Program-made: the position numbers and the translations under genes
Shown: positions 1 to 64,000 of the stretch, piece after piece
Layout: every line of letters begins with the position of its first letter
How positions within the stretch are numbered: position 1 is the stretch's first letter
Notes under the pieces: model-generated
What the model saw: the letters and a program-made list of their open reading frames with translations, nothing else
What the model was told of the DNA's origin: nothing
Databases searched by the model: none
Assembly (NCBI RefSeq): GCF_014084125.1
Contig: NZ_CP048405.1
Location: 5,084,001 to 5,148,000 of the forward strand
Origin: Streptacidiphilus sp. PB12-B1b
GTDB taxonomy: Bacteria; Actinomycetota; Actinomycetes; Streptomycetales; Streptomycetaceae
Direction of reading: 5' to 3'
Length of the DNA stretch: 64,000 nucleotides

Positions 1-638
1 GCGTCCGCCCGACGCCCGGAGGCCCACAGGGCGAGCGCCAGCAGCCGCCAGCCCTCCTCGCGCAGCGGGTGCCGCCGGATGAGGGTCTCGGCGCCCTGCA
101 CGGCCTCGTCCACCCGCCCGATCCGCAGCGCCACCCCGATCATCAGCTCGCGTGCGGTCAGGCACAGTTCGCCCAGCCGGGCGCACTCGGCCCCGGCCCA
201 CGCCTCGTCGGCCCACTCCGCGTAGGCCGGGCCGCGCCACCAGCCGAGCGCGTCCTCCAGCAGGCGGTGCGCCGTCGGCGGCGCGGCGAGCCGGGCCTGC
301 CGTACGGCGGCCTCGAACCGCCAGGCGTCGACGGCCTCGTCGGGGAGCTGCACCGCGTACCCGGGGGCGGCGCTGACCAGGACCCCGGCCCGGGCGCGCG
401 GGGGGCGTCCGGGCTCCAGCAGCCGGCGCAGGTTCGACACGTAGACGTGCAGCGAGGTGGTGGCCTTCTCCGGGGGCCGGCCGCGCCACAGCTGGTCCAT
501 CACCCGGTCCACCGGCACCACGCTGCCGCGGCTGGTCAGCAGCAGGGCGAGCAGGGCGCGTTGCCGGGGGCTCCCGAGGTTCACCGGAGCGCCGTCGATG
601 TCGGCGTCCATCGGCCCCAGAATGCGAACAGAAAGCAT
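1..638 (-). CDS. SARP/AfsR-type transcriptional regulator, N-terminal part (runs off the left edge)
   Basis: Reading leftward from an ATG at 638, the protein begins MLSVRILGPMDADIDG. It continues with the OmpR-like DNA-binding region of SARP proteins (GSPRQRALLALLL, then VVPVDRVMDQLWRG and TTSLHVYVSNLRRLLEP). A bacterial transcriptional activation domain (BTAD; VDAWRFEAAVRQAR onward) fills the rest. The frame is open to position 1, so at least 212 codons are present and the C-terminus lies outside. SARPs activate antibiotic and other pathway operons, and longer AfsR members add NB-ARC and TPR domains. Whether this is a short SARP or an AfsR-size protein cannot be told here. The target is unknown and no biosynthetic cluster is visible nearby. 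Confidence 0.85.
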   Translation of the reverse strand, partial: MLSVRILGPMDADIDGAPVNLGSPRQRALLALLLTSRGSVVPVDRVMDQLWRGRPPEKATTSLHVYVSNLRRLLEPGRPPRARAGVLVSAAPGYAVQLPDEAVDAWRFEAAVRQARLAAPPTAHRLLEDALGWWRGPAYAEWADEAWAGAECARLGELCLTARELMIGVALRIGRVDEAVQGAETLIRRHPLREEGWRLLALALWASGRRAD

Positions 639-716
639 GATGCGCCAATGTACCCGCTCAAACCGTACAGATGAGCGAGCGACGTTCCCGGTCGCAGGGG
701 CGGGCGCGGCGGCCGG

Positions 717-1382
717 TCAGCCCGGTTCGGACGCCGGGGTTGCGGGCAGTCCCCGGGCCAGGCGTCCGGCGGCGGTGCGGATCCAGCCGTCCAGCGCCCG
801 GCGCTGCGCCCCGGCCGTCCGGTGCGGACTGATCAGGGCGCGGACCTCCTGGCTGGTGACGCCGCGCACCAGGATCATCAACTGGGCGGCGGTGAGCCGG
901 TGTCCGGCGCGGGCGGCGGCGTCGTCGGCGTCGTCGGCGAGGGCCTCGGTCAGGGCGTCCTCGGTCTCCTCCCACATCCGGCGCAGCCGGGAGCGGACGG
1001 CGGGACCGGCGCCGAGCAGCCGGTGCAGGCCCTCCAGGCAGGGCGGGTCCTGGCCGTCGGCGATCTCGTCCAGCAGCGTCCGGGCCACCGCGTCGAGCGG
1101 GCTGGTGGCCGGGTCGCGGTCGCGCACGGCCTCGACCACGGCGTCCAGGACGGTGGGGCCGTCGGCGAAGACCAGCTCCTCCTTGGAGCGGACATAGGTG
1201 AAGAGGGTCTTGACCGAGATGTTGGCGGCGTCGGCGATCTCGGCAACCGTGACCGCGTCGAAGCCCCGCTCGCCGAACAGGCGCTGGGCGGCGGCGAAGA
1301 TCGCCTGGCGGGTCATCCGCTTCTTGCGCTCGCGCAGGCTCTCCGCCGCGGGGGTGGTCGTGGTTGCCATGAGCACGAGCAT
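717..1382 (-). CDS. TetR/AcrR-family transcriptional repressor
   Basis: The 221-residue protein has a typical TetR N-terminus. The helix-turn-helix lies at about residues 44-64 (TVAEIADAANISVKTLFTYV), followed by KEELVFAD. The ligand-binding C-terminal domain is helical and divergent, so the effector cannot be named. An ATG at 1382 and one at 1370 (MATTTT) are both possible starts; neither has a strong Shine-Dalgarno. Just upstream (about 1389-1432) two copies of a GGGAA(A)CCGG element lie in direct orientation and could be its operator. The next leftward gene is the SARP; the next upstream gene on the same strand is a broken hydrolase that may once have been co-regulated. Confidence 0.85.
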   Translation of the reverse strand: MLVLMATTTTPAAESLRERKKRMTRQAIFAAAQRLFGERGFDAVTVAEIADAANISVKTLFTYVRSKEELVFADGPTVLDAVVEAVRDRDPATSPLDAVARTLLDEIADGQDPPCLEGLHRLLGAGPAVRSRLRRMWEETEDALTEALADDADDAAARAGHRLTAAQLMILVRGVTSQEVRALISPHRTAGAQRRALDGWIRTAAGRLARGLPATPASEPG

Positions 1383-1482
1383 AGGTGGGAACCGGAGAAC
1401 TACAGCTGGTCACCTGGGAAACCGGTGCGACTTGGGCAGGTGTGCCGGGCGAGGACCGCCGCGCCCGGCACCGGCGTACGCC

Positions 1483-2352
1483 TCAGGCCAGGTGCGCGGC
1501 CAGTTCGGCGACGATGGCGTCGAAGGCATCGAGCATCAGCGACAGGTGCCCCTCGTCCGCCTCCAGGTGCACAACGGCTCCGGCCAGGCGGCCCGCCAGC
1601 CATTGGCCGTGGGCGTAGGGCACCATCCGGTCCTGGGCGCCCTGCCAGACCGAGACCGGGGTGCGGACCGCACCGAGGTCGAAGCCCCAGTCGCGGACGA
1701 AGGCCAGGTCGTCGTCGCGCCAGTCGGCGATGCCGGTGGAGACGGCCGCCCGGAACACCTCCGCGGTGTGCTCGGCGACGTCGTCGGTGAGCGCCTTCCG
1801 GTCCACCTCGGACACCAGATCGCCCATGGCGGCCGCGATCTGGTCGCCCTGCACCTGGGCCAGATCCGGGAGTTGCGCGCTCAGGAACGCGGTCAGCGGC
1901 TCCTCCCCGGCGGCGGCTGCCGCGAGCTCCTCCACGTTGTCCGCGCCCATCCCGGCCGGCCAGTCCAGGCCCTCGGCGCCCTACGGGGCGACCCCGGCCA
2001 CGGTGGCGACGGCCGCGCACCGGCCGGGCAGCAGCGCGGCACAGGCCAGGGCGTGCGGGACCGCCGCCGGACCAGCCGACGGTCAGGAACCGCTCGCCGC
2101 CCAGCGCGTCCAGGACGGCGGCGACGTCCTCGGCCACCGAGGCGACCGTACGGCCCGGCCGGGGCGACGAACCGACGTACCCGGGGCGGCTGAGGACCAC
2201 GACCCGCAGGCCGTGCCGGCCGTCGCAGCCAGCGGCTCGAACGCGATCGCCGCGGAGGGAGTGCCGGTGTGCAGGACCAGGGGTGTCCCGTCCGCGGGAC
2301 CGGACACCCGGTATTCGAGGGTCCGGCCGTCGTCGAGGTGAAGGTTTGTCAT
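1483..2352 (-). pseudogene. Alpha/beta hydrolase, broken by two frameshifts and a stop codon
   Basis: A 290-codon alpha/beta hydrolase can be pieced together from three segments. The N-terminus is [18 protein letters not shown] with LVLHTGTPS (2352 to about 2220). A second frame gives [12 protein letters not shown] and the nucleophile elbow GWSGGG (about 2215-2060). A third frame runs from about 2055 to 1483 with [14 protein letters not shown] and the catalytic-His region EADEGHLSL. Joining them needs one base added near 2218 and one removed near 2057-2059. In addition the last segment carries a TAG at 1983-1981, between VAGVAP and GAEGLDWP. Two indels could be sequencing error, but a nonsense codon as well makes real decay likely. 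The intact relatives are proline-iminopeptidase-like hydrolases of unknown substrate. Confidence 0.75.
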
Positions 2353-2425
2353 GGGGCGAACCTAAGCCCGCCCGTCCGCGCCGGACCGGCGACCCCGGGC
2401 AGGCGCCGCCCGACCGTGCGGAACC

Positions 2426-3265
2426 TCAGGCGTGCTTCCGGACGAAGTCGAGGGCCGCGGTGGCGACCTCGTGCCACCCGCTGTCGAAGACCAGGGAGTG
2501 GCCGCGCCCGGTGATCTCCAGGAACTCGGTGACCGCCGGGTTGCGCCGCTGCCTGCGGTACGAGGCGGCGGCGATCGCGCGCGGGGCGATGTGGTCCCGC
2601 TCCCCGCTGATCAGCAGCAGCGGGCCGCGCCCGGCATGGCCGGTGTCCACCCTGGCCTCGGTGGCCGGGTTGACGTTCGCGGTGGCCGCCTGGAACAGCG
2701 GGATGCCGGAACCGGCCACCGGATACGTCTCGTAGAGGCTCCGGGCCTCCTCCTCGCCGACGGCGTTGGCGAAGGAGTAGCGGAACTGCGGGTAGCTGAG
2801 CGCGACGGAGCGCCGGTAGTTGGCCGGGTTGCCGATGACCGGCAGGGCCGACCGCAGCGCCGACAGCGGGAGCGGCAGCACGCCCCGGAACGGCGCCGAG
2901 TCGATCGCCACGGACGCGGCGGCCAGCCCCCGCCCGGCCAGCTGCTGGGTGATCAGGCCGCCGAAGGAGTGCCCGATCACCACGGGCCGCTGCCGCAGCC
3001 CCGCGACGACCTGGGCCATGTGGTCGGTGACCTGCCCGACGGACTTGCCCGCGAAGACCTCCGGGTGCCGACGTGCCTCGGCGACGCTCTCCGGATCGTC
3101 GGGCCAGCCCGGGGCGACGGTGGTGCAGCCGTTCTCCTCGAAGAGTGAGCGCCACGGCTGCCAGCTCGACGCCAGCATCCACAGGCCGTGGACGAAGACC
3201 ACGGGCGTGAGCCCGGATTCGTTCGCCCGGTCGATCTCCTGCTGCTCACGAGCACTGAGGCTCAT
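2426..3265 (-). CDS. Alpha/beta hydrolase
   Basis: A 279-residue cytoplasmic alpha/beta-fold hydrolase. An oxyanion-hole-type HG motif is seen in VVFVHGLWM (about 22-30). The nucleophile elbow is GHSFGG with Ser100. A likely acid sits in LLLISGERDH (around 222) and the catalytic His in GRGHSL (His256). No signal peptide or membrane segment is visible. The family includes esterases, lipases and haloperoxidase-like enzymes and the substrate cannot be read from sequence. The start ATG at 3265 is preceded by few SD-like bases. It is divergent from the PucR regulator at 3449, with about 180 bp between them, so that regulator could control it. Confidence 0.85.
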   Translation of the reverse strand: MSLSAREQQEIDRANESGLTPVVFVHGLWMLASSWQPWRSLFEENGCTTVAPGWPDDPESVAEARRHPEVFAGKSVGQVTDHMAQVVAGLRQRPVVIGHSFGGLITQQLAGRGLAAASVAIDSAPFRGVLPLPLSALRSALPVIGNPANYRRSVALSYPQFRYSFANAVGEEEARSLYETYPVAGSGIPLFQAATANVNPATEARVDTGHAGRGPLLLISGERDHIAPRAIAAASYRRQRRNPAVTEFLEITGRGHSLVFDSGWHEVATAALDFVRKHA

Positions 3266-3448
3266 CGCTGCACCGCCGTTCAGAAACGTTCAGTCAGAAG
3301 GGGGAGGGGCGCTTCCGCCGTCCGCCCATCCTCGCGCGGTCCACCGCCCGGAGTCGATGTTCCGGTCGGCACCGTTGGCGCCGCCGGATTGTCCCCGGGA
3401 ACAATCCAGGGCCGCTGGGCGCCGGTCCGAGCCGATTAGGATTGGTGG

Positions 3449-4678
3449 ATGGAACACCGACCGTCCGAGAGCCTCGACGCACAGGTGGAGCGCCTGGGTG
3501 CGCGGATGCTGCGGCAGGCCGACGATCTCGCCGACCGCATGGCCGCCCGGATCCGCGCCGCCGTGCCCCGGTACGGCAGCGACGCGGCGGTCAGCGCGGA
3601 GGAGCTGCGCCGCACCTGCCTGGAGAACGTCCGCTTCATCTTCGGCCCGCTCGGCAGTGCGCCGGCGCTCAGCTCGCCCGAATCCCGGGAGAACGGCCGC
3701 CGCCGCGCCCGGGCCGGGGTACCGCTGACAGCGGTGATGGAGGCGTACCGCGTCGGCGCGCGCTTCCTGTGGGACCGGCTGGCGGAGACCGCCGCCCACG
3801 AGGGCGTCCCGGCCGAGGCCACCGTCCGGGCGGCCTCGGAGATGTGGCTGGTGCTGGACACCTACACGCAGCACATGGCCGAGGGCTACCGCGAGGAGGT
3901 GACGGCCCAGACCCTGCGGCGGGACCAGGAGCGCTCGGCAGTGGTCGAGGCACTGCTCGAGGGGCGGCTCGCCGGGGCCGAGCTGTGGGACGCGGCGGCG
4001 ATCCTGCGCATTCCCCCGCAGGGCCCCTATGTGGTCATCGCCGCCCAGGTCACCGACATCGGCAGCCACGCCCTCCCGGGCGCGGAGGAGGCCCTCCGGT
4101 CCATCGGGGCCGCTTCGGCCTGGCGGCTGCTGCACGACACCGAGGTCGGCATCGCCCGACTGCCGCGCGGCGCAGGCGGCCTCGACCGGCTGGCCGCCGT
4201 CGTCGCGGGCGCCGCCGTGGGCCGGGTCGGCGTCAGCCCGGTGTACGGCGAGCTCAAGGACACCGCCGCGGCCCTGCGGCTGGCCAGGATCGCCCTGCAC
4301 GCCGCGTTCGAGGGCCAGGCGGTGACCGTCTTCGACCGCGCCCCGCTGGCCATCGCCGCCGCGTGCGCGCCGGAGGTCATGCAGCGCGTCGCCCACGGCG
4401 TCCTGGCCGGGCTGGACGCCCTTCCCGGGGCACAGCGCGCCCTGCTGCTGGAGACCTTCGGTGCCTGGCTGGACCACGGCGGATCGGCCGACCGGACCGC
4501 TGCCGCCCTGTTCTGCCACCCCAACACCGTCCGGCACCGGCTGCGCCGCCTGGAGGAGCGCACCGGCCGCGCCCTGTCCGAGCCGCGCGACGTGGCCGAG
4601 CTGAGCCTCGCCTTCGAAACCGACCGGCGACTGGGCCGGGCCGGGCCGTCGGCGGAACCGGCCGCCACCGGCGACTGA
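3449..4678 (+). CDS. PucR/CdaR-family transcriptional regulator
   Basis: 409 residues. The N-terminal half resembles the RsbRD-like helical domain often found in these proteins (MEAYRVGARFLWDRLAE, with DTYTQHMAEGYREE). The C-terminal PucR helix-turn-helix is clear at about 345-385 (ALFCHPNTVRHRLRRLEERT). A GGDEF-like degenerate linker (GVSPVYGELKDTAAALRLAR) lies between, as is usual for the family. PucR/CdaR proteins respond to small metabolites such as purines, proline or carbon sources. It lies between a divergent hydrolase and, downstream, a tandem pair of hydrolases preceded by their own promoter, so hydrolase genes are its best candidate targets; this is inference from position only. Confidence 0.88.
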   Translation: MEHRPSESLDAQVERLGARMLRQADDLADRMAARIRAAVPRYGSDAAVSAEELRRTCLENVRFIFGPLGSAPALSSPESRENGRRRARAGVPLTAVMEAYRVGARFLWDRLAETAAHEGVPAEATVRAASEMWLVLDTYTQHMAEGYREEVTAQTLRRDQERSAVVEALLEGRLAGAELWDAAAILRIPPQGPYVVIAAQVTDIGSHALPGAEEALRSIGAASAWRLLHDTEVGIARLPRGAGGLDRLAAVVAGAAVGRVGVSPVYGELKDTAAALRLARIALHAAFEGQAVTVFDRAPLAIAAACAPEVMQRVAHGVLAGLDALPGAQRALLLETFGAWLDHGGSADRTAAALFCHPNTVRHRLRRLEERTGRALSEPRDVAELSLAFETDRRLGRAGPSAEPAATGD

Positions 4679-4732
4679 GCGGCCTGCAGCACCCCCAAAA
4701 CCAATGAGGCGATCAAAGAGCAAGCATTTACC

Positions 4733-4761
4733 TTGTGCACGAGGCAATCGTGTCATAGTCT
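4733..4761 (+). promoter_or_regulatory. Candidate promoter with small inverted repeat upstream of the hydrolase pair
   Basis: A TTGTGC hexamer (4733-4738) and TAGTCT (4756-4761) are separated by 17 bp. They lie in a locally AT-richer stretch (from about 4700) between the PucR gene and the hydrolase at 4855. The spacer contains CACGA-N5-TCGTG, which would suit a dimeric regulator. Assigned by eye only. Confidence 0.35.
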
Positions 4762-4854
4762 TCTCATGTCGGCAGGGAACGCGGCCCGCAAGCCGCCCCC
4801 ACCGACCGCATCACCCGCACCAGTTGCAGCACCACACCCGTTGAGGAGAAGGCC

Positions 4855-5820
4855 ATGACCGACACCACCCCCGTCACGCCCGTGCTGGAGACCGCCGCGG
4901 CCGAGTTCGCCGCCGCCACCGCCAACCCGCCCTTCCTGTTCGACCTCGGCCCGGAGGAAGGTCGCAAGGCCGTGGACGCGGTGCAGTCCGGCGACACCGT
5001 CAAGCTGGAGGTGGACGAGGAGTGGATCACCGTCGCCGCTCCGACCGGCCCGGTCCGGGCCCGGATCGTCCGCCCGAAGAACGCCACCGGCGTGCTGCCG
5101 GTGATCGTCTACATCCACGGCGCAGGCTGGGTCTTCGGCAACGCCCACACCCACGACCGGCTGGTCCGGGAGCTGGCGGTGCGGGCGGGCGCGGCGGTGG
5201 TCTTCCCCGAGTACGCCCTCTCCCCCGAGGCCCGCTACCCGGTCGCCATCGAGCAGAACTACGCCGTCGCCCGCTGGGTCGTCACCGACGGCGCGGCGCA
5301 CCGGCTGGACGCCGCCCGGATCGCCGTGGCCGGTGACTCGGTCGGCGGCAACATGGCCGCCGCGCTCACCCTGATGGCCAAGGAGCGCGGCAACCTGCCC
5401 CTGGTCCAGCAGGTGCTGTTCTACCCGGTCACCGACGCCGGCTTCGACACCGGCTCCTACCACCAGTTCGCCACCGGCTACTTCCTGCGCCGCGACGGCA
5501 TGCAGTGGTTCTGGGACCAGTACACCACCGATGAAGCCGAGCGCGCCCAGATCACCGCCTCCCCGCTGCGCGCCACCACCGAACAGCTCACCGGCCTGCC
5601 CCAGGCCCTGGTCATCACCGCCGAGGCCGACGTGCTGCGCGACGAGGGCGAGGCGTACGCCAACAAGCTGCGCCAGGCCGGGGTACCGGTCACCGCCACC
5701 CGGTACCAGGGCATCATCCACGACTTCGTGATGGTCGACGCCCTGCGCGGTACCCACGCCGCCGAGGCGGCCATCAACCAGGCCGTCTCGGCGCTCCGCA
5801 CCGCCTTCGGCGCGGCCTGA
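4855..5820 (+). CDS. Alpha/beta hydrolase of the hormone-sensitive-lipase (HSL) type, cytoplasmic
   Basis: 321 residues with HSL-family hallmarks. HGAGW at 88-92 replaces the usual HGGGW oxyanion motif, and the nucleophile elbow GDSVGG carries Ser162. A likely acid is Asp259 in EADVLRDEGE and the base is His289 in IIHDFVM. These enzymes hydrolyse short-chain acyl esters. No signal peptide is visible. The start ATG at 4855 has GAGGAGAAGG just upstream. It is followed after 98 bp by a close paralogue with a secretion signal, so the two look like a tandem duplication whose products were sent to different compartments. Substrate unknown. Confidence 0.88.
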   Translation: MTDTTPVTPVLETAAAEFAAATANPPFLFDLGPEEGRKAVDAVQSGDTVKLEVDEEWITVAAPTGPVRARIVRPKNATGVLPVIVYIHGAGWVFGNAHTHDRLVRELAVRAGAAVVFPEYALSPEARYPVAIEQNYAVARWVVTDGAAHRLDAARIAVAGDSVGGNMAAALTLMAKERGNLPLVQQVLFYPVTDAGFDTGSYHQFATGYFLRRDGMQWFWDQYTTDEAERAQITASPLRATTEQLTGLPQALVITAEADVLRDEGEAYANKLRQAGVPVTATRYQGIIHDFVMVDALRGTHAAEAAINQAVSALRTAFGAA

Positions 5821-5918
5821 CCCCGCGACGGCCGGACCGCACCGCCGACCTCCCCGCCGCCACGCATCCCCGCATCCCTGCCTCGCCCACTGTCCTGCCG
5901 CTTCACTGGAGCCACCGC

Positions 5919-7010
5919 ATGCCACGCCTCATGTCCCGCAGCATCAAGCGCGCCACCCTCGCCGCCACCGTCGTCGCCGTCGCCGGGGCCGTGGTGGCCG
6001 GGCAGGCCGTCGCCGCCCCGACGACGGCCACCGCCCCGGCCCACGCGGCCAAGCAGAACCCGGTCGTGCTGGAGCCCGCCGCGCAGGCGTTCGCCGACGC
6101 CGCCGCCAAGAACCCGCCGATCTACACCCTCTCCTACACCGCCGCCCGCAAGGTCCTGGACGCCGCCCAGGCCGGCCCGGTCACCGAACCGGCGGTGGAC
6201 TCCAGCCACCGCACCCTGCCCGTGGGCCCCACCGGCAAGGTGACCGTCCGGATCGTCCGCCCCAAGGGCGCCACCGGCAAGCTCCCGGTCGTCATGTACT
6301 TCCACGGCGGCGGCTGGGTCCTCGGGGACGAGAGCACCCATGACCGGCTGGTGCGCGAACTGGCCGTCGGAGTCCACGCTGAGGTGGTCTTCGTCGACTA
6401 CACCCCCTCCCCCGAGGCCCGCTACCCGATCGCCATCGAGCAGGCGTACGCCGCAACCCAGTGGGTGGCCGCGCACGGCAGCGAGATCGACGCCGACGGC
6501 TCCCGGATCGCCGTCGCCGGCGACAGCGTCGGCGGCAACATAACCGCCGCCGTCACGCTCATGGACAAGGAGCGCCACGGGCCCCACCTGAGCGGGCAGG
6601 TGCTCTTCTACCCGGTCACCGACGCGAACTTCAACACCGGCTCCTACCAGGAGTTCGCCAACGGCCCGTGGCTCACCCGCAAGGCCATGCAGTGGTTCTG
6701 GAACGCCTACGCGCCGGACCCGAAGACCCGCGACCAGATCCTCGCCTCCCCGTTGCGGGCCAGCCTCAACCAGCTCAAGGGGCTGCCCAAGGCCCTGGTC
6801 ATCACCGACGAGGCCGACGTGCTGCGGGACGAGGGCGAGGCGTACGCCGCCAAGCTGCGGGCCGCCGGGGACGACGTCACGGCCGTGCGCTACCAGGGCA
6901 TCATCCACGACTTCGTGATGCTCAACGCCCTGGCCGGCACCAACGCCGCGCAGGCCGCGTTCGCCCAGGCCGATGCCTTCCTCACCAGCGACCTACACAG
7001 CACGAACTGA
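5919..7010 (+). CDS. Secreted alpha/beta hydrolase (HSL type), paralogue of the preceding gene
   Basis: 363 residues. The first 40 or so look like a Sec-type signal (MPRLMSRSIKRATL, a hydrophobic AATVVAVAGAVVAGQ core, then an AxA-like cleavage zone near AVAAP or AHA). The mature part is collinear with the upstream gene. It has HGGGW at 129-133, GDSVGG with Ser203, EADVLRDEGE, and His330 in IIHDFVM. The main difference is the exported N-terminus. It probably forms an operon with 4855-5820. A hairpin downstream (7033-7080) separates it from the convergent lectin gene. The natural substrate is unknown. Confidence 0.88.
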   Translation: MPRLMSRSIKRATLAATVVAVAGAVVAGQAVAAPTTATAPAHAAKQNPVVLEPAAQAFADAAAKNPPIYTLSYTAARKVLDAAQAGPVTEPAVDSSHRTLPVGPTGKVTVRIVRPKGATGKLPVVMYFHGGGWVLGDESTHDRLVRELAVGVHAEVVFVDYTPSPEARYPIAIEQAYAATQWVAAHGSEIDADGSRIAVAGDSVGGNITAAVTLMDKERHGPHLSGQVLFYPVTDANFNTGSYQEFANGPWLTRKAMQWFWNAYAPDPKTRDQILASPLRASLNQLKGLPKALVITDEADVLRDEGEAYAAKLRAAGDDVTAVRYQGIIHDFVMLNALAGTNAAQAAFAQADAFLTSDLHSTN

Positions 7011-7032
7011 CACAGCGTCACCTGGCAGACAG

Positions 7033-7080
7033 ACAGAGCGCCCCTCCCCGGACCGTCGACACCGGGAACGGGCGCTGTCC
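7033..7080. terminator. Hairpin between convergent genes, candidate bidirectional terminator
   Basis: AGCGCCC (7037-7043) pairs with GGGCGCT (7070-7076), extended by ACAG/CTGT-like flanks. A smaller internal CCGG/CCGG pairing lies in the loop. It sits in the 91-bp gap between the stop of the secreted hydrolase and the stop of the lectin-domain gene. Confidence 0.45.
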
Positions 7081-7101
7081 GCTGTGCGCGGGGCCGTCCG
7101 G

Positions 7102-8334
7102 TCAACTCCCGGTGCCCGTCTGCCAGAGCGTGGTGCCGCCGTCCACGATCATGACGTTGCCGTCCGCCGCCAGCACCAGTTGCGCGCTGTCGTGGCCGGG
7201 GGTGTTGGATGCCCAGGCGGTGCCGTTGCTGCTGGTGTAGACGACGATGTTGCCGTCGTTCTGGAAGTACGCCAGCGCGCCCGATCCCGCCGTGCCGGAC
7301 TGCCAGCGGATGCGCCCGGTCTGGTCCTCGACCACCAGATTGCCGCTGGACAGCAGAGTCACGGTCACCCGGCCGTTGCTGACCCCGGCCCCACCGCGCT
7401 GGAAGGTGATCAGCGACGAGAAGGTCCGGGTCTGGTAGACCACGGTCGGCGTGGGCCGTGGGGTCGGACGCCTGGTCGTCCCGGCGGCGGGGTTGCTCCG
7501 GGGGGTGGCCGGCGGCGCGGCCGCACCCGCGCCCGCGCCCTGGCCCGCCGGAGCAGCCGTGGACCCGGCAGCTGCGGCAGTCGGGGAGCCGGGCCCGGGC
7601 GTCCCGGGCTTCGCCGTAGTGGTGGAACGGGCGCTGGTGGACGGCGCCGTCGGCGGCGCCATCGACACCGACACCACGGCGGTCGGCTGCGCGCTCGCGG
7701 ACGGCTGGGCCGCGGCGGACACCGGCGCGCCGGTCGCCGCCGCGATTTGTATCGAGGAGGGCGCCTGGTGCCGGTTGTCCGGGCCCAGGCACACCCCCAC
7801 CACAACCGAACCCAGCACCGCGAGCACCGACAACCCCGCAACCGTCACCGCCCGCCGTGAGCGGCCGTCCTCACGCAACACCGGCCCCTCCCACGGAACC
7901 GGCCGCCCAGACGCCGGCGCCCACCGCACCAACGGCCGCCCGCCCGAGCCGGAGGCGAGCCGCGCGGGCTCGGACCGCACGGGCTCCGGCTGCACGGGCT
8001 CCGGCTGCGCGGGCTCGGGTCGCGCCTGCCGGGGCGGTTGCGCGGGCGCGGGCTGTGCGGGTCGGGAGGGCGCGGCGGGCTCCGGCTTCGCGGCCTGCCC
8101 GGGTTCGGAGGGCGCGGCGGACTCCCGCTTCGCGGGCTGCTGCCCGGTCCCGGCGGGCTGCACCGGCGCCTCGGGCTGCCGCCGGGGCGCGGGCTGCTCG
8201 GCCTCGGCCGGGGCGGTGGTCGGCGCCGGGGCGGGCTGCGGCTGCCAGGGCAGGGGCCGGTCCCAAATGGCCGAGGTGTCGCCGTCCTTGTCCGGTGACA
8301 CCGCCCGGCCCTGCTCTCCCGGGTTCTCCAGCAT
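7102..8334 (-). CDS. Membrane-anchored protein with C-terminal bulb-type (mannose-binding-like) lectin domain
   Basis: 410 residues in three parts. A long Pro/Ala/Glu-rich cytoplasmic stretch (1-160) contains PEPVQPEPVRSEP-like repeats. One transmembrane helix lies at about 162-184 (VAGLSVLAVLGSVVVGVCLG). A low-complexity Ser/Thr/Pro linker then leads to a B-lectin domain over roughly the last 100 residues (TLLSSGNLVVED, YFQNDGNIVVYTS, LVLAADGNVMIVDGG, the repeated DGN-type sugar-site pattern). The predicted topology puts the lectin outside the cell. It is next to the eCIS island and its large LuxR regulator, so a link to surface attachment is possible, but no direct evidence exists. The C-terminal fold is the reliable part. 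Confidence 0.8.
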   Translation of the reverse strand: MLENPGEQGRAVSPDKDGDTSAIWDRPLPWQPQPAPAPTTAPAEAEQPAPRRQPEAPVQPAGTGQQPAKRESAAPSEPGQAAKPEPAAPSRPAQPAPAQPPRQARPEPAQPEPVQPEPVRSEPARLASGSGGRPLVRWAPASGRPVPWEGPVLREDGRSRRAVTVAGLSVLAVLGSVVVGVCLGPDNRHQAPSSIQIAAATGAPVSAAAQPSASAQPTAVVSVSMAPPTAPSTSARSTTTAKPGTPGPGSPTAAAAGSTAAPAGQGAGAGAAAPPATPRSNPAAGTTRRPTPRPTPTVVYQTRTFSSLITFQRGGAGVSNGRVTVTLLSSGNLVVEDQTGRIRWQSGTAGSGALAYFQNDGNIVVYTSSNGTAWASNTPGHDSAQLVLAADGNVMIVDGGTTLWQTGTGS

Positions 8335-8497
8335 CGGCCAAGCCCTCCAGTCGTCGGACGTGCGGGTCAGCGCACGCGGGTGCGTTGGGCCGGGCGCGTC
8401 CCGACCTCACAGTCCGCATACCAGCTGCGCATGCTATCGCGGACATCTGTCTCCCCCGTGTCCACACCGGCCAACTCCCGTGACGGCAGCCAGAGGC

Positions 8498-10582
8498 CTA
8501 GAAGCCGTGGACGTCGCGGAGCTCCCGGCGCGTGCACACGCCGAGCTTCCGGTAGATCTTCCCCAGGTGGTATTCGACCGCCTTCGCACTGATCCTCAGC
8601 TCCTCGGCGACTTGACGATTGGTCAGCCCGGAGACGACCAGCCCGGCCACGGTCGCCTCGCGCTCGGTCAGGGCGATGTCGGGGCAGGGGGCCGGCGCCC
8701 GGGTGACGGCCGCCCGGTCCTCGGCGCAGCCGCGGACGAAGGCGAGTGCGCCGAGCGAGGCGAAGGCGTCCTGTGCCCGCTGGAGCCGGGCGAGACCCGT
8801 CGCCGTCCTGCCTCGGGCACACAGGAACCGGCCGTAGGCGTGGTCCAGTTGGGCCCGGTGCAGGGGCGGCAGCTGCGCGCAGCCCTCGGCGGCCGACAGG
8901 GCCGCCTGGTACGCCTCCCCTGCCGCGACCGGGTCGCGCCGAAGCTCGGCGGCCCGGCCCGTGAGCCGGTGGTAGGCGACCCTCAGGTACGGCAGGCCGT
9001 CCGCGCATGCGTGCAACTCCGCCAGCGCGGTGGGTTCGACGGTCGAGGTCTCGATCAGCGCCTCCGCGTACACCGGCAGCCACAGCGGCGCGAACTTGGC
9101 CGGGGCGTCCTCCTGGCCGACGGAGCCGGTGGGCGGCCAGGTGATGGCGGCGAGGATGTCGGCGTGGCGGCGGTGGGCCAGCAGGGCGAGGGCGTCCGCG
9201 AAGGCGGCGATGGTGGGGCGGTCGGGGTCCGCCGATGCGGTCGCGGTGCTCGCGGGCAGCCGCGCCCCGCGCCGGGGGGCCGGGCCGGTTCCGCGCACGG
9301 CCGAGAGCATGGACCGCAGGGCCTGCCCGACCGTGTCGCCGCCGGTCTCGTCGATGCGGTCCAGCGCGTGGTCGGCCCGCTGCCAGTCGCCGAGTTGGAC
9401 GTACGCCAACGCCAGCCGCTCCAGTGCACGCAACCGGTCCGGGTGCCCGGGATCGGCGTCGTGGAGCCGGACCAGGCCGTCCAGATCCCTTACCGCCGAC
9501 TCCAGTTCGCCCGCCAGCAAACAGCTTTCGCCCCGCAGCAGCACCAGCCCGGAGTCCCGGAGCGCCGACGGGCCCGCGTCGGCGAGCTCGGCGTGCCCGT
9601 CGAGGGCGTGCAGCACGGCAAGCGGGCCATCCACGTAGCCACGGCCCGCCAGCAGCAGCCGTTGCGCCATGCGGACCTGCACGGCATCGCAACTCCCGGC
9701 GTCCAAGGCCCTGGTGGCGGCCTTGATGGCGGCTCGGCCCCGTGCCGTCCGACAGGCCACGGCGGCCTCCACGGTAGCGATCGCCCCGGCGGCCGAGGCG
9801 GCGTCCGAAGCCGCGTCCAGCTGCAGGTGCGTGTGCCCGGCGTCGTGGGCGCGGCCTGCAGCACGCAGGTGGTCGACGGCCGCGCCGAGGCGGTCTTCGA
9901 GCAGGGCCCGGCCTGCCAGGGCGCAGTACCGCAGCGGCGACGGCGGCAACTCCTCGACCCGGGCCCACAGATCGCCGTCGCTGAGCCGCTCGCCGTACAC
10001 GTCGTGCATCGCAGCCAGCAGCAAGCGGCGTTCCCGCTCGGCTCGCTCGGTGCTCAGGTCGGCCGCCCACAGCAGCAGCTGACGTGTCGTCATACTGATC
10101 TCGCTGTCGGGGGCGTGGCCGTCGAGGGCGGCCTCCTCCAGGGCGGCGGCCAAGGCCGGATCGGGGCGGTCGGCCGCCAGGGCGCGATGGGCCAGCGCCG
10201 GACGCGGTTCGAGCACCTCGGCGGCGGCCCGGTGCAGCGCCCGCCAACGCGTCGGGCTCAACCGGCCGCGCACCATACGGCCGTCGCTCTCCCGAGCCAG
10301 CGCGATCAGGCCGGTCTGCTGCGAGCCGGTGTGCTGCGGACCGTCCACCGACACGACCAGGCCGAGGCCGAGCAGCAGACTGAAGATCCGCGCGGACGCC
10401 GGAACCGCGGCGACACGCGCCACCGTGGCCAGGGGCTGCTGACCGGCCAGGACGCACAGCGCCTCCAGCAGCGCGCTGCTCCCCTGGCAGAGGCGGTCCG
10501 CGATCAGCAGCCGCCGCTCGGCGTCGTCACCGGACGCGGCCTGCCCGCCTGGTTCCCAGAACTCGCCTGGTTCCCAGTACAT
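8498..10582 (-). CDS. Large LuxR-family regulator without recognisable ATPase motif
   Basis: 694 residues ending in a NarL/LuxR helix-turn-helix (LTEREATVAGLVVSGLTNRQ, then KAVEYHLGKIYRKLGVCTRR, about 630-690). The rest is alpha-helical and TPR-like ([19 protein letters not shown]). No Walker A or B motif is visible, so it resembles the C-terminal two-thirds of LAL regulators. Region 180-260 (RQLLLWAADLSTERAERERR) matches the protein at 35935-38232 (LLLWSADMSVHQQDRERR), showing the two are paralogues on either side of the eCIS island. It is divergent from the sheath gene with a 394-bp gap, so it is a prime candidate for controlling the eCIS operon. The N-terminus has a curious WEPGEFWEPG repeat. 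Confidence 0.82.
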   Translation of the reverse strand: MYWEPGEFWEPGGQAASGDDAERRLLIADRLCQGSSALLEALCVLAGQQPLATVARVAAVPASARIFSLLLGLGLVVSVDGPQHTGSQQTGLIALARESDGRMVRGRLSPTRWRALHRAAAEVLEPRPALAHRALAADRPDPALAAALEEAALDGHAPDSEISMTTRQLLLWAADLSTERAERERRLLLAAMHDVYGERLSDGDLWARVEELPPSPLRYCALAGRALLEDRLGAAVDHLRAAGRAHDAGHTHLQLDAASDAASAAGAIATVEAAVACRTARGRAAIKAATRALDAGSCDAVQVRMAQRLLLAGRGYVDGPLAVLHALDGHAELADAGPSALRDSGLVLLRGESCLLAGELESAVRDLDGLVRLHDADPGHPDRLRALERLALAYVQLGDWQRADHALDRIDETGGDTVGQALRSMLSAVRGTGPAPRRGARLPASTATASADPDRPTIAAFADALALLAHRRHADILAAITWPPTGSVGQEDAPAKFAPLWLPVYAEALIETSTVEPTALAELHACADGLPYLRVAYHRLTGRAAELRRDPVAAGEAYQAALSAAEGCAQLPPLHRAQLDHAYGRFLCARGRTATGLARLQRAQDAFASLGALAFVRGCAEDRAAVTRAPAPCPDIALTEREATVAGLVVSGLTNRQVAEELRISAKAVEYHLGKIYRKLGVCTRRELRDVHGF

Positions 10583-10976
10583 GTCAGGTGCAACCTGCCT
10601 CTTCGCTCACCGTGGTCTGCTCGCATGTGGTGCTGCCGATTGTGCCGCATGGGGCGTGGCGGCGCTCCCGGCTGCGGAAAGAACATCGGGGCAGGCCAGG
10701 AGCACCGTGGGGCTCGGTGCGGGCACGGTGCGGGTTCCGGGGCCGCTCAGCGGCTGCTCGGGGACGTGCTCGGGGGTGCCGGTTGTGGCTGCGTGATCGC
10801 GCATCAGACACTGCCCGCCGCCCTGCCACGGCGTGCACGTGGAGCGGGGGCGGCGCGGTCGAGACTGGTCGTCGTCGGCCCTGTGGCCACTACGCGATCC
10901 CCCTGCGCGGTTCGCGCCCTCGGCCGACACCTCAGGGTCGGTTTCCCGTCGGTTTCGAAGGAGGGGCAGAGGGCCA
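10583..10976. promoter_or_regulatory. Divergent intergenic region between LuxR regulator and eCIS sheath operon
   Basis: A 394-bp gap with no convincing gene. Next to the LuxR start it carries a small inverted repeat, CAGGT-GCA-ACCTG (10585-10597), a possible autoregulatory site. The right end has GAAGGAGG as the sheath ribosome-binding site (about 10957-10964). No sigma-70-like promoter is obvious by eye; the eCIS promoter should lie here because all 15 downstream genes are packed head to tail. Confidence 0.5.
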
Positions 10977-12587
10977 GTGCCTACGTACCATTCCCCCGGA
11001 GTCTATGTAGAAGAGGTCTCCTCGGGCTCCCGGCCCATCGAGGGCGTGGGCACCGCGGTGTGCGCCTTCGTCGGGTTCACCGAGCGCGGAGTCTCCAACC
11101 AGCCCACGCTGGTGACCAATTGGACGCAGTACACCAAGGCGTTCGGCGGTTTCGTCGACGGTGCGCACCTGCCGCAGTCGGTGTACGGCTACTTCCTCAA
11201 CGGCGGCGGCGCCGCCTATGTGGTGCGCGTCGGCGCGCCGGAACCGCTCGACGCCTCCGCGGCGGGCGGCGGCACGCACGACCGTGCGGACGGGGGCACG
11301 GACGCCCTCGGCTCGGCCGCGGGGGGCGAACTGCCCGCAGCGGGCGGCGGCGGCCGTCCGGCCCTGCGGGCCCGGGCGTTGGAGCCCGGAGCGGCGGGCA
11401 ACGAACTGAGCGTCGAGGTCACCGAGGCGGGCGAGCCGGGCGAGGAGTTGTTCCGGCTGGTCGTCAGGCAGGGCGATCGTGAGGTGGAAGCCTTCGACAA
11501 CCTGTCGCTGCGGCGCGGCCCCCGGTACGCCGCCACCGTAGTCAAGGAGTCCTCGCAACTCATCGCGCTGGACGAGATCAAGGGCGCGCAGACGCTGGTG
11601 CCGGCCAAGGGCGCACGGGTCGTGCTGAGCGGCGGCGCGTCCTCGTCGACGGTGGTGGCCCCGGCGCCGGCCCCGGCGCCGATCACCCCGGCCGACTACG
11701 TCGGGGACACCGCCGACCGCACCGGTTTCGCCGGTCTGGAGGCGATCGAGAACGTGACCATGCTCTGCGTGCCCGATCTGATGGCCGCCTACCAGCGCGG
11801 GGCGGTGGACCTCGACGGGGTCAAGGCCGTGCAACTCGCCATGATCGCGCACTGCGAGCTGATGGCGGACCGGGTGGCGATCCTGGACGCCCCGCCCGGT
11901 CTCGGCGCCCAGCAGGTCCGCGACTGGCGCATGGACGTCGCCGGCTACGACTCCAAGTACGCGGCGCTGTACTGGCCTTGGATCAAGGTCATGGATCCCG
12001 TGCAGGGCAGGCCGGCGCTGGTGCCGCCGAGCGGCTACATCGCCGGGGTGTGGGCGCGCAGCGACGAGACCCGCGGCGTGCACAAGGCCCCGGCCAACGA
12101 GGTGGTCCGGGGCGTGATCGATCTGGAGACCACCCTCACCCGGGGCGAGCACGACCAGCTCAACCCGGTGGCCGTCAACTGCATCCGGGCCTTCCCCGGC
12201 CAGGGCATCCGGGTGTGGGGCGCGCGGACGCTCTCCAGCGATCCCGAGTGGCGCTACCTGAACGTGCGCAGGCTGTTCAACTTCGTGGAGAAGTCCATCC
12301 TCGACGGCACCAACTGGGTGGTGTTCGAGCCCAACGACCGCTTTCTGTGGGGTGCGGTGCGCCGCACCATCACCATGTTCCTGCGCCGGGTTTGGCGCAG
12401 CGGGGCGCTGTTCGGCCGTACCCCGGAGGAGGCGTTCTTCGTCAAGTGCGACGAGGAGAACAACCCTCCGGAGGACCGGGACGCGGGCATCCTCACCGTC
12501 GACATCGGCATCGCCCCGGTCAAGCCGGCGGAGTTCATCGTCTTCCGGGTCTCGCAGTACTCGCAGGGCGCGGCGCTGGACGAGTGA
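10977..12587 (+). CDS. eCIS contractile sheath protein (phage tail sheath family)
   Basis: 536 residues from a GTG at 10977, chosen because GAAGGAGG lies about 10 bp upstream and the protein then begins PTYHSPGVYVEEVSSGSRPI, the classic sheath N-terminus. The C-terminal half has the conserved sheath region (WPWIKVMDPVQGRPALVPPS, SGYIAGVWARSDETRGVHKA, NPVAVNCIRAFPGQGIRVWG). Sheath subunits polymerise around the tube and contract to drive it. An internal insert rich in Gly/Ala (residues about 85-140) is probably surface-exposed on the particle. It is the first gene of the main operon and its stop overlaps the tube start (TGATG). Only one sheath gene is present, in contrast to the several sheath genes of Afp/PVC clusters. 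Confidence 0.95.
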   Translation: MPTYHSPGVYVEEVSSGSRPIEGVGTAVCAFVGFTERGVSNQPTLVTNWTQYTKAFGGFVDGAHLPQSVYGYFLNGGGAAYVVRVGAPEPLDASAAGGGTHDRADGGTDALGSAAGGELPAAGGGGRPALRARALEPGAAGNELSVEVTEAGEPGEELFRLVVRQGDREVEAFDNLSLRRGPRYAATVVKESSQLIALDEIKGAQTLVPAKGARVVLSGGASSSTVVAPAPAPAPITPADYVGDTADRTGFAGLEAIENVTMLCVPDLMAAYQRGAVDLDGVKAVQLAMIAHCELMADRVAILDAPPGLGAQQVRDWRMDVAGYDSKYAALYWPWIKVMDPVQGRPALVPPSGYIAGVWARSDETRGVHKAPANEVVRGVIDLETTLTRGEHDQLNPVAVNCIRAFPGQGIRVWGARTLSSDPEWRYLNVRRLFNFVEKSILDGTNWVVFEPNDRFLWGAVRRTITMFLRRVWRSGALFGRTPEEAFFVKCDEENNPPEDRDAGILTVDIGIAPVKPAEFIVFRVSQYSQGAALDE

Positions 12588-13108
12588 TGTCGAGTCCGAG
12601 CTTCCCCAACGCAACCACCGCGCAGCCGTTCTCCACCGTGGCGTCCGCGCCGATCTTCGTGGTCTCCTCGAACATCCAGATCACCGGCGGTTACCAGCTG
12701 CAGAACATCGCCTTCCAGGAACTCGCCGGCATCAACAGCGAGATCAACATCGAGCAGTACGTGTCGGTGGACGCGGCCGGATTCGTCAACCACACCAAGC
12801 AGTTCGGCCTGACCAGGCCGCCGACGGTGACGCTCAAGCGCGGCCTGGACAACAGCCTGACGCTGTGGGCGTGGCACCAGATGGCCCTCGGCGGCGATCC
12901 CGGCGCCCGCGCCCAGTACCTGAGCCTGGACATCTTCGGCGGCGGGCGCGGCAGCATCCAGCACCAGCAACCGTTGATGAGCTACACGCTCATCAACGCC
13001 TGGTGCGCAAAGATCAACATCTCCTCGGCCAGGGCCGGTGAGGGAGTGGTCACCGAGGACGTCACCATCGCCTGCGACATGATCACCCAGGGTGACGGCG
13101 GCGGCTGA
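12587..13108 (+). CDS. eCIS inner tube protein 1 (gp19/Hcp-like)
   Basis: 173 residues. The ATG at 12587 overlaps the sheath TGA, implying translational coupling. The T4 gp19-type tail tube core is visible: QNIAFQELAGINSEINIEQY, FGLTRPPTVTLKRGLDNSLT and the C-terminal TEDVTIACDMI strand. It is clearly homologous to the next protein (13207-13674), which shares the KxPPTVTLKRGLD signature. One of the two is expected to form the bulk tube and the other a tube-initiator or minor ring, as with Afp1/Afp5. A long spacer with 15-bp repeats follows. Confidence 0.92.
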   Translation: MSSPSFPNATTAQPFSTVASAPIFVVSSNIQITGGYQLQNIAFQELAGINSEINIEQYVSVDAAGFVNHTKQFGLTRPPTVTLKRGLDNSLTLWAWHQMALGGDPGARAQYLSLDIFGGGRGSIQHQQPLMSYTLINAWCAKINISSARAGEGVVTEDVTIACDMITQGDGGG

Positions 13109-13141
13109 CGCGGCGGCGCTCGTGCGGCGCGAACGACATTG

Positions 13142-13178
13142 CAGGGCACGGCAGTTCAGGGCACGTCAGTTCAGGGCA
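13142..13178 (+). repeat. 15-bp direct repeat array in tube 1 / tube 2 spacer
   Basis: Two adjacent 15-mers differing at one base (CAGGGCACGGCAGTT and CAGGGCACGTCAGTT) are followed by a partial third (CAGGGCA). They lie in the 98-bp spacer between the two tube genes, upstream of the second gene's GAGAGGGG ribosome-binding site. Confidence 0.75.
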
Positions 13179-13206
13179 ATCCGAGTGGAGAGGGGTGGCA
13201 GGCCAG

Positions 13207-13674
13207 ATGGCGGTCGCCAGCGGCAACCCGACGGTGATGAGCGCGTCGACCTTCGTGATCCAGGTGGACGGGATCCAGGTCGCCACGTTCAGCGAACTGT
13301 CCGGGATCAACACCGAGGTCGAATCGGTGGAGTACATCTCCACCGGCCCCGGGGGAATCGTGCACACCAAGCAGTACGGCAAGACCAAACCGCCGACGGT
13401 CACGCTCAAGCGCGGCCTCGACACGCAGACGTACATGTGGTCCTGGCACCAGGCCGTGCTCCAGGGCGAGCCCACGGCCCGCAAGACCTGCTCACTGCAG
13501 CTGTTCGCGGCCTCGCAGTCGCCGAGGTCGGGGCAGCCGATCATCACCTACATCCTGGAGAACGCCTGGCCGTCGCGGCTGGAGATCGGCGGGATGAAGG
13601 CCGGCGCGACCGAAGTGGTGACCGAGACCGTGGTGCTGCACTGCGACCAGATCCTGATGCAGCCGGCCGGATGA
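13207..13674 (+). CDS. eCIS inner tube protein 2 (gp19/Hcp-like)
   Basis: 155 residues from the ATG at 13207. A GTG at 13195 is in frame, but the GAGAGGGG ribosome-binding site lies too close to it. The protein has the tube fold pattern: MSASTFVIQVDGIQVATFSE, LSGINTEVESVEYISTGPGG, KTKPPTVTLKRGLDTQTY and TEVVTETVVLHCDQI. Its length matches the 145-160 residues usual for eCIS and phage tube subunits better than tube 1 does, so this may be the main tube subunit. Located between tube 1 and the assembly-chaperone-like gene. Confidence 0.92.
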   Translation: MAVASGNPTVMSASTFVIQVDGIQVATFSELSGINTEVESVEYISTGPGGIVHTKQYGKTKPPTVTLKRGLDTQTYMWSWHQAVLQGEPTARKTCSLQLFAASQSPRSGQPIITYILENAWPSRLEIGGMKAGATEVVTETVVLHCDQILMQPAG

Positions 13675-13711
13675 CGAACCGGACGACGCCCCGGCTGAGC
13701 AAGGAGACCCC

Positions 13712-14137
13712 ATGCTGACGCACCCGTCCGCCGCCGACATCGACGGCGCGCCGCCCGGCTCGTCCGGGATGGTGACCCGCTACCCGTTCGTGCTGCCCAG
13801 GGGCTATCTGGACGATCAGGGCCGGGTGCACCGGGAGGGAGTGATGCGCCTGGCCACGGCGCGCGACGAGATCGCCAGCCAGAGCGATCCACGGGTCAGG
13901 CAGAATCCGGCCTACCTCAGCGTGCTGCTGCTGGCCCGGACGGTGACCAGGATCGGCTCCGCGCCGGGCGTGGACCACCTGGTGATCGAGGGCCTGTTCG
14001 CCTCGGATCTCGCATTCCTGCAGGACCTCTACCGGCGGATCAACCAGGACGGCCATACCGAGGCGGACGTCGCCTGCCCGGCGTGCGGACACGGATTCGC
14101 GGTGGACATCGCCGGTGATGCCCCGGGGGAATCCTGA
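13712..14137 (+). CDS. Phage tail assembly chaperone-like protein
   Basis: 141 residues. AAGGAG is well placed before the ATG. The sequence MVTRYPFVLPRGYLDDQGRV, LATARDEIASQSDPRVRQNP, VLLLARTVTRIGSAPGVDHL and FASDLAFLQDLYRRIN matches small proteins seen immediately after tube genes in actinobacterial eCIS loci and resembles tail assembly chaperones of myophages. It ends with a CPACGH motif, half of a possible metal-binding site. Its likely job is keeping tube or tape components competent for assembly. The stop overlaps the next small gene. Function is inferred from position and family resemblance. Confidence 0.75.
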   Translation: MLTHPSAADIDGAPPGSSGMVTRYPFVLPRGYLDDQGRVHREGVMRLATARDEIASQSDPRVRQNPAYLSVLLLARTVTRIGSAPGVDHLVIEGLFASDLAFLQDLYRRINQDGHTEADVACPACGHGFAVDIAGDAPGES

Positions 14138-14322
14138 CGTACACGGCCGACCGCCTCTGGGAGGAGGCCGTGTACCTCGCGTACTACCTGCACTGGCCGC
14201 TACGGGAGATCCTCGACCTCGAACATCCGGACCGAGCACGGGTGATCGAGGAGATCGGCCGCATCCACGGCCGCCTCGACAGCGGCGCGGCAGAACCCGC
14301 CTTCCAGCCCTGGCCCCCGTGA
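14134..14322 (+). CDS. DUF6760-like small eCIS protein, probable CTG start
   Basis: 62 residues: TYTADRLWEEAVYLAYYLHW, then PLREILDLEHPDRARVIEEI and GRIHGRL. This matches the short DUF6760-type proteins encoded between the tail chaperone and core genes of many eCIS loci. In this frame there is a TGA at 14119 and no ATG, GTG or TTG until a GTG in mid-domain (14170). The best start is CTG at 14134, overlapping the previous stop as CTGA, with GGGGGA 5-8 bp upstream. This gene would be missed by ATG/GTG/TTG-only gene calling. Its exact role in the particle is unknown. Confidence 0.7.
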   Translation: MTYTADRLWEEAVYLAYYLHWPLREILDLEHPDRARVIEEIGRIHGRLDSGAAEPAFQPWPP

Positions 14323-14353
14323 GCGGCGGCCCCCTGAACGGAGAGGAGACGAG

Positions 14354-16558
14354 ATGCGTTGGCTGCCCCGGCGTCGCCACCGCGAGACCCGCGACGCCCG
14401 GCCCGACCTGGGCCTGCCGCCTGGCCCCGCGCCCTGGCGACGGCTGCCGCCGCTCGCCCCGACCGTCCAGCGGCCCCCGCTCACCGCGGCCGCCTCGATG
14501 GGCGTCTTCGCCGCCGAGCGCGTCCGCCCGCTGATCCACCCGCCGGAGCGCGCCCGCCGGGCGCCACGCCCCGCGGTAAGCCCCGCGGTAAGCCCCGCGG
14601 TAAGCCCCGCAGTAGGCCCCGCGGTCCGTCAGGGCACTGACGATACCGGCGGGACGGCCGTGGAGCCGCTCACCGGCCGCGTGACGGGGCTGGTCGCGGT
14701 CCGTACCGAAGCGGCCCCGCAGCCGGTGCGGCCGTCGGAGCCGCGGCCGGTCGCGCCACCCCTGGGCCGGGCCCGCACGCGTCGGCAGGAGCCGGTACCG
14801 GACCGCCCCGCGATGCCCGCGACACCGCCTGCCGCGCCACGGCTCGCCCCGCGCGTGCTGGACGCCCCCGGGCCCCGGCCGAGCCTGCTCCAGGCCACCG
14901 ACGCGTACCTGGGCGACCCGCTGCCCGAACCCGCGCCGGCCGCGCCCGCCACCGCCGCAGCCCCCGCCCCCGCTCCGGACTCGGACTGGCTGCGCATGAT
15001 CGAGTCCTACCGTCCGCCGTGGGCATCGGCAGCCTCCGCGCCCGTGCCGCGGGCAGGCGGGCTGCCGATACCCGAGGCCGGTGCCTCCTGGTCCAGCGAG
15101 GCGGTGGCCGCACCGCCGCCCCTGCCCGCAGCCGAAGCGCGCCCCGAGGCGCCGAGGCCGACGCGCCGGGCCTCCCTGGCCGAAAGCCGACGGCTCGGCC
15201 TCGGCACTCCCCTGCGGCGGCCCACGCCGCCCGACGCCGGGCCCGCGCAGGCGGACCCGCCCAGGCCCCCTTCACCCGAAGCTGAAGCTGAAGCGAGCAC
15301 GGACGCAGACGCAGACGCAGACGCAGACAGGCCACCGCACCAGCCGCCCGCCCCGGAAGCGCCCGGGCTGGGCCTCGCCGACCCGATCGACCGGCCGCCC
15401 GTGCGCCCGTCCACCGGCGCGCCGCCCGCCCCCCGGTCGGCGCGTCGACGCACGCCGCCCGCACCGGCGGAGCCGGAACCCGTTCCCCCGGTCCCGGCCG
15501 CCGAGCCGGACGCCCCCACCGAGCCGTCTGCATCCACCGAGGCCGCCGTATGCCCGGCCGCGCCGCTCCCGGCCGTCCCCGTCTACCGCTTCGCACCCGG
15601 CACCCGCACCCGCACTTCCCCCCTCCGGTTGCGGCCCCGGCCGCAGAACGCCCGCGTCGAGCCCGGTCAGGCACCAACCACCGCGCCCCCAGGGCCCGTC
15701 CAGACACCCCCGACGGAACTCGCCGACGCCGTACGCCAGGTGCACCACGTGGACGTCTCCGATGTGCCGATCCATCGCGATCCCGAGGCGGCGGCCGAGG
15801 CGCAGGCGCTCGGCGCCCGCGCCTTCACCCGGGACGGCGAGGTCTTCCTGCCCGCCGCCGAGGGGCCGCTCGACCACCCCGTCGCCCGTGGCCTGCTCGC
15901 GCACGAACTCACCCACGCCGCCCAGCAGCGGACCTTCGGCGCGGCCCTCCCCCGTGAGGACTCCGACGCCGGCATCGCCCTGGAGGCCGTGGCGGTAACA
16001 GCCGAGCGCCGGGTCCGGGGCCTGGCCGCACCCCTGACGGCCGAGAGTTCCCCACCCCGCATCCCCCACACCGCGCCGGGCACCGCCGCGGAGGCCGCTC
16101 CCGAACCCGCATCGTGGTCCGCACCGTGGCCCGCGCCCGGGCGACCTGCCGCGCCGACGGGCGGGGTGCAGCGGCAGACCGGCGACGTGGCGGCCATGCC
16201 CGCGCCCGCGTATCCGCCGCCGCAGCCGGCAGCGCCACCCCTGCCCCCGGCCGCGCCCCCCACCGCATTCGTACCGGTCACGGCGCAGCCCCCGCCCCCG
16301 TCGGCCCAGGCGCCGGAACCGCCGCCCCCGGACACTCCGTCCCCCGCGCCCTTGGAGGCCGAACTGCTCCCGCTCCGGGACAGGCTCGTCGAGCTGTGCG
16401 CCCGGCGTCCGCTCGATCTGGACGACCCCAACGACATCGAGGAACTGGCCGTCCGGGTCTACCAGCGGATCCACGGACGGCTGCGGCGTGAGCTGCTGGT
16501 CGACCGCGAGCGCGCCGGACGGCTCGGCGAGACCGGGCCCTTCGGCTGGGCGAGATAG
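14354..16558 (+). CDS. DUF4157 'eCIS core' metalloprotease-like protein with long disordered N-terminus
   Basis: 734 residues; GGAGAGGAG precedes the ATG. About 440 N-terminal residues are Pro/Ala/Arg-rich and low in complexity, with PAVS repeats and DA and EA dipeptide runs, and are likely disordered. The DUF4157 domain follows at about 455-525 (QVHHVDVSDVPIHRDPEAAA and LLAHELTHAAQQR), with a zinc-protease HELTH at 517-521. Another Pro-rich stretch leads to a short helical C-terminus (LDDPNDIEELAVRVYQRIHG). DUF4157 proteins are markers of eCIS loci and often accompany or form part of cargo, but their role is unsettled. Such disordered extensions could act as loading signals; that is inference. 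Confidence 0.85.
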   Translation: MRWLPRRRHRETRDARPDLGLPPGPAPWRRLPPLAPTVQRPPLTAAASMGVFAAERVRPLIHPPERARRAPRPAVSPAVSPAVSPAVGPAVRQGTDDTGGTAVEPLTGRVTGLVAVRTEAAPQPVRPSEPRPVAPPLGRARTRRQEPVPDRPAMPATPPAAPRLAPRVLDAPGPRPSLLQATDAYLGDPLPEPAPAAPATAAAPAPAPDSDWLRMIESYRPPWASAASAPVPRAGGLPIPEAGASWSSEAVAAPPPLPAAEARPEAPRPTRRASLAESRRLGLGTPLRRPTPPDAGPAQADPPRPPSPEAEAEASTDADADADADRPPHQPPAPEAPGLGLADPIDRPPVRPSTGAPPAPRSARRRTPPAPAEPEPVPPVPAAEPDAPTEPSASTEAAVCPAAPLPAVPVYRFAPGTRTRTSPLRLRPRPQNARVEPGQAPTTAPPGPVQTPPTELADAVRQVHHVDVSDVPIHRDPEAAAEAQALGARAFTRDGEVFLPAAEGPLDHPVARGLLAHELTHAAQQRTFGAALPREDSDAGIALEAVAVTAERRVRGLAAPLTAESSPPRIPHTAPGTAAEAAPEPASWSAPWPAPGRPAAPTGGVQRQTGDVAAMPAPAYPPPQPAAPPLPPAAPPTAFVPVTAQPPPPSAQAPEPPPPDTPSPAPLEAELLPLRDRLVELCARRPLDLDDPNDIEELAVRVYQRIHGRLRRELLVDRERAGRLGETGPFGWAR
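14569..14628 (+). repeat. 12-bp tandem repeat encoding PAVS units
   Basis: Three exact copies of CCCCGCGGTAAG are followed by CCCCGCAGTAGG and CCCCGCGGTCCG, all in the frame of the DUF4157 gene (PAVS-PAVS-PAVS-PAVG-PAV). A 12-bp unit lets copy number change without breaking the frame. Confidence 0.85.
15279..15328 (+). repeat. Hexanucleotide microsatellites in the DUF4157 gene
   Basis: A (GAAGCT)-type run encoding EAEAEA is followed by (GACGCA) repeated four times encoding DADADADA. Both are in frame inside the disordered N-terminal region. Unit length of six preserves the frame on slippage. Confidence 0.8.
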
Positions 16559-16584
16559 CGAGAGAGACGGGAATCGAGGGAACC

Positions 16585-17118
16585 ATGAGCATGGCACGAT
16601 CGCTGCTCGGCGCGTCCGAGCAGGCCCAGAACCTGGCCGGGCCGCTGTCGGTGGGCATGAGCCACCGGTACGCGGTACTGATCGACAACGTCGCGTACCA
16701 CTTCGGCGACTGGTCCCGGGTGACCGGCCTGTCGGTGTCCTGGCAGCAGGTGGAGCACCGGGTCGGGGACCGCGGCAACCAGGTGTGGCTCTTCCCCGGC
16801 GCGACCCGGTACGAGCCGATCACGCTGAGCCGGGCGGCCGGGCCGTACTCGCGGGTGGTGCAGCACTGGCTGACGCAGACGTCCAAGAACCCGCAGCCGC
16901 AGAGCGGCACGATCCAACTGGTGGACTTCGCCGGGATCGCGATGGTCCAGTGGCGGCTCAGCGAGTTCTTCCCGATCGCCTGGTCCGTGGAGTCCTTCGA
17001 CGCGGCCGGAGGCAAGCCCGCGATCGAGACGCTCCGGCTGGCCCACACCGGCTTCCTCGAAGACGACCTCAACTCCTCGGCGACGTCTCCGACTTCACCG
17101 ATGATCTCCCCGTTCTGA
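16585..17118 (+). CDS. eCIS tail protein, gp19-like (baseplate/tube-adaptor) A
   Basis: 177 residues. Conserved tail-protein pattern: SHRYAVLIDNVAYHFGDWSR, VTGLSVSWQQVEHRVGDRGN, PGATRYEPITLSRAAGPYSR and IETLRLAHTGF. This is the T4 gp19-like fold used for Afp5-type tube-initiator or hub-adaptor subunits. It differs from the two tube proteins and pairs with the next gene, which has the same layout. The last 15 residues (SSATSPTSPMISPF) are a Ser/Pro-rich tail. ATG preceded by GAGGGAA. The two genes lie between the core protein and the LysM adaptor, as in other eCIS clusters. Confidence 0.8.
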   Translation: MSMARSLLGASEQAQNLAGPLSVGMSHRYAVLIDNVAYHFGDWSRVTGLSVSWQQVEHRVGDRGNQVWLFPGATRYEPITLSRAAGPYSRVVQHWLTQTSKNPQPQSGTIQLVDFAGIAMVQWRLSEFFPIAWSVESFDAAGGKPAIETLRLAHTGFLEDDLNSSATSPTSPMISPF

Positions 17119-17131
17119 CAGTCAGAAAGGC

Positions 17132-17755
17132 ATGGCGTCCGTGAGCATCTCGTCCTTCGCCCCGGCAGGCGGGCAGGGTGGCGGCCAACTCGGCCTCGCC
17201 CTCGCACCGCTCGGCGGCACGGCCGCGTCCACCGCGGTGTCGGCGGCGCGCGCGTCGGCCGCCGACTCCGCCTTCCGCTACTTCGGCCTGTCCATGCGCT
17301 TCACCGTCAGATTCTCCAGCAACGGCGGCATCGACTGGCTCGGCGAATGGTCCTCCTGCAAGGGGCTGCGGGTGGATTTCCGGACCGAAGCGGTGCGGAT
17401 CGGCGGCGAATACGGCAACGAGGTGAAGCTGCCGGTGCAGGTGGCGTACGCGCCGATCGTTCTGGAGCGGGCGATGGAGCGGCAGAGTTCGCAGGCGCTG
17501 CAGGCGTGGCTGGGCAAGCTGGTCACCACCTGGATGCACTCCGACGACGCCGGCGCCCGGCCCCCGGAAGGCACGGTGGACATTGAGCTCCAGGACGTGC
17601 ACCAGAACGTCGTCGCCGGGTGGAGCCTGCGCAACGCCTACCCGGTCGCGTGGAGCGGGCCGGTCATGGACGCCAAGCAGAACGCGGTGGCCATCGAGAC
17701 ATTGACCCTCGAACACGAGGGCTTCCTGCCGGGACCGGCCGCCGCAGGCGTGTAG
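17132..17755 (+). CDS. eCIS tail protein, gp19-like (baseplate/tube-adaptor) B
   Basis: 207 residues starting 14 bp after the previous stop. An Ala/Gly-rich N-terminal extension of about 45 residues precedes the fold core: MRFTVRFSSNGGIDWLGEWS, SCKGLRVDFRTEAVRIGGEY, VQVAYAPIVLERAMERQSSQ and IETLTLEHEGFLPG. The closing IETL-L-HEGF motif is shared with protein A, so these are diverged paralogues. Their likely place is the ring connecting tube and spike hub. The gene is followed by the second 15-bp repeat array. Confidence 0.8.
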   Translation: MASVSISSFAPAGGQGGGQLGLALAPLGGTAASTAVSAARASAADSAFRYFGLSMRFTVRFSSNGGIDWLGEWSSCKGLRVDFRTEAVRIGGEYGNEVKLPVQVAYAPIVLERAMERQSSQALQAWLGKLVTTWMHSDDAGARPPEGTVDIELQDVHQNVVAGWSLRNAYPVAWSGPVMDAKQNAVAIETLTLEHEGFLPGPAAAGV

Positions 17756-17761
17756 CAGGCC

Positions 17762-17836
17762 CGCAGGCCGATGAAGCGCAGGCCGATGAAGCGCAGGCCG
17801 TTGAGACGCGGGCCGCTGAGACGCAGACCGTGCAGA
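17762..17836 (+). repeat. Five imperfect 15-bp tandem repeats in the tail-protein B / LysM spacer
   Basis: The unit is CGCAGGCCGATGAAG: two exact copies, then CGCAGGCCGTTGAGA, CGCGGGCCGCTGAGA and CGCAGACCGTGCAGA. It occupies most of the 101-bp spacer. In one frame it stays open as QADEA-QADEA-QAVET-RAAET-QTVQT up to a TAG at 17839, but that frame is not that of the upstream gene. Confidence 0.8.
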
Positions 17837-17856
17837 CGTAGAGAGGAGCCCGGCCC

Positions 17857-18639
17857 GTGAGTACCACCCCCGACCTGCTTCAGGCGCAGCGCGCCGCCCT
17901 GCCACCGGCGCCCCCGCCGGCCAGGAGCGGCAACGCCAAGCTCGGCTTGGCCGAGCCCGCCTCCGCCGCCGACTGCGTCACGTTCGACTTCAACCCGGCG
18001 ACGATCGTGATCTCGCACACCGCGCCGGTGATGCCGTCCGCCGGGCAGCGCCCGACGGCCACGGAGGGCCCCGGGAGCACCGGGCCGAATGCGCCCGGCG
18101 GGGCGAACCTCGAACTGTCGGCCAAGGACGTCGACGAGTTGGAGAAGGCCAAGGGCACCACGACCATCGCCCTGCGCGCGCTGACCTTCGACGGCACGGA
18201 GGTGCCGCACACCTGCCTGAAGCTGCTCTCCTGGACCCACTTCGCCGACGTCACCGACCCGGTGTCCACCAAGCGGACCGAACTGCCGCAGCTGAAGTTC
18301 GTCTGGGGCTCGCAGATCTACCTCGTCCACCTCAACCAGGTGACGGTCGCCTACACCCGGTTCAGCAGGTCCGGGGCGCCGGTGCGGGCCACCGTCGACC
18401 TGACGCTGCACTCGATCCCGAAGGTCCCGGGGCCGACCAATCCCAGCTCGGGCGGCCTGTCGGGGCGGCGTACCCACCTGCTCACCGGGGCGGAGAGCCT
18501 GCCCGAGCTCGCCACGCGCTGCTACGGCGGGCCGGGGCGCTGGCGGGAGATCGCCGCCGCCAACGGCTTCGACGACCCGCTGCGGGTGCGGCCGGGGACG
18601 CGCGTGTACCTGCCGGGCGCGCAGGAGGGCGGGCGATGA
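17857..18639 (+). CDS. eCIS LysM-domain baseplate protein (Afp7/gp53-like)
   Basis: 260 residues from a GTG with GAGAGGAG upstream. The N-terminal domain (FDFNPATIVISHTAPVMPSA; TTTIALRALTFDGTEVPHTC; LSWTHFADVTDP; LKFVWGSQIYLVHLNQVTVA) is the phage-tail 'CIS tube/LysM' family. A LysM motif closes the protein at about 212-255 (THLLTGAESLPELATRCYGG and ANGFDDPLRVRPGTRVYLP). In contractile particles this subunit clamps the tube-hub junction; the LysM fold here is usually structural, not peptidoglycan binding. Its stop overlaps the spike gene start (ATGA). Confidence 0.88.
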   Translation: MSTTPDLLQAQRAALPPAPPPARSGNAKLGLAEPASAADCVTFDFNPATIVISHTAPVMPSAGQRPTATEGPGSTGPNAPGGANLELSAKDVDELEKAKGTTTIALRALTFDGTEVPHTCLKLLSWTHFADVTDPVSTKRTELPQLKFVWGSQIYLVHLNQVTVAYTRFSRSGAPVRATVDLTLHSIPKVPGPTNPSSGGLSGRRTHLLTGAESLPELATRCYGGPGRWREIAAANGFDDPLRVRPGTRVYLPGAQEGGR

Positions 18640-20495
18640 GCACGCCGCATGCGCCGGGTGCCACGCTGTGGCCGACGGTGCTGGTCGGCCCGGAGGCGGG
18701 CCGGGCGCTGTCAGGGGTCGCCGCGAGCTGCCTGGTGCGCGCCGAGGTGGACACGCAGCTGCGGTTGCCGTCGATGTTCGCGCTGGCCTTCGAGGACCTC
18801 ACCGGCGCCGCGCTGGACCAGGCCGGGCTGGACATCGGAGCCCGGGTGCAGGTGCTGGCCGCGACCGGGCCGGGCGGTCGGCTGATCGTCGGCGAGGTGA
18901 CCGCCGTCGAGGGCTACTACCAGGGCACGGTCGGGCGCACCGTGGTGCGCGGCTACGACCTCTGTCACCGGCTGCAACGGGCGCGCAGGACACGGTCGTT
19001 CGACGACATGACGGATACCGACATCGCGCTGCGGATCGCCCGGGAGGCAGGGCTGCCGGTCGGCAGCTTCACCGAGACCGAGACCGTGCACCAGCACCTG
19101 CTGCAGTGCAACCAGACCGACTGGGAGTTCCTGGCGCAGCGGGCGGGCGAGATCGGTTTCGAGTTCGGCATGGCCGACGGGCTGGTCCACTTCCGCCGGG
19201 CGTCCGCGCTCGCGGAGTCCGACGAGGGCCTGCCGGAGCTGTCGATGCCGGGCGCGCTGCTGCGCTTCGAGCCGCGCGTCACCGCCGGGAACCTGACCCC
19301 CGACGTCGAGGTGCGGGTCTGGGATCCGCTGCGGGGGTCGCTCTCGGCCGCGCCGCCGGTGCCGACGTACTCCGCCGCCGCCTCCGCGGCGCGGCCGCAG
19401 GCCCTGGCCGAGGTGGCGGCGCTGTTCCGGGCGGCCGAGGACGATCCCGAGGGCGCGGCGGCGGACGGTCAGGGCGAGGAGGCCGGAGAGGGCCTGGGGC
19501 CCCCGCCGAGCCCGACCGCCTTCGTGGTCAGCGGCCTGCCGGTGGCGGACGCCGAGGTCGCTTCGGCGGCGCTGGCCGAGGCCGTGGGCGGGACCTTCGC
19601 CGAGGCCGAGGGGGACGCAGTGGGCGATCCGGCGATCCGGGCCGGCGGCACGGTCCGGGTCTCCGGCATGCCCGGCCGCTTCCCCACCGCGTGGCTGGTG
19701 ACCCGGGCCCGGCACGTGTTCGACCTGGCGGAGAACGGCTACCACACCGAGTTCACCGCGGGCGGGCGGCACGATCGCTCGCTGCTCGGCCTGGCCTCGG
19801 CCGGCGGCGCGAGCCCGGTGCGGATTCCCGGCCTGGTCTGCGCGATCGTCGACGACATCGGCGACAGCCACGGCCGGGTCCGGCTGACGATGCCGTGGCT
19901 GTCGCCGGACGTGCGCACCGACTGGGCCCCGGTGGTGCAGTTCGGCGCGGGCCGGCGCAGCGGTGCGATGTTCCTGCCCGAGGTCGGCGACGCGGTCCTG
20001 GTGGGCTTCGAGTTCGGCGATCCGCGCCGCCCGTACGTGCTCGGCGGGCTCGTCACCGAGCACAGCGGGTACAGCCTGGGCGGCAGCGCCGTCCGCCAGG
20101 GGCCGGGCGGCGCGGACTCGTCGGTGGCGCGCCGAGGCTTCGTCTCGGCGTCGGGCAACCGGCTGGTCTTCCACGACGAGATGGGCGACGCGACCGGCGA
20201 GGACGCGAAGCCGGAGCAGTCGCAGATCGTGCTGGGCAGCGGCGACGGCACGTTCGGCCTCGGCATCGACGTCGTCCAGGGCTCGTTGGAGCTGAGCTGC
20301 GCGCCGACCGACCCGGCCGGGCAGCTCACCATCCGCTGCGGCCAGGCTGGGACAGTCAACATCGTGACCGGGCCCGGCGGTTCGGTGACCATCGACGGCG
20401 GCGACGCGCTGACGCTGAAGTCGGCGGGCTCGCTCACCCTGCAGAGCCAGGGCACGGTCTCCGTGTCCGGCGCGTCCATCGCGCTGGGCGGGTGA
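18636..20495 (+). CDS. eCIS spike/hub protein (VgrG-like, gp27-gp5 fusion)
   Basis: 619 residues. The gp27-like hub comes first (LPSMFALAFEDLTGAALDQA; VRGYDLCHRLQRARRTRSFD; HQHLLQCNQTDWEFLAQRAG), followed by a linker rich in acidic and Ala residues. The gp5-like OB-fold is recognisable (GRVRLTMPWLSPDVRTDWAP; VQFGAGRRSGAMFLPEVGDA; VLVGFEFGDPRRPYVLGGLV). The C-terminal repeat region (GSVTIDGGDALTLKSAGSLT and LQSQGTVSVSGASIALGG) is the beta-helical needle. It sits at the tube tip and pierces the target. No lysozyme or effector domain is appended. Overlaps the neighbours on both sides, so it is expressed stoichiometrically with the baseplate genes. Confidence 0.93.
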   Translation: MSTPHAPGATLWPTVLVGPEAGRALSGVAASCLVRAEVDTQLRLPSMFALAFEDLTGAALDQAGLDIGARVQVLAATGPGGRLIVGEVTAVEGYYQGTVGRTVVRGYDLCHRLQRARRTRSFDDMTDTDIALRIAREAGLPVGSFTETETVHQHLLQCNQTDWEFLAQRAGEIGFEFGMADGLVHFRRASALAESDEGLPELSMPGALLRFEPRVTAGNLTPDVEVRVWDPLRGSLSAAPPVPTYSAAASAARPQALAEVAALFRAAEDDPEGAAADGQGEEAGEGLGPPPSPTAFVVSGLPVADAEVASAALAEAVGGTFAEAEGDAVGDPAIRAGGTVRVSGMPGRFPTAWLVTRARHVFDLAENGYHTEFTAGGRHDRSLLGLASAGGASPVRIPGLVCAIVDDIGDSHGRVRLTMPWLSPDVRTDWAPVVQFGAGRRSGAMFLPEVGDAVLVGFEFGDPRRPYVLGGLVTEHSGYSLGGSAVRQGPGGADSSVARRGFVSASGNRLVFHDEMGDATGEDAKPEQSQIVLGSGDGTFGLGIDVVQGSLELSCAPTDPAGQLTIRCGQAGTVNIVTGPGGSVTIDGGDALTLKSAGSLTLQSQGTVSVSGASIALGG

Positions 20496-20503
20496 CGGCG
20501 GCG

Positions 20504-20911
20504 ATGAGCGACTTCATCGGTACCGGCTGGCTGTTCCCGTTCTCGGTGGAGCCCACCGGCACGGTGGCCATGGCCTCCGGGACGGCCAAGCTGGAGCAGG
20601 CGATGCGGCTGATCCTGGAGACCTATCCCGGGGAGCGGCCGATGCGTCCGCGTTTCGGCAGCACCCTGCGCGACTACGTCTTCGGCGGGGCCGGCGTCCA
20701 CCAGACCGCCGAGATCGCCGACGTGGTCAAGGACGCGATCGAGCAGTGGGAGCCACGGGTGGACGTGGCCGAGGTGGACGTGTACCCGGACGCGGAACGG
20801 CCCGGCCTGCTCTTCATCGACATCCGCTATGTGGTGCCCGGCACCAACAGCCCGCGGAACCTGGTCTTCCCCTTCTACACCATCCCCGAGCACGAAGAGG
20901 GCGAGTACTGA
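20504..20911 (+). CDS. eCIS baseplate wedge protein gp25/GPW-like
   Basis: 135 residues. Classic gp25 pattern: FIGTGWLFPFSVEPTGTVAM, KLEQAMRLILETYPGERPMR, PRFGSTLRDYVFGGAGVHQT and a closing beta region. This lysozyme-like (but non-catalytic) wedge protein links sheath to baseplate. The ATG at 20504 is taken as start; a GTG at 20492 overlapping the previous TGA is equally possible and would add MTAA. The next gene begins directly after its stop. Confidence 0.9.
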   Translation: MSDFIGTGWLFPFSVEPTGTVAMASGTAKLEQAMRLILETYPGERPMRPRFGSTLRDYVFGGAGVHQTAEIADVVKDAIEQWEPRVDVAEVDVYPDAERPGLLFIDIRYVVPGTNSPRNLVFPFYTIPEHEEGEY

Positions 20912-22915
20912 ATGCCCCTGCCTGTCCCCGATCTCGACGACCGCCGCTTCCAGGACCTGGTGGACGAGGCCAAGCGCCTGGTGATGCGGCGCTGCCCGGA
21001 GTGGACCGACCACAACGTCTCCGACCCGGGCATCACCCTGATCGAGACCTTCGCCCAGATGACCGACCACCTGCTCTACCGGCTCAACCAGGTGCCCGAC
21101 CGGCTGTACGTCACCTTCCTGAACCTGATCGGCCTGCGGATGCTGCCGCCCACCCCGGCGCGCACGCCCGTCACCTTCTGGCTCTCCAGCCCGGCCCGGG
21201 CGCGGCTGACGATCGCCGCCGGCACCCGCGTCGGCACCCTGCGCACGGCCACCGCCGAGTCGATCGTCTTCACCACCCGGGCGGACCTGGCGGTCGTGCC
21301 CTGCTCGCTGGCCGGGATCAGGACCCCCGCCGATCCGGAGCCCGACGCCGGCCCGCCGCCGACGGACGACCCGCGGCCGGAGGACGGCGGCCCGACCGCG
21401 GACCGCTCCCGGCTGCTGGCGGACGGCCGCCCGTTCCCGGCGTTCCGGCAGCGCCCCGGCATCGGCGACGCGCTGCTGGTCGGCCTCTCCGAACCGGTCC
21501 CCGGGTGCGTGGTCCGGCTCGGCTTCCGCGGCCGGGTGGAGGGCGTCGGGGTCAACCCCAAGCACCCGCCGCTGACCTGGGAGGCGTGGACCGGCGACGG
21601 CTGGGCCGCGTGCGAGCCGGGGCTGGACGAGACCGGGGGCCTGAACACCTCCGGCGCGATCGTGCTGCACATCCCGGCCGGGCACCGGGCGAGCGTGGTC
21701 GACGGCGACCGGGCCGGCTGGATCAGGGCCCGGGTGGTCGAGCCCGAGGAGGGTCAACCCCCTTACCGGGACTCGCCGGTGGTCGACGGACTGACCGTGT
21801 GCACGGTCGGCGGCACGGTCGAGGCGGTGCACGCCGAGCCGGTCGGGCTGGAGCAGCTGGGGCAGGCCGAGGGCGTGCCCGGCCAGCAGCTCCCGCTCCG
21901 GCACAGCCCGGTCCTGGCCGGCTACGGCCCGCCGGTGGTGGAGACCAGCTCGCCGGAGGGCTGGCTGGAGTGGACCGAGGTCGAGAACTTCGCCGACAGC
22001 GGCCCGCAGGACCGGCACTTCGCGCTGGACGCCGTCTCCGGGCTGGTGCTGTTCGGCCCTGCCGTCCGCGAGGCCGACGGCAGCCTGCGCCACTACGGCG
22101 CGGTGCCCGAGAAGGGCGCCGAGGTGCGCATCCGCGGCTACGCCACCGGCGGCGGCGCGCGCGGGAACGTCGCGGCCGGATCGGTCTGCCGGCTGAAGTC
22201 CTCGATCCCGTCGGTCTCCGCCGTGGAGAACCGGCGCCCGGCCCAGGGCGGGGTGGACGGCGAGACCCTGGACGAGGCCAAGGACCGCGGGCCGCTGCTG
22301 GTGCGCACCCGCAGCCGCGCCGTGACCGCCGAGGACTACGAGATCCTGGCCCGCGAGGCGGCGCCGGAGATCGCCCGGGTGCGCTGCGTGCCCACCGGCC
22401 GCGACCCGGCCGAGGCCGGGGGCGTGCGGGTGCTGGTCGTCCCGGCCGCCGCCGCGCCCGACGGCCGGATCCTGTTCGAGAACCTCGTCCCGCCGGAGCC
22501 GACGCTGAGCCGGATCGCCGCCCGGCTCGATCGCGCGCGGGTGGTGGGCACCCGCGTCGTGCTGGAGCCGCCGCTCTACCGCGGCGTCACCGTGGTCGCC
22601 CGGCTGGTGGCCCGGCCGCGGGTGAACGTCGAGCGGGTCCGCGAGGACGCGCTCGACATCCTCTACCGCTACCTCAGCCCGCTGCCCGGCGGCGGCCCCG
22701 AGGGCGCGGGCTGGCCCTTCGGCCGCCCGGTCCAGGCGGGCGAGATCTTTGGCCGGATGCAGCAGCTGCACGGCGTCGAACTGGTCGAGGACGTCCGGCT
22801 GTTCTCCGCCGACCCGGTCTCCGGCGTGCGCGGCAAGGAGGTCCGCCGGATCGATCTGGACCCGAACAGCCTGGTGTACTCGTACGAGCACCAGGTCAGG
22901 GTGGAGGCCCACTGA
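20912..22915 (+). CDS. eCIS baseplate J-like protein (gp6/Afp11 type)
   Basis: 667 residues. The N-terminus (FQDLVDEAKRLVMRRCPEWT, DHNVSDPGITLIETFAQMTD, LLYRLNQVPDRLYVTFLNLI) and the central SRAVTAEDYEILAREAAPEI typify putative baseplate assembly protein J. The C-terminus keeps the wedge dimerisation pattern (EPPLYRGVTVVARLVARPRV and LYRYLSPLPGGGPEG). It forms the iris of the baseplate. Length is close to the family norm. ATG follows the gp25 stop without a gap, and its own TGA overlaps the next ATG (TGATG). Confidence 0.93.
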   Translation: MPLPVPDLDDRRFQDLVDEAKRLVMRRCPEWTDHNVSDPGITLIETFAQMTDHLLYRLNQVPDRLYVTFLNLIGLRMLPPTPARTPVTFWLSSPARARLTIAAGTRVGTLRTATAESIVFTTRADLAVVPCSLAGIRTPADPEPDAGPPPTDDPRPEDGGPTADRSRLLADGRPFPAFRQRPGIGDALLVGLSEPVPGCVVRLGFRGRVEGVGVNPKHPPLTWEAWTGDGWAACEPGLDETGGLNTSGAIVLHIPAGHRASVVDGDRAGWIRARVVEPEEGQPPYRDSPVVDGLTVCTVGGTVEAVHAEPVGLEQLGQAEGVPGQQLPLRHSPVLAGYGPPVVETSSPEGWLEWTEVENFADSGPQDRHFALDAVSGLVLFGPAVREADGSLRHYGAVPEKGAEVRIRGYATGGGARGNVAAGSVCRLKSSIPSVSAVENRRPAQGGVDGETLDEAKDRGPLLVRTRSRAVTAEDYEILAREAAPEIARVRCVPTGRDPAEAGGVRVLVVPAAAAPDGRILFENLVPPEPTLSRIAARLDRARVVGTRVVLEPPLYRGVTVVARLVARPRVNVERVREDALDILYRYLSPLPGGGPEGAGWPFGRPVQAGEIFGRMQQLHGVELVEDVRLFSADPVSGVRGKEVRRIDLDPNSLVYSYEHQVRVEAH

Positions 22916-23454
22916 TGCGGCGAGCCGTGGCGGGGCTGGACACCCCGTACCCGATCGGCAGCCTGCTGCCCGCGGTCTTCCAGGAGGACCCGGGGGCCAT
23001 GCGCTGGACCGGTGCCCTGGACGAGGTGCTCGCCCCGGCCATCTCCACCCTGGACTGCCTGGCCGCCTACACCGATCCCATGCTCGCGCCCGACGACTTC
23101 GTCCGCTGGCTCGCGGGCTGGCTGGGCACGGTCCTGGACGAGAACTGGCCGCTGGAGCGGCAGCGGGCGGCGGTGGCGCACTCCGTGCCGCTCTACCGGC
23201 TGCGCGGCACCGCCGAGGGGCTGCGCATCCTGATCGAGCTGGTCACCGGCGGGGAGGTGGACCTCGCCGAGAGCGGCGGCGTCCGCTGGTCGGCCGCCCC
23301 GAACACCCCGCTGCCGGGCGAGCCGGTGGCCCGGCTGGCCGTCCGGGTGACGCTGCCCAAGGGGGCGTCCGTGGACGTCGCGGCACTGGAGGAACTGATC
23401 GTCGCGGAGAAACCCGCGCACGTACCGCACGGGTTGGAGGTCGTGGAGAGATGA
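22915..23454 (+). CDS. eCIS tail protein I-like baseplate subunit
   Basis: 179 residues: LLPAVFQEDPGAMRWTGALD, APAISTLDCLAAYTDPMLAP, FVRWLAGWLGTVLDENWPLE, RQRAAVAHSVPLYRLRGTAE and GLRILIELVTG. This is the P2 gpI-like family, the wedge partner of baseplate J. Start overlaps baseplate J's stop and its stop overlaps the next ATG (ATGA), giving continuous coupling. In phages this subunit connects to fibres. No fibre gene follows here, which fits the cytoplasmic behaviour reported for Streptomyces contractile systems. Confidence 0.88.
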   Translation: MRRAVAGLDTPYPIGSLLPAVFQEDPGAMRWTGALDEVLAPAISTLDCLAAYTDPMLAPDDFVRWLAGWLGTVLDENWPLERQRAAVAHSVPLYRLRGTAEGLRILIELVTGGEVDLAESGGVRWSAAPNTPLPGEPVARLAVRVTLPKGASVDVAALEELIVAEKPAHVPHGLEVVER

Positions 23455-25114
23455 TCGTGTGTCGCACGTGCGGATTCCGCAACCGGGTGGAGGACGCGTT
23501 CTGCGGCTCCTGCGGGGGCTTCCTCGAATGGACCGGGGAGAAGCAGGCCCCGAAGATCGCGCAGGCCGTGGTCCAGGAGATCGAGCTACGGCAGGAGCAG
23601 GCGGCTGCCGAGCCGCGGCCCGGCCTGCTGCAGCGCGTCATCCAGGGCACGAACACCTTCATCGCCGGGCCGAGGCCGGAGCCCGCGGAGGCGGACGAGG
23701 CCGCCGGAGGGGGCAGCAGGCCCCGCCCGCCGGGTCCCGACGGGGCGCCGCAGCGCCGCCCCCGCCTCCCGCTCCGCCGCGCCCGGGAGCCGGCGCACCC
23801 CCACCCCCTCCCGCTCCGCCGAAACCCAAGCCCAGCGCAGCCACCCCTGCCCCGCCACCACCACCCACAGCCCGACGCACCACACCCGCACCGCCGCCAC
23901 CACCGCCACCACCGCCACCACCGCCACCGCCACCGACCCGGAGCGCGGCCACGCCGCCACCGCCACCACCACAGCCCTCGGCCCGGAGCGCGGCCACGCC
24001 ACCGCCGCCACCGGCACGACGGAGCACCGCCACGCCACCGCCACCCCCACCGCCCGCAGCGCGGAGCGCAGCCACACCGCCGCCGCTGCCACCAACCCCA
24101 CTGACGGCCACTCAGAAAAGCTCAGCAGCCCTGGTGGCGCCCGTCGAGCCCGCCGGCCCCGCGTCCGACACCGTGCCGGAGCCGTCGACGCAACCGTTGC
24201 CGCCGGAGGCGGCTGCGGCGGTGGAGGACATCCGCGAGCAGGCGCCGCGGTCGGCGCGGGCCAAGGCGGTCGCGGTGACCAGGACCGCGCCGAGCCATCG
24301 GCTCCAACCGGGCGATCTGGTGTGCGGGGCCTGCGGCGAGGGCAATCCGGGCACCCGACGGTTCTGCAGTCGGTGCGGTGCCTCACTCGTCGAGGCGGTG
24401 CAGGTCAGGGAGGCGTGGTGGCGGCGGTTCCTGCCCCGGCGCGGGCCACGGGTGGTCGCGCTCGATCCGGGTACGGGCAGCGGCGCTGCGCGCGGCTCGT
24501 CCGCCGCACGGCTGGCCGAGCCCCGCTTCGACCTGAAGTTCGTGCTCCGGCAGACCTACCGCAAGGTCCGCGTCGTCGGCGCGGTGGCGCTCCTGTGCGC
24601 CGGCACGCTGTACGGCGTGTACCCGCCGTTCCGCAACACGGTCGACGGCCGGGCGCGGAACCTCAAGGCGCAGGTCACCGACACCATCGGCGACCACCTC
24701 TCGCCCGTCCACGCCGTCAGCGTGACGGCCAACGTCTCGGAGCGCGGCTACCCCGCACTGAACGCGGCGGACGAACTGCTCAACACGTACTGGCTGGCGC
24801 CCTGGTCGACGTCGTCGGAGCCCACGCTCACGTTCGACTTCGCCCACCGCGTGACCCTGCGGAAGGTCATCCTGCATCTGGGCGCGAGCAACGCCTACAT
24901 CCAGGACGGCAGGCCCAGCGAGCTGCGGCTGACGTACTCCAACGGTGAGTCGTTCACGATCATCCCGCAGGACACCTCGCAGGCGCAGACGTTCACCATA
25001 AGCCATGCGGATCTCATCACCAGCATGCGGGTCGAGGTCGGCGCGGTGTATCCGGGCGGCAGCGGGTCAACCGTCGCCACCGCCGAGATCGAGCTGTTCG
25101 GCTTCACAACGTGA
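23451..25114 (+). CDS. Zinc-ribbon / transmembrane / discoidin-like eCIS protein (CisA-like), frame-disrupted in a G run
   Basis: The protein starts MIVCRTCGF with a zinc ribbon (C4, C7, C18, C21). After about 85 codons the frame must shift by -1 at or near the five-G run 23709-23713. It then runs through a long polyproline tract, a second zinc ribbon (CGACGEGNPGTRRFCSRCG, from 24322), a basic stretch, one membrane helix (VVGAVALLCAGTLYGVYPPF, about 24575-24630) and a C-terminal discoidin/F5-8C-like domain (ELLNTYWLAPWSTSSEPTLT; VTLRKVILHLGASNAYIQDG). Topology puts the zinc ribbons inside and the beta-domain outside. By position and layout it resembles CisA, the membrane protein reported to link Streptomyces contractile particles to the membrane; this is my inference. 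Total length if joined is about 554 residues. Confidence 0.75.
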
Positions 25115-25127
25115 CCGGGGAGGACGC

Positions 25128-25562
25128 GTGGCAGACTTCGTCATCAGGGCCGGGGACCTGCTGGAGGTGACCGTCCCGGTGCCCGCGGTGGTGCCCGCAC
25201 TGGAGGCGCCGGTACCGCTGACGGGTTCGAGCACCGACGTGGTGGTCGGCGGCCTCCCGGTCTGCCTGCAGGGCGACGAGCTGCCGATCGTGCTGCGTAC
25301 GCCGCTGGTGTACACGGCACCGCCGTTCACTGTGCCCGGCACGGGAACGCTGGTGCTCACCCTGCTGCCGGGGAACCTGACCCGGCAGACCACCAACGGC
25401 GGCAAGCCGATCCTGCTGGCGGGCGGGTCGTTTCCGGCGGTGTTCACGGTGGAGACGCCGGCCACCATGCCGACGGCGGCCGGCCCGGTGCCGGACCAGG
25501 AGGTGGAGAAGCCGGGCACGGCCCGGTTCATCACCACCAACGTTTCGGTGAAGGCGGGTTGA
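25128..25562 (+). CDS. Small PAAR-like eCIS protein of unknown function
   Basis: 144 residues from a GTG with GGGGAGG 6 bp upstream. It is Val/Pro/Gly-rich and beta in character, with no charged catalytic residues: FVIRAGDLLEVTVPVPAVVP, GSSTDVVVGGLPVCLQGDEL, GTGTLVLTLLPGNLTRQTTN and GGKPILLAGGSFPAVFTV. The VGGxPVCLxGDE block and Gly-rich turns recall PAAR/DUF4280-type spike tips, which fits its place in the baseplate-spike operon, but I cannot prove the family. It is the last gene on the plus strand and ends 10 bp before the convergent DUF4255 gene. Confidence 0.6.
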   Translation: MADFVIRAGDLLEVTVPVPAVVPALEAPVPLTGSSTDVVVGGLPVCLQGDELPIVLRTPLVYTAPPFTVPGTGTLVLTLLPGNLTRQTTNGGKPILLAGGSFPAVFTVETPATMPTAAGPVPDQEVEKPGTARFITTNVSVKAG

Positions 25563-25572
25563 GGGCGCCGGC

Positions 25573-26334
25573 TCAGCCCTGCGGCGGAGCCTGCCCGGCC
25601 CGGGGCCGGGACGCCGATTCGGTCAACGTCCGCCGCTCCCAACGTCGTACGCCCGCGCCGGTCCCAACTGCTTCGGCTGCTGACCCGGTTGCCGTGCCGG
25701 CGGCCGCGGCGGCCGGGGTGGCAGCCGGTCCGGCGGGCACCCGGCTTGCGCCGAGCACGAGTTCGCGGGCGGGCGAGGCCAGGTCGGTCACCAGCGGCGG
25801 CACCACGGGGGCGACCAGTTCCAGCACCAGGTGCGCGCGCGGGGTGATTCCGAAACCGGACCACAGGCCCGCGGCCGAGCGGCCGGGCTCATCGCCCCCG
25901 CAGCGCACGAAGGACGGGAGCCCGGCTTCGGCCAGGGCTCCCGTCAGGTGGTCGTCAGCGAGGGTGTCCGCGGTGCTGCAGGCGTCGATCAGCAGCCCCA
26001 GCAGGCCGTGCTCCTCCATCGTCTGCCGGGATCTGTCCGGTGCGGCGGCCGGGTCCGCCCAGGCGGTCACCGTGTAGCTGACCCGGTAGTGCCGCGCGGC
26101 GGGCTGCGTGCCCAGCAGCCGCCCCTCGGTGTCGCGCACCTCGGACCAGCCGGAGGCGGGCTGCTCCTGCCCGTCCCGGCGGATGTCGCCGAGGAACAGG
26201 CTGACGAACGGTGCACCCGCCGCCTGTTCCTGCCAGGCGGCGCACGGCGCGTCGAACCTGACGCCGGTGCCCGGCGGCAGGACGCTCCCCAGCCAGTTGG
26301 CCAGCGAGAGATCCGCGTCCCGCAGCATGCTCAT
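25573..26334 (-). CDS. DUF4255-family eCIS cap/tail terminator-like protein (Afp16/Pvc16 type)
   Basis: 253 residues. DUF4255 core: MLRDADLSLANWLGSVLPPG, VSLFLGDIRRDGQEQPASGW, RHYRVSYTVTAWADPAAAPD and MEEHGLLGLLIDACSTADTL. Proteins of this family cap the distal end of the tube/sheath and set particle length. The last 60 residues are Ala/Thr/Gly-rich and low in complexity. It is the promoter-distal member of the minus-strand block, convergent with the main operon, and lies 40 bp after the 744-residue gene, so it is probably transcribed with it. Confidence 0.85.
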   Translation of the reverse strand: MSMLRDADLSLANWLGSVLPPGTGVRFDAPCAAWQEQAAGAPFVSLFLGDIRRDGQEQPASGWSEVRDTEGRLLGTQPAARHYRVSYTVTAWADPAAAPDRSRQTMEEHGLLGLLIDACSTADTLADDHLTGALAEAGLPSFVRCGGDEPGRSAAGLWSGFGITPRAHLVLELVAPVVPPLVTDLASPARELVLGASRVPAGPAATPAAAAAGTATGSAAEAVGTGAGVRRWERRTLTESASRPRAGQAPPQG

Positions 26335-26374
26335 CGGTCCTCTCGTGTGTCCTGCACCGCACCGGTCGCCGGGC

Positions 26375-28609
26375 TCAGGCCCGGAACAGTTCGCCGATGT
26401 CGCGCTTCACCCAGAACTTCTCGGTCTGCCGGCCGATGCCGTACTCCGGCGCGTGCGGACCGTCCGGCAGGTCCATGAAGTGGCCGATCCGCCACTGGCC
26501 GCCGCCGGCAAGGAAGCCGATGTAGGTGCAGGCACGTTCCGGGCTCACGATGGCGTGCCAACTGCCGCTGATCACCGTGTCCTTCTCCTTGATGGAGGTG
26601 CCGTCGACCAGCGAGACGCCGCTCCAGTCGACGAACGAGTCCCGGTGCAGGTCGCGCGCGTGCCACTCCTTGGTCTGCGGGTTCCACCGCCCCCAGACCA
26701 TGACGCCGTCGAATTCCAGTGCGGCGTAGACACGGTGGGTGGCCGGGTCGCCGTCCAGGGTGCTGCGGGTGCGGTCGGTGGCGACCACCCGGTGACCGTT
26801 GACGGTGGTCGGCACCTCGCCGGCGTACCGGGCCGCGTCCACCGGCAGCGGCGGCGGGCTCTTCCTGCGGGACTGCTCCAGCACGAAGCCGAGCGGCAGT
26901 TGGGCGAGGTTGATGCCGGTGAGCTTCTCGGCGAGCGCGTCGCCGGAGAAGTACTCGGCGGGGGTGATGGTGCAGTGCTTGAGCACCCACGCCGTGATCG
27001 GCGGGACGATGATGCGCTCCAGCATCTGCGAGAGCGCCCACGGGTCGAAGGCGAAGCCACTCGATGCGCCGTCCTCGCCCCCTTCGGCCTCCTTGCCCGG
27101 GGTGTAGAGGAACCCGGCGATGTCGGTGGGGGTGCTCAGGTCGGCCATCCGGTCGGCCAGGCCCTCGGCGATCTCCACCGTGTGGTCGTCGAAGACCTTC
27201 TTCAGCGCCGGTTCGAGCGCCGTCCGGACGCTGTCGGTGCCGTGCCTCCAGCACTCCTCGACGTCGGTCCAGAAGGCCCTCTCGCCCCCCTGCTTCGGCG
27301 GGATGGGCAGCTTCCCCTGCAGGCGCTCCTCCTCGATCTTCTTCTGGGCGAGTTCCGCCCGCCGGTTCAGGAGTTCCTCGACCACGGCCTTGATGGGCTC
27401 GGTCACCACGCCGAAGACCTTCATCACCGTCTCGCCCACCCCGGGCGGAGCCGCGAGCAGCCCGCCGGAGATGGTCACGCCCAGCACGCTGATGAAGGTC
27501 TCCAGCGCGACCTTCTGGTTCTCCTGCACCCGCAGGAACAGCAGGTCGGGGCGGTTGTTGTACTCGGCGAAGAGGCTGCCGGCGGCCTTCTCCGTCCGGA
27601 ACCTGCCGATGCCGGCCTTCACCGCGGACTCGGTGGCCAGCTTGTTGCCGACGATATTGACGAGTTCGGCGACCCGCACGAAGAAGCCGGTGGTGTTGCT
27701 CTCCTTGAGGATGGTCTCCGTGGTGCTGACGCCGGCCTGGGCGATCACCTTGAGCCCCCGCAGGTTGGCCTCGGTGACATTGTTGGCGAACACGTAGGCA
27801 TCGATCAGGGCCGTTTCGAAGGTGAGCGTCATGTCCTTGTACGCGTCGGCCGTCGCCATGGACATCCGTGCCCGGTCCGGGAAGTACTCCGCGATGACGC
27901 CGTGGGCCTCCCGCATGGCCCCGATGATGCGCTGCTCGTGCTCCTCGTCCGACAACGTGTGCGCCTCGTCGGCGGCCAGGGCGTCCTCGATCGCGGTGCG
28001 GGAGCTGCCGAGCACAGTGCCGTACTTCTCGAACTTCCCCTTCAGCCTGGTCAGTTGGCGCTCGCCGTCGACGAACACCAGCGCCTTGGTGGCCAGCGCG
28101 CCCTGGATGAACTCCAGGCCCCTGAACAGGGCGACCTGTTCGAGGATCCTGTCGATGGCGGTGGTCTGCGCCGGGATGCCGTCGCTGAGCACGCCGATGG
28201 CGTCGCACAGCTCACGAGCCTGGCGGCGCAGGCCCGCACCGGTGCTGTCCTTCATGGCGCGGGCGATCTGCTCGCCGAAGATCCGGGCGACCTCGGTGCG
28301 CGCCTCCTCCTTCGCCTTCTCCCGCACCCCGGCCGTGATCTTCTCGGAGATCCGCTCGGCGTAGGAGTCCAGCAGGATCGCGGCGTACTTCTTGACCAGC
28401 ACGTCCCAGAACGTGGGGTGGAAGACGAAACCCTTGCTGGTGTCCTCCAGCCGGACGAAACGGTGGCCGATGCCGGCAATGGCGTCCTGCAGGGCCTCCT
28501 GCTGGACCATCCGGTCGAGTTGGGCCTTGGTCTGGTTGAAGCTGGCGACCAGCTTGTCGTGTTCGGTCAGGGGCGTGCCCCGGCCTTCGATCGCGCCTTC
28601 AAACGGCAT
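26375..28609 (-). CDS. Unrecognised 744-residue protein in the eCIS island, candidate cargo or accessory factor
   Basis: The ATG at 28609 is chosen because AAGGAG lies 8 bp upstream; a GTG at 28618 overlaps that motif. Residues 1-330 are strongly helical and charged (KKYAAILLDSYAERISEKIT; REKAKEEARTEVARIFGEQI; ETILKESNTTGFFVRVAELV). A hydrophobic Gly-rich stretch follows near 385-405 (FISVLGVTISGGLLAAPPGV). Then come a KKIEEER helix, a second helical part and a C-terminal domain of about 140 residues rich in Trp and aromatic residues (YAALEFDGVMVWGRWNPQTK; GSWHAIVSPERACTYIGFLA). I recognise no family. The APPGVGET stretch resembles Walker A but lacks the Lys and a Walker B. Position between the cap gene and accessory genes suggests cargo, chaperone or assembly roles; none is shown by sequence. 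Confidence 0.55.
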   Translation of the reverse strand: MPFEGAIEGRGTPLTEHDKLVASFNQTKAQLDRMVQQEALQDAIAGIGHRFVRLEDTSKGFVFHPTFWDVLVKKYAAILLDSYAERISEKITAGVREKAKEEARTEVARIFGEQIARAMKDSTGAGLRRQARELCDAIGVLSDGIPAQTTAIDRILEQVALFRGLEFIQGALATKALVFVDGERQLTRLKGKFEKYGTVLGSSRTAIEDALAADEAHTLSDEEHEQRIIGAMREAHGVIAEYFPDRARMSMATADAYKDMTLTFETALIDAYVFANNVTEANLRGLKVIAQAGVSTTETILKESNTTGFFVRVAELVNIVGNKLATESAVKAGIGRFRTEKAAGSLFAEYNNRPDLLFLRVQENQKVALETFISVLGVTISGGLLAAPPGVGETVMKVFGVVTEPIKAVVEELLNRRAELAQKKIEEERLQGKLPIPPKQGGERAFWTDVEECWRHGTDSVRTALEPALKKVFDDHTVEIAEGLADRMADLSTPTDIAGFLYTPGKEAEGGEDGASSGFAFDPWALSQMLERIIVPPITAWVLKHCTITPAEYFSGDALAEKLTGINLAQLPLGFVLEQSRRKSPPPLPVDAARYAGEVPTTVNGHRVVATDRTRSTLDGDPATHRVYAALEFDGVMVWGRWNPQTKEWHARDLHRDSFVDWSGVSLVDGTSIKEKDTVISGSWHAIVSPERACTYIGFLAGGGQWRIGHFMDLPDGPHAPEYGIGRQTEKFWVKRDIGELFRA

Positions 28610-28666
28610 GGTGCACACTCCTTGGAACGGCTGGGAGAGGTTTCGTCGGCCGCGGTCGGCCCCGGG

Positions 28667-29788
28667 TCAGTCCTGGTACGCCTGGACCAGCCGCAGCAGG
28701 TCGCTCAGCTCCTGTTCGCTGAAGTCCTCGGACGCCTGGAGCAGGCTGTCGAACTGCGGCGCCTGGGTGTCGATCATCGTCTGCGCCAGCACCTGGAAGA
28801 ACATCTGCCCGGCGGGGCTCTCCAAGAGGCTCTCGGCCTCCTCGGCGGAGAGGTCGGCGTCCGGTTGGAAGACCCGCTGGTCCAGGCCGCCGGAGACGGC
28901 GTCGAGCAACATGCCGGTCTGCGCGGGCGGTTCGGTCTCGGCGGTCACCGGGCCCTCCTGCGCGAGGAGTTGGTCGTAGTCGTCGTACCAGACGGCCGCG
29001 TCCGGGGAGGCACCGAACACCCAACGGCCGTCCACCAGCTTGATGAAGTGGTCCTCGTAGGGCCGGACGCTCTCCGCCTGCCCACCATCCGCGTCCGCCT
29101 CGTGCCCGGCGGTCACCGGGCCCTCCTGCGCGAGGAGTTGGTCGTAGTCGTCGTACCAGACGGCCGCGTCCGGGGAGGCGCCGAACACCCAACGGCCGTC
29201 CACCAGCTTGATGAAGTGGTCCTCGTAGGGCCGGACGCTCTCCGCCTGCCCACCATCCGCGTCCGCCTCGTGCTGCCGGTACCGGTCCTCGATGGTCTGC
29301 CAGTCGGCGGCGTCCGGGCCGGAGCCGTAGAGCCACTGGAACTCGTCGGAGCCGGGGAGCCTGGCGTACCGGCGGTACTGCGTGCCCTCGACCGGGTCCG
29401 CCGGGTCGTGGTCCGGGTTGGGCTGCGGCCGGGCCTGCTCCTCCTCCGCCCGCCAGCGCTCGACGACCGGGCCGAAGGCGTCCACGAACAGCTCCAGCTC
29501 ACCCTGTCCGGCGTCGTCCCTCAGCGAGGAGACGATCAGCCGCCCGGCCTCCGGGTCCACCCACACGGCCAGGCACTCGGCGACCCAGTCGTCCTCCTGC
29601 TGGAACCAGTCGACCACGTTCTGGAAGACCAGCGGGACCAGTTCCTCGTCGAGCCGGGCCAGGTCCTGGCTCCTGGCGACGTGCGCCAGCCGGGCCGGGC
29701 TGTCCTCCCCCGCCTCCCCGGCCGGGAGCCGCGGCCCGGCCACCAACTCCTTGAGGAGCGGCACGAGCGGAATCAACTGCTGCTTCAT
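28667..29788 (-). CDS. Acidic protein with duplicated 56-residue module, function unknown
   Basis: 373 residues, strongly acidic. The N-terminal domain is helical (QQLIPLVPLLKELVAGPRLP; VFQNVVDWFQQEDDWVAECL; AVWVDPEAGRLIVSSLRDDA). Two nearly identical 56-residue modules follow (VRPYEDHFIKLVDGRWVFGA, SPDAAVWYDDYDQLLAQEGP), preceded by a related diverged stretch (GSDEFQWLYGSGPDAADWQT). A helical acidic C-terminus (LSAEEAESLLESPAGQMFFQ) closes the protein. I recognise no family; the module has some feel of SMI1/KNR4-like immunity folds but this is weak. Lies 57 bp upstream of the 744-residue gene on the same strand, so the pair could be cargo and partner. Confidence 0.6.
   Translation of the reverse strand: MKQQLIPLVPLLKELVAGPRLPAGEAGEDSPARLAHVARSQDLARLDEELVPLVFQNVVDWFQQEDDWVAECLAVWVDPEAGRLIVSSLRDDAGQGELELFVDAFGPVVERWRAEEEQARPQPNPDHDPADPVEGTQYRRYARLPGSDEFQWLYGSGPDAADWQTIEDRYRQHEADADGGQAESVRPYEDHFIKLVDGRWVFGASPDAAVWYDDYDQLLAQEGPVTAGHEADADGGQAESVRPYEDHFIKLVDGRWVFGASPDAAVWYDDYDQLLAQEGPVTAETEPPAQTGMLLDAVSGGLDQRVFQPDADLSAEEAESLLESPAGQMFFQVLAQTMIDTQAPQFDSLLQASEDFSEQELSDLLRLVQAYQD
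28939..29273 (-). repeat. 168-bp tandem duplication inside the acidic gene
   Basis: The segments 28939-29105 and 29107-29273 agree almost perfectly; the one mismatch I noticed is GAGGCACC against GAGGCGCC. The unit is exactly 56 codons. Such identity implies a very recent or gene-converted duplication. Confidence 0.9.
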
Positions 29789-29912
29789 CGGTACCTCCTG
29801 GGCCGGACGCTGATCGCTGCTCCGGACGTACGGGTGCGGCTGGTGCGGGTCCTGTCGGCGCGGTTCGGCGCGGGTGTACGGGGCGGCCGGGGCGTACGGG
29901 CGCGGCGGGCGT

Positions 29913-30527
29913 TCACGCCGTGAGCTCCGTGACAGGCACCGCCGCGGCCGTGCCGAGGAAGCCGCCCACCGCGGAGCGCCCGCTCAGCACATAGCCCAGC
30001 GCCGCCGCGTGCATCGCCTCGACCGGCGCGATGGTCGCGGCCGCGAGCACGGAGGGCCCGGGGCCCGCCAGGCTGCCGGCCGCGGCCAGGTGGGTCTGCG
30101 CCGCCTGGTTCTCCAGGCGCTGCACAACGGCCACGATCCCGGCGACGCTGGTGGCCGCACCGATGGCGTCCATCAGTCGCGCGTGCCCTGCCAGCGGGGT
30201 GCCGGTGACGGCCGGCCTGCGGGCATCGCGCAGGATCGCGTTCCAGGTGACGGCGTGCTGGGCGTGGTGGTCCATCGCGGTCCGCACGAAGGCGTCCAGC
30301 GCGGGCACCGCCGGGCCCAGCCTGCCGGACCGCAGCGCCGCCTGCACCGATCGGTAGGCGTTCACCGCCTGGTTCTCCAGGGCGGCGGCCAGGGCCACGG
30401 TGCGCAGCTCACCGGTGTACGGCGGTGGCGCGGGGTGGCTGCCGCTGCACGCGTCCAGCGCCAGCCCGGCCCCGAGGACCGCGGCGCAGCGCACGAAGGA
30501 CCGCCGGGAGGGCGGGAGGGCGCTCAT
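29913..30527 (-). CDS. Ferritin-like (DUF4439-type) lipoprotein
   Basis: 204 residues. The N-terminus carries twin arginines and a lipobox-like signal: SRRSFVRCAAVLGAGLALDACSG. Export by Tat or Sec and acylation at Cys27 are likely. The mature part is a helical bundle with ExxxxxxY-type motifs (AAALENQAVNAYRSVQAALR, TAMDHHAQHAVTWNAILRDA, VQRLENQAAQTHLAAAGSLA, APVEAMHAAALGYVLSG), typical of ferritin-like domains; metal ligands cannot be assigned firmly. Its start overlaps the stop of the next ferritin-like gene, so the two are co-translated. Their presence within an eCIS island is notable. Confidence 0.72.
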   Translation of the reverse strand: MSALPPSRRSFVRCAAVLGAGLALDACSGSHPAPPPYTGELRTVALAAALENQAVNAYRSVQAALRSGRLGPAVPALDAFVRTAMDHHAQHAVTWNAILRDARRPAVTGTPLAGHARLMDAIGAATSVAGIVAVVQRLENQAAQTHLAAAGSLAGPGPSVLAAATIAPVEAMHAAALGYVLSGRSAVGGFLGTAAAVPVTELTA

Positions 30528-31141
30528 CGCACCCTGCCCTCGTCGATGGCGGAGGCGTCCGCGGTGGGGTAGGCGGCCTGCGGGATGCCCGCCGTGCCGG
30601 CCGCCGCCGGGACCGCCCGCGCGGCGGCGGGCGTCGCGCCGGGCTCGGCGTGGCCGCCGTCCAGCAGGGTGCGGACGATGAGCAGTTCGGAGCCGTGCTG
30701 TGCCTCGACCGAGGCGACGTTCACCAAGAGCGCGCGCAGGTCGGCGCCGTCGGCGAGGGTGGCGAAGCGGGTGCAGGTCTGGGCGTTGACGTCTTCCAGC
30801 TCGGCGAGCAGGTCCACCAGCGAGGCCGGGTCGGTCGTCCCGGCCAGTCTGCGGGCCACGGTCGCGGCGTACCGCGTGTCGGCGGCGTGCTGCTGGGCCC
30901 CGCCGGCCCGGGTCACGGCCTGGTTGAACGTCCGGGCGTGGGAGTGGTGGTGGGCCAGGTTGCGGCTGACCAGCGCCCGCAGCTGGGCACTGCCGCGCTC
31001 CACGCAGGGCAGGCGGGCCGCAGAGGTGTAGGAGGCGACGGCGAGGTTCTCCAGGGCTGCGGCCGTCTGCAGCACCAGCACCGCGAGCGGGGCCTCGGGG
31101 GCGGCGGCGCGGTCGGGGTGCCGGTCATGCGGTGCCTCCAC
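30524..31141 (-). CDS. Ferritin-like domain protein, second copy
   Basis: 205 residues as read from a GTG at 31141. Helical bundle with LQTAAALENLAVASYTSAAR, VSRNLAHHHSHARTFNQAVT, LAELEDVNAQTCTRFATLAD and VASVEAQHGSELLIVRTLLD, paralogous to the lipoprotein that follows. No signal peptide is visible. The start is uncertain: an ATG at 31128 overlaps the upstream gene's stop as ATGA, the arrangement used elsewhere here, but lies in another frame from the domain. A missing base in the C-rich stretch near 31085-31120 would reconcile this. The C-terminus is Ala/Pro-rich. Confidence 0.68.
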   Translation of the reverse strand: MEAPHDRHPDRAAAPEAPLAVLVLQTAAALENLAVASYTSAARLPCVERGSAQLRALVSRNLAHHHSHARTFNQAVTRAGGAQQHAADTRYAATVARRLAGTTDPASLVDLLAELEDVNAQTCTRFATLADGADLRALLVNVASVEAQHGSELLIVRTLLDGGHAEPGATPAAARAVPAAAGTAGIPQAAYPTADASAIDEGRVR

Positions 31142-34100
31142 TGGTCGTGGTCGGGGCGGCGGTGGGCGAGGTCGGGCTCGGGCTGGGCGCGGGCGCGGGC
31201 TGGGTGGTGATCGACTCCCGGTAGTGGACGATGATGGTGTTCTGACCGTCCTCGGGATCGGTGGCGGTGACCGTGACGGTGAAGTCCGGTGTCCCGGCGG
31301 CGAGATGACCGAGGTCGCCGCTGACCACGCCGGTGCCCGGGTCGATCTGGTCGCAGGTGCCGGAGGTGTCGCACGGCAGGCCGGTGGCGGAGTACGTGTA
31401 CACGGCTCCGCCGTAGCCGCCGGCCGGTGTGCCCACGGTCGTGGCGAAGCCCTTCAGCGGGGTGCCCCCGGTCTGGGTCGGGGTGGCCGTGTTGAACTCC
31501 ACGGTCAGCGGCGGCACGGCCGCGGTGAGGTTCAGCGTGGTGATGGCGGATTCGCCGAGGGCGTCCGTGACCATCACCTGTTCCCCGTCGAAGGTGTCCG
31601 CGGCGCAGCTGGTCTGCACCGTCTGCTCCGATCCGCTGGAGGGCAGGTCGGTGGAGGTCTCGCCGGTGCACGGCCCGTCCGGGGTGCCGGTGACCACACC
31701 CGTGGAGGGGCTGACCGACATCCAGCCGGGCGCGCCCCCGCCCAGGGTGAAGGTGTACGGCGCCACGCCCGCGCTGGGTTGCACGGTCCCCTGGAACGCG
31801 GTGCCGACCGTGCCGCTCCAGGTGTAGGAGCCGGGCACCGTCAGCGGGTTGACGACGGTGATGGCGAGCTGGGTCTTGGCGGTCACCGCGAAGTCGGTGG
31901 CGTCGCTCACGGTGAGCGTGAACTCGTACGTCCCGGCGGACGATGTGGCCTCGCCGGTGATCGCCCCGGTGGCGCTGTCGACCTTCAGGCCGGTCGGCAG
32001 CGCCCCGTCGGTCACCGACCAGCTCTCGTGCCCGGAGCCGCCGTCGACGTCGATCGGGACGACGCCTGCGTAGGGGAAGCCGACGGCCGCCTCAGGGATG
32101 GCCGGCTCCTGGAAGCTCAGCGGCTCCACCACGGTCATGGTGGTCGTCAGGCTCGCGGTCTGGGCCGGGGGCCCGGAGTCGGCCACGGAGATGTCGAGCG
32201 GCACGGTTCCGGTCGACACCGGCGTACCGCTGATGACCCCGGTGGCGGGGTTCAGGCTCAACCCGTCCGGCAGCGTGCTGGCCCCGGACGACCAGGTGTA
32301 CGGGGGTGTGCCGCCGATCGCGGTGAGGACCTCCGAGTACGGCTGCCCGGTCAGGGCGTGCGGCAGCGAGACCGTGGTGATCTTCAGCGATCCGACCACG
32401 GTGAGCGTCAGGGATTCGTCGGTGGTCAGCGGGGGTGCGCTGGAGTCGGTGGCCTGCACGCTGAACGGGAAGCTGCCGGTCGCGGTCGGGGTGCCGGTGA
32501 TGGCGCCGTTCGGCGCGAGGCTCAGGCCGGCGGGGAGCGTCCCGGTCAGCGTCCACACGTACGGCGCGGACCCTCCGGCCGCGGTCAGCTGTGTCGTGTA
32601 CGGCAGGCCGATCGCCCCCTGGGAGACGCTCGACACGGTGGCGGAGAAGCCGGTCACCGCCTCCACGGTGAAGACCTGCGAGGAGGTGAGGGCCGGTTTG
32701 CCGGAGTCGGTGGCGCGCACCGTGAACGTCGAGGAGCCGTCGTTGCGCGGTGTGCCGCTGAGCACCCCGGACGTCGAACCGAGCGTCAGCCCGGCGGGCA
32801 GCGAGCCGGAGGAGACGGACCAGGTGTACGGCTGGGTGCCGCCGAAGGCGGTCAGGGTCTGCGCGTACGGCGTGTCGGTGACCGCGTCCGGCAGGGTCAG
32901 GGTGTTGATCAGCAGCGGTTTGGCGACGGTCAGCGTCAGGTGCTGGGTGGCCGACTGCCGGGGTGAGGCCGAGTCGGTGACCTGGACGGTGACGCCGTAG
33001 CCGTCGGCCAGGTCGGGGGTGCCGCTGATCGCCCCGGTGGCCGGGTTGAGGCTCATCCCGCCCGGGAGCCCTCCCTGCCCGGGCACCAGCGACCAGCTGT
33101 AGGGGGCGGTGCCGCCGACGGCCATGAGCGTCTGCGTGTACGCCGTGCCGGTGGTCGCCCCCGGCAGGGAGGAGTTGTCCACGGCCAGGGCGCTGCGCAC
33201 GGTCACCTGGTACGTCTTGGCGGCGGACTGGGAGGGCGGCCCGGGGTCGGCCAGGTGCACGGCGAAGGTGCTCGTCCCCGGTGTGGTCGGGGTTCCGGTC
33301 ACGGCGCCCGTCTGCGCGGCGAGCGAGAGCCCCGGCGGCAGCTGGCCGGAGCTGACCGACCAGGTGTAGCTGCCGGTGCCGCCCGCGCCGCCCAGGGGCA
33401 CGGAGTAGGGCTTGCCGAGCACGCCCTCGGGGAGCGTGGCCGTGGTGACGGACACGGGGCCGACCACGTTGACCGTCACCGAGCCGGACAGCACCGCCGG
33501 GGCCGCCGGGGTCGGGCTCGGCGTGGCCGCCCCCGGGCCGGGCCGCGGTGCACCGGCCGACGGGGACGCCGACGCTCCGGGGGTGCCGGAGGCCGGGGAG
33601 GCCGTGCTGGTGGTGCCGGTCGCGGTGATGGTGGCCGTGCCCGGGCTCAGCGCGGTCACCACGCCGCTCGGCGAGACCGAGGCGACATGCGGCGCCGAGG
33701 ACGTCCACACCAGCGCCGGGACGGCGCCGGCGCCGTCGGCGAAGGTGCCGGTCGCGGTGGCCGGGTCGGTCGTCCCCATGACGACGGTCGGCGAGGCCAG
33801 CTTGACGGCCAGCGCGGTCGGCGGCGCGGGTCTGGCGGCCTTGGTGGGCTTGGCGGTCGCCATGGCCTTCGCCGCGGACTTCGCCGAGCTGGCCGCGTTC
33901 TGCGCCTGCGCGGCCGCCGAGGCGGCCGAGTGCACCACCGGTTGCAGCACGGTCATCCACAGCGCGAACATCAGGCCGCAGGCGGCGACGGCGATCCCGA
34001 GCACCGGCAGCAGCCATTCGGGCAGTGTCTGCTTCTCCAGCATCACCCCCTCGGCCTTCGCCGCCTCCCCCCGCTCGGGCAGCGCGGACACCTCGAACGG

Positions 34101-34679
34101 CAGGGTTCGGTTCGGCCCCTTGAGGAAGGTCTTGCGCGGCACGGTCTTCAGCCGGACGAACGTCGCCGTGCCCGGCCGTGCGGTGAACACCGCGGGCCGG
34201 GTCCGGAAGCCCAGCTTGACCTCCGGGTCGTGGCCCTCGATCCGCACCTGCTCCGGCCGGTTGCCGCGGTTCTCCACGACCAGTCGGAAGCGCGCCGAGC
34301 GGCGCCCGGTGGCGTTGGTGGGCACCAGATGCGCGCCGAGTTCGGCGAACTCCCCGACACGGACGGTGCCCTCCTCGATGCAGGAGCCCTCCGGGTCCTC
34401 GGTCGACATCGCGCGCAGGCCGAACCCCAGCTCGCCCGGGGCCAGCGAGGCCGCCCGCGGCGGCTGGAAGGTGATCCGGATGCGTTCGACCGCGCCCGGC
34501 AGGAGGTTGACCTGGGCGGGTTCGACGCTAGCCCACGCGGCCGCCTCGCCGAGCACGTCGAGGAGGACCCGGTCCACCACCATGCCGGTGTTCTCCACAC
34601 GCACGACGCACGCGGCCTGCTCGCCGGGCACCACCGCGACCGCGTCGCTGCCGTCCTCGAAGACGACGAAAACCCCCAT
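31125..34679 (-). CDS. Membrane-anchored protein with Ig-like repeats, eCIS-associated
   Basis: 1184 residues from the ATG at 34679 (GAAGGA upstream). The N-terminal 240 residues form beta-rich 'immunoglobulin-like' cytoplasmic domains (VVPGEQAACVVRVENTGMVV; FRLVVENRGNRPEQVRIEGH). One membrane helix follows near 255-280 (LLPVLGIAVAACGLMFALWM). Then come an Ala-rich linker, a BIG2-like domain (WTSSAPHVASVSPSGVVTAL) and about eight He_PIG-type repeats of 85-95 residues (pattern GxPYxxxLxAxGGTxPYxWS, LPxGLxLxxxTGxIxGTP). It ends in a Pro/Ser/Thr-rich tail. Extracellular repeats of this kind mediate adhesion. Distal minus-strand eCIS genes follow, so it heads that block. Role in particle function unknown. 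Confidence 0.8.
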   Translation of the reverse strand: MGVFVVFEDGSDAVAVVPGEQAACVVRVENTGMVVDRVLLDVLGEAAAWASVEPAQVNLLPGAVERIRITFQPPRAASLAPGELGFGLRAMSTEDPEGSCIEEGTVRVGEFAELGAHLVPTNATGRRSARFRLVVENRGNRPEQVRIEGHDPEVKLGFRTRPAVFTARPGTATFVRLKTVPRKTFLKGPNRTLPFEVSALPERGEAAKAEGVMLEKQTLPEWLLPVLGIAVAACGLMFALWMTVLQPVVHSAASAAAQAQNAASSAKSAAKAMATAKPTKAARPAPPTALAVKLASPTVVMGTTDPATATGTFADGAGAVPALVWTSSAPHVASVSPSGVVTALSPGTATITATGTTSTASPASGTPGASASPSAGAPRPGPGAATPSPTPAAPAVLSGSVTVNVVGPVSVTTATLPEGVLGKPYSVPLGGAGGTGSYTWSVSSGQLPPGLSLAAQTGAVTGTPTTPGTSTFAVHLADPGPPSQSAAKTYQVTVRSALAVDNSSLPGATTGTAYTQTLMAVGGTAPYSWSLVPGQGGLPGGMSLNPATGAISGTPDLADGYGVTVQVTDSASPRQSATQHLTLTVAKPLLINTLTLPDAVTDTPYAQTLTAFGGTQPYTWSVSSGSLPAGLTLGSTSGVLSGTPRNDGSSTFTVRATDSGKPALTSSQVFTVEAVTGFSATVSSVSQGAIGLPYTTQLTAAGGSAPYVWTLTGTLPAGLSLAPNGAITGTPTATGSFPFSVQATDSSAPPLTTDESLTLTVVGSLKITTVSLPHALTGQPYSEVLTAIGGTPPYTWSSGASTLPDGLSLNPATGVISGTPVSTGTVPLDISVADSGPPAQTASLTTTMTVVEPLSFQEPAIPEAAVGFPYAGVVPIDVDGGSGHESWSVTDGALPTGLKVDSATGAITGEATSSAGTYEFTLTVSDATDFAVTAKTQLAITVVNPLTVPGSYTWSGTVGTAFQGTVQPSAGVAPYTFTLGGGAPGWMSVSPSTGVVTGTPDGPCTGETSTDLPSSGSEQTVQTSCAADTFDGEQVMVTDALGESAITTLNLTAAVPPLTVEFNTATPTQTGGTPLKGFATTVGTPAGGYGGAVYTYSATGLPCDTSGTCDQIDPGTGVVSGDLGHLAAGTPDFTVTVTATDPEDGQNTIIVHYRESITTQPAPAPSPSPTSPTAAPTTTSGGTA

Positions 34680-35109
34680 CGGCCCGGTCCTTCCCTCATT
34701 CGTCGGAGCCTTGTGCTGCCGGCCCGTCGCGCCCGCGCCGGACCAGCCGAAGGGAGAGCGCACCTCGGCGCGGCGCGCGGCGCGGAACGTCCCGCCGGGC
34801 CCCACCAGCCTGTCAGCGGCCACGCCCCGGCGCCTGCGTGAACCGGCAGCGAAAAGCGCAGCCGTGGGGTGTCGGCGGCGGCCCGTCCACGTCGGTGCGG
34901 CGTTCCACTCCGCGCACCCGCCCATGCGCGATTAGGCACCGCCTAGGGGTGTCCCTAGTCGACAACACCGGGCGAAACATGGTCACTTAGGGAAGGCCGT
35001 ACAGCAGCGCACACTCCGGGGCGAATCAGACTCCGGCACGGGCGCGAGATCCGGCCGCCGCGGCCGGCGTAACCGCGCCGGGCCGACCGTCTGACCCTGG
35101 GGGGTTACC
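34680..35109. promoter_or_regulatory. Divergent intergenic region with overlapping palindromes (34933-34958)
   Basis: The gap separates the Ig-repeat gene (minus) and the small LuxR regulator (plus). At 34943-34958 lies the perfect palindrome CTAGGG-GTGT-CCCTAG. Overlapping it on the left is TAGGC-ACC-GCCTA (34933-34945). A lone TTAGGG half-site follows at about 34988. These are spaced as for a dimeric NarL/LuxR DNA-binding domain and could let the regulator control both directions. No protein-coding gene is convincing in 34680-34930. Confidence 0.6.
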
Positions 35110-35736
35110 TTGCAAGCCCGGATACCGGTGTCGATCCACGCCGACGACCCATTCACCCGGACGGGCCTGGCGACCGAACTGCGCCAACGCGCCGAGATCG
35201 AGCTCGTCGACCCGCCCCTGGGCGGCTCGGCCCGGGTCGTGGTCTTCGCCCTCGACACGCTGGCGGGATCGGCCTTCGACCTGATCAGGACGGTGCGTTC
35301 ACGCGACGGCGCACAGGCCGTGCTGGTCGTCTCCGCCCTCTCCGACGACGACCTGTTGAACGTGGTCGAGTCAGGTGTCAGCTCGGTGGTGTGGCGGTGG
35401 GAGGCGACCGCGACCTCGCTCACCCAGGCGGTGATCCGGGCCGCCTCGGGCGACGCGGCCCTGCCCGCCGACCTGCTCACCCGCCTGCTCAAGCAGGTGG
35501 GCCGGCTCCAGCAGCATGTGCTGCGCCCGCAGGGCCTGACCCTGGGCGGCCTCTCCGACCGCGAACGCCGAGTGCTGCGGCTGGCGGCCGAGGGCTTCGA
35601 CACCGACGAGATCGCGGGTGAACTGGCCTATTCCAAACGCACCGTGAGCAGCGTGCTGCACGACATCACGGTCCGCTACCAACTGCGCAACCGAACCCAC
35701 GCGGTGGCCTTCGCCATCCGTGAGGGCCTGATCTGA
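35110..35736 (+). CDS. Small LuxR-family regulator with degenerate receiver domain
   Basis: 208 residues, probably starting at TTG 35110 with GGGGGG just upstream; a GTG at 35128 is the alternative. Residues 1-120 have receiver-like alternation (IPVSIHADDPFTRTGLATEL) but lack a clear phosphorylatable Asp at the expected VVVFALD position. The C-terminal HTH is clear (LSDRERRVLRLAAEGFDTDE, SKRTVSSVLHDITVRYQLRN, about 140-205). Atypical response regulators of this kind sense ligands or partners instead of phosphorylation. No partner kinase is adjacent. The palindrome upstream and the eCIS neighbourhood suggest it controls particle genes. Confidence 0.8.
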   Translation: MQARIPVSIHADDPFTRTGLATELRQRAEIELVDPPLGGSARVVVFALDTLAGSAFDLIRTVRSRDGAQAVLVVSALSDDDLLNVVESGVSSVVWRWEATATSLTQAVIRAASGDAALPADLLTRLLKQVGRLQQHVLRPQGLTLGGLSDRERRVLRLAAEGFDTDEIAGELAYSKRTVSSVLHDITVRYQLRNRTHAVAFAIREGLI

Positions 35737-35934
35737 GTGGCCGTCATATCTTTCACGGTCTTGGCTTTCTCTATCGCATTAATCGTCATCGAAGGCTTAT
35801 GCCAACATAGTTGACCTTTCCCGGCTGCCGTCGTTGGATCGTGCTCCACACGAACTCACCGGTGCGGGTGTCCGGCCCGCACCGGCGCAGCACGCTCCGG
35901 CCTTGCCCACCCCCGCCCGAAAGCCGGTCACCGC

Positions 35935-38232
35935 ATGAGCAGTCTCTCCCCCGCCCCACAGCCCGGTCGCCGGGCGGCAGCGCACGCCGCCCGGTCCGCC
36001 CCCGCGCACGAGGCCGCCGTCCTCCCGTGGCCGCACCCCCTCGGTTCGGCATCCGCACACGGTTCGGCGGCAGCGCCGGCGCCGGCGCTCGTACCCGCCT
36101 CCGCGCCCGCACTCGCGCCCGACGAGCCGGAGACGCTCGGCGAGTTGCGCACCGAGGCGCTCTACCAGGCCATCGTGCGCACCCTGGACGAGCTGCCCGA
36201 ACCGAGCATGCGGCTGCTGGCCGCCATGGCCGTGGTCAAACGGGAGACGCCGCTGCCGATCCTCGCGGTCATCGCGGACGTGGCCGACCCCAGCTCCGCG
36301 CTGGACGACCTGATCGCGGCCGGATTCGTCACCTGGTTCCCGCACGGCCTCGCCGAACCGGTCGGCATGGACTCCCAGGCCCTGCGCGACGTCATCTACT
36401 GGCACCTGCCCACGCACCTGCGCCGGGCCATGCACCTGGCCGCGGCCGAACAGGTCACCGGCGTCCACGGGTTCCGGCACGCACTGCTCGGAGCCCGCCG
36501 CCGCGATCCCGAACTCGCCGCGCGGCTGGAGGACGAGGCGACGCGCTACCGCTGGGCCGGGGACACCGAGCGCGCCGGGACGCTCCTGCTGTGGTCCGCC
36601 GACATGTCGGTACACCAGCAGGACCGGGAACGGCGGCTGCTGACCATGGCCGGCTGGGGCGAGGAACTGCCCACCGCCGCGTGGGCGGCCGTGCTCAGGG
36701 AGCAGCTGACCCTGCTGGAGCCCAGCGTCGAGGGCAATCTGTTCCTCGGCCACCTCGCCGCGCGGGAGGCCCGGTACGAGACCGCCCGCGCCCTGTTCGA
36801 CCAGGCCAGGAGCCTCGCGGCGGACCGCTCCGCCGCGGTGCGCGCCCGGGTCGACCTCGCGGCCGCGACCCTGCACGCCGACACCGGGGATCTGCGGGCC
36901 GAGGAGCGGATCGCCTTGGCGCTGCTGGCCCAGGAGGGGCTCCCGGAGGAGTCCCGGCAGTGGTCCGTGTACTTCGCGGCCGACGCACACGGCAGGATCC
37001 AGCAGTCGGCGGACGCCTCGCTGCGCCGGCTGGAGCTGCTCGCGCCGGAGCTCGGCGCGCCGGAGGCCCACCGGCCCGGCCACGGAATCCTGCGCTGGGC
37101 GCGCGGCATGTGGCTGGCGCAGTGCGGCCGTCCCACCGAGGCCATCGGCGATCTGCAGCGCGTGCTGCGCTGGCAGGACGGCCCGGTCGAGCCGGTCCTC
37201 CCGCTGGCGTACGCCTACCTCGGCTACGCCCTGTTCCAACTCGGCGACTGGCGGGCGGCCGTGCGCGAGGCCCAGGAGGGCATCCGGGTGGCCGAGGCGA
37301 GCAACGACCGCCGCGCCGTCATCCCGGCCGCCGCGCTGTCCGCCTGCGTCAGCGCCCTGCGCGGCGACTGGAGCGTGGCCGCCGAGCAGGTGGAGGCGGT
37401 GACCGGCGACCAGCGGGCGCTCGGCCCGGCCCGCTACGGGGTGTTCCCGGCGCTGGCCGCGGCCAGGCTGGCCCAGGCCCGCGGGGAACCGCACCGGATG
37501 CTGGCGGCGCTCGCGCCGGTGGCCGCCCAGCCGGGGCTGTTCGCGCTGTACCAGGTGTGGTGGCGTCCGCTGCACGTCGAGGCCCTGATCGGGACCGGCC
37601 GGCTGGCCGCCGCGCACACCGCTTTGGCCGCGCTGCGCACCGTCATGCCCTCCGGCCCCCGTCCGACAGCGGTCATGGCCAGGCTCGAAGCGCGGCTCGA
37701 AGCGGCCGGGACCGGCCCGGCCACGGCGGCCGACCGGCTGGCCCAGGCGGTCGAGCAGACCGCCGAGGAGGACTCGCCGTTCAGCCTGGCCCAGCTCGAA
37801 CACGACTACGGCAGGCTGCTGTTGGGCTCGCGGCGGCGAAGCTCGGCGATCCGCTGGCTGCTCTCCGCGCACGGCCGCTATGTCGACCTCGGCGCGCGCC
37901 CGTTCGCGGACCAGTGCCTCAGCCTGCTCAAGGAGGCCGGCGTGCAAGTCCCCTGGGCCGGCGCCGCCGGCCAGGAGGGCGGCACGGAGACGGCAGTCCG
38001 CTCGCCCGCCGCGCTCACCCCGCAGGAGCAGCGGATCGCCCGGCTCGCCGCCGAAGGCATGACCAACCCGCAGATCGCACGCACCCTGTTCGTCAGCGCC
38101 AAGACGATCGAGTACCACCTGGGCAACGTCTTCGCCAAGCTCGGCATCGCCTCCCGCCGCCAACTCCGCACCGAACTCGACACCCTCACCGCCCACTCCC
38201 CCACCCCGAAACCCGCCGCGCACGGCTGGTGA
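35935..38232 (+). CDS. Large LuxR-family regulator, paralogue of the one at 8498-10582
   Basis: 765 residues. The C-terminal LuxR helix-turn-helix is complete (LTPQEQRIARLAAEGMTNPQ, KTIEYHLGNVFAKLGIASRR, about 690-755). The body is TPR-like (LAYAYLGYALFQLGDWRAAV) with no visible P-loop. An Ala/Pro-rich N-terminal 60 residues precede a winged-helix-like segment (RTLDELPEPSMRLLAAMAVV). It shares the LLLWSADMSxxxxDRERRLL block with the regulator that is divergent from the sheath gene. The AT-richer leader at about 35740-35830 is its likely promoter. It probably marks the right-hand end of the eCIS island. Confidence 0.82.
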   Translation: MSSLSPAPQPGRRAAAHAARSAPAHEAAVLPWPHPLGSASAHGSAAAPAPALVPASAPALAPDEPETLGELRTEALYQAIVRTLDELPEPSMRLLAAMAVVKRETPLPILAVIADVADPSSALDDLIAAGFVTWFPHGLAEPVGMDSQALRDVIYWHLPTHLRRAMHLAAAEQVTGVHGFRHALLGARRRDPELAARLEDEATRYRWAGDTERAGTLLLWSADMSVHQQDRERRLLTMAGWGEELPTAAWAAVLREQLTLLEPSVEGNLFLGHLAAREARYETARALFDQARSLAADRSAAVRARVDLAAATLHADTGDLRAEERIALALLAQEGLPEESRQWSVYFAADAHGRIQQSADASLRRLELLAPELGAPEAHRPGHGILRWARGMWLAQCGRPTEAIGDLQRVLRWQDGPVEPVLPLAYAYLGYALFQLGDWRAAVREAQEGIRVAEASNDRRAVIPAAALSACVSALRGDWSVAAEQVEAVTGDQRALGPARYGVFPALAAARLAQARGEPHRMLAALAPVAAQPGLFALYQVWWRPLHVEALIGTGRLAAAHTALAALRTVMPSGPRPTAVMARLEARLEAAGTGPATAADRLAQAVEQTAEEDSPFSLAQLEHDYGRLLLGSRRRSSAIRWLLSAHGRYVDLGARPFADQCLSLLKEAGVQVPWAGAAGQEGGTETAVRSPAALTPQEQRIARLAAEGMTNPQIARTLFVSAKTIEYHLGNVFAKLGIASRRQLRTELDTLTAHSPTPKPAAHGW

Positions 38233-38489
38233 GGGCGGGGACCGGGCGGCAGGCCGGTCGCGCCGGCCCGTCGTGGAGCGAACGGCCTGGCTCCCGGGGA
38301 GAGGGCGGCCGAGACGGCACGGGGCCTGGACGTCGTGACCGGGGCGATTACCTGCAGGGTCACCTCGGTGGAGCGCTACGCCTCCGCCGGCTGACGTCCT
38401 CGGCCGCCGGGGTGGTTGTCGGGGCTGTCGGGCGGCACCGGCTGGCCCCTGGTCTACCTGGAGCGCCCCCGGACAGGCCTGACGCCACG

Positions 38490-39452
38490 TCACATCTGTT
38501 CTGCGCAGCGGGGCGGCGGGGGCGGCTCAGGCGTGGGGGTGGTTGCGGTGGTGGGCGGTGGCGGCGCGGGCGAGTTCGGCGCGGAGGTCGGCGGCGAGGG
38601 GGAGGCGCAGGCGGGGCGCCAGTGCAGGACGAGGTCGATGCCGGGGCCGTCCAGCGGGACGAAGCGGACGCCGGCCGGGCTGAGCAGGTCCTCGAAGGAG
38701 CGCACCAGGACGGACACCGCGATGCCCGCCGCCACGGTGGCGAAGATCGTGGCCAGCGTCGCCTCCTGGATCGGCGCGGCGATCCCGGCGTCGGCCAACT
38801 GCTCGGTCAGCCAGCGGTATCCGACCGGCTGGACGCTGCGGCTGAAGAACACCACCTCCTCGCCGCGCAGGTCCGCGAGCCGTACCTGCTCGGCGTCGGC
38901 GAGGCGGTGGCCGGTGGAGACGACCAGGCACAGCCGCTCGTGCAGCAGGACGCGCGAGGCGAGGTCCGCCGGGGGCGTGACGATGCGGGCCAGCGCCAGG
39001 TCGACCCGGCCCTCGCGCAGGGCCCGGTACTGCTCCTCGTCGGTGAGTTCGGTGAGGGTGGTCTCCACCCCGGGGTGGCGGCGGCGGAACGCGGCCAGGG
39101 CGTCCACCAGGACGACCGGCGAGGCGCCCGGCAGGGTGGCCACCGCGACGCGTCCGATCCGGCCGTCGGCCACCTGCCGGGCGAGCCGGCTCACGTCGTC
39201 GGCCGCCTGCAGGGCCCGTCGGGCGGCTTCGACGATCACGTCGGCGGCCGGAACGACCCGCAGCCGCCGACCGACGCGTTCGAAGAGGACCAGACCGAGC
39301 TGCTTCTCCAGCAGCCGCAACTGGCGGCTCAGCGAGGGCTGGGCGATGCGCAGCCGTTCGGCGGCGGCACTGACCCCGCCCTCCTCCGCGACCACGACCA
39401 GGCTCTGCAGCAGCCGTAGTTCGACGGGGCCGTCCTCCGGTGAATCATGCAT
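38490..39452 (-). CDS. LysR-family transcriptional regulator
   Basis: 320 residues. N-terminal winged HTH (LRLLQSLVVVAEEGGVSAAA; AERLRIAQPSLSRQLRLLEK) and a periplasmic-binding-like effector domain (RVAVATLPGASPVVLVDALA; GRVDLALARIVTP). The C-terminus decays into Pro/Thr-rich sequence (PAPPPPTTATTPTPEPPPPP). The ATG at 39452 is taken as start because the earlier in-frame GTG at 39638 lies inside the divergent cupin gene. LysR proteins often control the adjacent divergent gene, here the cupin at 39520, and respond to an aromatic or organic acid ligand. Confidence 0.87.
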   Translation of the reverse strand: MHDSPEDGPVELRLLQSLVVVAEEGGVSAAAERLRIAQPSLSRQLRLLEKQLGLVLFERVGRRLRVVPAADVIVEAARRALQAADDVSRLARQVADGRIGRVAVATLPGASPVVLVDALAAFRRRHPGVETTLTELTDEEQYRALREGRVDLALARIVTPPADLASRVLLHERLCLVVSTGHRLADAEQVRLADLRGEEVVFFSRSVQPVGYRWLTEQLADAGIAAPIQEATLATIFATVAAGIAVSVLVRSFEDLLSPAGVRFVPLDGPGIDLVLHWRPACASPSPPTSAPNSPAPPPPTTATTPTPEPPPPPRCAEQM

Positions 39453-39464
39453 GCTCGCTATGAT
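39444..39464. promoter_or_regulatory. LysR-type operator overlapping the regulator's start codon
   Basis: ATCAT-N11-ATGAT fits the T-N11-A rule for LysR boxes. The ATGAT/ATCAT arms flank an 11-bp spacer and the box covers the regulator's ATG at 39452-39450. It lies 56 bp before the divergent cupin gene. Confidence 0.5.
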
Positions 39465-39519
39465 AGATGCCGCTTCAGGTATTGGACAGCTATACGTGCG
39501 ATGCCGTTGGATCACCGCC

Positions 39520-40026
39520 ATGACATCGTTCACGCACAGCGCCACGCCGATCAGTCCGTCGATACTCAGTCCCGAGGAACAGCAGGCCGTCTGGTTCCTG
39601 GGCGCCCTGGTCCGGTTGCGCGTGCCGGGCGCCGCCACCGGCGGGGCCCTGTCGGTGCTGGAGCACCTGGGCGAGCGCGGCTACGGCAGCCCGCTGCACC
39701 GGCACGACAACGACGAGGAGACGTTCCTGGTCCTGGACGGCGAACTGCGCGTCGAGGTCGACGGCTTGCAGCGCGCGGCGGGCCCGGGCGCCATCGCCGT
39801 GCTGCCCCGGGCGCTCGCCCACTCGTTCGTCGTCACCAGCCCCACCGCCCGGTTCCTCACCCTGCACACACCGGCCGGCTTCGACGACTTCACCGTGCGC
39901 GCGGGAGCGCCGGCCGACTCCCTCGACCACCCGCCGCTGGACGCGGCCCCGCTGGACCCGGCCGAACTGGCCAGGATGGCCTCCTTCTACGGGATCGAGA
40001 TCCTCGGACCGCCCCCGGCCCCCTGA
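39520..40026 (+). CDS. Cupin-domain protein (quercetinase-like fold)
   Basis: 168 residues from the ATG at 39520. Cupin motif 1 appears as GSPLHRHDNDEETFLVLDGE, giving the His-His-Glu metal ligands, and motif 2 as GAIAVLPRALAHSFVVTSPT with the last His. Such small cupins act as dioxygenases, isomerases or storage/ligand-binding proteins. The C-terminal LDPAELARMASFYGIEILGP is typical of quercetinase-like members in Streptomyces. Divergent from a LysR regulator with a possible operator between, so it is likely that regulator's target. Its 3' end overlaps an SDR remnant on the other strand. Confidence 0.85.
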   Translation: MTSFTHSATPISPSILSPEEQQAVWFLGALVRLRVPGAATGGALSVLEHLGERGYGSPLHRHDNDEETFLVLDGELRVEVDGLQRAAGPGAIAVLPRALAHSFVVTSPTARFLTLHTPAGFDDFTVRAGAPADSLDHPPLDAAPLDPAELARMASFYGIEILGPPPAP

Positions 40027-40151
40027 CACACCCGCAGGAGCGGTGCCTCGCTCTCCCGCCCCACATCGGCGGCGGCGAACCGCGTGGCCGGTCCCAGGCC
40101 GATTCCGCTTGCGACTCCGGTGACGACGACGATTTTTCCCTGGAGTTTCAT
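39987..40151 (-). pseudogene. Remnant of a short-chain dehydrogenase/reductase (SDR) gene
   Basis: From an ATG at 40151 with a strong AGGAGG ribosome-binding site the peptide begins MKLQGKIVVVTGVASGIGLG, the NAD(P)-binding TGxxxGIG motif of SDRs. About 28 codons later the similarity ends (DVGRESEAPLLRVC) and a stop follows at 39987. A functional SDR needs about 245 residues including the YxxxK motif, so only the first strand-helix unit survives. The cupin gene reads into its 3' end on the opposite strand, suggesting deletion of the SDR body. Confidence 0.7.
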
Positions 40152-40458
40152 GGTGGGCCTCCTACGCGGTGAATGGTTTGCCTGCGGTCGGCGTTCACCA
40201 TCGTGTCGACTCAACGACCTTCCAGAATCGGTTGTTTGACGCAATCGGCGAGCGGCCCGGGGTGGCCCCCGGGCCCGGGGATCCGTCGAACACACCCGCT
40301 GCCGGACCCGGCGACGGCGGTGCGCAAACCGGACGCAGACCCGCCCGACCTGCGGCATCGGGTCAGTGACTGCGCTGGGACCGGCGCCGACTGCGGCTCG
40401 ACCGAGGCTCGCGGGCGGCTCCGGCCAGGGGCGCCGAGGCAGTCCGTGGCATGGGGCC
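40152..40458. other. Non-coding interval between SDR remnant and GNAT pseudogene
   Basis: 307 bp. It presumably holds the old SDR promoter near 40170-40250 (TTGAGTCGAC on the minus strand) and the leader of the GNAT pseudogene. I see no gene, RNA or repeat in it. Confidence 0.5.
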
Positions 40459-41161
40459 ATGACGAGACTTCAAAGCCCGCCGGATTCCGTGGATATCGCC
40501 GCCCGGGCGTGGATGTCGGCGCTCGCCCTGTTTGCGGCGGCCCAACCCGGCGGCTTTTACCGGGCCGGTGACAAAGGCACGTCCGAACTCGTCACCGGAG
40601 CGCCCGTAGCGCTGCTGAACGGTGTCATCAGCACGGCGGGCAGCGCCGACGCCGAGGAGGTGGCGGACTTCGCCGACTCCCCGCGGCTGGGCTCCGTGCC
40701 GCGGAGCGTGCAGGTCCGCGGCGAACAGGTCGCCGAGGGGATCGCGGCCGTGGCGACCGGCCACGGGCTGGAGCGGCGGACGCTGCTGCCCTTCATGGTG
40801 AAGCAGCTGGGCGACGACCTGCGCGGGCCCGAGGGCGGCGTGACGGTCCGCCGGGTCACCGGCGACGAGAGCGAGCTGTACCGGACGGTGATGGCCGCCG
40901 GCTACGGCGGGCCGGAGGAGATCTTCTTGTTCTTCACCGCCCGCTCCCTGATGGACCACGTCTCGATGCGGGCCTACCTCACCGAGGTGGGCGGCGTCGC
41001 GGTGGCCACCTCCTTCGGCATCAGGGTGGCGGACGCGGTGGGCGTCTTCAACATCGCGGTGCTGCCGGACGGCCTTCCTGCACGCCAGCCAACAGGGGGT
41101 GCCGCTGTACCAGGCAATGGGATTCCGGCTCGCCGAGAACTGGACCGTCCTCACCGCCTGA
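40459..41161 (+). pseudogene. GNAT-like acetyltransferase with internal deletion and frameshift
   Basis: The frame from ATG 40459 encodes an N-terminal domain (WMSALALFAAAQPGGFYRAG) and the start of a GNAT fold (VTVRRVTGDESELYRTVMAA; EVGGVAVATSFGIRVADAVG; VFNIAVLPD) up to about 41070. There the frame jumps, and the expected GNAT end (AFLHASQQGVPLYQAMGFRL, then AENWTVLTA) is read in another frame to the TGA at 41159. The stretch that normally holds the acetyl-CoA-binding R/Q-x-x-G-x-G/A loop is missing between them, about 60 bp. The product could not bind acetyl-CoA, so this is a genuine loss and not only a one-base error. Confidence 0.72.
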
Positions 41162-41241
41162 CGCCGGACCGCACCGCTTCTCTGTTCGATTGCACGACCC
41201 CGGCAGTACACCGGTTCGAATTAAGGCAGAAAACAGCCCCT

Positions 41242-41269
41242 GGCCGGGCCTCCACAGGAAAGCCCGGCC
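41242..41269. terminator. Hairpin terminator between convergent genes
   Basis: GGCCGGGC (41242-41249) pairs perfectly with GCCCGGCC (41262-41269) across a 12-bp loop, followed by a G run and GTTCTCGTT. It lies between the GNAT pseudogene and the EF-hand gene, whose stops face each other. Confidence 0.6.
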
Positions 41270-41309
41270 GGGGGGTTCTCGTTCGGATCACCGAGAATTC
41301 GACCTCATA

Positions 41310-41828
41310 TCAGCCGAAGTCGCCGAAGATGAACCCGCCCAGGTAGCGGCGCAATTGCTCCTTGGAGAGCTCACCGCTGCCGTCGGTGTCCAACTGCTGG
41401 AACGTGCCCTGGATCCGGTCCGCGGAGACGCCCCAGGCCCGGTGGTAGCGCTCGAACTCGCTCTGCGAGACCTTGCCGTCGCCGTCGACGTCGAACAGGC
41501 CGAACAGCAGGTCGGAGAAGGGCGCCAGGCTCTGCTGGACCGCGTCGGGCGCGGCCTCGGCGTAGAAGTCGACGTACTCCTTGCGGCTGATCCGGTCGTT
41601 GCCGGTCAGGCCGACGCCCTGCTGCAGCTCCTGCCACAGCGCGGTGCTCGCCTGCCGGAACTGCGTGTGCTGCGGCGAGCCGGCGGCGAAGCCGAAACGG
41701 CCCACCAACTCCTGCGCCAGGGCCTCGATGTCCTCGACGCCCAACTCTCCGTTGCCGTCGAGGTCGATCAGGTCGAATGCCTTGCTCACCCTGCTCCGCT
41801 GGCTCTCGGTCTGCGCACTCGTGGTCAC
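41310..41828 (-). CDS. EF-hand calcium-binding protein (calerythrin-like)
   Basis: 172 residues from a GTG at 41828 (TTSAQTESQRS follows); ATG 41867 or GTG 41837 are possible earlier starts. Three canonical EF-hand loops are visible: DLDGNGELGVED (22-33), DVDGDGKVSQSE (113-124) and DTDGSGELSKEQ (147-158). A degenerate second loop lies near 74-85 (TGNDRISRKEYV). Layout and length match the four-hand calerythrin family of actinomycetes, thought to be cytosolic calcium buffers or sensors linked to development. It is convergent with the decayed GNAT gene and isolated upstream by an AT-richer leader. Confidence 0.9.
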   Translation of the reverse strand: MTTSAQTESQRSRVSKAFDLIDLDGNGELGVEDIEALAQELVGRFGFAAGSPQHTQFRQASTALWQELQQGVGLTGNDRISRKEYVDFYAEAAPDAVQQSLAPFSDLLFGLFDVDGDGKVSQSEFERYHRAWGVSADRIQGTFQQLDTDGSGELSKEQLRRYLGGFIFGDFG

Positions 41829-42108
41829 TTCCGGCACCCACCCCTCTGTTTGTTCCGGGTGAACCATTCACTGGATCATAGGCACGGATCCGGGGCCGGT
41901 TCAATGGCCGGGATCGACGGACCAATGATGGCCGAATTCATTTCGGAATACCCCGCCGCGATCCTTTCCACGCGTCACTTCGGGTACTTCCGACGGCCTT
42001 TTCCCCGGAGCACAGCCCGCCCCCGCCGCCCCTTCCCGCACGCACCCCGCCCCGGAGGCCGACCGGTGGGGCCGGGCTCCGGGGCGCGCGCCGACGGGGG
42101 CGGTGCGG

Positions 42109-42579
42109 TCACCGGGTGTCGGGGTGGATGCCGGTGGCCCAACTGGCCAGACCGGCGATGACGACCGCCAGCGGCAGGCACACCAGCAGCTGCCCGGAGA
42201 TCTGCGAGGCGGTGAGCCCGCTGGTGACGCTGACGCCGAGGAACGCCAGGTAGCTGAGGCCCATGATCACCGCGAAGGCGGCGAAGGGCCGGGGCGAGAC
42301 CCGCCCCAGCAGGTACAGCACCCCCACCGCGAGCAGCGTGGCGATGCAGACGCCGGCGCTCAGCGCGCCGGTGTTGGGAAAGCCCGAATTGATGGAGTCG
42401 GAGTTCTCGAAGGCGTTCACATTGACCATGACGCGGACCAGGTAGGTGATCGCCAGCCCGGCCATCACCGCCACGCCCGAGGCGAGCAGGCCGCGTGTCA
42501 TGACGAGCGCCGGGGACCACGAGGGACGCCGGGTTCCCGGCGCGGCGTTGGGAAGTGCGGTGTGCGCGGTGTCGATCAT
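42109..42579 (-). CDS. Four-helix membrane protein of unknown function
   Basis: 156 residues; GGAG lies 7 bp before the ATG at 42579. Four hydrophobic segments are visible: ASGVAVMAGLAITYLVRVMV, SAGVCIATLLAVGVLYLLG, AAFAVIMGLSYLAFLGVSV and LLVCLPLAVVIAGLASWATG. A short loop between helices 1 and 2 (NVNAFENSDSINSGFPNTGA) likely faces outside. I recognise no family or catalytic residues. Divergent from the hydrolase at 42710 with a 130-bp gap. Confidence 0.7.
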   Translation of the reverse strand: MIDTAHTALPNAAPGTRRPSWSPALVMTRGLLASGVAVMAGLAITYLVRVMVNVNAFENSDSINSGFPNTGALSAGVCIATLLAVGVLYLLGRVSPRPFAAFAVIMGLSYLAFLGVSVTSGLTASQISGQLLVCLPLAVVIAGLASWATGIHPDTR

Positions 42580-42709
42580 CGCGGGCTCCAGACGTCGAAG
42601 GAACCGGACCCCCTCCACCCGGTGTACCTCTCCGCGCCCGTTCCCGCCCACCCGGCTACGCCATCCGTGTCCCCGCCCTCCGGCCGTCCGGCGGTATACG
42701 CTCCCGGGC

Positions 42710-43477
42710 ATGGTGACTGCCGAGGTGTCCTTCTTCTCCGGCCGCGACGGCGCGCGCCTGGCGTACCGGGAGCTGGGCCGGGGCAGGCCGCTGGTGCTGC
42801 TGCACGGGCTGACCGGGGACGGGACGCTGTGGCTGAGCCACGGGCAGGCCGAGGCGTTCGCGGCGCGCGGCCACCGTGTGGTCCTGCCGGACTTCCGCGG
42901 GCACGGCCGGAGCGCCAAGCCGCACGACGCCGCCGCCTATCCCCTCGACGTGCTGGCCGACGACGGCCTGGCCCTGGTCGAGCACCTGGGCCTGGACGAC
43001 TACGACCTCGGCGGGTACTCGCTCGGCGCACGGATCGTGGTGCGGATGCTGGTGCGCGGCGCCACACCGGGGCGGGCGGTGGTCGCCGGGCAGGGGCTGC
43101 GCCAGGTCATGGGCTTCGGCGGCGGGGCCGGGGCGCTGCTGCGGCGGGTCTTCGCCGGTGCGGGGACGTTCGAGCCGGGCTCGCCGGAGCACCGGACCGA
43201 GCAGTGGCTCCGCTCCCGGGAGGAGGACCCGGTGGCGCTGCTGCACGTGCTGGACTCGATCGCCGCCACCCCGGCGGAGCCGCTCGGCCTGGTCCGGGTG
43301 CCGACCCTGGTGGCCGTCGGCAGCGAGGACGAACGCGCCGACTCCGCCGACGAGTTGGCCACGGCGCTGGCGCACGGCCGACGGGCCGTGCTGCCCGGGA
43401 ACCATGCGACGGCGGTCACCACGCCGGAGTTCGTCACCGCCGTCGCGGACTTCCTCGCCGGGCAGCAGCAGCCGTAG
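42710..43477 (+). CDS. Alpha/beta hydrolase
   Basis: 255 residues. LVLLHGLTGDGTLWLSHGQA gives the oxyanion HG motif and DFRGHGRSAKP the conserved strand-4 loop. The nucleophile elbow is GGYSLGA (Ser near 103), LVAVGSEDE supplies the acid region and PGNHATAV the catalytic His. Most similar in pattern to esterase/BioH-like hydrolases; substrate unknown. The ATG at 42710 has no clear Shine-Dalgarno, but TATACG lies 14 bp upstream, so the mRNA may be leaderless. Confidence 0.85.
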   Translation: MVTAEVSFFSGRDGARLAYRELGRGRPLVLLHGLTGDGTLWLSHGQAEAFAARGHRVVLPDFRGHGRSAKPHDAAAYPLDVLADDGLALVEHLGLDDYDLGGYSLGARIVVRMLVRGATPGRAVVAGQGLRQVMGFGGGAGALLRRVFAGAGTFEPGSPEHRTEQWLRSREEDPVALLHVLDSIAATPAEPLGLVRVPTLVAVGSEDERADSADELATALAHGRRAVLPGNHATAVTTPEFVTAVADFLAGQQQP

Positions 43478-43505
43478 CCGTAGTGGCGGCAGCCGCCCGG
43501 CGTCG

Positions 43506-44498
43506 TCAGTGCGCGTCGCCCTCGCGGGGCCGCTCCGGCAGAGGCGTGTCGGTGAAGGAGGTCTCGACGTCCTGCTCCGGTCGCCGCTCCTCCTGGTGGA
43601 CGATGGCGTCGAGGACGCTGCGGTCCGCCCGGCTCAGCGGCGGCTGGGTCAGCGTGCGCGGCCAGAGCTTGCGGTTCCGCACCACGTTGACCTCGGCCGC
43701 GTACATGGTGATCTGGGCGCCGAGGTAGAGCCAGGACAGCAGGCCCAGGACGGTGCCGAAGAAGCCGTACACCTGGGTGGCGTGCCGCAGCTCGTGCGCC
43801 ACCAGGTAGCCGCCGCAGGTCTGCAGCAGGGTCCAGGCCGGACCGGCGATCAGGCAGCCCGGCACCAGGCTGCGCAGCGGCACCTCCTTCGGCGTGAGGA
43901 TGCGGAAGCAGGACAGGTAGAGGGCGGTGTTCACCACGGCCGAGCCGACCAGCCCGGCGGCGAAGGCCAGCGGCCCGTGCGCGACGAATCCGGCCAGCGC
44001 GGCCGTGGCCGTGCTCAGCAGCAGGCCTACCGCCAGCGCGGTGATCAGCAGCAGCCCCCGGGCCAGCCGGGCCAAGTAGCCGGGCCGCTCCACACCGGGG
44101 ATGTTCCAGACCTGCGCCATGGCGAACTGCAGGATCTGGGTCACGCCCAGGGAGCCGTAGAGCAGGCCCAGCGCGCCGATCACCACCGCCGCGCCGGTGC
44201 CGTGCAGCGAGTGGATGTTCTGGGTGAGCTGGTTGCCGATGATCGGGAAGTCGGCGAGGGCCGAGTTCAGCACGGCCTTCTGGGCCCCGGCGTTGCCGCG
44301 CAGGACGAAGCCGAGGCACGTGGTGAGCAGCAGCAGCAGCGGAAAGACGGCGGTGAAGCCGTAGTAGGTGATCAGTGCGGCGAGCTGGCCGGCCCGGTCG
44401 TCGCCGTACTTCTTGACGACGGCGTAGGGAACGGCGAGCGGCGGGTGGGCCTGCTGGAGGCGGTCGACCCGTTGCAGGGCCTTGTCAACGGTCTTCAT
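43506..44498 (-). CDS. YihY/virulence factor BrkB family membrane protein
   Basis: 330 residues with about six transmembrane segments: LAALITYYGFTAVFPLLLLL, VIGALGLLYGSLGVTQILQF, LITALAVGLLLSTATAALAG and VYGFFGTVLGLLSWLYLGAQ. The conserved YHY-family features ALITYYGFTAVFPLLLL and FGTVLGLLSWLYLGAQITMY are present. The C-terminal 55 residues are cytoplasmic and acidic. Family members are sometimes annotated as ribonuclease BN but are membrane proteins of uncertain role, possibly transport. Neighbouring genes give no functional hint. Confidence 0.88.
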   Translation of the reverse strand: MKTVDKALQRVDRLQQAHPPLAVPYAVVKKYGDDRAGQLAALITYYGFTAVFPLLLLLTTCLGFVLRGNAGAQKAVLNSALADFPIIGNQLTQNIHSLHGTGAAVVIGALGLLYGSLGVTQILQFAMAQVWNIPGVERPGYLARLARGLLLITALAVGLLLSTATAALAGFVAHGPLAFAAGLVGSAVVNTALYLSCFRILTPKEVPLRSLVPGCLIAGPAWTLLQTCGGYLVAHELRHATQVYGFFGTVLGLLSWLYLGAQITMYAAEVNVVRNRKLWPRTLTQPPLSRADRSVLDAIVHQEERRPEQDVETSFTDTPLPERPREGDAH

Positions 44499-44644
44499 CG
44501 GTCGTCCGTGCCTCCTGTGTCCCTGAACCAGCCAGCCCTCGCCTGCCCCGCCCCACCCGGCTGATGCCTGCGGCGGGCCTCCGGGCGGCGTAACCGCCGA
44601 GGTGGGGCGTGTGCCGCGCGGCCCCTCCGGGGAGGAGTCGGGGT

Positions 44645-45055
44645 ATGTCAGAACAGCGAGCGCAGCACACCCGGCCGCCGGGACTGGACGACGCGACCGT
44701 GGAGGCCCTGGGGCAGCTCTCCAAGGCGCTGGAGACCACGGAGCGGGCCCGAGGGGCCCTGTACGACTTCCACCAGCTGACCGGGGCGGCCGATCTGCAG
44801 CTCGGGGAGGCGGTGGAGCTGCTGCGCCGGGCGGGCCACGGTGAGCAGGCCGCGCGGATCGAGCGGGAGGTCCTGGGCCGCGACGTCATCCCCGGCCACT
44901 GGACGTTCCAGATCGTCGAGGCGTACAACGCCACCTACTACCGGCCCTTCGCCTCGGCCGAGGAGGAGGTCCGCGAGCAGCTGGCCCCCGGCACCGAGCA
45001 CCTGTACGAGGCGGAGATGAAGGAGCGCAGGCAGCAGTCCGGGGGCGCGGTGTAG
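44645..45055 (+). CDS. Conserved hypothetical soluble protein
   Basis: 136 residues with GGAGGAG upstream of the ATG at 44645. It is helical and acidic: LDDATVEALGQLSKALETTE, RARGALYDFHQLTGAADLQL, GEAVELLRRAGHGEQAARIE and EAYNATYYRPFASAEEEVRE. No membrane segment or catalytic motif. I recognise it as a type of small protein frequent in streptomycetes but cannot name a function. Divergent from the YihY gene. Confidence 0.75.
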   Translation: MSEQRAQHTRPPGLDDATVEALGQLSKALETTERARGALYDFHQLTGAADLQLGEAVELLRRAGHGEQAARIEREVLGRDVIPGHWTFQIVEAYNATYYRPFASAEEEVREQLAPGTEHLYEAEMKERRQQSGGAV

Positions 45056-45103
45056 CCCGCGCCCCCGGACGGGCCGCCGTGGCGGCGGCCGACAGCAGCC
45101 CGG

Positions 45104-45367
45104 TCAGGTCACCGGCGCCGGGCTGGGCGCGGGGATGGGCGGCGGGCCGGGCAGCGGCGCGGGCGCGGGGACCGGCTGGGGCTCGCCGGGGCCCGGCGGC
45201 GGCGGGTCCACGGGGGACGGCGGCGCGGGCGGGGCCGGGTCCGGCACCGGGTCGGGGCGGGTCGGCTCCGGCAGCGGGCCGGGCAGCGGCCCGGGGCGCG
45301 GGCCGCCGGGGCCGGGCGACGGGGTCGGGTTGGGCGGCACGGGATCGTTCGGGGGTGGCGTGCTCAT
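45104..45367 (-). CDS. Small Pro-rich protein
   Basis: 87 residues, almost entirely Pro, Gly, Ala, Asp and Glu (MSTPPPNDPVPPNPTPSPGP). It has a good GGAGAGG ribosome-binding site 7 bp before the ATG at 45367. It would be disordered. The composition makes ORF status less certain than usual, but the start signal and consistent PxP pattern favour a real gene. It is convergent with 44645-45055. Confidence 0.5.
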   Translation of the reverse strand: MSTPPPNDPVPPNPTPSPGPGGPRPGPLPGPLPEPTRPDPVPDPAPPAPPSPVDPPPPGPGEPQPVPAPAPLPGPPPIPAPSPAPVT

Positions 45368-45476
45368 CACGTGGCCTCTCCAATGGGGGTCGGGGCCCGG
45401 CTGTGGTCGGGCCCGGCCCGGGGTCAGGGCGCGGCGCACGGTACGGGACGCGGCCCGGACCGGCGCGCGGCCCGGG

Positions 45477-46031
45477 TCAGGACGCGGCGAACGTCGTGAC
45501 CAGCGTCTCGTTGAAGGCGGGCAGGTCGTCCGGCTTGCGGCTGGTGACCAGGGTGTTGGGGCCGCTGCGGCACACCGTGACCTGCTCGTCCTGCCAGCGG
45601 GCGCCGGCGTTGATCAGGTCGGTGCGCAGGCTGGGCCAGGAGGTGAGGCTGCGCCCGGCCACCACGCCCGCCTCGATCAGCGTCCACGGGGCGTGGCAGA
45701 TGGCGGCGACCGGCTTGCCGGCGTCGAAGAACGCCTTGACGAACGCGACGGCGTCGGCGTCCATCCGCAGCGCGTCCGGGTTGGCGACCCCGCCGGGCAG
45801 CACCAGCGCATCGAAGTCCCGCACCGACGCCTTGCCCACCACCTCATCCACCTCGAAGCGGTCGGCGCGGTCGAGGTGGTTGAACCCCTGGGCCTGGCCC
45901 TCCTGGGTGGAGACCAGCCGGGCCGAGCCGCCGGCCTCCAGCACCGCCTGCCACGGTTCGGTCAGCTCCACCTGCTCGATGCCCTCCGGGGCGACCAGGA
46001 ATGCGACCGTCTTTCCCTGCAGGGTGTCCAT
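45477..46031 (-). CDS. PfpI/DJ-1 family type 1 glutamine amidotransferase-like protein
   Basis: 184 residues with the DJ-1/PfpI layout. GKTVAFLVAPEGIEQVELTE supplies the conserved Glu of the family. VRDFDALVLPGGVANPDALR is the core, and the nucleophile elbow AAICHAPW has Cys112-His113. Proteins of this group act as stress proteases, glyoxalases or deglycases. Divergent from Dps with palindromes between the two, so both are probably stress-induced. Confidence 0.9.
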   Translation of the reverse strand: MDTLQGKTVAFLVAPEGIEQVELTEPWQAVLEAGGSARLVSTQEGQAQGFNHLDRADRFEVDEVVGKASVRDFDALVLPGGVANPDALRMDADAVAFVKAFFDAGKPVAAICHAPWTLIEAGVVAGRSLTSWPSLRTDLINAGARWQDEQVTVCRSGPNTLVTSRKPDDLPAFNETLVTTFAAS

Positions 46032-46055
46032 GGCCGAATCCCTCCTTCCTCACGC

Positions 46056-46078
46056 GTACGGGAGTGGTTCTTCCGTAC
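46056..46078. promoter_or_regulatory. Inverted repeat in the PfpI-Dps intergenic region
   Basis: GTACGG-N11-CCGTAC lies about 25 bp upstream of the PfpI start. It could bind a dimeric stress regulator acting on PfpI and perhaps Dps. Confidence 0.4.
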
Positions 46079-46198
46079 TCGCCTTGCCGGGCACGGCGGT
46101 CGCAAACGGGCGCCCGGCCGGAGCGCGCGGCGAACACCGACATTCTTCGCGAACCGGGCATGAGTGTGCCGCCCGTTTGGGGGCACGCGAACAACAGG

Positions 46199-46218
46199 GC
46201 CCGCAGACGCCTGCGGGC
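46199..46218 (+). ncRNA. Perfect 8-bp stem-loop in the dps leader
   Basis: GCCCGCAG-ACGC-CTGCGGGC forms a tetraloop hairpin ending 27 bp before the Dps ATG and just before its AGGAAGG ribosome-binding site. It has no U-run, so it is not a simple terminator; it may stabilise the message or gate translation. Confidence 0.4.
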
Positions 46219-46245
46219 TGCCACGGATCAGGAAGGTCACCCAGC

Positions 46246-46755
46246 ATGGACACCCCCCGTTACACCGTCCCCGGTCTCGACACCGACGACGCGGCCACGG
46301 TCATCGACCTGCTCAAGATGCGCTTGCACGCCCTCAACGACCTCGCGTTGACGCTCAAGCACGTCCACTGGAACGTGGTCGGACCGCACTTCATCGCCGT
46401 GCACACCATGCTCGACCCGCAGGTCGAGGCCGTCCGGGCGATGGTGGACGAAACGGCCGAGCGGATCGCCACCCTCGGCGGCTCCCCCGACGGCACCCCC
46501 GGCACCCTGGTCGCCGAGCGCACCTGGGAGAACTACAAGCTGGGCCGCGCCGACGCGCTGGAACACCTGGTCGCCCTGGACCACGTCTACAACGGCCTCA
46601 TCGCCGACCACCGCAGCGCCGCCGACGCCATCGAGGAGACCGACCCGGTCACCCAGGACCTGCTCATCGGCCAGCTGCACGGCCTGGAGCAGTTCCACTG
46701 GTTCATCCGGGCCCACCACGAGACCGCGTCCGGCACGCTCAGCGACCGGACCTGA
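46246..46755 (+). CDS. dps: Dps family DNA-binding ferritin-like protein
   Basis: 169 residues; AGGAAGG precedes the ATG at 46246. The inter-subunit ferroxidase site is recognisable: LTLKHVHWNVVGPHFIAVHT provides His41 and His53, and VRAMVDETAERIATLGGSP provides Asp68 and Glu72. Dps dodecamers store iron, consume peroxide and compact the nucleoid under stress. No long basic N-terminal tail is seen, so DNA binding might rely on the surface or on other Dps. It is followed closely by a metal exporter gene, which may be co-transcribed. Confidence 0.93.
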   Translation: MDTPRYTVPGLDTDDAATVIDLLKMRLHALNDLALTLKHVHWNVVGPHFIAVHTMLDPQVEAVRAMVDETAERIATLGGSPDGTPGTLVAERTWENYKLGRADALEHLVALDHVYNGLIADHRSAADAIEETDPVTQDLLIGQLHGLEQFHWFIRAHHETASGTLSDRT

Positions 46756-46778
46756 CCGGACCGGGAGGAGACGGCCGC

Positions 46779-47819
46779 ATGGGCCGGCGCAGGGGCGAGG
46801 ACAGCTCGCCCGGGGTGGGAGAGGCGCCGGGAACGGCGTCGGAAGCGGCGCCAGGGGCAGGGACGGCATCCACGATCGTCCTGGCCCTGGTGTCCAATCT
46901 GGTCATAGCGGCTGCCAAAGCGGCCGGGGCGCTCATCTCGGGCTCCCCGGCGCTCCTCTCCGAAGCCGCCCACTCCGTGGCGGACAGCATGAACGAGGTC
47001 TTCCTCCTCACCTCGCTGCGCCGCGGACGCCGGGTGCCGGACCGCAAGCACCCCTTCGGCTACGGCAAGGAGCGGTACTTCTGGTCGCTCCTGGCCGCCG
47101 TGGGCATCTTCATCACCGGCGGCTGCTTCTCCTTCTACCAGGCCGCGAAGGCATGGCGGCAGACCAGCGGCGAATCGCACTCCGGCTACATCATCGGCCT
47201 GTCCGTGCTGGCCGTGGCCCTGCTGACCGAGGGCGGCTCGCTGGCCAAGGCGGTGCTGCAACTGCGCGCCGAGGCCCGGCAGCAGGGCCGCAGCACGGCG
47301 GCGCAGCTGCGCCGGGGCACCGACCCGGCGCTGCGCACCGTCCTGGCGGAGGACAGCAGCGCCGTGCTCGGCGTCCTGCTGGCCGGGGCGGGTATGGCGC
47401 TGCACATGGCGACCGGGAATCCGCGCTTCGAGGCGGCGTCGGCGCTGTGCATCGGCATACTGCTGGTGGTCGTGGCCGTACGGCTGGGGCGCGAGGCCGA
47501 GCACGAGCTGATCGGCCAGGCCGTCGACCCGGAGGTCCAGGGCGAGCTGCGGGACTTCCTGTTGCAGCAGCCCGAGATCGACACCGTGCCCGAGCTGCTC
47601 ACCATGCGGATGGGGCCGGCGTCCACGCTGTTGGCCGCGCGGGTGGATCTGAACGGCGGCATCGACAGCGAGCGCCTGGAGGACGTCTGCGTGCGCATCA
47701 AGCGGGCGATCACTGCCCGCTGGCCCGCCTTCGACCAGGTCTTCCTGGACATCACCGACGCCGAGGCCCAGGCCCACCCGCGAACCGACCGGGCCCGGAC
47801 CGGCCAGCAGGCGCAGTGA
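46779..47819 (+). CDS. Cation diffusion facilitator family transporter
   Basis: 346 residues, GGAGGAG before the ATG. About five or six membrane helices; the first carries the metal-site pattern in SEAAHSVADSMNE (His65, Asp69). A second site is seen in AEDSSAVLGVLLAG (Asp near 193). The C-terminal cytoplasmic domain (EAEHELIGQAVDPEVQGELR) is present. CDF transporters export divalent cations such as Zn, Fe or Mn in exchange for protons. Starting 24 bp after Dps, it probably shares its transcript, giving an iron- or metal-stress pair. Confidence 0.9.
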   Translation: MGRRRGEDSSPGVGEAPGTASEAAPGAGTASTIVLALVSNLVIAAAKAAGALISGSPALLSEAAHSVADSMNEVFLLTSLRRGRRVPDRKHPFGYGKERYFWSLLAAVGIFITGGCFSFYQAAKAWRQTSGESHSGYIIGLSVLAVALLTEGGSLAKAVLQLRAEARQQGRSTAAQLRRGTDPALRTVLAEDSSAVLGVLLAGAGMALHMATGNPRFEAASALCIGILLVVVAVRLGREAEHELIGQAVDPEVQGELRDFLLQQPEIDTVPELLTMRMGPASTLLAARVDLNGGIDSERLEDVCVRIKRAITARWPAFDQVFLDITDAEAQAHPRTDRARTGQQAQ

Positions 47820-47834
47820 GTCGGGCGCGGTGAG

Positions 47835-48500
47835 TCAGGCGGCCCTGCCCGCCCTCCCGCTGTCGTCCTGCTGGCCGTCCTGGTCCAGTCGGCCGCCGCT
47901 GAGGCGGAGCCGGACCAGGGCGACCGACAGCCGGGCGACGTCCTCGGGCCGGACCTTGCGGGCCAGCCCGGCGGGGGTGTGCGGCAGGCCGAGCCGGGCG
48001 GCCTGGTCCAGGGCGGCCCGGTCGAAGTACGGGCTCAGCTCGGGCCAGACCTCCTGCGCCTCGCGGCAGAAGATGTCCGCGCCGACCGGCCCGATCCGCG
48101 GATGCTCCTGCAGCAGTCGGCGGATCCGCCCGGGATCGCCGTCGGCCTCCTCGCGCAGTCGGCGCAGATCGCCGTGGTAGCGCCGGTTCAGCAGGGTCGC
48201 GCCCTCCCGCAGCGCGGTCGCCGTGCTCTCGTCGTAGCGCTTGTAGTGGGCCCGCCCCAGCGCGTCGACGATCTGCTGCCAGGGCGCGTCCGCCATCGCC
48301 GGTACCGTGCGCAGCCCGTCCGCGCTCAGCTCCCGCGACGCGGCGACGGCGATGCCCGCCGAGATCCGGGTCGAGCTCAGCAGCGACAGCACCAGCAGCC
48401 GGTACAGCGGGGACGGCTGGTTCCGCAGGGTGATGCCCGCCTCGTCGGCGAAGCTCCGGCCGTACTCCCGGAGCAGTCGGTCGACCACGTGCCCGCTCAT
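47835..48500 (-). CDS. HhH-type DNA glycosylase / endonuclease III-like protein
   Basis: 221 residues from the ATG at 48500 (GAAGGGA upstream; an earlier in-frame start at 48533 has no such site). LYRLLVLSLLSSTRISAGIA and the helix-hairpin-helix area (LLQEHPRIGPVGADIFCREA) match the HhH-GPD fold, but the usual Lys-Asp catalytic pair is not obvious. Proteins like this act in base-excision repair or are diverged relatives. Convergent with the CDF gene, divergent from the GAF-phosphatase gene. Confidence 0.72.
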   Translation of the reverse strand: MSGHVVDRLLREYGRSFADEAGITLRNQPSPLYRLLVLSLLSSTRISAGIAVAASRELSADGLRTVPAMADAPWQQIVDALGRAHYKRYDESTATALREGATLLNRRYHGDLRRLREEADGDPGRIRRLLQEHPRIGPVGADIFCREAQEVWPELSPYFDRAALDQAARLGLPHTPAGLARKVRPEDVARLSVALVRLRLSGGRLDQDGQQDDSGRAGRAA

Positions 48501-48678
48501 GCGCACGGTCCCTTCGGTAGCGGCCCGGCCCACGCGCTCCGGTGGCCCGGCGTCGGTGTTCCCTGGTCAGGACCTCTACCCGGGCCCGTCGGCCCGACAC
48601 GCCGAGGCCCGGATCGGGCCCGCGGACGGGGCGGCCCGGGGCCGATACTGGGGGTACGAGGCCGACGCTAGGAGCCAC

Positions 48679-50034
48679 GTGACCGCGTACCCGGACGACG
48701 ACGAACCGTACGAGCTGGAGTGCGCGCTCCAGGACGCGCTGGACCGGCTCACGCTGCTCTCCGCCGTCTCCGAGGCGCTGGCCAGCACCCTGGAACCGGA
48801 GCTGGGCCTGCGCCGGTTGTGCCGGGTGCTCGTCCCGGCGCTGGCGGACTGGTGCGCGGTGGATCTGCTCCGGGAGGACGGGCGGCTGCACCGGATGGTG
48901 GTGGAGCACCGCGATCCGGGTGCGGCGCCGAGGGCGTTCGAGGCGCTGCTGCCCCCGGCGGCGGCGGATTCGCCCTCACCCCTGGTCGAGGCGCTGCGCG
49001 CGTCGGGGCCGGTGCGGCTGGACGGCTTCCCCGGGCCGGAGACCGCCGCCGACCCGCTGCACCGCTTCGAGCTGCGCGCCTTCGCCGTGCTGGGCGCGCG
49101 GCGGGCGGTGCTGGTGCCGCTGGTCGCCCGGCACCGCGTGCTGGGCGTGCTGACGCTGGCGCAGCTGGAGCCCGACGGCAGGGACGGGACCGACCGGATG
49201 CCGCTGATCGAGGACGTGGCCCACCGCGTCGGCCTGGCCCTGGACAACGACCGGCTGCACGCCCAGATCGCCCGCATCGCCGAGCGGTTGCAGCGCTCCC
49301 TGCTGCCCGACCTGCCGCAGCACGGCCTGCTGGACATCGCCGCCCGCTACACCCCGGCCCGCGACGGCGCGGAGGTCGGCGGCGACTGGTACGACGCGTT
49401 CCTGCTCCCCGACGACACGCTGACGCTGATCATCGGCGACGTCACCGGCCACGACCTGAAGGCCGCCGTCTCCATGAGCCAGGTGCGCAACATGCTGCGC
49501 GGCATCGCCTGCGACCGCAAGGAACCACCGGGCAAGATCCTCGCCCGGCTGGACGCGGCCAACGCCATCCTCTACCCCGGGCAGACCCTGACCTGCCTGT
49601 ACGCGCTGCTGGACCAGCCCGATCCGGCCGGGCCCTGGCACCTGGACTACGCCGTGGCCGGGCACCTGCCGCCGCTGCTGGTCACCCGGGAGGGGGGCAC
49701 CCGGTTCCTGGAGCAGGGCCGCAGCCTGCTGCTGGGCGTCCGCCCCCACCGCACCCGGCCGCAGGCGACCGAGCTGCTGCCGCCGGGCGCCACCGTGCTG
49801 CTCTACACCGACGGGCTGATCGAACGCCGGGACGAGCCGCTGGACGAGGGCATGACCCGGCTCCGGCAGCGCGCCGCCGCCCTGGCCACGGCGCCGCTCG
49901 GGACCTTCTGCGACACCCTGATGGCGGGCCCCGGCGGCAACTGCAGCGACGACATCGCCCTGATCGCCGTGCGCATCCCCCCGCGCCCCGCCCACCGGGA
50001 CGGGGCCGGTGACCCGGTGGAGCAGGGCGGCTGA
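48679..50034 (+). CDS. GAF-domain PP2C (SpoIIE/RsbU-type) protein phosphatase
   Basis: 451 residues from a GTG with AGGAG upstream. An N-terminal GAF domain spans about 25-190 (LSAVSEALASTLEPELGLRR; LVPLVARHRVLGVLTLAQLE). The SpoIIE phosphatase follows: LQRSLLPDLPQHGLLDIAAR, RDGAEVGGDWYDAFLLPDDT with the first metal Asp, LIIGDVTGHDLKAAVSMSQV, and GNCSDDIALIAVRI with the last metal Asp. Such enzymes dephosphorylate anti-sigma-factor antagonists and thereby switch on alternative sigma factors. No antagonist gene is adjacent; another SpoIIE phosphatase lies at 53300-55168. Confidence 0.92.
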   Translation: MTAYPDDDEPYELECALQDALDRLTLLSAVSEALASTLEPELGLRRLCRVLVPALADWCAVDLLREDGRLHRMVVEHRDPGAAPRAFEALLPPAAADSPSPLVEALRASGPVRLDGFPGPETAADPLHRFELRAFAVLGARRAVLVPLVARHRVLGVLTLAQLEPDGRDGTDRMPLIEDVAHRVGLALDNDRLHAQIARIAERLQRSLLPDLPQHGLLDIAARYTPARDGAEVGGDWYDAFLLPDDTLTLIIGDVTGHDLKAAVSMSQVRNMLRGIACDRKEPPGKILARLDAANAILYPGQTLTCLYALLDQPDPAGPWHLDYAVAGHLPPLLVTREGGTRFLEQGRSLLLGVRPHRTRPQATELLPPGATVLLYTDGLIERRDEPLDEGMTRLRQRAAALATAPLGTFCDTLMAGPGGNCSDDIALIAVRIPPRPAHRDGAGDPVEQGG

Positions 50035-50100
50035 ACCGCGCTGCGGCGCGGGCTCCCCCGGTCGGGCCGCAGCGGCGGCTCCGCCTGCGAAGATCTGCGC

Positions 50101-50823
50101 ATGGAGACCACACCGGAGCACCCGCCGGGGCAGCCCGAGGCGCCCGAACCGCCCGAGGCGCCCGAGCCGCGCCGCGCCAGCCCGCGCCGCATCCGCACCC
50201 GCAAGGCCGTGCTGACGACCTCGCTGGCGCTCGCGGGCCTGTTCGTGTCGACGTACTACGGCGGCCTGCTGGGCGCGCCGCGCGCGCACCACTCGCTGAC
50301 CGACCGTGCGGTGGCCGGCGGCAGCGCCCTGGTCTTCCTGGTCTTCGCGCTGATCGCCGTGCGCGGCGCCACCGACGACCTGGTGGCGCTGGTCCCGGCC
50401 CGGTTCGGCGACAGCCGGGTGATCACCCTGCGGTTGCTGTGCCTGCTGACCGGCTACGCCATGGTGGTGCTGGGGGCGTTGAGCCTGCTGCACGTGCCGT
50501 GGAGCAGGCTGATCCTGGGCGGCGCGCTCACCGGGGTGATCGTGGGCATCGCCGCGCAACCGGTGCTGGGCAACATCTTCGCCGGGCTGGTGCTGCTGAC
50601 CTCGCGCCCGTTCCACGTCGGCGAGGACGTCGCCGTCCAGGCCGGGGCCCTGGGCGGCCGCATCACCGGCCACGTCACCGATATGACGCTGCTCTTCGTC
50701 GAGCTGCGGACCCCGGACGGGAAGGTCCTGCTGCCCAACTCCGCGGTCCTCAACTCGGCCATCTCCCCCAGGGGCGACCCCGCCGCGCCGGTGGAGGCCG
50801 CGCCGGGCGGTCCGGCGCGGTGA
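50101..50823 (+). CDS. Small MscS-family mechanosensitive channel
   Basis: 240 residues. After a Pro/Glu/Arg-rich N-terminus (1-32) come transmembrane segments (AVLTTSLALAGLFVSTYYGG; ALVFLVFALIAVRGATDDLV; LLCLLTGYAMVVLGALSLLH). The MscS pore helix and beta domain follow (GVIVGIAAQPVLGNIFAGLV, LLTSRPFHVGEDVAVQAG, TPDGKVLLPNSAVLNSAI). The C-terminal cytoplasmic vestibule is truncated, which is common for actinobacterial mini-MscS. It would open under hypo-osmotic stress. No ribosome-binding site is evident at the ATG 50101. Confidence 0.85.
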   Translation: METTPEHPPGQPEAPEPPEAPEPRRASPRRIRTRKAVLTTSLALAGLFVSTYYGGLLGAPRAHHSLTDRAVAGGSALVFLVFALIAVRGATDDLVALVPARFGDSRVITLRLLCLLTGYAMVVLGALSLLHVPWSRLILGGALTGVIVGIAAQPVLGNIFAGLVLLTSRPFHVGEDVAVQAGALGGRITGHVTDMTLLFVELRTPDGKVLLPNSAVLNSAISPRGDPAAPVEAAPGGPAR

Positions 50824-50838
50824 CTCCGGCCTGAATGC

Positions 50839-50871
50839 TTGGGCACTGCAAGTACTTGTGATATACAAGTA
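50839..50871 (+). promoter_or_regulatory. Promoter and palindromic MarR operator
   Basis: TTGGGC (50839-50844) and TATACA (50862-50867), 17 bp apart, form a plausible sigma-70-type promoter. The operator TACTTGT-GATAT-ACAAGTA (50853-50871) covers the -10 region, so a bound MarR dimer would block the polymerase. It lies upstream of the MarR-MFS operon. Confidence 0.7.
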
Positions 50872-50901
50872 GCCGTAGCAGCAGCGGCGGACGGGGCGGG
50901 C

Positions 50902-51462
50902 GTGGTGGCAGGGGCAGGGCAGGGGGGCGCGGCTTTCCGCGCCGGCGGGCGCGACCGCGGGGCCGAGGTGGCCACGGTCGCGGACTCGGTGACCGACCTG
51001 CTGCGCACGGTACGGCGGTCCAAGGCCCGACTGCTGGCCGCGGCGGGCGACAGCATCGACTCGGCGGCCCAGGTGCTGCTGCGCACGGTGGCGTCCGAGG
51101 GCCCGATGCGGGCCAGCGCACTGGCCGCCGGCGTGCAGTCGGACCTGTCGACCGTCAGCCGCCAGGTCGCCGCGCTGGTGACGCACGGTCTGCTGGAGCG
51201 CCAGGCCGATCCGGTGGACGGCCGGGCCAGCCTGCTGGTGGTCACCGCGGCCGGACAGGCCGTCATCGCCGAGCACGAGCACGCCCGCGCCGCCTTCTTC
51301 GAGCAGGTGCTGAGCGACTGGACGCCCGACGAACTCGGCCAGTTCAGGCAGTTGCTGGAGCGGTTCACCGCCGCCTACGACATCACCCACACCCAATGGA
51401 TGACCGACGCGACGCGGCACCCCGCGCGCACCGACGAACCGGAAGAAGGCAGCACCGCATGA
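50902..51462 (+). CDS. MarR-family transcriptional regulator
   Basis: 186 residues assuming the GTG at 50902, which lies just after the promoter/operator; GTG 50905 or 50968 could also be used. The winged HTH is clear: AAQVLLRTVASEGPMRASAL, QSDLSTVSRQVAALVTHGLL and the wing ERQADPVDGRASLLVVTAAG. Its stop overlaps the exporter start (ATGA), a standard repressor-efflux pump operon. A ligand, probably a drug or phenolic compound exported by the pump, should release it from the palindrome. Confidence 0.9.
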   Translation: MVAGAGQGGAAFRAGGRDRGAEVATVADSVTDLLRTVRRSKARLLAAAGDSIDSAAQVLLRTVASEGPMRASALAAGVQSDLSTVSRQVAALVTHGLLERQADPVDGRASLLVVTAAGQAVIAEHEHARAAFFEQVLSDWTPDELGQFRQLLERFTAAYDITHTQWMTDATRHPARTDEPEEGSTA

Positions 51463-53183
51463 GCGCCACTGCAACCCGCCCGGCGGACCCGCCGTCGGAC
51501 GGCGCGCTGTCCCACCGCCAGATCATGACGATCCTGTCCGGGCTGGTCCTGGGCATGTTCCTGGCCGCGCTGGACCAGACCATCGTCTCGACCGCGATCA
51601 AGACGATCGGCAACGACCTCCACGACCTCTCCGCCCAGGCGTGGGTCACCACCGCCTTCCTGATCACCTCCACCATCGCCGCGCCGCTGTTCGGCAAGCT
51701 GTCCGACATATACGGCCGCAAGCGGCTGTTCATGCTCTCGATCGTGGTCTTCGTGATCGGCTCGGCCCTGTGCGGCCTGGCCCAGTCGATGTACGAACTG
51801 GCCGTGTTCCGCGCGTTCCAGGGCATAGGCGCCGGCGGCATCATGCCGCTCGCGCTGGCCGTGATCGGCGACATCATCCCGCCCCGCGAACGCGCCCGCT
51901 ACCAGGGCTACATGATGGCCGTCTTCGCCAGCGCCTCGGTCCTCGGACCGGTGCTGGGCGGCCTGCTCTCCGGCACCGACAGCTTCCTGGGCGCCGCCGG
52001 CTGGCGCTGGATCTTCTACATCAACGTCCCGATCGCCGCCTTCGCCCTGATCGTCATCGCCAAGGTGCTGCACCTGGACCACGTCCGCCGCGAGCGGCGG
52101 ATCGACTGGTGGGGCTCGGCGCTGCTGGCCGTGGGCCTGGTGCCGCTGCTGGTCGTGGCCGAGCAGGGCCAGAGCTGGGGCTGGGCCTCGGTCGACTCCT
52201 TCGCCTGCTACCTGATCGGCGCGGCCGGGCTGGTCCTCTTCGTCTGGGTCCAGCAGCGCATGGGGGACGACGCGCTGCTGCCGCTGCGGCTGTTCCGGAG
52301 CAGCACCTTCTCCGTCGCCTCGGCCCAGGTCACCATCATCGGCATGGCGATGTTCGGTGGCCTGTCGGTGATCCCGCTCTACCTGCAGATCGTCAAGGGC
52401 GCCTCGCCGACCAAGTCCGGGCTGCTGCTGCTGCCGCTCGTCGCCGGGCTGATGCTGGCCTCCCTGGGCACCGGCCAGCTCATCGCCCGCACCGGCCGCT
52501 ACAAGATCTTCCCGGTGGTCGGCTCGGTCCTCATGGTCGTCGGCATGGGCCTGCTGACCATGATCGGCGCGGACACCGCGCTGTGGCAGACCGACATCTA
52601 CATGGCCGTCTTCGGCATCGGCCTCGGGCTGAACATGCAGAGCCTGGTGCTGGCGATGCAGAACGCCGTGCCCGCCAAGGACATGGGCGTCGCCTCCGCC
52701 GCCTCGACGTTCTTCCGCTCCGTCGGCGGCACCCTGGGCACCGCGATCTTCCTGTCCGTGCTGTTCTCGCAGGCCGGCTCCAAGATCGGCAACCAGTACG
52801 CCAAGGCGGCGCACGACCCGTCCTTCCTCGCCGCCGCCAAGGCCCACCCGGACCAGCTGGCCTCGCTGCACCAGCACCTGAGCGGCGGCCTGGACGACAC
52901 CTCGTTCCTCAACCCGCTGGCCAAGCCGCTGAGCCACCCGTTCTTCGTCGGCTTCTCCGCCGCGGGCGACGTGGTGTTCGTGATCACCGCCGCCCTGCTG
53001 GTGCTGGCCGTGGTGTTCTCGACGCTGCTCAAGGAGGTCCCGCTGCGCCTGGTCTCCGGCAACCAGGCCCGGGCGCAGGCGGAGACGGCCGCCGAGGCCG
53101 CCGCCGGGGTGCTGCCGCCGCAGGCCGAGGCCGCCGACGCGGCGGACTCCGCCGAGGCGCTCCGCTCCACCGGCGACCGCTAG
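51459..53183 (+). CDS. DHA2-family (EmrB/QacA) drug exporter, 14 TM MFS
   Basis: 574 residues. The ATG overlaps the MarR stop; GGAAGAAGG lies upstream. Family motifs: LGMFLAALDQTIVSTAIKTI (TM1 motif), FGKLSDIYGRKRLF (motif A) and RAFQGIGAGGIMPLALAVIG (motif B/C area). Hydropathy by eye suggests 14 helices, with the long loop between 13 and 14 (SKIGNQYAKAAHDPSF) seen in this subfamily. The Ala/Glu-rich cytoplasmic tail is not conserved. Proton-driven export of hydrophobic drugs is the family role; the actual substrate is unknown. Confidence 0.93.
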   Translation: MSATATRPADPPSDGALSHRQIMTILSGLVLGMFLAALDQTIVSTAIKTIGNDLHDLSAQAWVTTAFLITSTIAAPLFGKLSDIYGRKRLFMLSIVVFVIGSALCGLAQSMYELAVFRAFQGIGAGGIMPLALAVIGDIIPPRERARYQGYMMAVFASASVLGPVLGGLLSGTDSFLGAAGWRWIFYINVPIAAFALIVIAKVLHLDHVRRERRIDWWGSALLAVGLVPLLVVAEQGQSWGWASVDSFACYLIGAAGLVLFVWVQQRMGDDALLPLRLFRSSTFSVASAQVTIIGMAMFGGLSVIPLYLQIVKGASPTKSGLLLLPLVAGLMLASLGTGQLIARTGRYKIFPVVGSVLMVVGMGLLTMIGADTALWQTDIYMAVFGIGLGLNMQSLVLAMQNAVPAKDMGVASAASTFFRSVGGTLGTAIFLSVLFSQAGSKIGNQYAKAAHDPSFLAAAKAHPDQLASLHQHLSGGLDDTSFLNPLAKPLSHPFFVGFSAAGDVVFVITAALLVLAVVFSTLLKEVPLRLVSGNQARAQAETAAEAAAGVLPPQAEAADAADSAEALRSTGDR

Positions 53184-53208
53184 CCGCCCCGGCCTCCGGC
53201 CCCGCCGA

Positions 53209-53246
53209 GGTGCCCCGCAGCCCGATCCACCGGGCGGCGGGGCACC
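53209..53246. terminator. Strong hairpin downstream of the exporter
   Basis: GGTGCCCCGC (53209-53218) and GCGGGGCACC (53237-53246) pair over 10 bp. This sits in the gap between the convergent MFS and PAS-phosphatase genes. A second inverted repeat, GAGGGCC/GGGCCCTC, lies at about 53282-53301 across the stop of the phosphatase gene. Together they probably terminate both transcripts. Confidence 0.6.
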
Positions 53247-53299
53247 GTCGCGTCCGGGCTGTCAGGGAGCGGCCGGGCCCTGAGGGCCTGTCCGGGCCC

Positions 53300-55168
53300 T
53301 CACGGGGGCGGCTGGGCCAGGGTGAACCAGACGGTCTTGCCGTCGCCGGTCGGGCGGCTGCCCCAGGCCGCGGACAGCGCGTCCACCAGCAGCAGGCCGC
53401 GTCCGCACTCCTCGTCGGCGTCGGCGCGCCGGGCCCGGGGCAGGAACGGGCTGCCGTCGCCGACCTCGACGCTCAGCTCGTCGCCGGTGAGCCGGACCCG
53501 CAGCCGCAGCGGCCCGCAGGCGTGGCGTACGGCGTTGGCCAGCAGCTCGGAGGCGAGCAGGCAGGCGGTGTCGGCGTAGTCCGGGCGGTCCCACTCGTCC
53601 AGCGCCCGGCACAGGAAGTGCCGACCCTCGCCGACGCTGACCGGGTCGGCGGGCAGGCTCACGGCCGCGGCGGTGAGCGGGATCTCCGGGATCCGCGCCA
53701 GCAGCAGCGTGACGTCGTCGGCGTAGTCCCCCGGATCGGGCAGCAGCGCGGCGAGCACCGCGTCGGCCACCGGCTCCAGCTCACGGGATTCGGCCACGGC
53801 CTTCTCCAGCGCCGTGCCCAGAGCGTCCACCTGCAGTTCGATGTCGCTCTCGGGCGTCTCCACCAGGCCGTCGGTGTAGAGGGCGAGGATGGAGCCGGGC
53901 GGCACGGTCAGCGTGGTCTGCTGGTGCGGGACGTCGCCGACGCCGAGCGGCACGCTCACCGGAACCGGCAGCCGGTGCACCCGGCCGCCGGTGTCCACCT
54001 GGAGCAACGGCAGGTGCCCGGCGGAGGAGACCGTCAGCTCGGCGGAGTCCGGGTCCAGGACCAGGTAGCAGCAGGTGACCAGCTGGTCCGGGAGTTCGCC
54101 GACCACGGCGTCCAGGGCCTGCATCAGCTGCCAGGGCGGCATGCCGGTCTTGGCCAGGGCGTGCGCGGCCGACCGCAGTTGGCCCATGACGGCGGCGGCC
54201 TCCAGCCCCCGGCCCATGACGTCGCCGATGAGGACGCCGACGTGCCCGCTGCCCAGCGATATCAGGTCGAACCAGTCGCCGCCCACGCCCGCGCCCTGCC
54301 GGGCCGGGAAGTAGCGGCCGGCCGTGTCCATCCCGGGGACCGGCGGCGGGGAGCCCATCAGGCTGCGTTGCAGGGTGAGCGCCACATGGCGCTGCTGCTC
54401 GTGCAGTTCGGCCAGGGCCTCCTCGGCCGCCCTGCGCTCGCTGACGTCGCGCACCGCGGCGGAGACCAGCGGGCCGTCCGGGGTCTCCAGCGGGCTGAGG
54501 CTGATCTCGACCGGGAACTCCGCGCCGTCCCGGCGCAGCCCGTACAGGTCCAGCCCGGCGCCCATCGGCCGGGCCCGCCGGGTGTCGACGTACCCGTGCC
54601 GGTGGCCGGGGTGCTTGGCCCGGAACCGCTCCGGCACCAGCACCTCGATGGGCTGGCCGAGCAACTCGCCGCGCGGATAGCCGAACAGGGTCTCGGTCTG
54701 CGCGTTGACCAGCTGGATCACCCCGGCGTCGTCCACGATCACCATGGCGTCCGGCGCCGCCTCCAGCAGCCCCCGGAACAGCGCCTCGGCCGCCTTGCGG
54801 TCGCTGACGTCGCGCACGGCGGCGGAGAGCAGCAGCCCGCCGGGGGTCTGCAACGGGCTGAGGCTGATCTCGACCGGGAACTGCGAACCGTCCCGGCGCA
54901 GCCCGTACAGCTCCAGGCCCGCGCCCATCGGGCGGACCTGCTGGTTGCGGGCGTAGGCGCGGCGGTGGCCGGGGTGCTGCGCGCGGAAGCGCTGGGGCAC
55001 CAGCATCTCCACCGGCCTGCCGAGCAGTTCGCCGCGCGGATAGCCGAACAGCGCCTCGGTCTGCGCGTTGACCAGCTGGATCACCCCGGCGTCGTCCACG
55101 ATCACCATGGCGTCCGGCGCCGCCTCCAGCAGTCCGCGGAAGGGTTCCTCGTTGGTGGTCGCCATCAT
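53300..55168 (-). CDS. PAS-PAS-SpoIIE phosphatase-HATPase multidomain sensor
   Basis: 622 residues from a MetMet at 55168 (GAGGG upstream). Two PAS domains (9-129 and 130-250) are nearly identical copies ([30 protein letters not shown], [14 protein letters not shown]). The PP2C/SpoIIE domain follows ([54 protein letters not shown]). A C-terminal anti-sigma-factor-like HATPase is visible ([38 protein letters not shown]). This layout integrates a signal, phosphatase and kinase activity in the sigma-factor partner-switching system. It is divergent from Usp with about 350 bp between. Confidence 0.9.
54419..55144 (-). repeat. Tandem duplication of the PAS domain (363-bp unit)
   Basis: The two PAS copies are offset by exactly 363 bp (121 codons) and share long stretches of identical DNA, for example the AGCTGGATCACCCCGGCG block at 54711 and at 55074. 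Amino-acid changes cluster in the linker and in the middle of the domain. Confidence 0.85.
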
Positions 55169-55516
55169 GCCGCCCTCGGGTCCGTATCGCCCCGTGCCGC
55201 CAGGGCCCATGCCGCTTCAGGAAGGAGGACAGGAGGGACATACCAGCCCATGTTCCCGGCTCGGCACAGTCCACCACGGATCGGCTCCCGACCAGGCCGC
55301 CTGTCGCTTTTCCGACCGGAAATGAACGGCTGTGACCGCAATCGCCCCGTAGCGCTCGGGAGTCGTCACCAGCGCCCGACAGGGACGACAGCAGGGACCA
55401 TCGGCCCCCTCGGCAGTGACGTCCGGGCCCTGCCCGCGCCCGACCCGCACCGCCAGGATGGGATCACGTCCAGGCGGCCACGGCCCGCCGAACCGCAGCT
55501 CAGGGAGGGATCGGCA
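55169..55516. promoter_or_regulatory. Divergent PAS-phosphatase/Usp intergenic region with DevR-like box
   Basis: 348 bp, no gene. The near palindrome GGGACC-ATC-GGCCCC lies at 55394-55408, about 110 bp upstream of the Usp start. It resembles the box ahead of the pyridoxamine-oxidase gene (58758-58772), consistent with shared control by the DevR-like regulator at 58823. Confidence 0.6.
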
Positions 55517-56392
55517 GTGAACGCACCGTCAGCACCGGGGGTCGTCGTCGGCATCGACGCCACACCGCAGGCCGAGCAGGCACTGGACTGGGCCGCCGAA
55601 CAGGCGGCGGAACGCGGGGTGCCGCTGCACATCGTGCACTCCTGGGTCCTGGCGCCCTACCAGGTCCCGGTCGAGGAGCAGGGGGACATCGCCGAGGAGA
55701 GCGTCCGCGCGGCGCGCACCCTGCTGGACGCCGCGATCAGCCGGGTCCGCGAGCGGCACGGCGGCCTCGCCGTCAGCGGCGAGATCCTGGCCGAGGGGGC
55801 GGTGCCCGGTCTGGTCCGCATCGCCGACCGGGCCGATCTGCTGGTGGTCGGCAGCCGCGGACGCAACCGGCTGGCGTCCACGCTGCTGGGCTCGGTCAGC
55901 CAGAGCCTGGCCGCGCACGCGCCCTGCCCGCTGGTGGTGCTGACCGGGCCGCCGCAGCAGCCGGACGCCGCGGGCGCGGTGGTGCTGGGGGCGGCCCCCG
56001 GCGAGGCCGCCGCACCGGTCGACTTCGCCTTCGCCGAGGCGGCGCGGCGCGGGGCCCGGCTGCGGGTCGTCCGCACCTGGCTCTACCCGCAGGTCTACCC
56101 GGGGCTGGTGGCGGTGCCTGTGCCGGACGAGACCGACCGCATGCGCGCGGAGGCCGAGGAGCTGGCCGAGGTCCTGGAGCAGGCCCGCAAGGAGTTCCCG
56201 GACGTCGAGGTGGTCCAAGAGGTCAGGGTGGACGAGCCGGACGCGGCCCTGGTCGACGCCTCCACCGGGGCGGCCCTGCTGGTGGTGGGAGCCAAGCGCA
56301 ACCACCACCGGTTCGCCATGCCGATGGGCCCGGTGACCCAGCGGGTGCTGCACCACGCCCACTGCCCGGTGGCCGTGGTCCCGCACGGCTGA
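55517..56392 (+). CDS. Universal stress protein with two UspA domains
   Basis: 291 residues from a GTG preceded by AGGGAGGGA. Domain 1 (1-145) shows VVVGIDATPQAEQALDWAAE and the ATP-binding loop VVGSRGRNRLASTLLGSVSQ. Domain 2 (150-291) shows ARRGARLRVVRTWLYPQVYP and VVGAKRNHHRFAMPMGPVTQ, in which the G-2x-G-9x-G(S/T) motif is kept only loosely. Tandem Usp proteins are typical members of DevR/DosR-type hypoxia regulons. The DevR-like box upstream and the adjacent GAF kinase support such control here. Confidence 0.9.
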   Translation: MNAPSAPGVVVGIDATPQAEQALDWAAEQAAERGVPLHIVHSWVLAPYQVPVEEQGDIAEESVRAARTLLDAAISRVRERHGGLAVSGEILAEGAVPGLVRIADRADLLVVGSRGRNRLASTLLGSVSQSLAAHAPCPLVVLTGPPQQPDAAGAVVLGAAPGEAAAPVDFAFAEAARRGARLRVVRTWLYPQVYPGLVAVPVPDETDRMRAEAEELAEVLEQARKEFPDVEVVQEVRVDEPDAALVDASTGAALLVVGAKRNHHRFAMPMGPVTQRVLHHAHCPVAVVPHG

Positions 56393-58226
<1,834 letters not shown>

Positions 58227-58228
<2 letters not shown>

Positions 58229-58270
58229 GGCCTCGTTCGAGAGGGCCTCTTCGAGAGGGCCTCCTTCGAG
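58227..58270. repeat. Three 14-15-bp direct repeats between convergent genes
   Basis: AGGGCCTCGTTCGAG (58227), AGGGCCTCTTCGAG (58242) and AGGGCCTCCTTCGAG (58256) follow head to tail, beginning inside the kinase stop codon. No hairpin is obvious. Confidence 0.8.
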
Positions 58271-58279
58271 CCGGACGGA

Positions 58280-58723
58280 TCAGCGTGCGGCGTCGGGCGC
58301 ACGGCCGGGAGCGGCGGACGGCCGGCCCTCCAGCCGACGGCCGCTGACCAGCTGCGGGCGGATCCGCAGCTGCACCTCCCCGGCGGCGGAGGCCACGGCC
58401 GACCGCCCGGCGGGTGACGCGGCGAGTGTCGTCGCCGGGGCCGGGGTGACGTCGGCCAGGCCGAGGACGGTGACGCTCCAGCCGCTGCCGTCGCTGGCGT
58501 CCACCTGCCCGGTCTCGAAGGCGACCACCGCGCCGGTCACCGCGCCGACCAGCTCCGACCGGGCGTCCACGCTGACCAGGACGCTGCCGTCGCTGTCCAG
58601 GCGGAACCGCACGGGCAGGACGGCGGGCAGCGCGTGCCGGGTGTACACCACGCGGCCGACCGCCATGCCCGCCATCAAGCGCAGGCACTGCACTTCGTCG
58701 AGGTAGCCGCCGTCCGTCGTCAT
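58280..58723 (-). CDS. Pyridoxamine 5'-phosphate oxidase-fold protein
   Basis: 147 residues: VQCLRLMAGMAVGRVVYTRH, ALPAVLPVRFRLDSDGSVLV, VTGAVVAFETGQVDASDGSG, WSVTVLGLADVTPA. This is the short split-barrel flavin- or F420-binding family commonly found in DevR-type regulons (Rv3129-like). The catalytic role is unknown. A DevR-like box (58758-58772) lies upstream, and the response regulator gene reads toward it from further upstream on the same strand. Confidence 0.88.
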   Translation of the reverse strand: MTTDGGYLDEVQCLRLMAGMAVGRVVYTRHALPAVLPVRFRLDSDGSVLVSVDARSELVGAVTGAVVAFETGQVDASDGSGWSVTVLGLADVTPAPATTLAASPAGRSAVASAAGEVQLRIRPQLVSGRRLEGRPSAAPGRAPDAAR

Positions 58724-58757
58724 AGGTCGATCCTCGTCTGCTGCGGGCGGTGCGGCG

Positions 58758-58772
58758 AGGGCCGGTGGTCCC
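58758..58772. promoter_or_regulatory. DevR-like box upstream of the PNPOx-like gene
   Basis: Read on the minus strand: GGGACC-ACC-GGCCCT, differing from the box ahead of the Usp gene at two positions. Centred about 42 bp before the start codon. A weaker GGGACC-TCC-GGGCC copy lies at 58782-58796. Confidence 0.6.
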
Positions 58773-58822
58773 GTACCGCCGGGGACCTCCGGGCCGGGCC
58801 GCGCCGCCGGGCGGGCCCCGGG

Positions 58823-59551
58823 TCAGGACCGCGCGCGTCCCGGTCGGTATCCGGTGCGCGGCCCGGCCTGCTGCTCGCCGGCGGCTGCGCTCTGGGTGGC
58901 GATGACGGCCGCCTGCACCCGGCGCTCCACGCCGAGCTTGGCCAGCAGCCGCGAGATGTGGTTCTTCACCGTCTTCTCGGCCAGGAACAGCCGCCCGCCG
59001 ATCTCCCGGTTGGTCAGCCCCTCGCCGATCAGCGCCAGGATCTCCTGCTCGCGGGCGGTCAGCGCGGCCAGCGCCTGCGGCTGCTCGTCATGGCCGGTCT
59101 CGCCGCGCATCCTGGCCATCACCCGGGTGGTCGCGCCCGGGTCCAGCATCGACTGGCCGGACGCCACCGTGCGCACCGCGGTGACCAGGTCGGTGCCGCT
59201 GATCTGCTTCAGGACGTACCCGGACGCGCCGGCCATGATCGCGTCCAACAGCGCCTCCTCGTCGTCGAAGGAGGTCAGCATCAGGCAGGCCAGCTCGGGA
59301 AGCCGGGAGCGCAGCTCGCGGCAGACGCCGACGCCGTCGCCGTCCGGCAGCCGGACGTCCAGCACCGCCACATCCGGGCGCAGCGCGGGCACCCGCGCCA
59401 GGGCCTGCTCCGCCGTCCCGGCCTCGCCGACGACCTCCAGATCCGGTTCGGCGTCCAGCAGGTCGTGCACGCCGCGCCGCACCACCTCGTGGTCGTCGAG
59501 CAGGAACACCCTGATCGGCTTGGCCCCGGCCTCAGCTGCACTGTCCGACAT
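58823..59551 (-). CDS. NarL/DevR-type (OsdR-like) response regulator
   Basis: 242 residues. The receiver has [14 protein letters not shown] at the N-terminus, the phospho-acceptor Asp65 in [13 protein letters not shown] and conserved [20 protein letters not shown]. The C-terminal LuxR HTH covers about 170-230 ([40 protein letters not shown]), close to DevR. GGGAGT lies 7 bp before the ATG at 59551. It probably pairs with the GAF kinase at 56513-58228 and controls the genes carrying the GGNCC boxes. A perfect palindrome upstream may serve its own control. Confidence 0.92.
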
Positions 59552-59630
59552 GACCTGTACTCCCCTGTTCCTGGTCCGCCCAGCAAACGGCGTGACCTCT
59601 GCATCCTCACCGACGAACGCCCCCACGACC

Positions 59631-59646
59631 AGGGCCGTACGGCCCT
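59631..59646. promoter_or_regulatory. Perfect 16-bp palindrome upstream of the response regulator
   Basis: AGGGCC-GTAC-GGCCCT, about 80 bp upstream of the regulator's start. Its arms resemble those of the DevR-like boxes but the spacer is 4 instead of 3 bp. Confidence 0.55.
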
Positions 59647-59718
59647 ATCCGACCGTTTTCGTCTGTCGTCCTCGGCTGGAACCCGCCGCCCAGCGGCTGC
59701 CGCTCCGGGCTCCTGCCC

Positions 59719-60036
59719 TCATGCCGCCTTACGGGCGGAGATGGTCACCTGCACGTTGTCGGCATCGATGGCGATGTTCAACGAGGCATCCAGGCCCTTG
59801 GCCGGCTTCGCCGGCAACGGCAGAGTCGGCACAGTGTCGGACCCCTCGATCCGGGAGATCTTCCCTTGGGTCAGGCCGGAGCGGACGGCCAATTCGGTCT
59901 GGGAGAGGCCCAGTTCGACACGGCGGTCGTAGACGGCCTTCGCCAGCGCCATCGAAAGCCGGTGTTCCTGGCGCTCCTCCTCGATCTCGGCGGCCTCGGT
60001 GTACCCCTCGCTGAGCCTGCGCTCCCGAGCCAGCAC
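59719..60036 (-). CDS. XRE-family HTH regulator (HigA/antitoxin-like), start uncertain
   Basis: 105 residues from a GTG at 60036. The HTH is clear: AKAVYDRRVELGLSQTELAV, RSGLTQGKISRIEGS. A short C-terminal ASLNIAIDADNVQVTISARK follows. The stretch SDTVPTLPLPAKPAKGLDAS differs from the usual LPLLAKLAKALDAS, so it may carry substitutions. The same frame stays sensible upstream (KARAHEENQISRAV) back to VTLGRK at 60090, where the expected GTG start reads GTC. So the annotated start may be internal and the natural one lost. No toxin gene is adjacent. A 20-bp palindrome lies just upstream. Confidence 0.7.
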   Translation of the reverse strand: MLARERRLSEGYTEAAEIEEERQEHRLSMALAKAVYDRRVELGLSQTELAVRSGLTQGKISRIEGSDTVPTLPLPAKPAKGLDASLNIAIDADNVQVTISARKAA

Positions 60037-60091
60037 CGCCCGGCTGATCTGGTTCTCCTCGTGCGCCCGTGCCTTGCGGCCTAGTGTGACG

Positions 60092-60111
60092 AATTGAAGA
60101 TTTCTTCAATT
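60092..60111. promoter_or_regulatory. Inverted repeat upstream of the XRE gene
   Basis: AATTGAAG-ATTT-CTTCAATT, perfect 8-bp arms, in an unusually AT-rich patch of this GC-rich region. It is well placed as an autoregulatory operator for the XRE protein and could also affect the small gene at 60161 on the other strand. Confidence 0.65.
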
Positions 60112-60160
60112 GCTGTCATGGTTGGCCGGCAAGGACGCCTGCTGCGGACGGAGTGGTGCC

Positions 60161-60355
60161 GTGGACGTGTTCACCGAGATGGTTGTCGCCCGGGTGCGGG
60201 CGGCGCGGGCCCGGGTGGAGCGGGCGGCGCGGGACAGGGGGACGTTCGGGCTGCGGGAGGCGCTGGACGAGCTGGAGGCGGCGCTGCTGCTGGCCCGCAG
60301 CAACGGCATCGAGGTGCCCCCGATCGGGGGCGACGACGGAACGACGAGGGGTTGA
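60161..60355 (+). CDS. Small conserved-type protein, 64 residues
   Basis: From the GTG at 60161 (GGAGTGG upstream; an ATG at 60110 lies in the palindrome and is less likely). It is a single amphipathic-helical protein: VFTEMVVARVRAARARVERA, ARDRGTFGLREALDELEAAL, LLARSNGIEVPP. No membrane helix. It is closely followed by the ArsR gene. Function unknown. Confidence 0.6.
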   Translation: MDVFTEMVVARVRAARARVERAARDRGTFGLREALDELEAALLLARSNGIEVPPIGGDDGTTRG

Positions 60356-60360
60356 GGGGC

Positions 60361-60723
60361 GTGCCGGTCCCGTTGTACCAGGCCAAGGCGGAGTTCTTCC
60401 GGATGCTCGGGCACCCCGTGCGGATCCGGGTGCTGGAGCTGCTTCAGGACGGTCCGACGCCGGTGCGGGATCTGCTGGCGAACATCGAGGTGGAGCGCTC
60501 CAACCTGTCCCAGCAGCTGGCCGTGCTGCGCCGGTCGGGGATCGTCACCGCCACCCGGGAGGCCGACACCGTCGTCTACGCGCTGGCGGGCACCGACGTC
60601 GCCGACCTGATGCGGGCCGCCCGCCGGATCCTGACCGAGCTGCTGGCCGACCAGCAGGACCTGCTGGCGGAGCTGCGCGGGGCCGACGCCACCGGGGACA
60701 AGGCCGTCGAGGCCGTCGCGTGA
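60361..60723 (+). CDS. ArsR-family winged-helix regulator
   Basis: 120 residues from a GTG right after the previous stop; GAGGGG lies 9 bp upstream. Conserved ArsR pattern: YQAKAEFFRMLGHPVRIRVL, ELLQDGPTPVRDLLANIEVE, RSNLSQQLAVLRRSGIVTAT, READTVVYALAG. The metal-binding Cys motif (ELCVCDL) is absent, so it is not a classical arsenic sensor; it may be a redox or other-ligand type. Probably co-transcribed with the small gene before it and the membrane peptide after it. Confidence 0.9.
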   Translation: MPVPLYQAKAEFFRMLGHPVRIRVLELLQDGPTPVRDLLANIEVERSNLSQQLAVLRRSGIVTATREADTVVYALAGTDVADLMRAARRILTELLADQQDLLAELRGADATGDKAVEAVA

Positions 60724-60788
60724 CCACCGGAAGCGCGGGCGGCAGCCGTCACGCACGCGCCGCGAGCACCACGGGGAGAGCCGCAGCC

Positions 60789-61106
60789 ATGACCGAACCC
60801 GCCGACACGGCGCCGGAGACCCGCGAGCCGACCCCGGATCGGGCCGGTCGGCCTGCGCGGCCCGGGCGGCCCGGGCGCGGCCGTCCGGTCGTCGCGCCGC
60901 CGGACGCCACCGCGGTGCTGGCGGCGATCGCGGCTGCCGAGGCCGTGGCCGCCGAGGCCCGGCAGAGCGTCGACGACGGCAGCGAAGGCGGCGGACGCCG
61001 CGCCAACAAGGGCGTCTGGATCCGGGCGGCGATCTACGTCATCGGGTTCCACGTCTTCGCCGGATTCATCATGCTGCTCTTCTTCGCCGGCTCCCCTCAC
61101 CACTGA
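60789..61106 (+). CDS. Small single-helix membrane protein (DUF6126-like)
   Basis: 105 residues. A charged, Pro/Arg-rich N-terminus (1-45), an Ala-rich helix (TAVLAAIAAAEAVAAEARQS), then a basic patch RRANKGVWIR before one transmembrane helix (AAIYVIGFHVFAGFIMLLFF). Inside N-terminus predicted. Resembles short membrane proteins annotated DUF6126 in streptomycetes. Follows the ArsR gene by 65 bp. Function unknown. Confidence 0.65.
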   Translation: MTEPADTAPETREPTPDRAGRPARPGRPGRGRPVVAPPDATAVLAAIAAAEAVAAEARQSVDDGSEGGGRRANKGVWIRAAIYVIGFHVFAGFIMLLFFAGSPHH

Positions 61107-61322
61107 CGCCCCTTCGACCCCGTCGTGCCGCCGGTTCAAACCCAACGGGCCCGGACATTCATCCGATCGAGTGGAGCGGCTGCCGCGGAGCGCCGTGGGC
61201 CGAGCCCCCGGCCTAGCGTGGTGGAACGAGCGGGACGGGGGTGACGCGCTCGGCCCCCTCCCCGCTGCGCGGCACGACGGCCCGTCATGACGTGCGGTTT
61301 TTCACCGAGGGGAGGCTCTTCC

Positions 61323-61376
61323 ATGCCCATGGACAGCAGGCCGACGATCGTGGGGACCACGGCGGTGCGGCCATGA
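61323..61376 (+). CDS. 17-residue upstream ORF overlapping the MIB synthase start
   Basis: ATG 61323 has the best ribosome-binding site of the region (GGGGAGG, 7 bp upstream) and reads MPMDSRPTIVGTTAVRP before a TGA that overlaps the cyclase ATG as ATGA. It could be a leader giving translational coupling. Alternatively it could be the true N-terminus of the cyclase, cut off by a frameshift, since MIB synthases usually have a longer variable N-terminus. Confidence 0.5.
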   Translation: MPMDSRPTIVGTTAVRP

Positions 61377-62448
61377 CCGGTCCGGCCCTGGAGCGGATCC
61401 TCAGCGGACCCAGCGGCCTGGGCACGGCCGCCCTGCAACTGGCGGCGCAGACCCCGGAGCCCGCACAGGCGGGCGACGCCGTCCCGGGGCTGTACCACCA
61501 CCCGGTGGCCGAGCCCGACCCCGGGCGCGTGGCGGACGTCAGCACCCGGATCAAGGCGTGGGCGGTGGAGGAGGTGCAGCTCTTTCCGCCGGAGTGGGAG
61601 GACCAGTTCGACGGCTTCTCCCTGGGCCGCTACATGGTGGCCTGCCACCCGGACGCCCCCGACACCGACCACCTGATGATCGCCACCCGACTCATGGCCG
61701 CCGAGAACGCCCTCGACGACTGCTACTGCGAGGACCACGGGGGCTCGCCCGTCGGCCTGGGCGGGCGCCTGCTGCTGGCGCACACCGCCCTGGACCCGCT
61801 GCACACGGTGCCGGAGTACCAACCGGCCTGGGCGCAGTCGCTGCACGCGGACGCCCCGCGCCGGGCCTACCGCTCGGCGATGGACTACTTCACCCGAGCC
61901 GCAAGCCCCGCCCAGGCGGACCGGTACCGGCACGACATGGCCCGGCTGCACCTGGGCTACCTCGCCGAGGCCGCCTGGACGCAGACCGAGTACCTGCCCG
62001 AGGTGTGGGAGTACCTGGCGATGCGCCAGTTCAACAACTTCCGCCCCTGCCCCACCATCACCGACACCGTCGGCGGCTACGAACTGCCCGCCGACCTCCA
62101 GGCCCTGCCGGCGGTGCAGCGCGTCATCGCGCTCGCCTCCAACGCCACCACCATCGTCAACGACCTGTACTCCTACACCAAGGAGCTGGCCGCCCCGGCC
62201 GCCACCTGAACCTGCCGGTGGTGATCGCCGAGCGCGAGGGCGTCAGCGAGCGCGACGCCTACCTGAAGGCGGTCGAGGTCCACAACGAGCTGATGCACGC
62301 CTTCGAGGCCGAGGCCGCAGCCCTGGCTGCCGCCTGCCCCGCCCCGTCCCTGCTGCGCTTCCTGCGCGGCGTGGCCGCGTGGGTCGACGGCAACCACTAC
62401 TGGCACCGGACCAACACGTACCGCTACAGCCTGCCCGATTTCTGGTAA
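61373..62448 (+). CDS. 2-Methylisoborneol synthase (terpene cyclase), interrupted by a one-base frameshift
   Basis: Converts 2-methyl-GPP to the earthy odorant 2-methylisoborneol. Read from 61373, the protein has the Asp-rich motif DDCYCEDHGG (Asp115) and the NSE triad NDLYSYTKE (263-271). It also has MIB-synthase-specific sequence such as FRPCPTITDTVGGYELPADL. The frame then hits a TGA at 62207. The family's continuation (HLNLPVVIAEREGVSERDAY, VDGNHYWHRTNTYRYSLPDF, ending DFW) is read in another frame to 62448. Restoring one C in the C run at 62193-62196 would give one protein of about 358 residues. Followed after 15 bp by the partner methyltransferase. Confidence 0.88.
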
Positions 62449-62463
62449 ACGAGGAGCTGATCC

Positions 62464-63345
62464 GTGACCACGGTCAACATCACCCCGGCAAGCACCGCGG
62501 CCTCCATCCCTGCTCCTGCGACGCCGTACCAGGGCGACATCGCCCGATACTGGGACGGCGAGGCCCGGCCGGTGAACCTGCGCCTCGGCGAGGTCGACGG
62601 CCTCTACCACCACCACTACGGCATCGGGGAGGTCGACCGGGCCGCCCTGGGCGATCCGGCCGACCCGGAGCGCGAGCGGCGGGTGATCGCCGAACTGCAC
62701 CGGCTGGAGTCGGCCCAGGCCGACCTGCTGCTGGACCACCTGGGCGACATCCCGCGCGACGCCACGCTCCTGGACGCCGGCTGCGGCCGCGGCGGCTCCA
62801 TGGTCATGGCCCACCAGCGCTTCGGCTGCCGGGTCGAGGGCGTCACGCTCTCCGCCAAGCAGGCCGACTTCGGCAACCGCCGCGCCCGCGAACTCGGCAT
62901 CGACACGTCCGTCCGCTCCCGCGTCTGCAACATGCTGGCCACCCCGGTGGGGACGGGCGAGGTGGCGGGCTCGTGGAACAACGAGTCCAGCATGTACGTC
63001 GACCTGCACGACCTCTTCGCCGAGCACTCCCGGGTGCTGGCCGTCGGCGGCCGGTACGTGACCATCACCGGCTGCTGGAACCCGATCTACGGCCAGCCGT
63101 CGAAGTGGGTCTCGCAGATCAACGCGCACTTCGAGTGCAACATCCACTCCCGCCGGGAGTACCTGCGCGCCATGGCGGACAACCGCCTGGTCCCGCGGGC
63201 CGTCATCGACCTCACCCCGGACACCCTGCCCTACTGGGAGCTGCGCGCCACCTCCTCCCTGGTCACCGGCATCGAGGAGGCCTTCATCTCCTCCTACCGG
63301 GACGGCTCCTTCCAGTACGTCCTGATCGCCGCCGACCGCGTCTGA
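62464..63345 (+). CDS. Geranyl diphosphate 2-C-methyltransferase
   Basis: 293 residues from a GTG with GAGGAG upstream. It methylates GPP at C2 with SAM to make the C11 substrate for the preceding cyclase. The SAM-binding motif LLDAGCGRGGSMVMAHQRFG lies near residues 100-119, followed by CRVEGVTLSAKQADFGNRRA. YWDGEARPVNLRLGEVDGLY and HHHYGIG are characteristic of GPPMT N-termini. TGCWNPIYGQPSKWVSQINA and the final EEAFISSYRDGSFQYVLIAA complete the fold. Pairing with the cyclase gives the 2-methylisoborneol operon. It appears intact even though the cyclase frame is disrupted. Confidence 0.95.
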   Translation: MTTVNITPASTAASIPAPATPYQGDIARYWDGEARPVNLRLGEVDGLYHHHYGIGEVDRAALGDPADPERERRVIAELHRLESAQADLLLDHLGDIPRDATLLDAGCGRGGSMVMAHQRFGCRVEGVTLSAKQADFGNRRARELGIDTSVRSRVCNMLATPVGTGEVAGSWNNESSMYVDLHDLFAEHSRVLAVGGRYVTITGCWNPIYGQPSKWVSQINAHFECNIHSRREYLRAMADNRLVPRAVIDLTPDTLPYWELRATSSLVTGIEEAFISSYRDGSFQYVLIAADRV

Positions 63346-63460
63346 CCCGCAGCGCCCCTCGCCCGCCCGCCGCCCGCGTCCCCCGGACGCGGGCGGCGCC
63401 GGTGTCGGTCGCCGGAGCGTAGGCTGCGACTCGTATCGCAGGCAGGCGGGGGTGGCGGGG

Positions 63461-63876
63461 ATGGACGAGCGCGCGGTCAGGCTGAACGCGTGGGCGCAGG
63501 GCGTGCGCCCGCTCGCGCAGGGGGTCGCCTGGTTCGAGGGGCTGTCCGGCGACGAGCAGGCCGGGGTGCTCAGGAGTTGCGCGAGTACTGCATCCAGGCA
63601 CGCGCGACGGTGGAGGACGCCCCGGAGAGCATCCGGTCGGCGGGCATCCGGCCGACGCACACCCCTGCGGTCCTGATCGCCCGGGGGCAGATGTCCGTCC
63701 AGCTGGCGAAGGTCGTCGGGCTGCCGCAGGACGAGCGGGTGAAGGCCTTCCGGCCGCTGGTGGCGTTGTTGGGGGTGGCCGACCGGCGCCGCCGGGAGCG
63801 GTTCTGCGCCGCCGGGTGCTCCCACGCCTGGCACCGGCTGGGGACCGGCACCGGCCCGGAGGCGGCGACCGGCTGA
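63461..63876 (+). CDS. DUF5958-like protein, frame-disrupted by an apparent missing base
   Basis: The first part (MDERAVRLNAWAQGVRPLAQ, GVAWFEGLSGDEQAGVL) and the second part (ELREYCIQARATVEDAPESI, RSAGIRPTHTPAVLIARGQM, FCAAGCSHAWHRLG) match one DUF5958-type protein of about 138 residues. They lie in different frames meeting near 63570. CTC-AGG-AGT read as CTC-CAG-GAG would restore it, so one C seems to be missing. GTG 63452 is an alternative start. Function of the family is unknown; the CAAGCSH region might bind metal. Confidence 0.7.
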
Positions 63877-63934
63877 GCTGTACGGCTGACCTCGGGGGCG
63901 GGGATCTGGCCGTGTGACGCCTGCTCAAGCCGGG

Positions 63935-63946
63935 TAACGGCCGTTA
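63935..63946. promoter_or_regulatory. Palindrome at the right edge
   Basis: TAACGGCCGTTA, perfect 12-bp palindrome, followed by GCATAACGG and a TATAGGAGT at the window end. It may be an operator for a gene beginning beyond position 64000. Confidence 0.4.
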
Positions 63947-64000
63947 GCATAACGGCAGCGGCGCCGAGCGGAGCGCCGATCCGCAGCGGTGTATAGGAGT

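Follow-up and report, generated by a model that had tools for sequence, protein, structure and literature searches.

CisA (SCO4242) has been described as a protein that is encoded just downstream of the baseplate genes of a contractile injection system (CIS) and carries a transmembrane segment and a sugar-binding domain (PMC10066040), with a Cys-rich, possibly zinc-binding stretch ahead of the helix (PMC10020575). In S. coelicolor, CisA is reported to be needed for contraction and firing, and less CIS-dependent cell death is seen without it (PMC12237407, eLife 2025). CisA and its role in firing have already been published (PMC12237407; PMC10020575, Nat Commun 2023; PMC10066040, Nat Microbiol 2023). 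The present analysis adds CisA homologs that have an N-terminal zinc ribbon and a long linker, either proline-rich or acidic; both features may be relevant to the contact between CisA and the particle.

The locus analyzed here lies in a stretch of 64,000 nucleotides, hereafter the window, from the genome of Streptacidiphilus sp. PB12-B1b (7.67 Mb, one contig), whose nearest named relative by cisA is Streptacidiphilus melanogenes (71%). The cisA gene of the window is interrupted by a net -1 change of frame. Judged from the deposited letters alone, this is probably an ordinary cisA gene in which the -1 change is a one-base error in the deposited sequence; failing that, the next reading is a strain-level indel.

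Domain layout and gene neighborhood of the window cisA

The features of the cluster are as follows.

10833..17755, + strand: further CIS genes, namely sheath (ORF 10833), tube (ORFs 11978, 16585 and 17132) and eCIS_core (ORF 14354), from Pfam
20912..22915, + strand: Baseplate_J baseplate wedge gene (PF04865, E 9e-19)
22912..23454, + strand: Tail_P2_I baseplate wedge gene (PF09684, E 3.7e-13), its stop overlapping the cisA start
23451..23743, + strand: frame-0 part of cisA with zinc ribbon 1 (residues 4-21) and the start of the linker, from translation and Pfam
23709..23758, + strand: stretch containing the net -1 change, with a G run (23709-23713) at its left end and the model interval at 23744-23758
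23759..24322, + strand: proline-rich linker of cisA in the -1 frame, from translation and tandem repeats
24323..24376, + strand: zinc ribbon 2, CxxC...CxxC (Zn_Ribbon_1, E 3.5e-4, below cut-off)
24566..24622, + strand: predicted transmembrane helix (hydropathy peak 1.65; a helix in a low-confidence AlphaFold2 model)
24701..25111, + strand: F5/8 type C / CBM32-like discoidin domain (PF00754, NF047619, Foldseek)
25128..25562, + strand: spike tip gene downstream of cisA (PF19267 CIS_spike_tip, E 3.2e-33)

Within 23451-25114, a zinc ribbon is encoded in frame 0 and is followed in the -1 frame by the linker, a second ribbon, the helix and the discoidin domain. The ATG of cisA at 23451 overlaps the stop of the upstream Tail_P2_I gene, and past the break the -1 frame continues for about 450 codons up to its stop at 25112-25114. 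An earlier note on this DNA had proposed that the unshifted frame would yield a short product of about 85 residues plus a tail. The unshifted product would comprise 217 residues and end at 24104, with a longer tail than the note implied.

Zinc ribbon 1 gave matches below cut-off to two Pfam models, DZR (E 0.0018) and Zn_Ribbon_1 (E 0.0054), and its CxxC-CxxC arrangement at residues 4-21 recurs in all ten homologs examined at the N-terminus. The four cysteines of zinc ribbon 2 are invariant in 12 of 12 aligned rows. Between the two ribbons, proline makes up 38% of the 201 residues following the break, and the linker holds tandem repeats (eight rows, periods 3 to 78), every period being a multiple of three. 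The Cys-rich, zinc-binding-like stretch is followed by a single transmembrane segment, predicted by hydropathy only. Beyond the helix, the discoidin domain scored over cut-off with both PF00754 (E 2.5e-7) and NF047619 (E 5.6e-17). AlphaFold2 models, built with three sequences as input, were of modest confidence (mean pLDDT 58.8 and 64.0); the top Foldseek match was the carbohydrate-binding module 7blg (E 4.5e-6), with many discoidin-like folds below it. A sequence search against solved structures reached E 0.0099 at best. All of the parts named in the earlier note, that is, two zinc ribbons, a polyproline linker, one transmembrane helix and an outer domain, were thus seen through translations, Pfam and hydropathy.

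The position of cisA next to baseplate genes recurs in its relatives. A Tail_P2_I homolog was found in the same stretch as the CisA homolog in 12 of 14 related loci compared, and a spike tip match in 5 of the 14. The two loci lacking Tail_P2_I are L098, whose 17 kb contain no further CIS match, and the S. melanogenes locus (L023), which is cut at a contig end. Gene order varies in L097, where the CIS genes lie on the opposite strand, and in L024, where the Tail_P2_I homolog follows CisA instead of preceding it. One Streptacidiphilus genome (G002) contains two CIS baseplate gene sets, each with its own CisA homolog (L107, L108).

Because domain order, gene neighborhood and relatives point the same way, sequence comparison supports the assignment of the window gene as a CisA (SCO4242)-kind protein of a contractile injection system, and the CisA-like label given in the earlier note is borne out. 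Homology to SCO4242 itself would run through diverged Streptomycetaceae relatives with 30-33% identity over the aligned C-terminal part. The two zinc ribbons, joined by the flexible proline-rich linker, are predicted to form a cytoplasmic N-terminus; a single membrane helix would connect this part to the discoidin domain, which resembles glycan-binding domains and would lie outside. From the role of CisA in S. coelicolor, we hypothesize that the protein could serve to dock the baseplate to the cytoplasmic membrane, letting the particle fire.

It should be noted that the window also contains a near-perfect tandem duplication at 28939-29273 (168-base unit, 2.0 copies, 99% match). It is located inside an ORF on the minus strand (28667-29788) for which Pfam returned nothing at E 1, and the frame of this ORF is kept.

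Position of the frame change and reading frames of homologs

The frame change was placed with a codon model trained on ten intact linkers (1651 codons), which replaced a genome-wide codon model that had failed on the proline-rich stretch. A -1 switch was preferred over either single frame with log-likelihood gains of 52 and 40, and the 95% interval for the switch was 23744-23758. When each of the ten intact linkers was left out of its own model as a control, gains ranged from -25 to +12 for a -1 switch and from -21 to +6 for a +1 switch. The earlier note had put a -1 change at GGAGGGGGC (23706-23714). The -1 switch is therefore favored, but its site is not confirmed: the five-G run at 23709-23713 falls outside the modeled interval, other G/C runs lie between the two, and the codons separating them are plausible in both frames. 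The automatic frame-switch survey did not flag the -1 change of cisA as such. Switches called in Thr-Pro- or Pro-rich linkers in its first pass (L038, L051 and, in cisA, 23717 and 24126) were taken as false.

Homologs were identified with the C-terminal part of the protein. At E 1e-3, matches were found in 7 of 14 genomes of the genus, own genome included; at E 1e-10, 14 of 297 genomes of the family (own genome included), 5 of 70 from the genus to which G208 belongs and 6 of 394 of the class (own genome included) had a match, these sets overlapping. Weak matches in the genus to the discoidin domain only or the zinc ribbon only (E about 1e-3 to 1e-6), including one at another place of the own genome, were not accepted as CisA homologs. 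This resulted in 19 homologous loci at the E 1e-10 level, L024 among them, with the window gene excluded and L023, which is the same sequence as G007/L010, counted once. All 13 usable loci (L024, L097-L106, L130 and L131) have one open frame, both ribbons and no N. Six loci were set aside: L107 and L108 contain N runs, which could stem from gaps in the assembly or from masking; L023, L025 and L035 are cut at contig ends; and in L129 the first ribbon was not seen. The linker is the point where drafts fail, as five of the six set-aside copies have an N run or contig end there. Relatives with an unbroken frame, which the earlier note had named as evidence against its proposal if they were close, were found only at 53% identity and below (L105 and others). 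Copies at about 70% have linkers cut by N runs or contig ends and, in two cases, -1 changes of their own. In L105, L106 and L035, strongly acidic, Asp/Glu-rich linkers replace the proline-rich linker or are added to it.

The two further -1 changes, located with the same intact-linker model, are found in the G002 copy L107 at 7367-7384 (gains 36 and 45), about 84-101 bases before the N run, and in S. melanogenes (L023) at 233-263 (gains 91 and 82). For the latter, the distance to the contig end is 233-263 bases, and a partial duplication and an inverted repeat adjoin the change; the repeat arms are CCCTTCGG/CCGAAGGG, and an ALVAPVE segment is repeated there. The changes in the window and in G002 are non-homologous, since the matching GAGAPPPPP-like stretch follows the change in the window but precedes that in G002, and the S. 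melanogenes change sits near the other end of the linker. G010, of the same genus or type, has an intact frame, and under this model a switch brings no gain in those parts of the L025 (G206, 69% identity) and L108 linkers that can be read. In the letters as deposited, -1 changes do recur in three copies, but a region that sequences badly is the more likely cause.

Two related ideas would give this recurrence a biological meaning. The linker of Streptacidiphilus-type cisA may be a hot spot of recurrent -1 switching, through indels or recoding on proline-codon runs, that toggles membrane docking among related strains, the off state leaving a free cytoplasmic zinc-ribbon product; we regard this as very unlikely. 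Recurrent changes, if real, would point to a self-lethal CIS being switched off at its membrane adaptor. Slightly different is the idea that cisA is turned on and off by slippage in the linker, acting as a contingency tract, for which the tandem repeats of the linker and the -1 changes in three copies (window, one of G002, S. melanogenes), those of the window and G002 at different places, could be adduced. All eight repeat rows have periods that are multiples of three, though, which means that slippage by whole units would leave the frame unaltered; two of these three -1 changes lie within about 100-260 bases of an N run or contig end; and neither the intact G010 copy nor the readable L025 (G206) and L108 linkers suggest switching. 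A contingency tract is accordingly judged highly improbable.

Programmed -1 frameshifting is known in phage tail genes, with slippery heptamers following the rule X XXY YYZ. The earlier note had considered it for cisA, where it would give a soluble zinc-ribbon product next to the full membrane protein. The -1 direction would fit, two related linkers have -1 changes as well, and one formal in-frame heptamer, A AAC CCA, exists at 23822-23828 in frame 0. This heptamer lies about 65 bases beyond the modeled interval of 23744-23758 and also beyond a GAGAPPPPP segment that has a G002 counterpart and is already read in the -1 frame, for which reasons it was not taken as a shift site. No other in-frame X XXY YYZ heptamer was found in frame 0 of 23451-23990; 23451-23821 holds none. 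Folding without pseudoknots did not indicate an unusually stable downstream RNA: the 80 nt after the G run were less stable than their shuffled versions (z +2.33), 199 of 200 of which folded at least as stably, while the RNA at 23660-23791 (z +0.30) and the 80 bases after the modeled break (z +0.49) were average. No shift site is conserved among relatives, as the 13 usable homologs are single-frame without exception (six set aside) and need no shift, and the sites in the window and G002 do not correspond. A full-text literature search combining 'programmed frameshift' and 'contractile injection' found no paper, and the word 'frameshift' is absent from the main text of the eLife CisA paper (PMC12237407). 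With comparable breaks also present elsewhere, as detailed below, the proposal is left unsupported and programmed frameshifting at this locus appears barely credible.

Frame breaks elsewhere and the origin of the cisA change

Frame breaks were surveyed in 864 kb of the own genome, consisting of the window and 40 stretches of 20 kb (746 coding segments). The survey returned 15 automatic candidates (11 in 464 kb, 4 in 400 kb), nine of them -1 and six +1. Nine candidates were checked with Pfam, covering eight of the nine -1 and one of the six +1 cases; five of the six unchecked candidates are +1. The excess of -1 among confirmed breaks is in part due to this biased choice. Five unrelated genes are split by a -1 change and carry successive parts of one Pfam model in their two halves; these and the one +1 case are listed with their profile positions on either side of the break.

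Squalene-hopene cyclase: -1 break, 135/137
Proline racemase: -1 break, 243/246
DUF5958, in the window at about 63570: -1 break, 1-32 then 36-124, the first half being weak (E 0.0077, below cut-off)
DUF4331: -1 break, 346/354
MFS: -1 break, 117/135
DUF4158: +1 break, 121/125

In a sixth -1 case the break separates an IucA_IucC domain from an FhuF domain, two domains that are taken to belong together. The candidates in L044 and L122 were unsupported, the upstream half having no family. L044 also includes, at 4041-5621, a periplasmic-binding-protein gene that runs into an apparent ABC ATPase end with several frame switches, possibly a decayed locus.

Two single-contig control genomes, surveyed over 400 kb each, gave 10 and 7 candidates (in total ten -1 and seven +1). 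Five of these, all -1, were checked. Three have both halves in the same model (integrase 61/93, condensation 214/227, PEP-utilizers_C 243/247), one shows a Tricorn-like domain order and one was unsupported. Given the similar candidate numbers in the controls, the own genome is not unusually bad. Breaks of this kind are common in this genome as well as in related ones, and no special cause is therefore needed for the one in cisA, but their commonness does not alone separate sequencing errors from real indels.

Constraint on the gene was estimated as dN/dS, the ratio of computed nonsynonymous to synonymous distances. Compared with G002, the part before the break gave 0.31 and the part after it 0.39, the latter giving 0.34 against S. 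melanogenes; the neighboring baseplate genes gave 0.27-0.29 against G002. Values against G208 were higher, at 0.79 before and 0.64 after the break. The nearer comparisons (G002, S. melanogenes) argue against an old pseudogene.

These results bear on the possibility that the sequenced strain has lost a working cisA through a real and recent single-base indel. Without CisA, a self-firing system that kills the cell would be disarmed, a change that culture could favor, in keeping with the lowered CIS-dependent cell death described for S. coelicolor lacking CisA (PMC12237407), and similar breaks occur in other genes and control genomes as well as in the linkers of two related species. As the frame beyond the break runs on for about 450 codons and appears to be under constraint when compared with the nearest relatives, such an indel would have to be recent. 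Among the CIS genes of the window, the frame survey detected no further switch whose upstream frame was open for at least 60 bases. Overall, an inactivating indel is rather unlikely, though it deserves more weight than the switching and recoding scenarios.

We therefore return to the one-base error as the preferred reading. The error would have been made during base calling or assembly in an extremely GC-rich, repetitive, proline-rich stretch, and the living cell most likely has one open cisA frame. The unbroken frames of the 13 gap-free homologs with both ribbons, the dN/dS values against the nearer relatives, the five other genes split by -1 and the linker as failure point of drafts speak for this explanation; the -1 linker changes in G002 and S. 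melanogenes, the higher dN/dS against G208, the similar candidate numbers in the controls and the weak first half of DUF5958 speak against it. As a caution, a single-base break in a GC-rich repetitive linker should not be read as recoding.

Comparison with described systems

In phage tail assembly, programmed shifts likewise go in the -1 direction, and the window gene resides in a phage-tail-like cluster. The gene concerned is a different one, however, and neither a heptamer at the modeled break nor a stimulatory structure nor a conserved site was detected here.

With respect to its C-terminal domain, the window protein exceeds the cut-off for both PF00754 (CBM32 / F5/8 type C) and NF047619 (NADase-type glycan-binding), and fold searches agree. 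In contrast to CBM32 / F5/8 type C proteins, the domain is here the outer, putatively glycan-binding domain of a membrane protein inside a CIS cluster. For S. coelicolor CisA, the corresponding domain has been likened to solute-binding domains (PMC12237407), as opposed to the F5/8 type C / CBM32-like score obtained here.

The closest described counterpart is S. coelicolor CisA. Both genes are located directly downstream of baseplate wedge genes, and both proteins have a long flexible N-terminus, a Cys-rich, zinc-binding-like stretch preceding a single transmembrane segment, and a sugar-binding-like C-terminal domain of about 150 residues. They differ in that the linker of the window protein is long and very proline-rich, and in that the frame of the window gene is broken as deposited.
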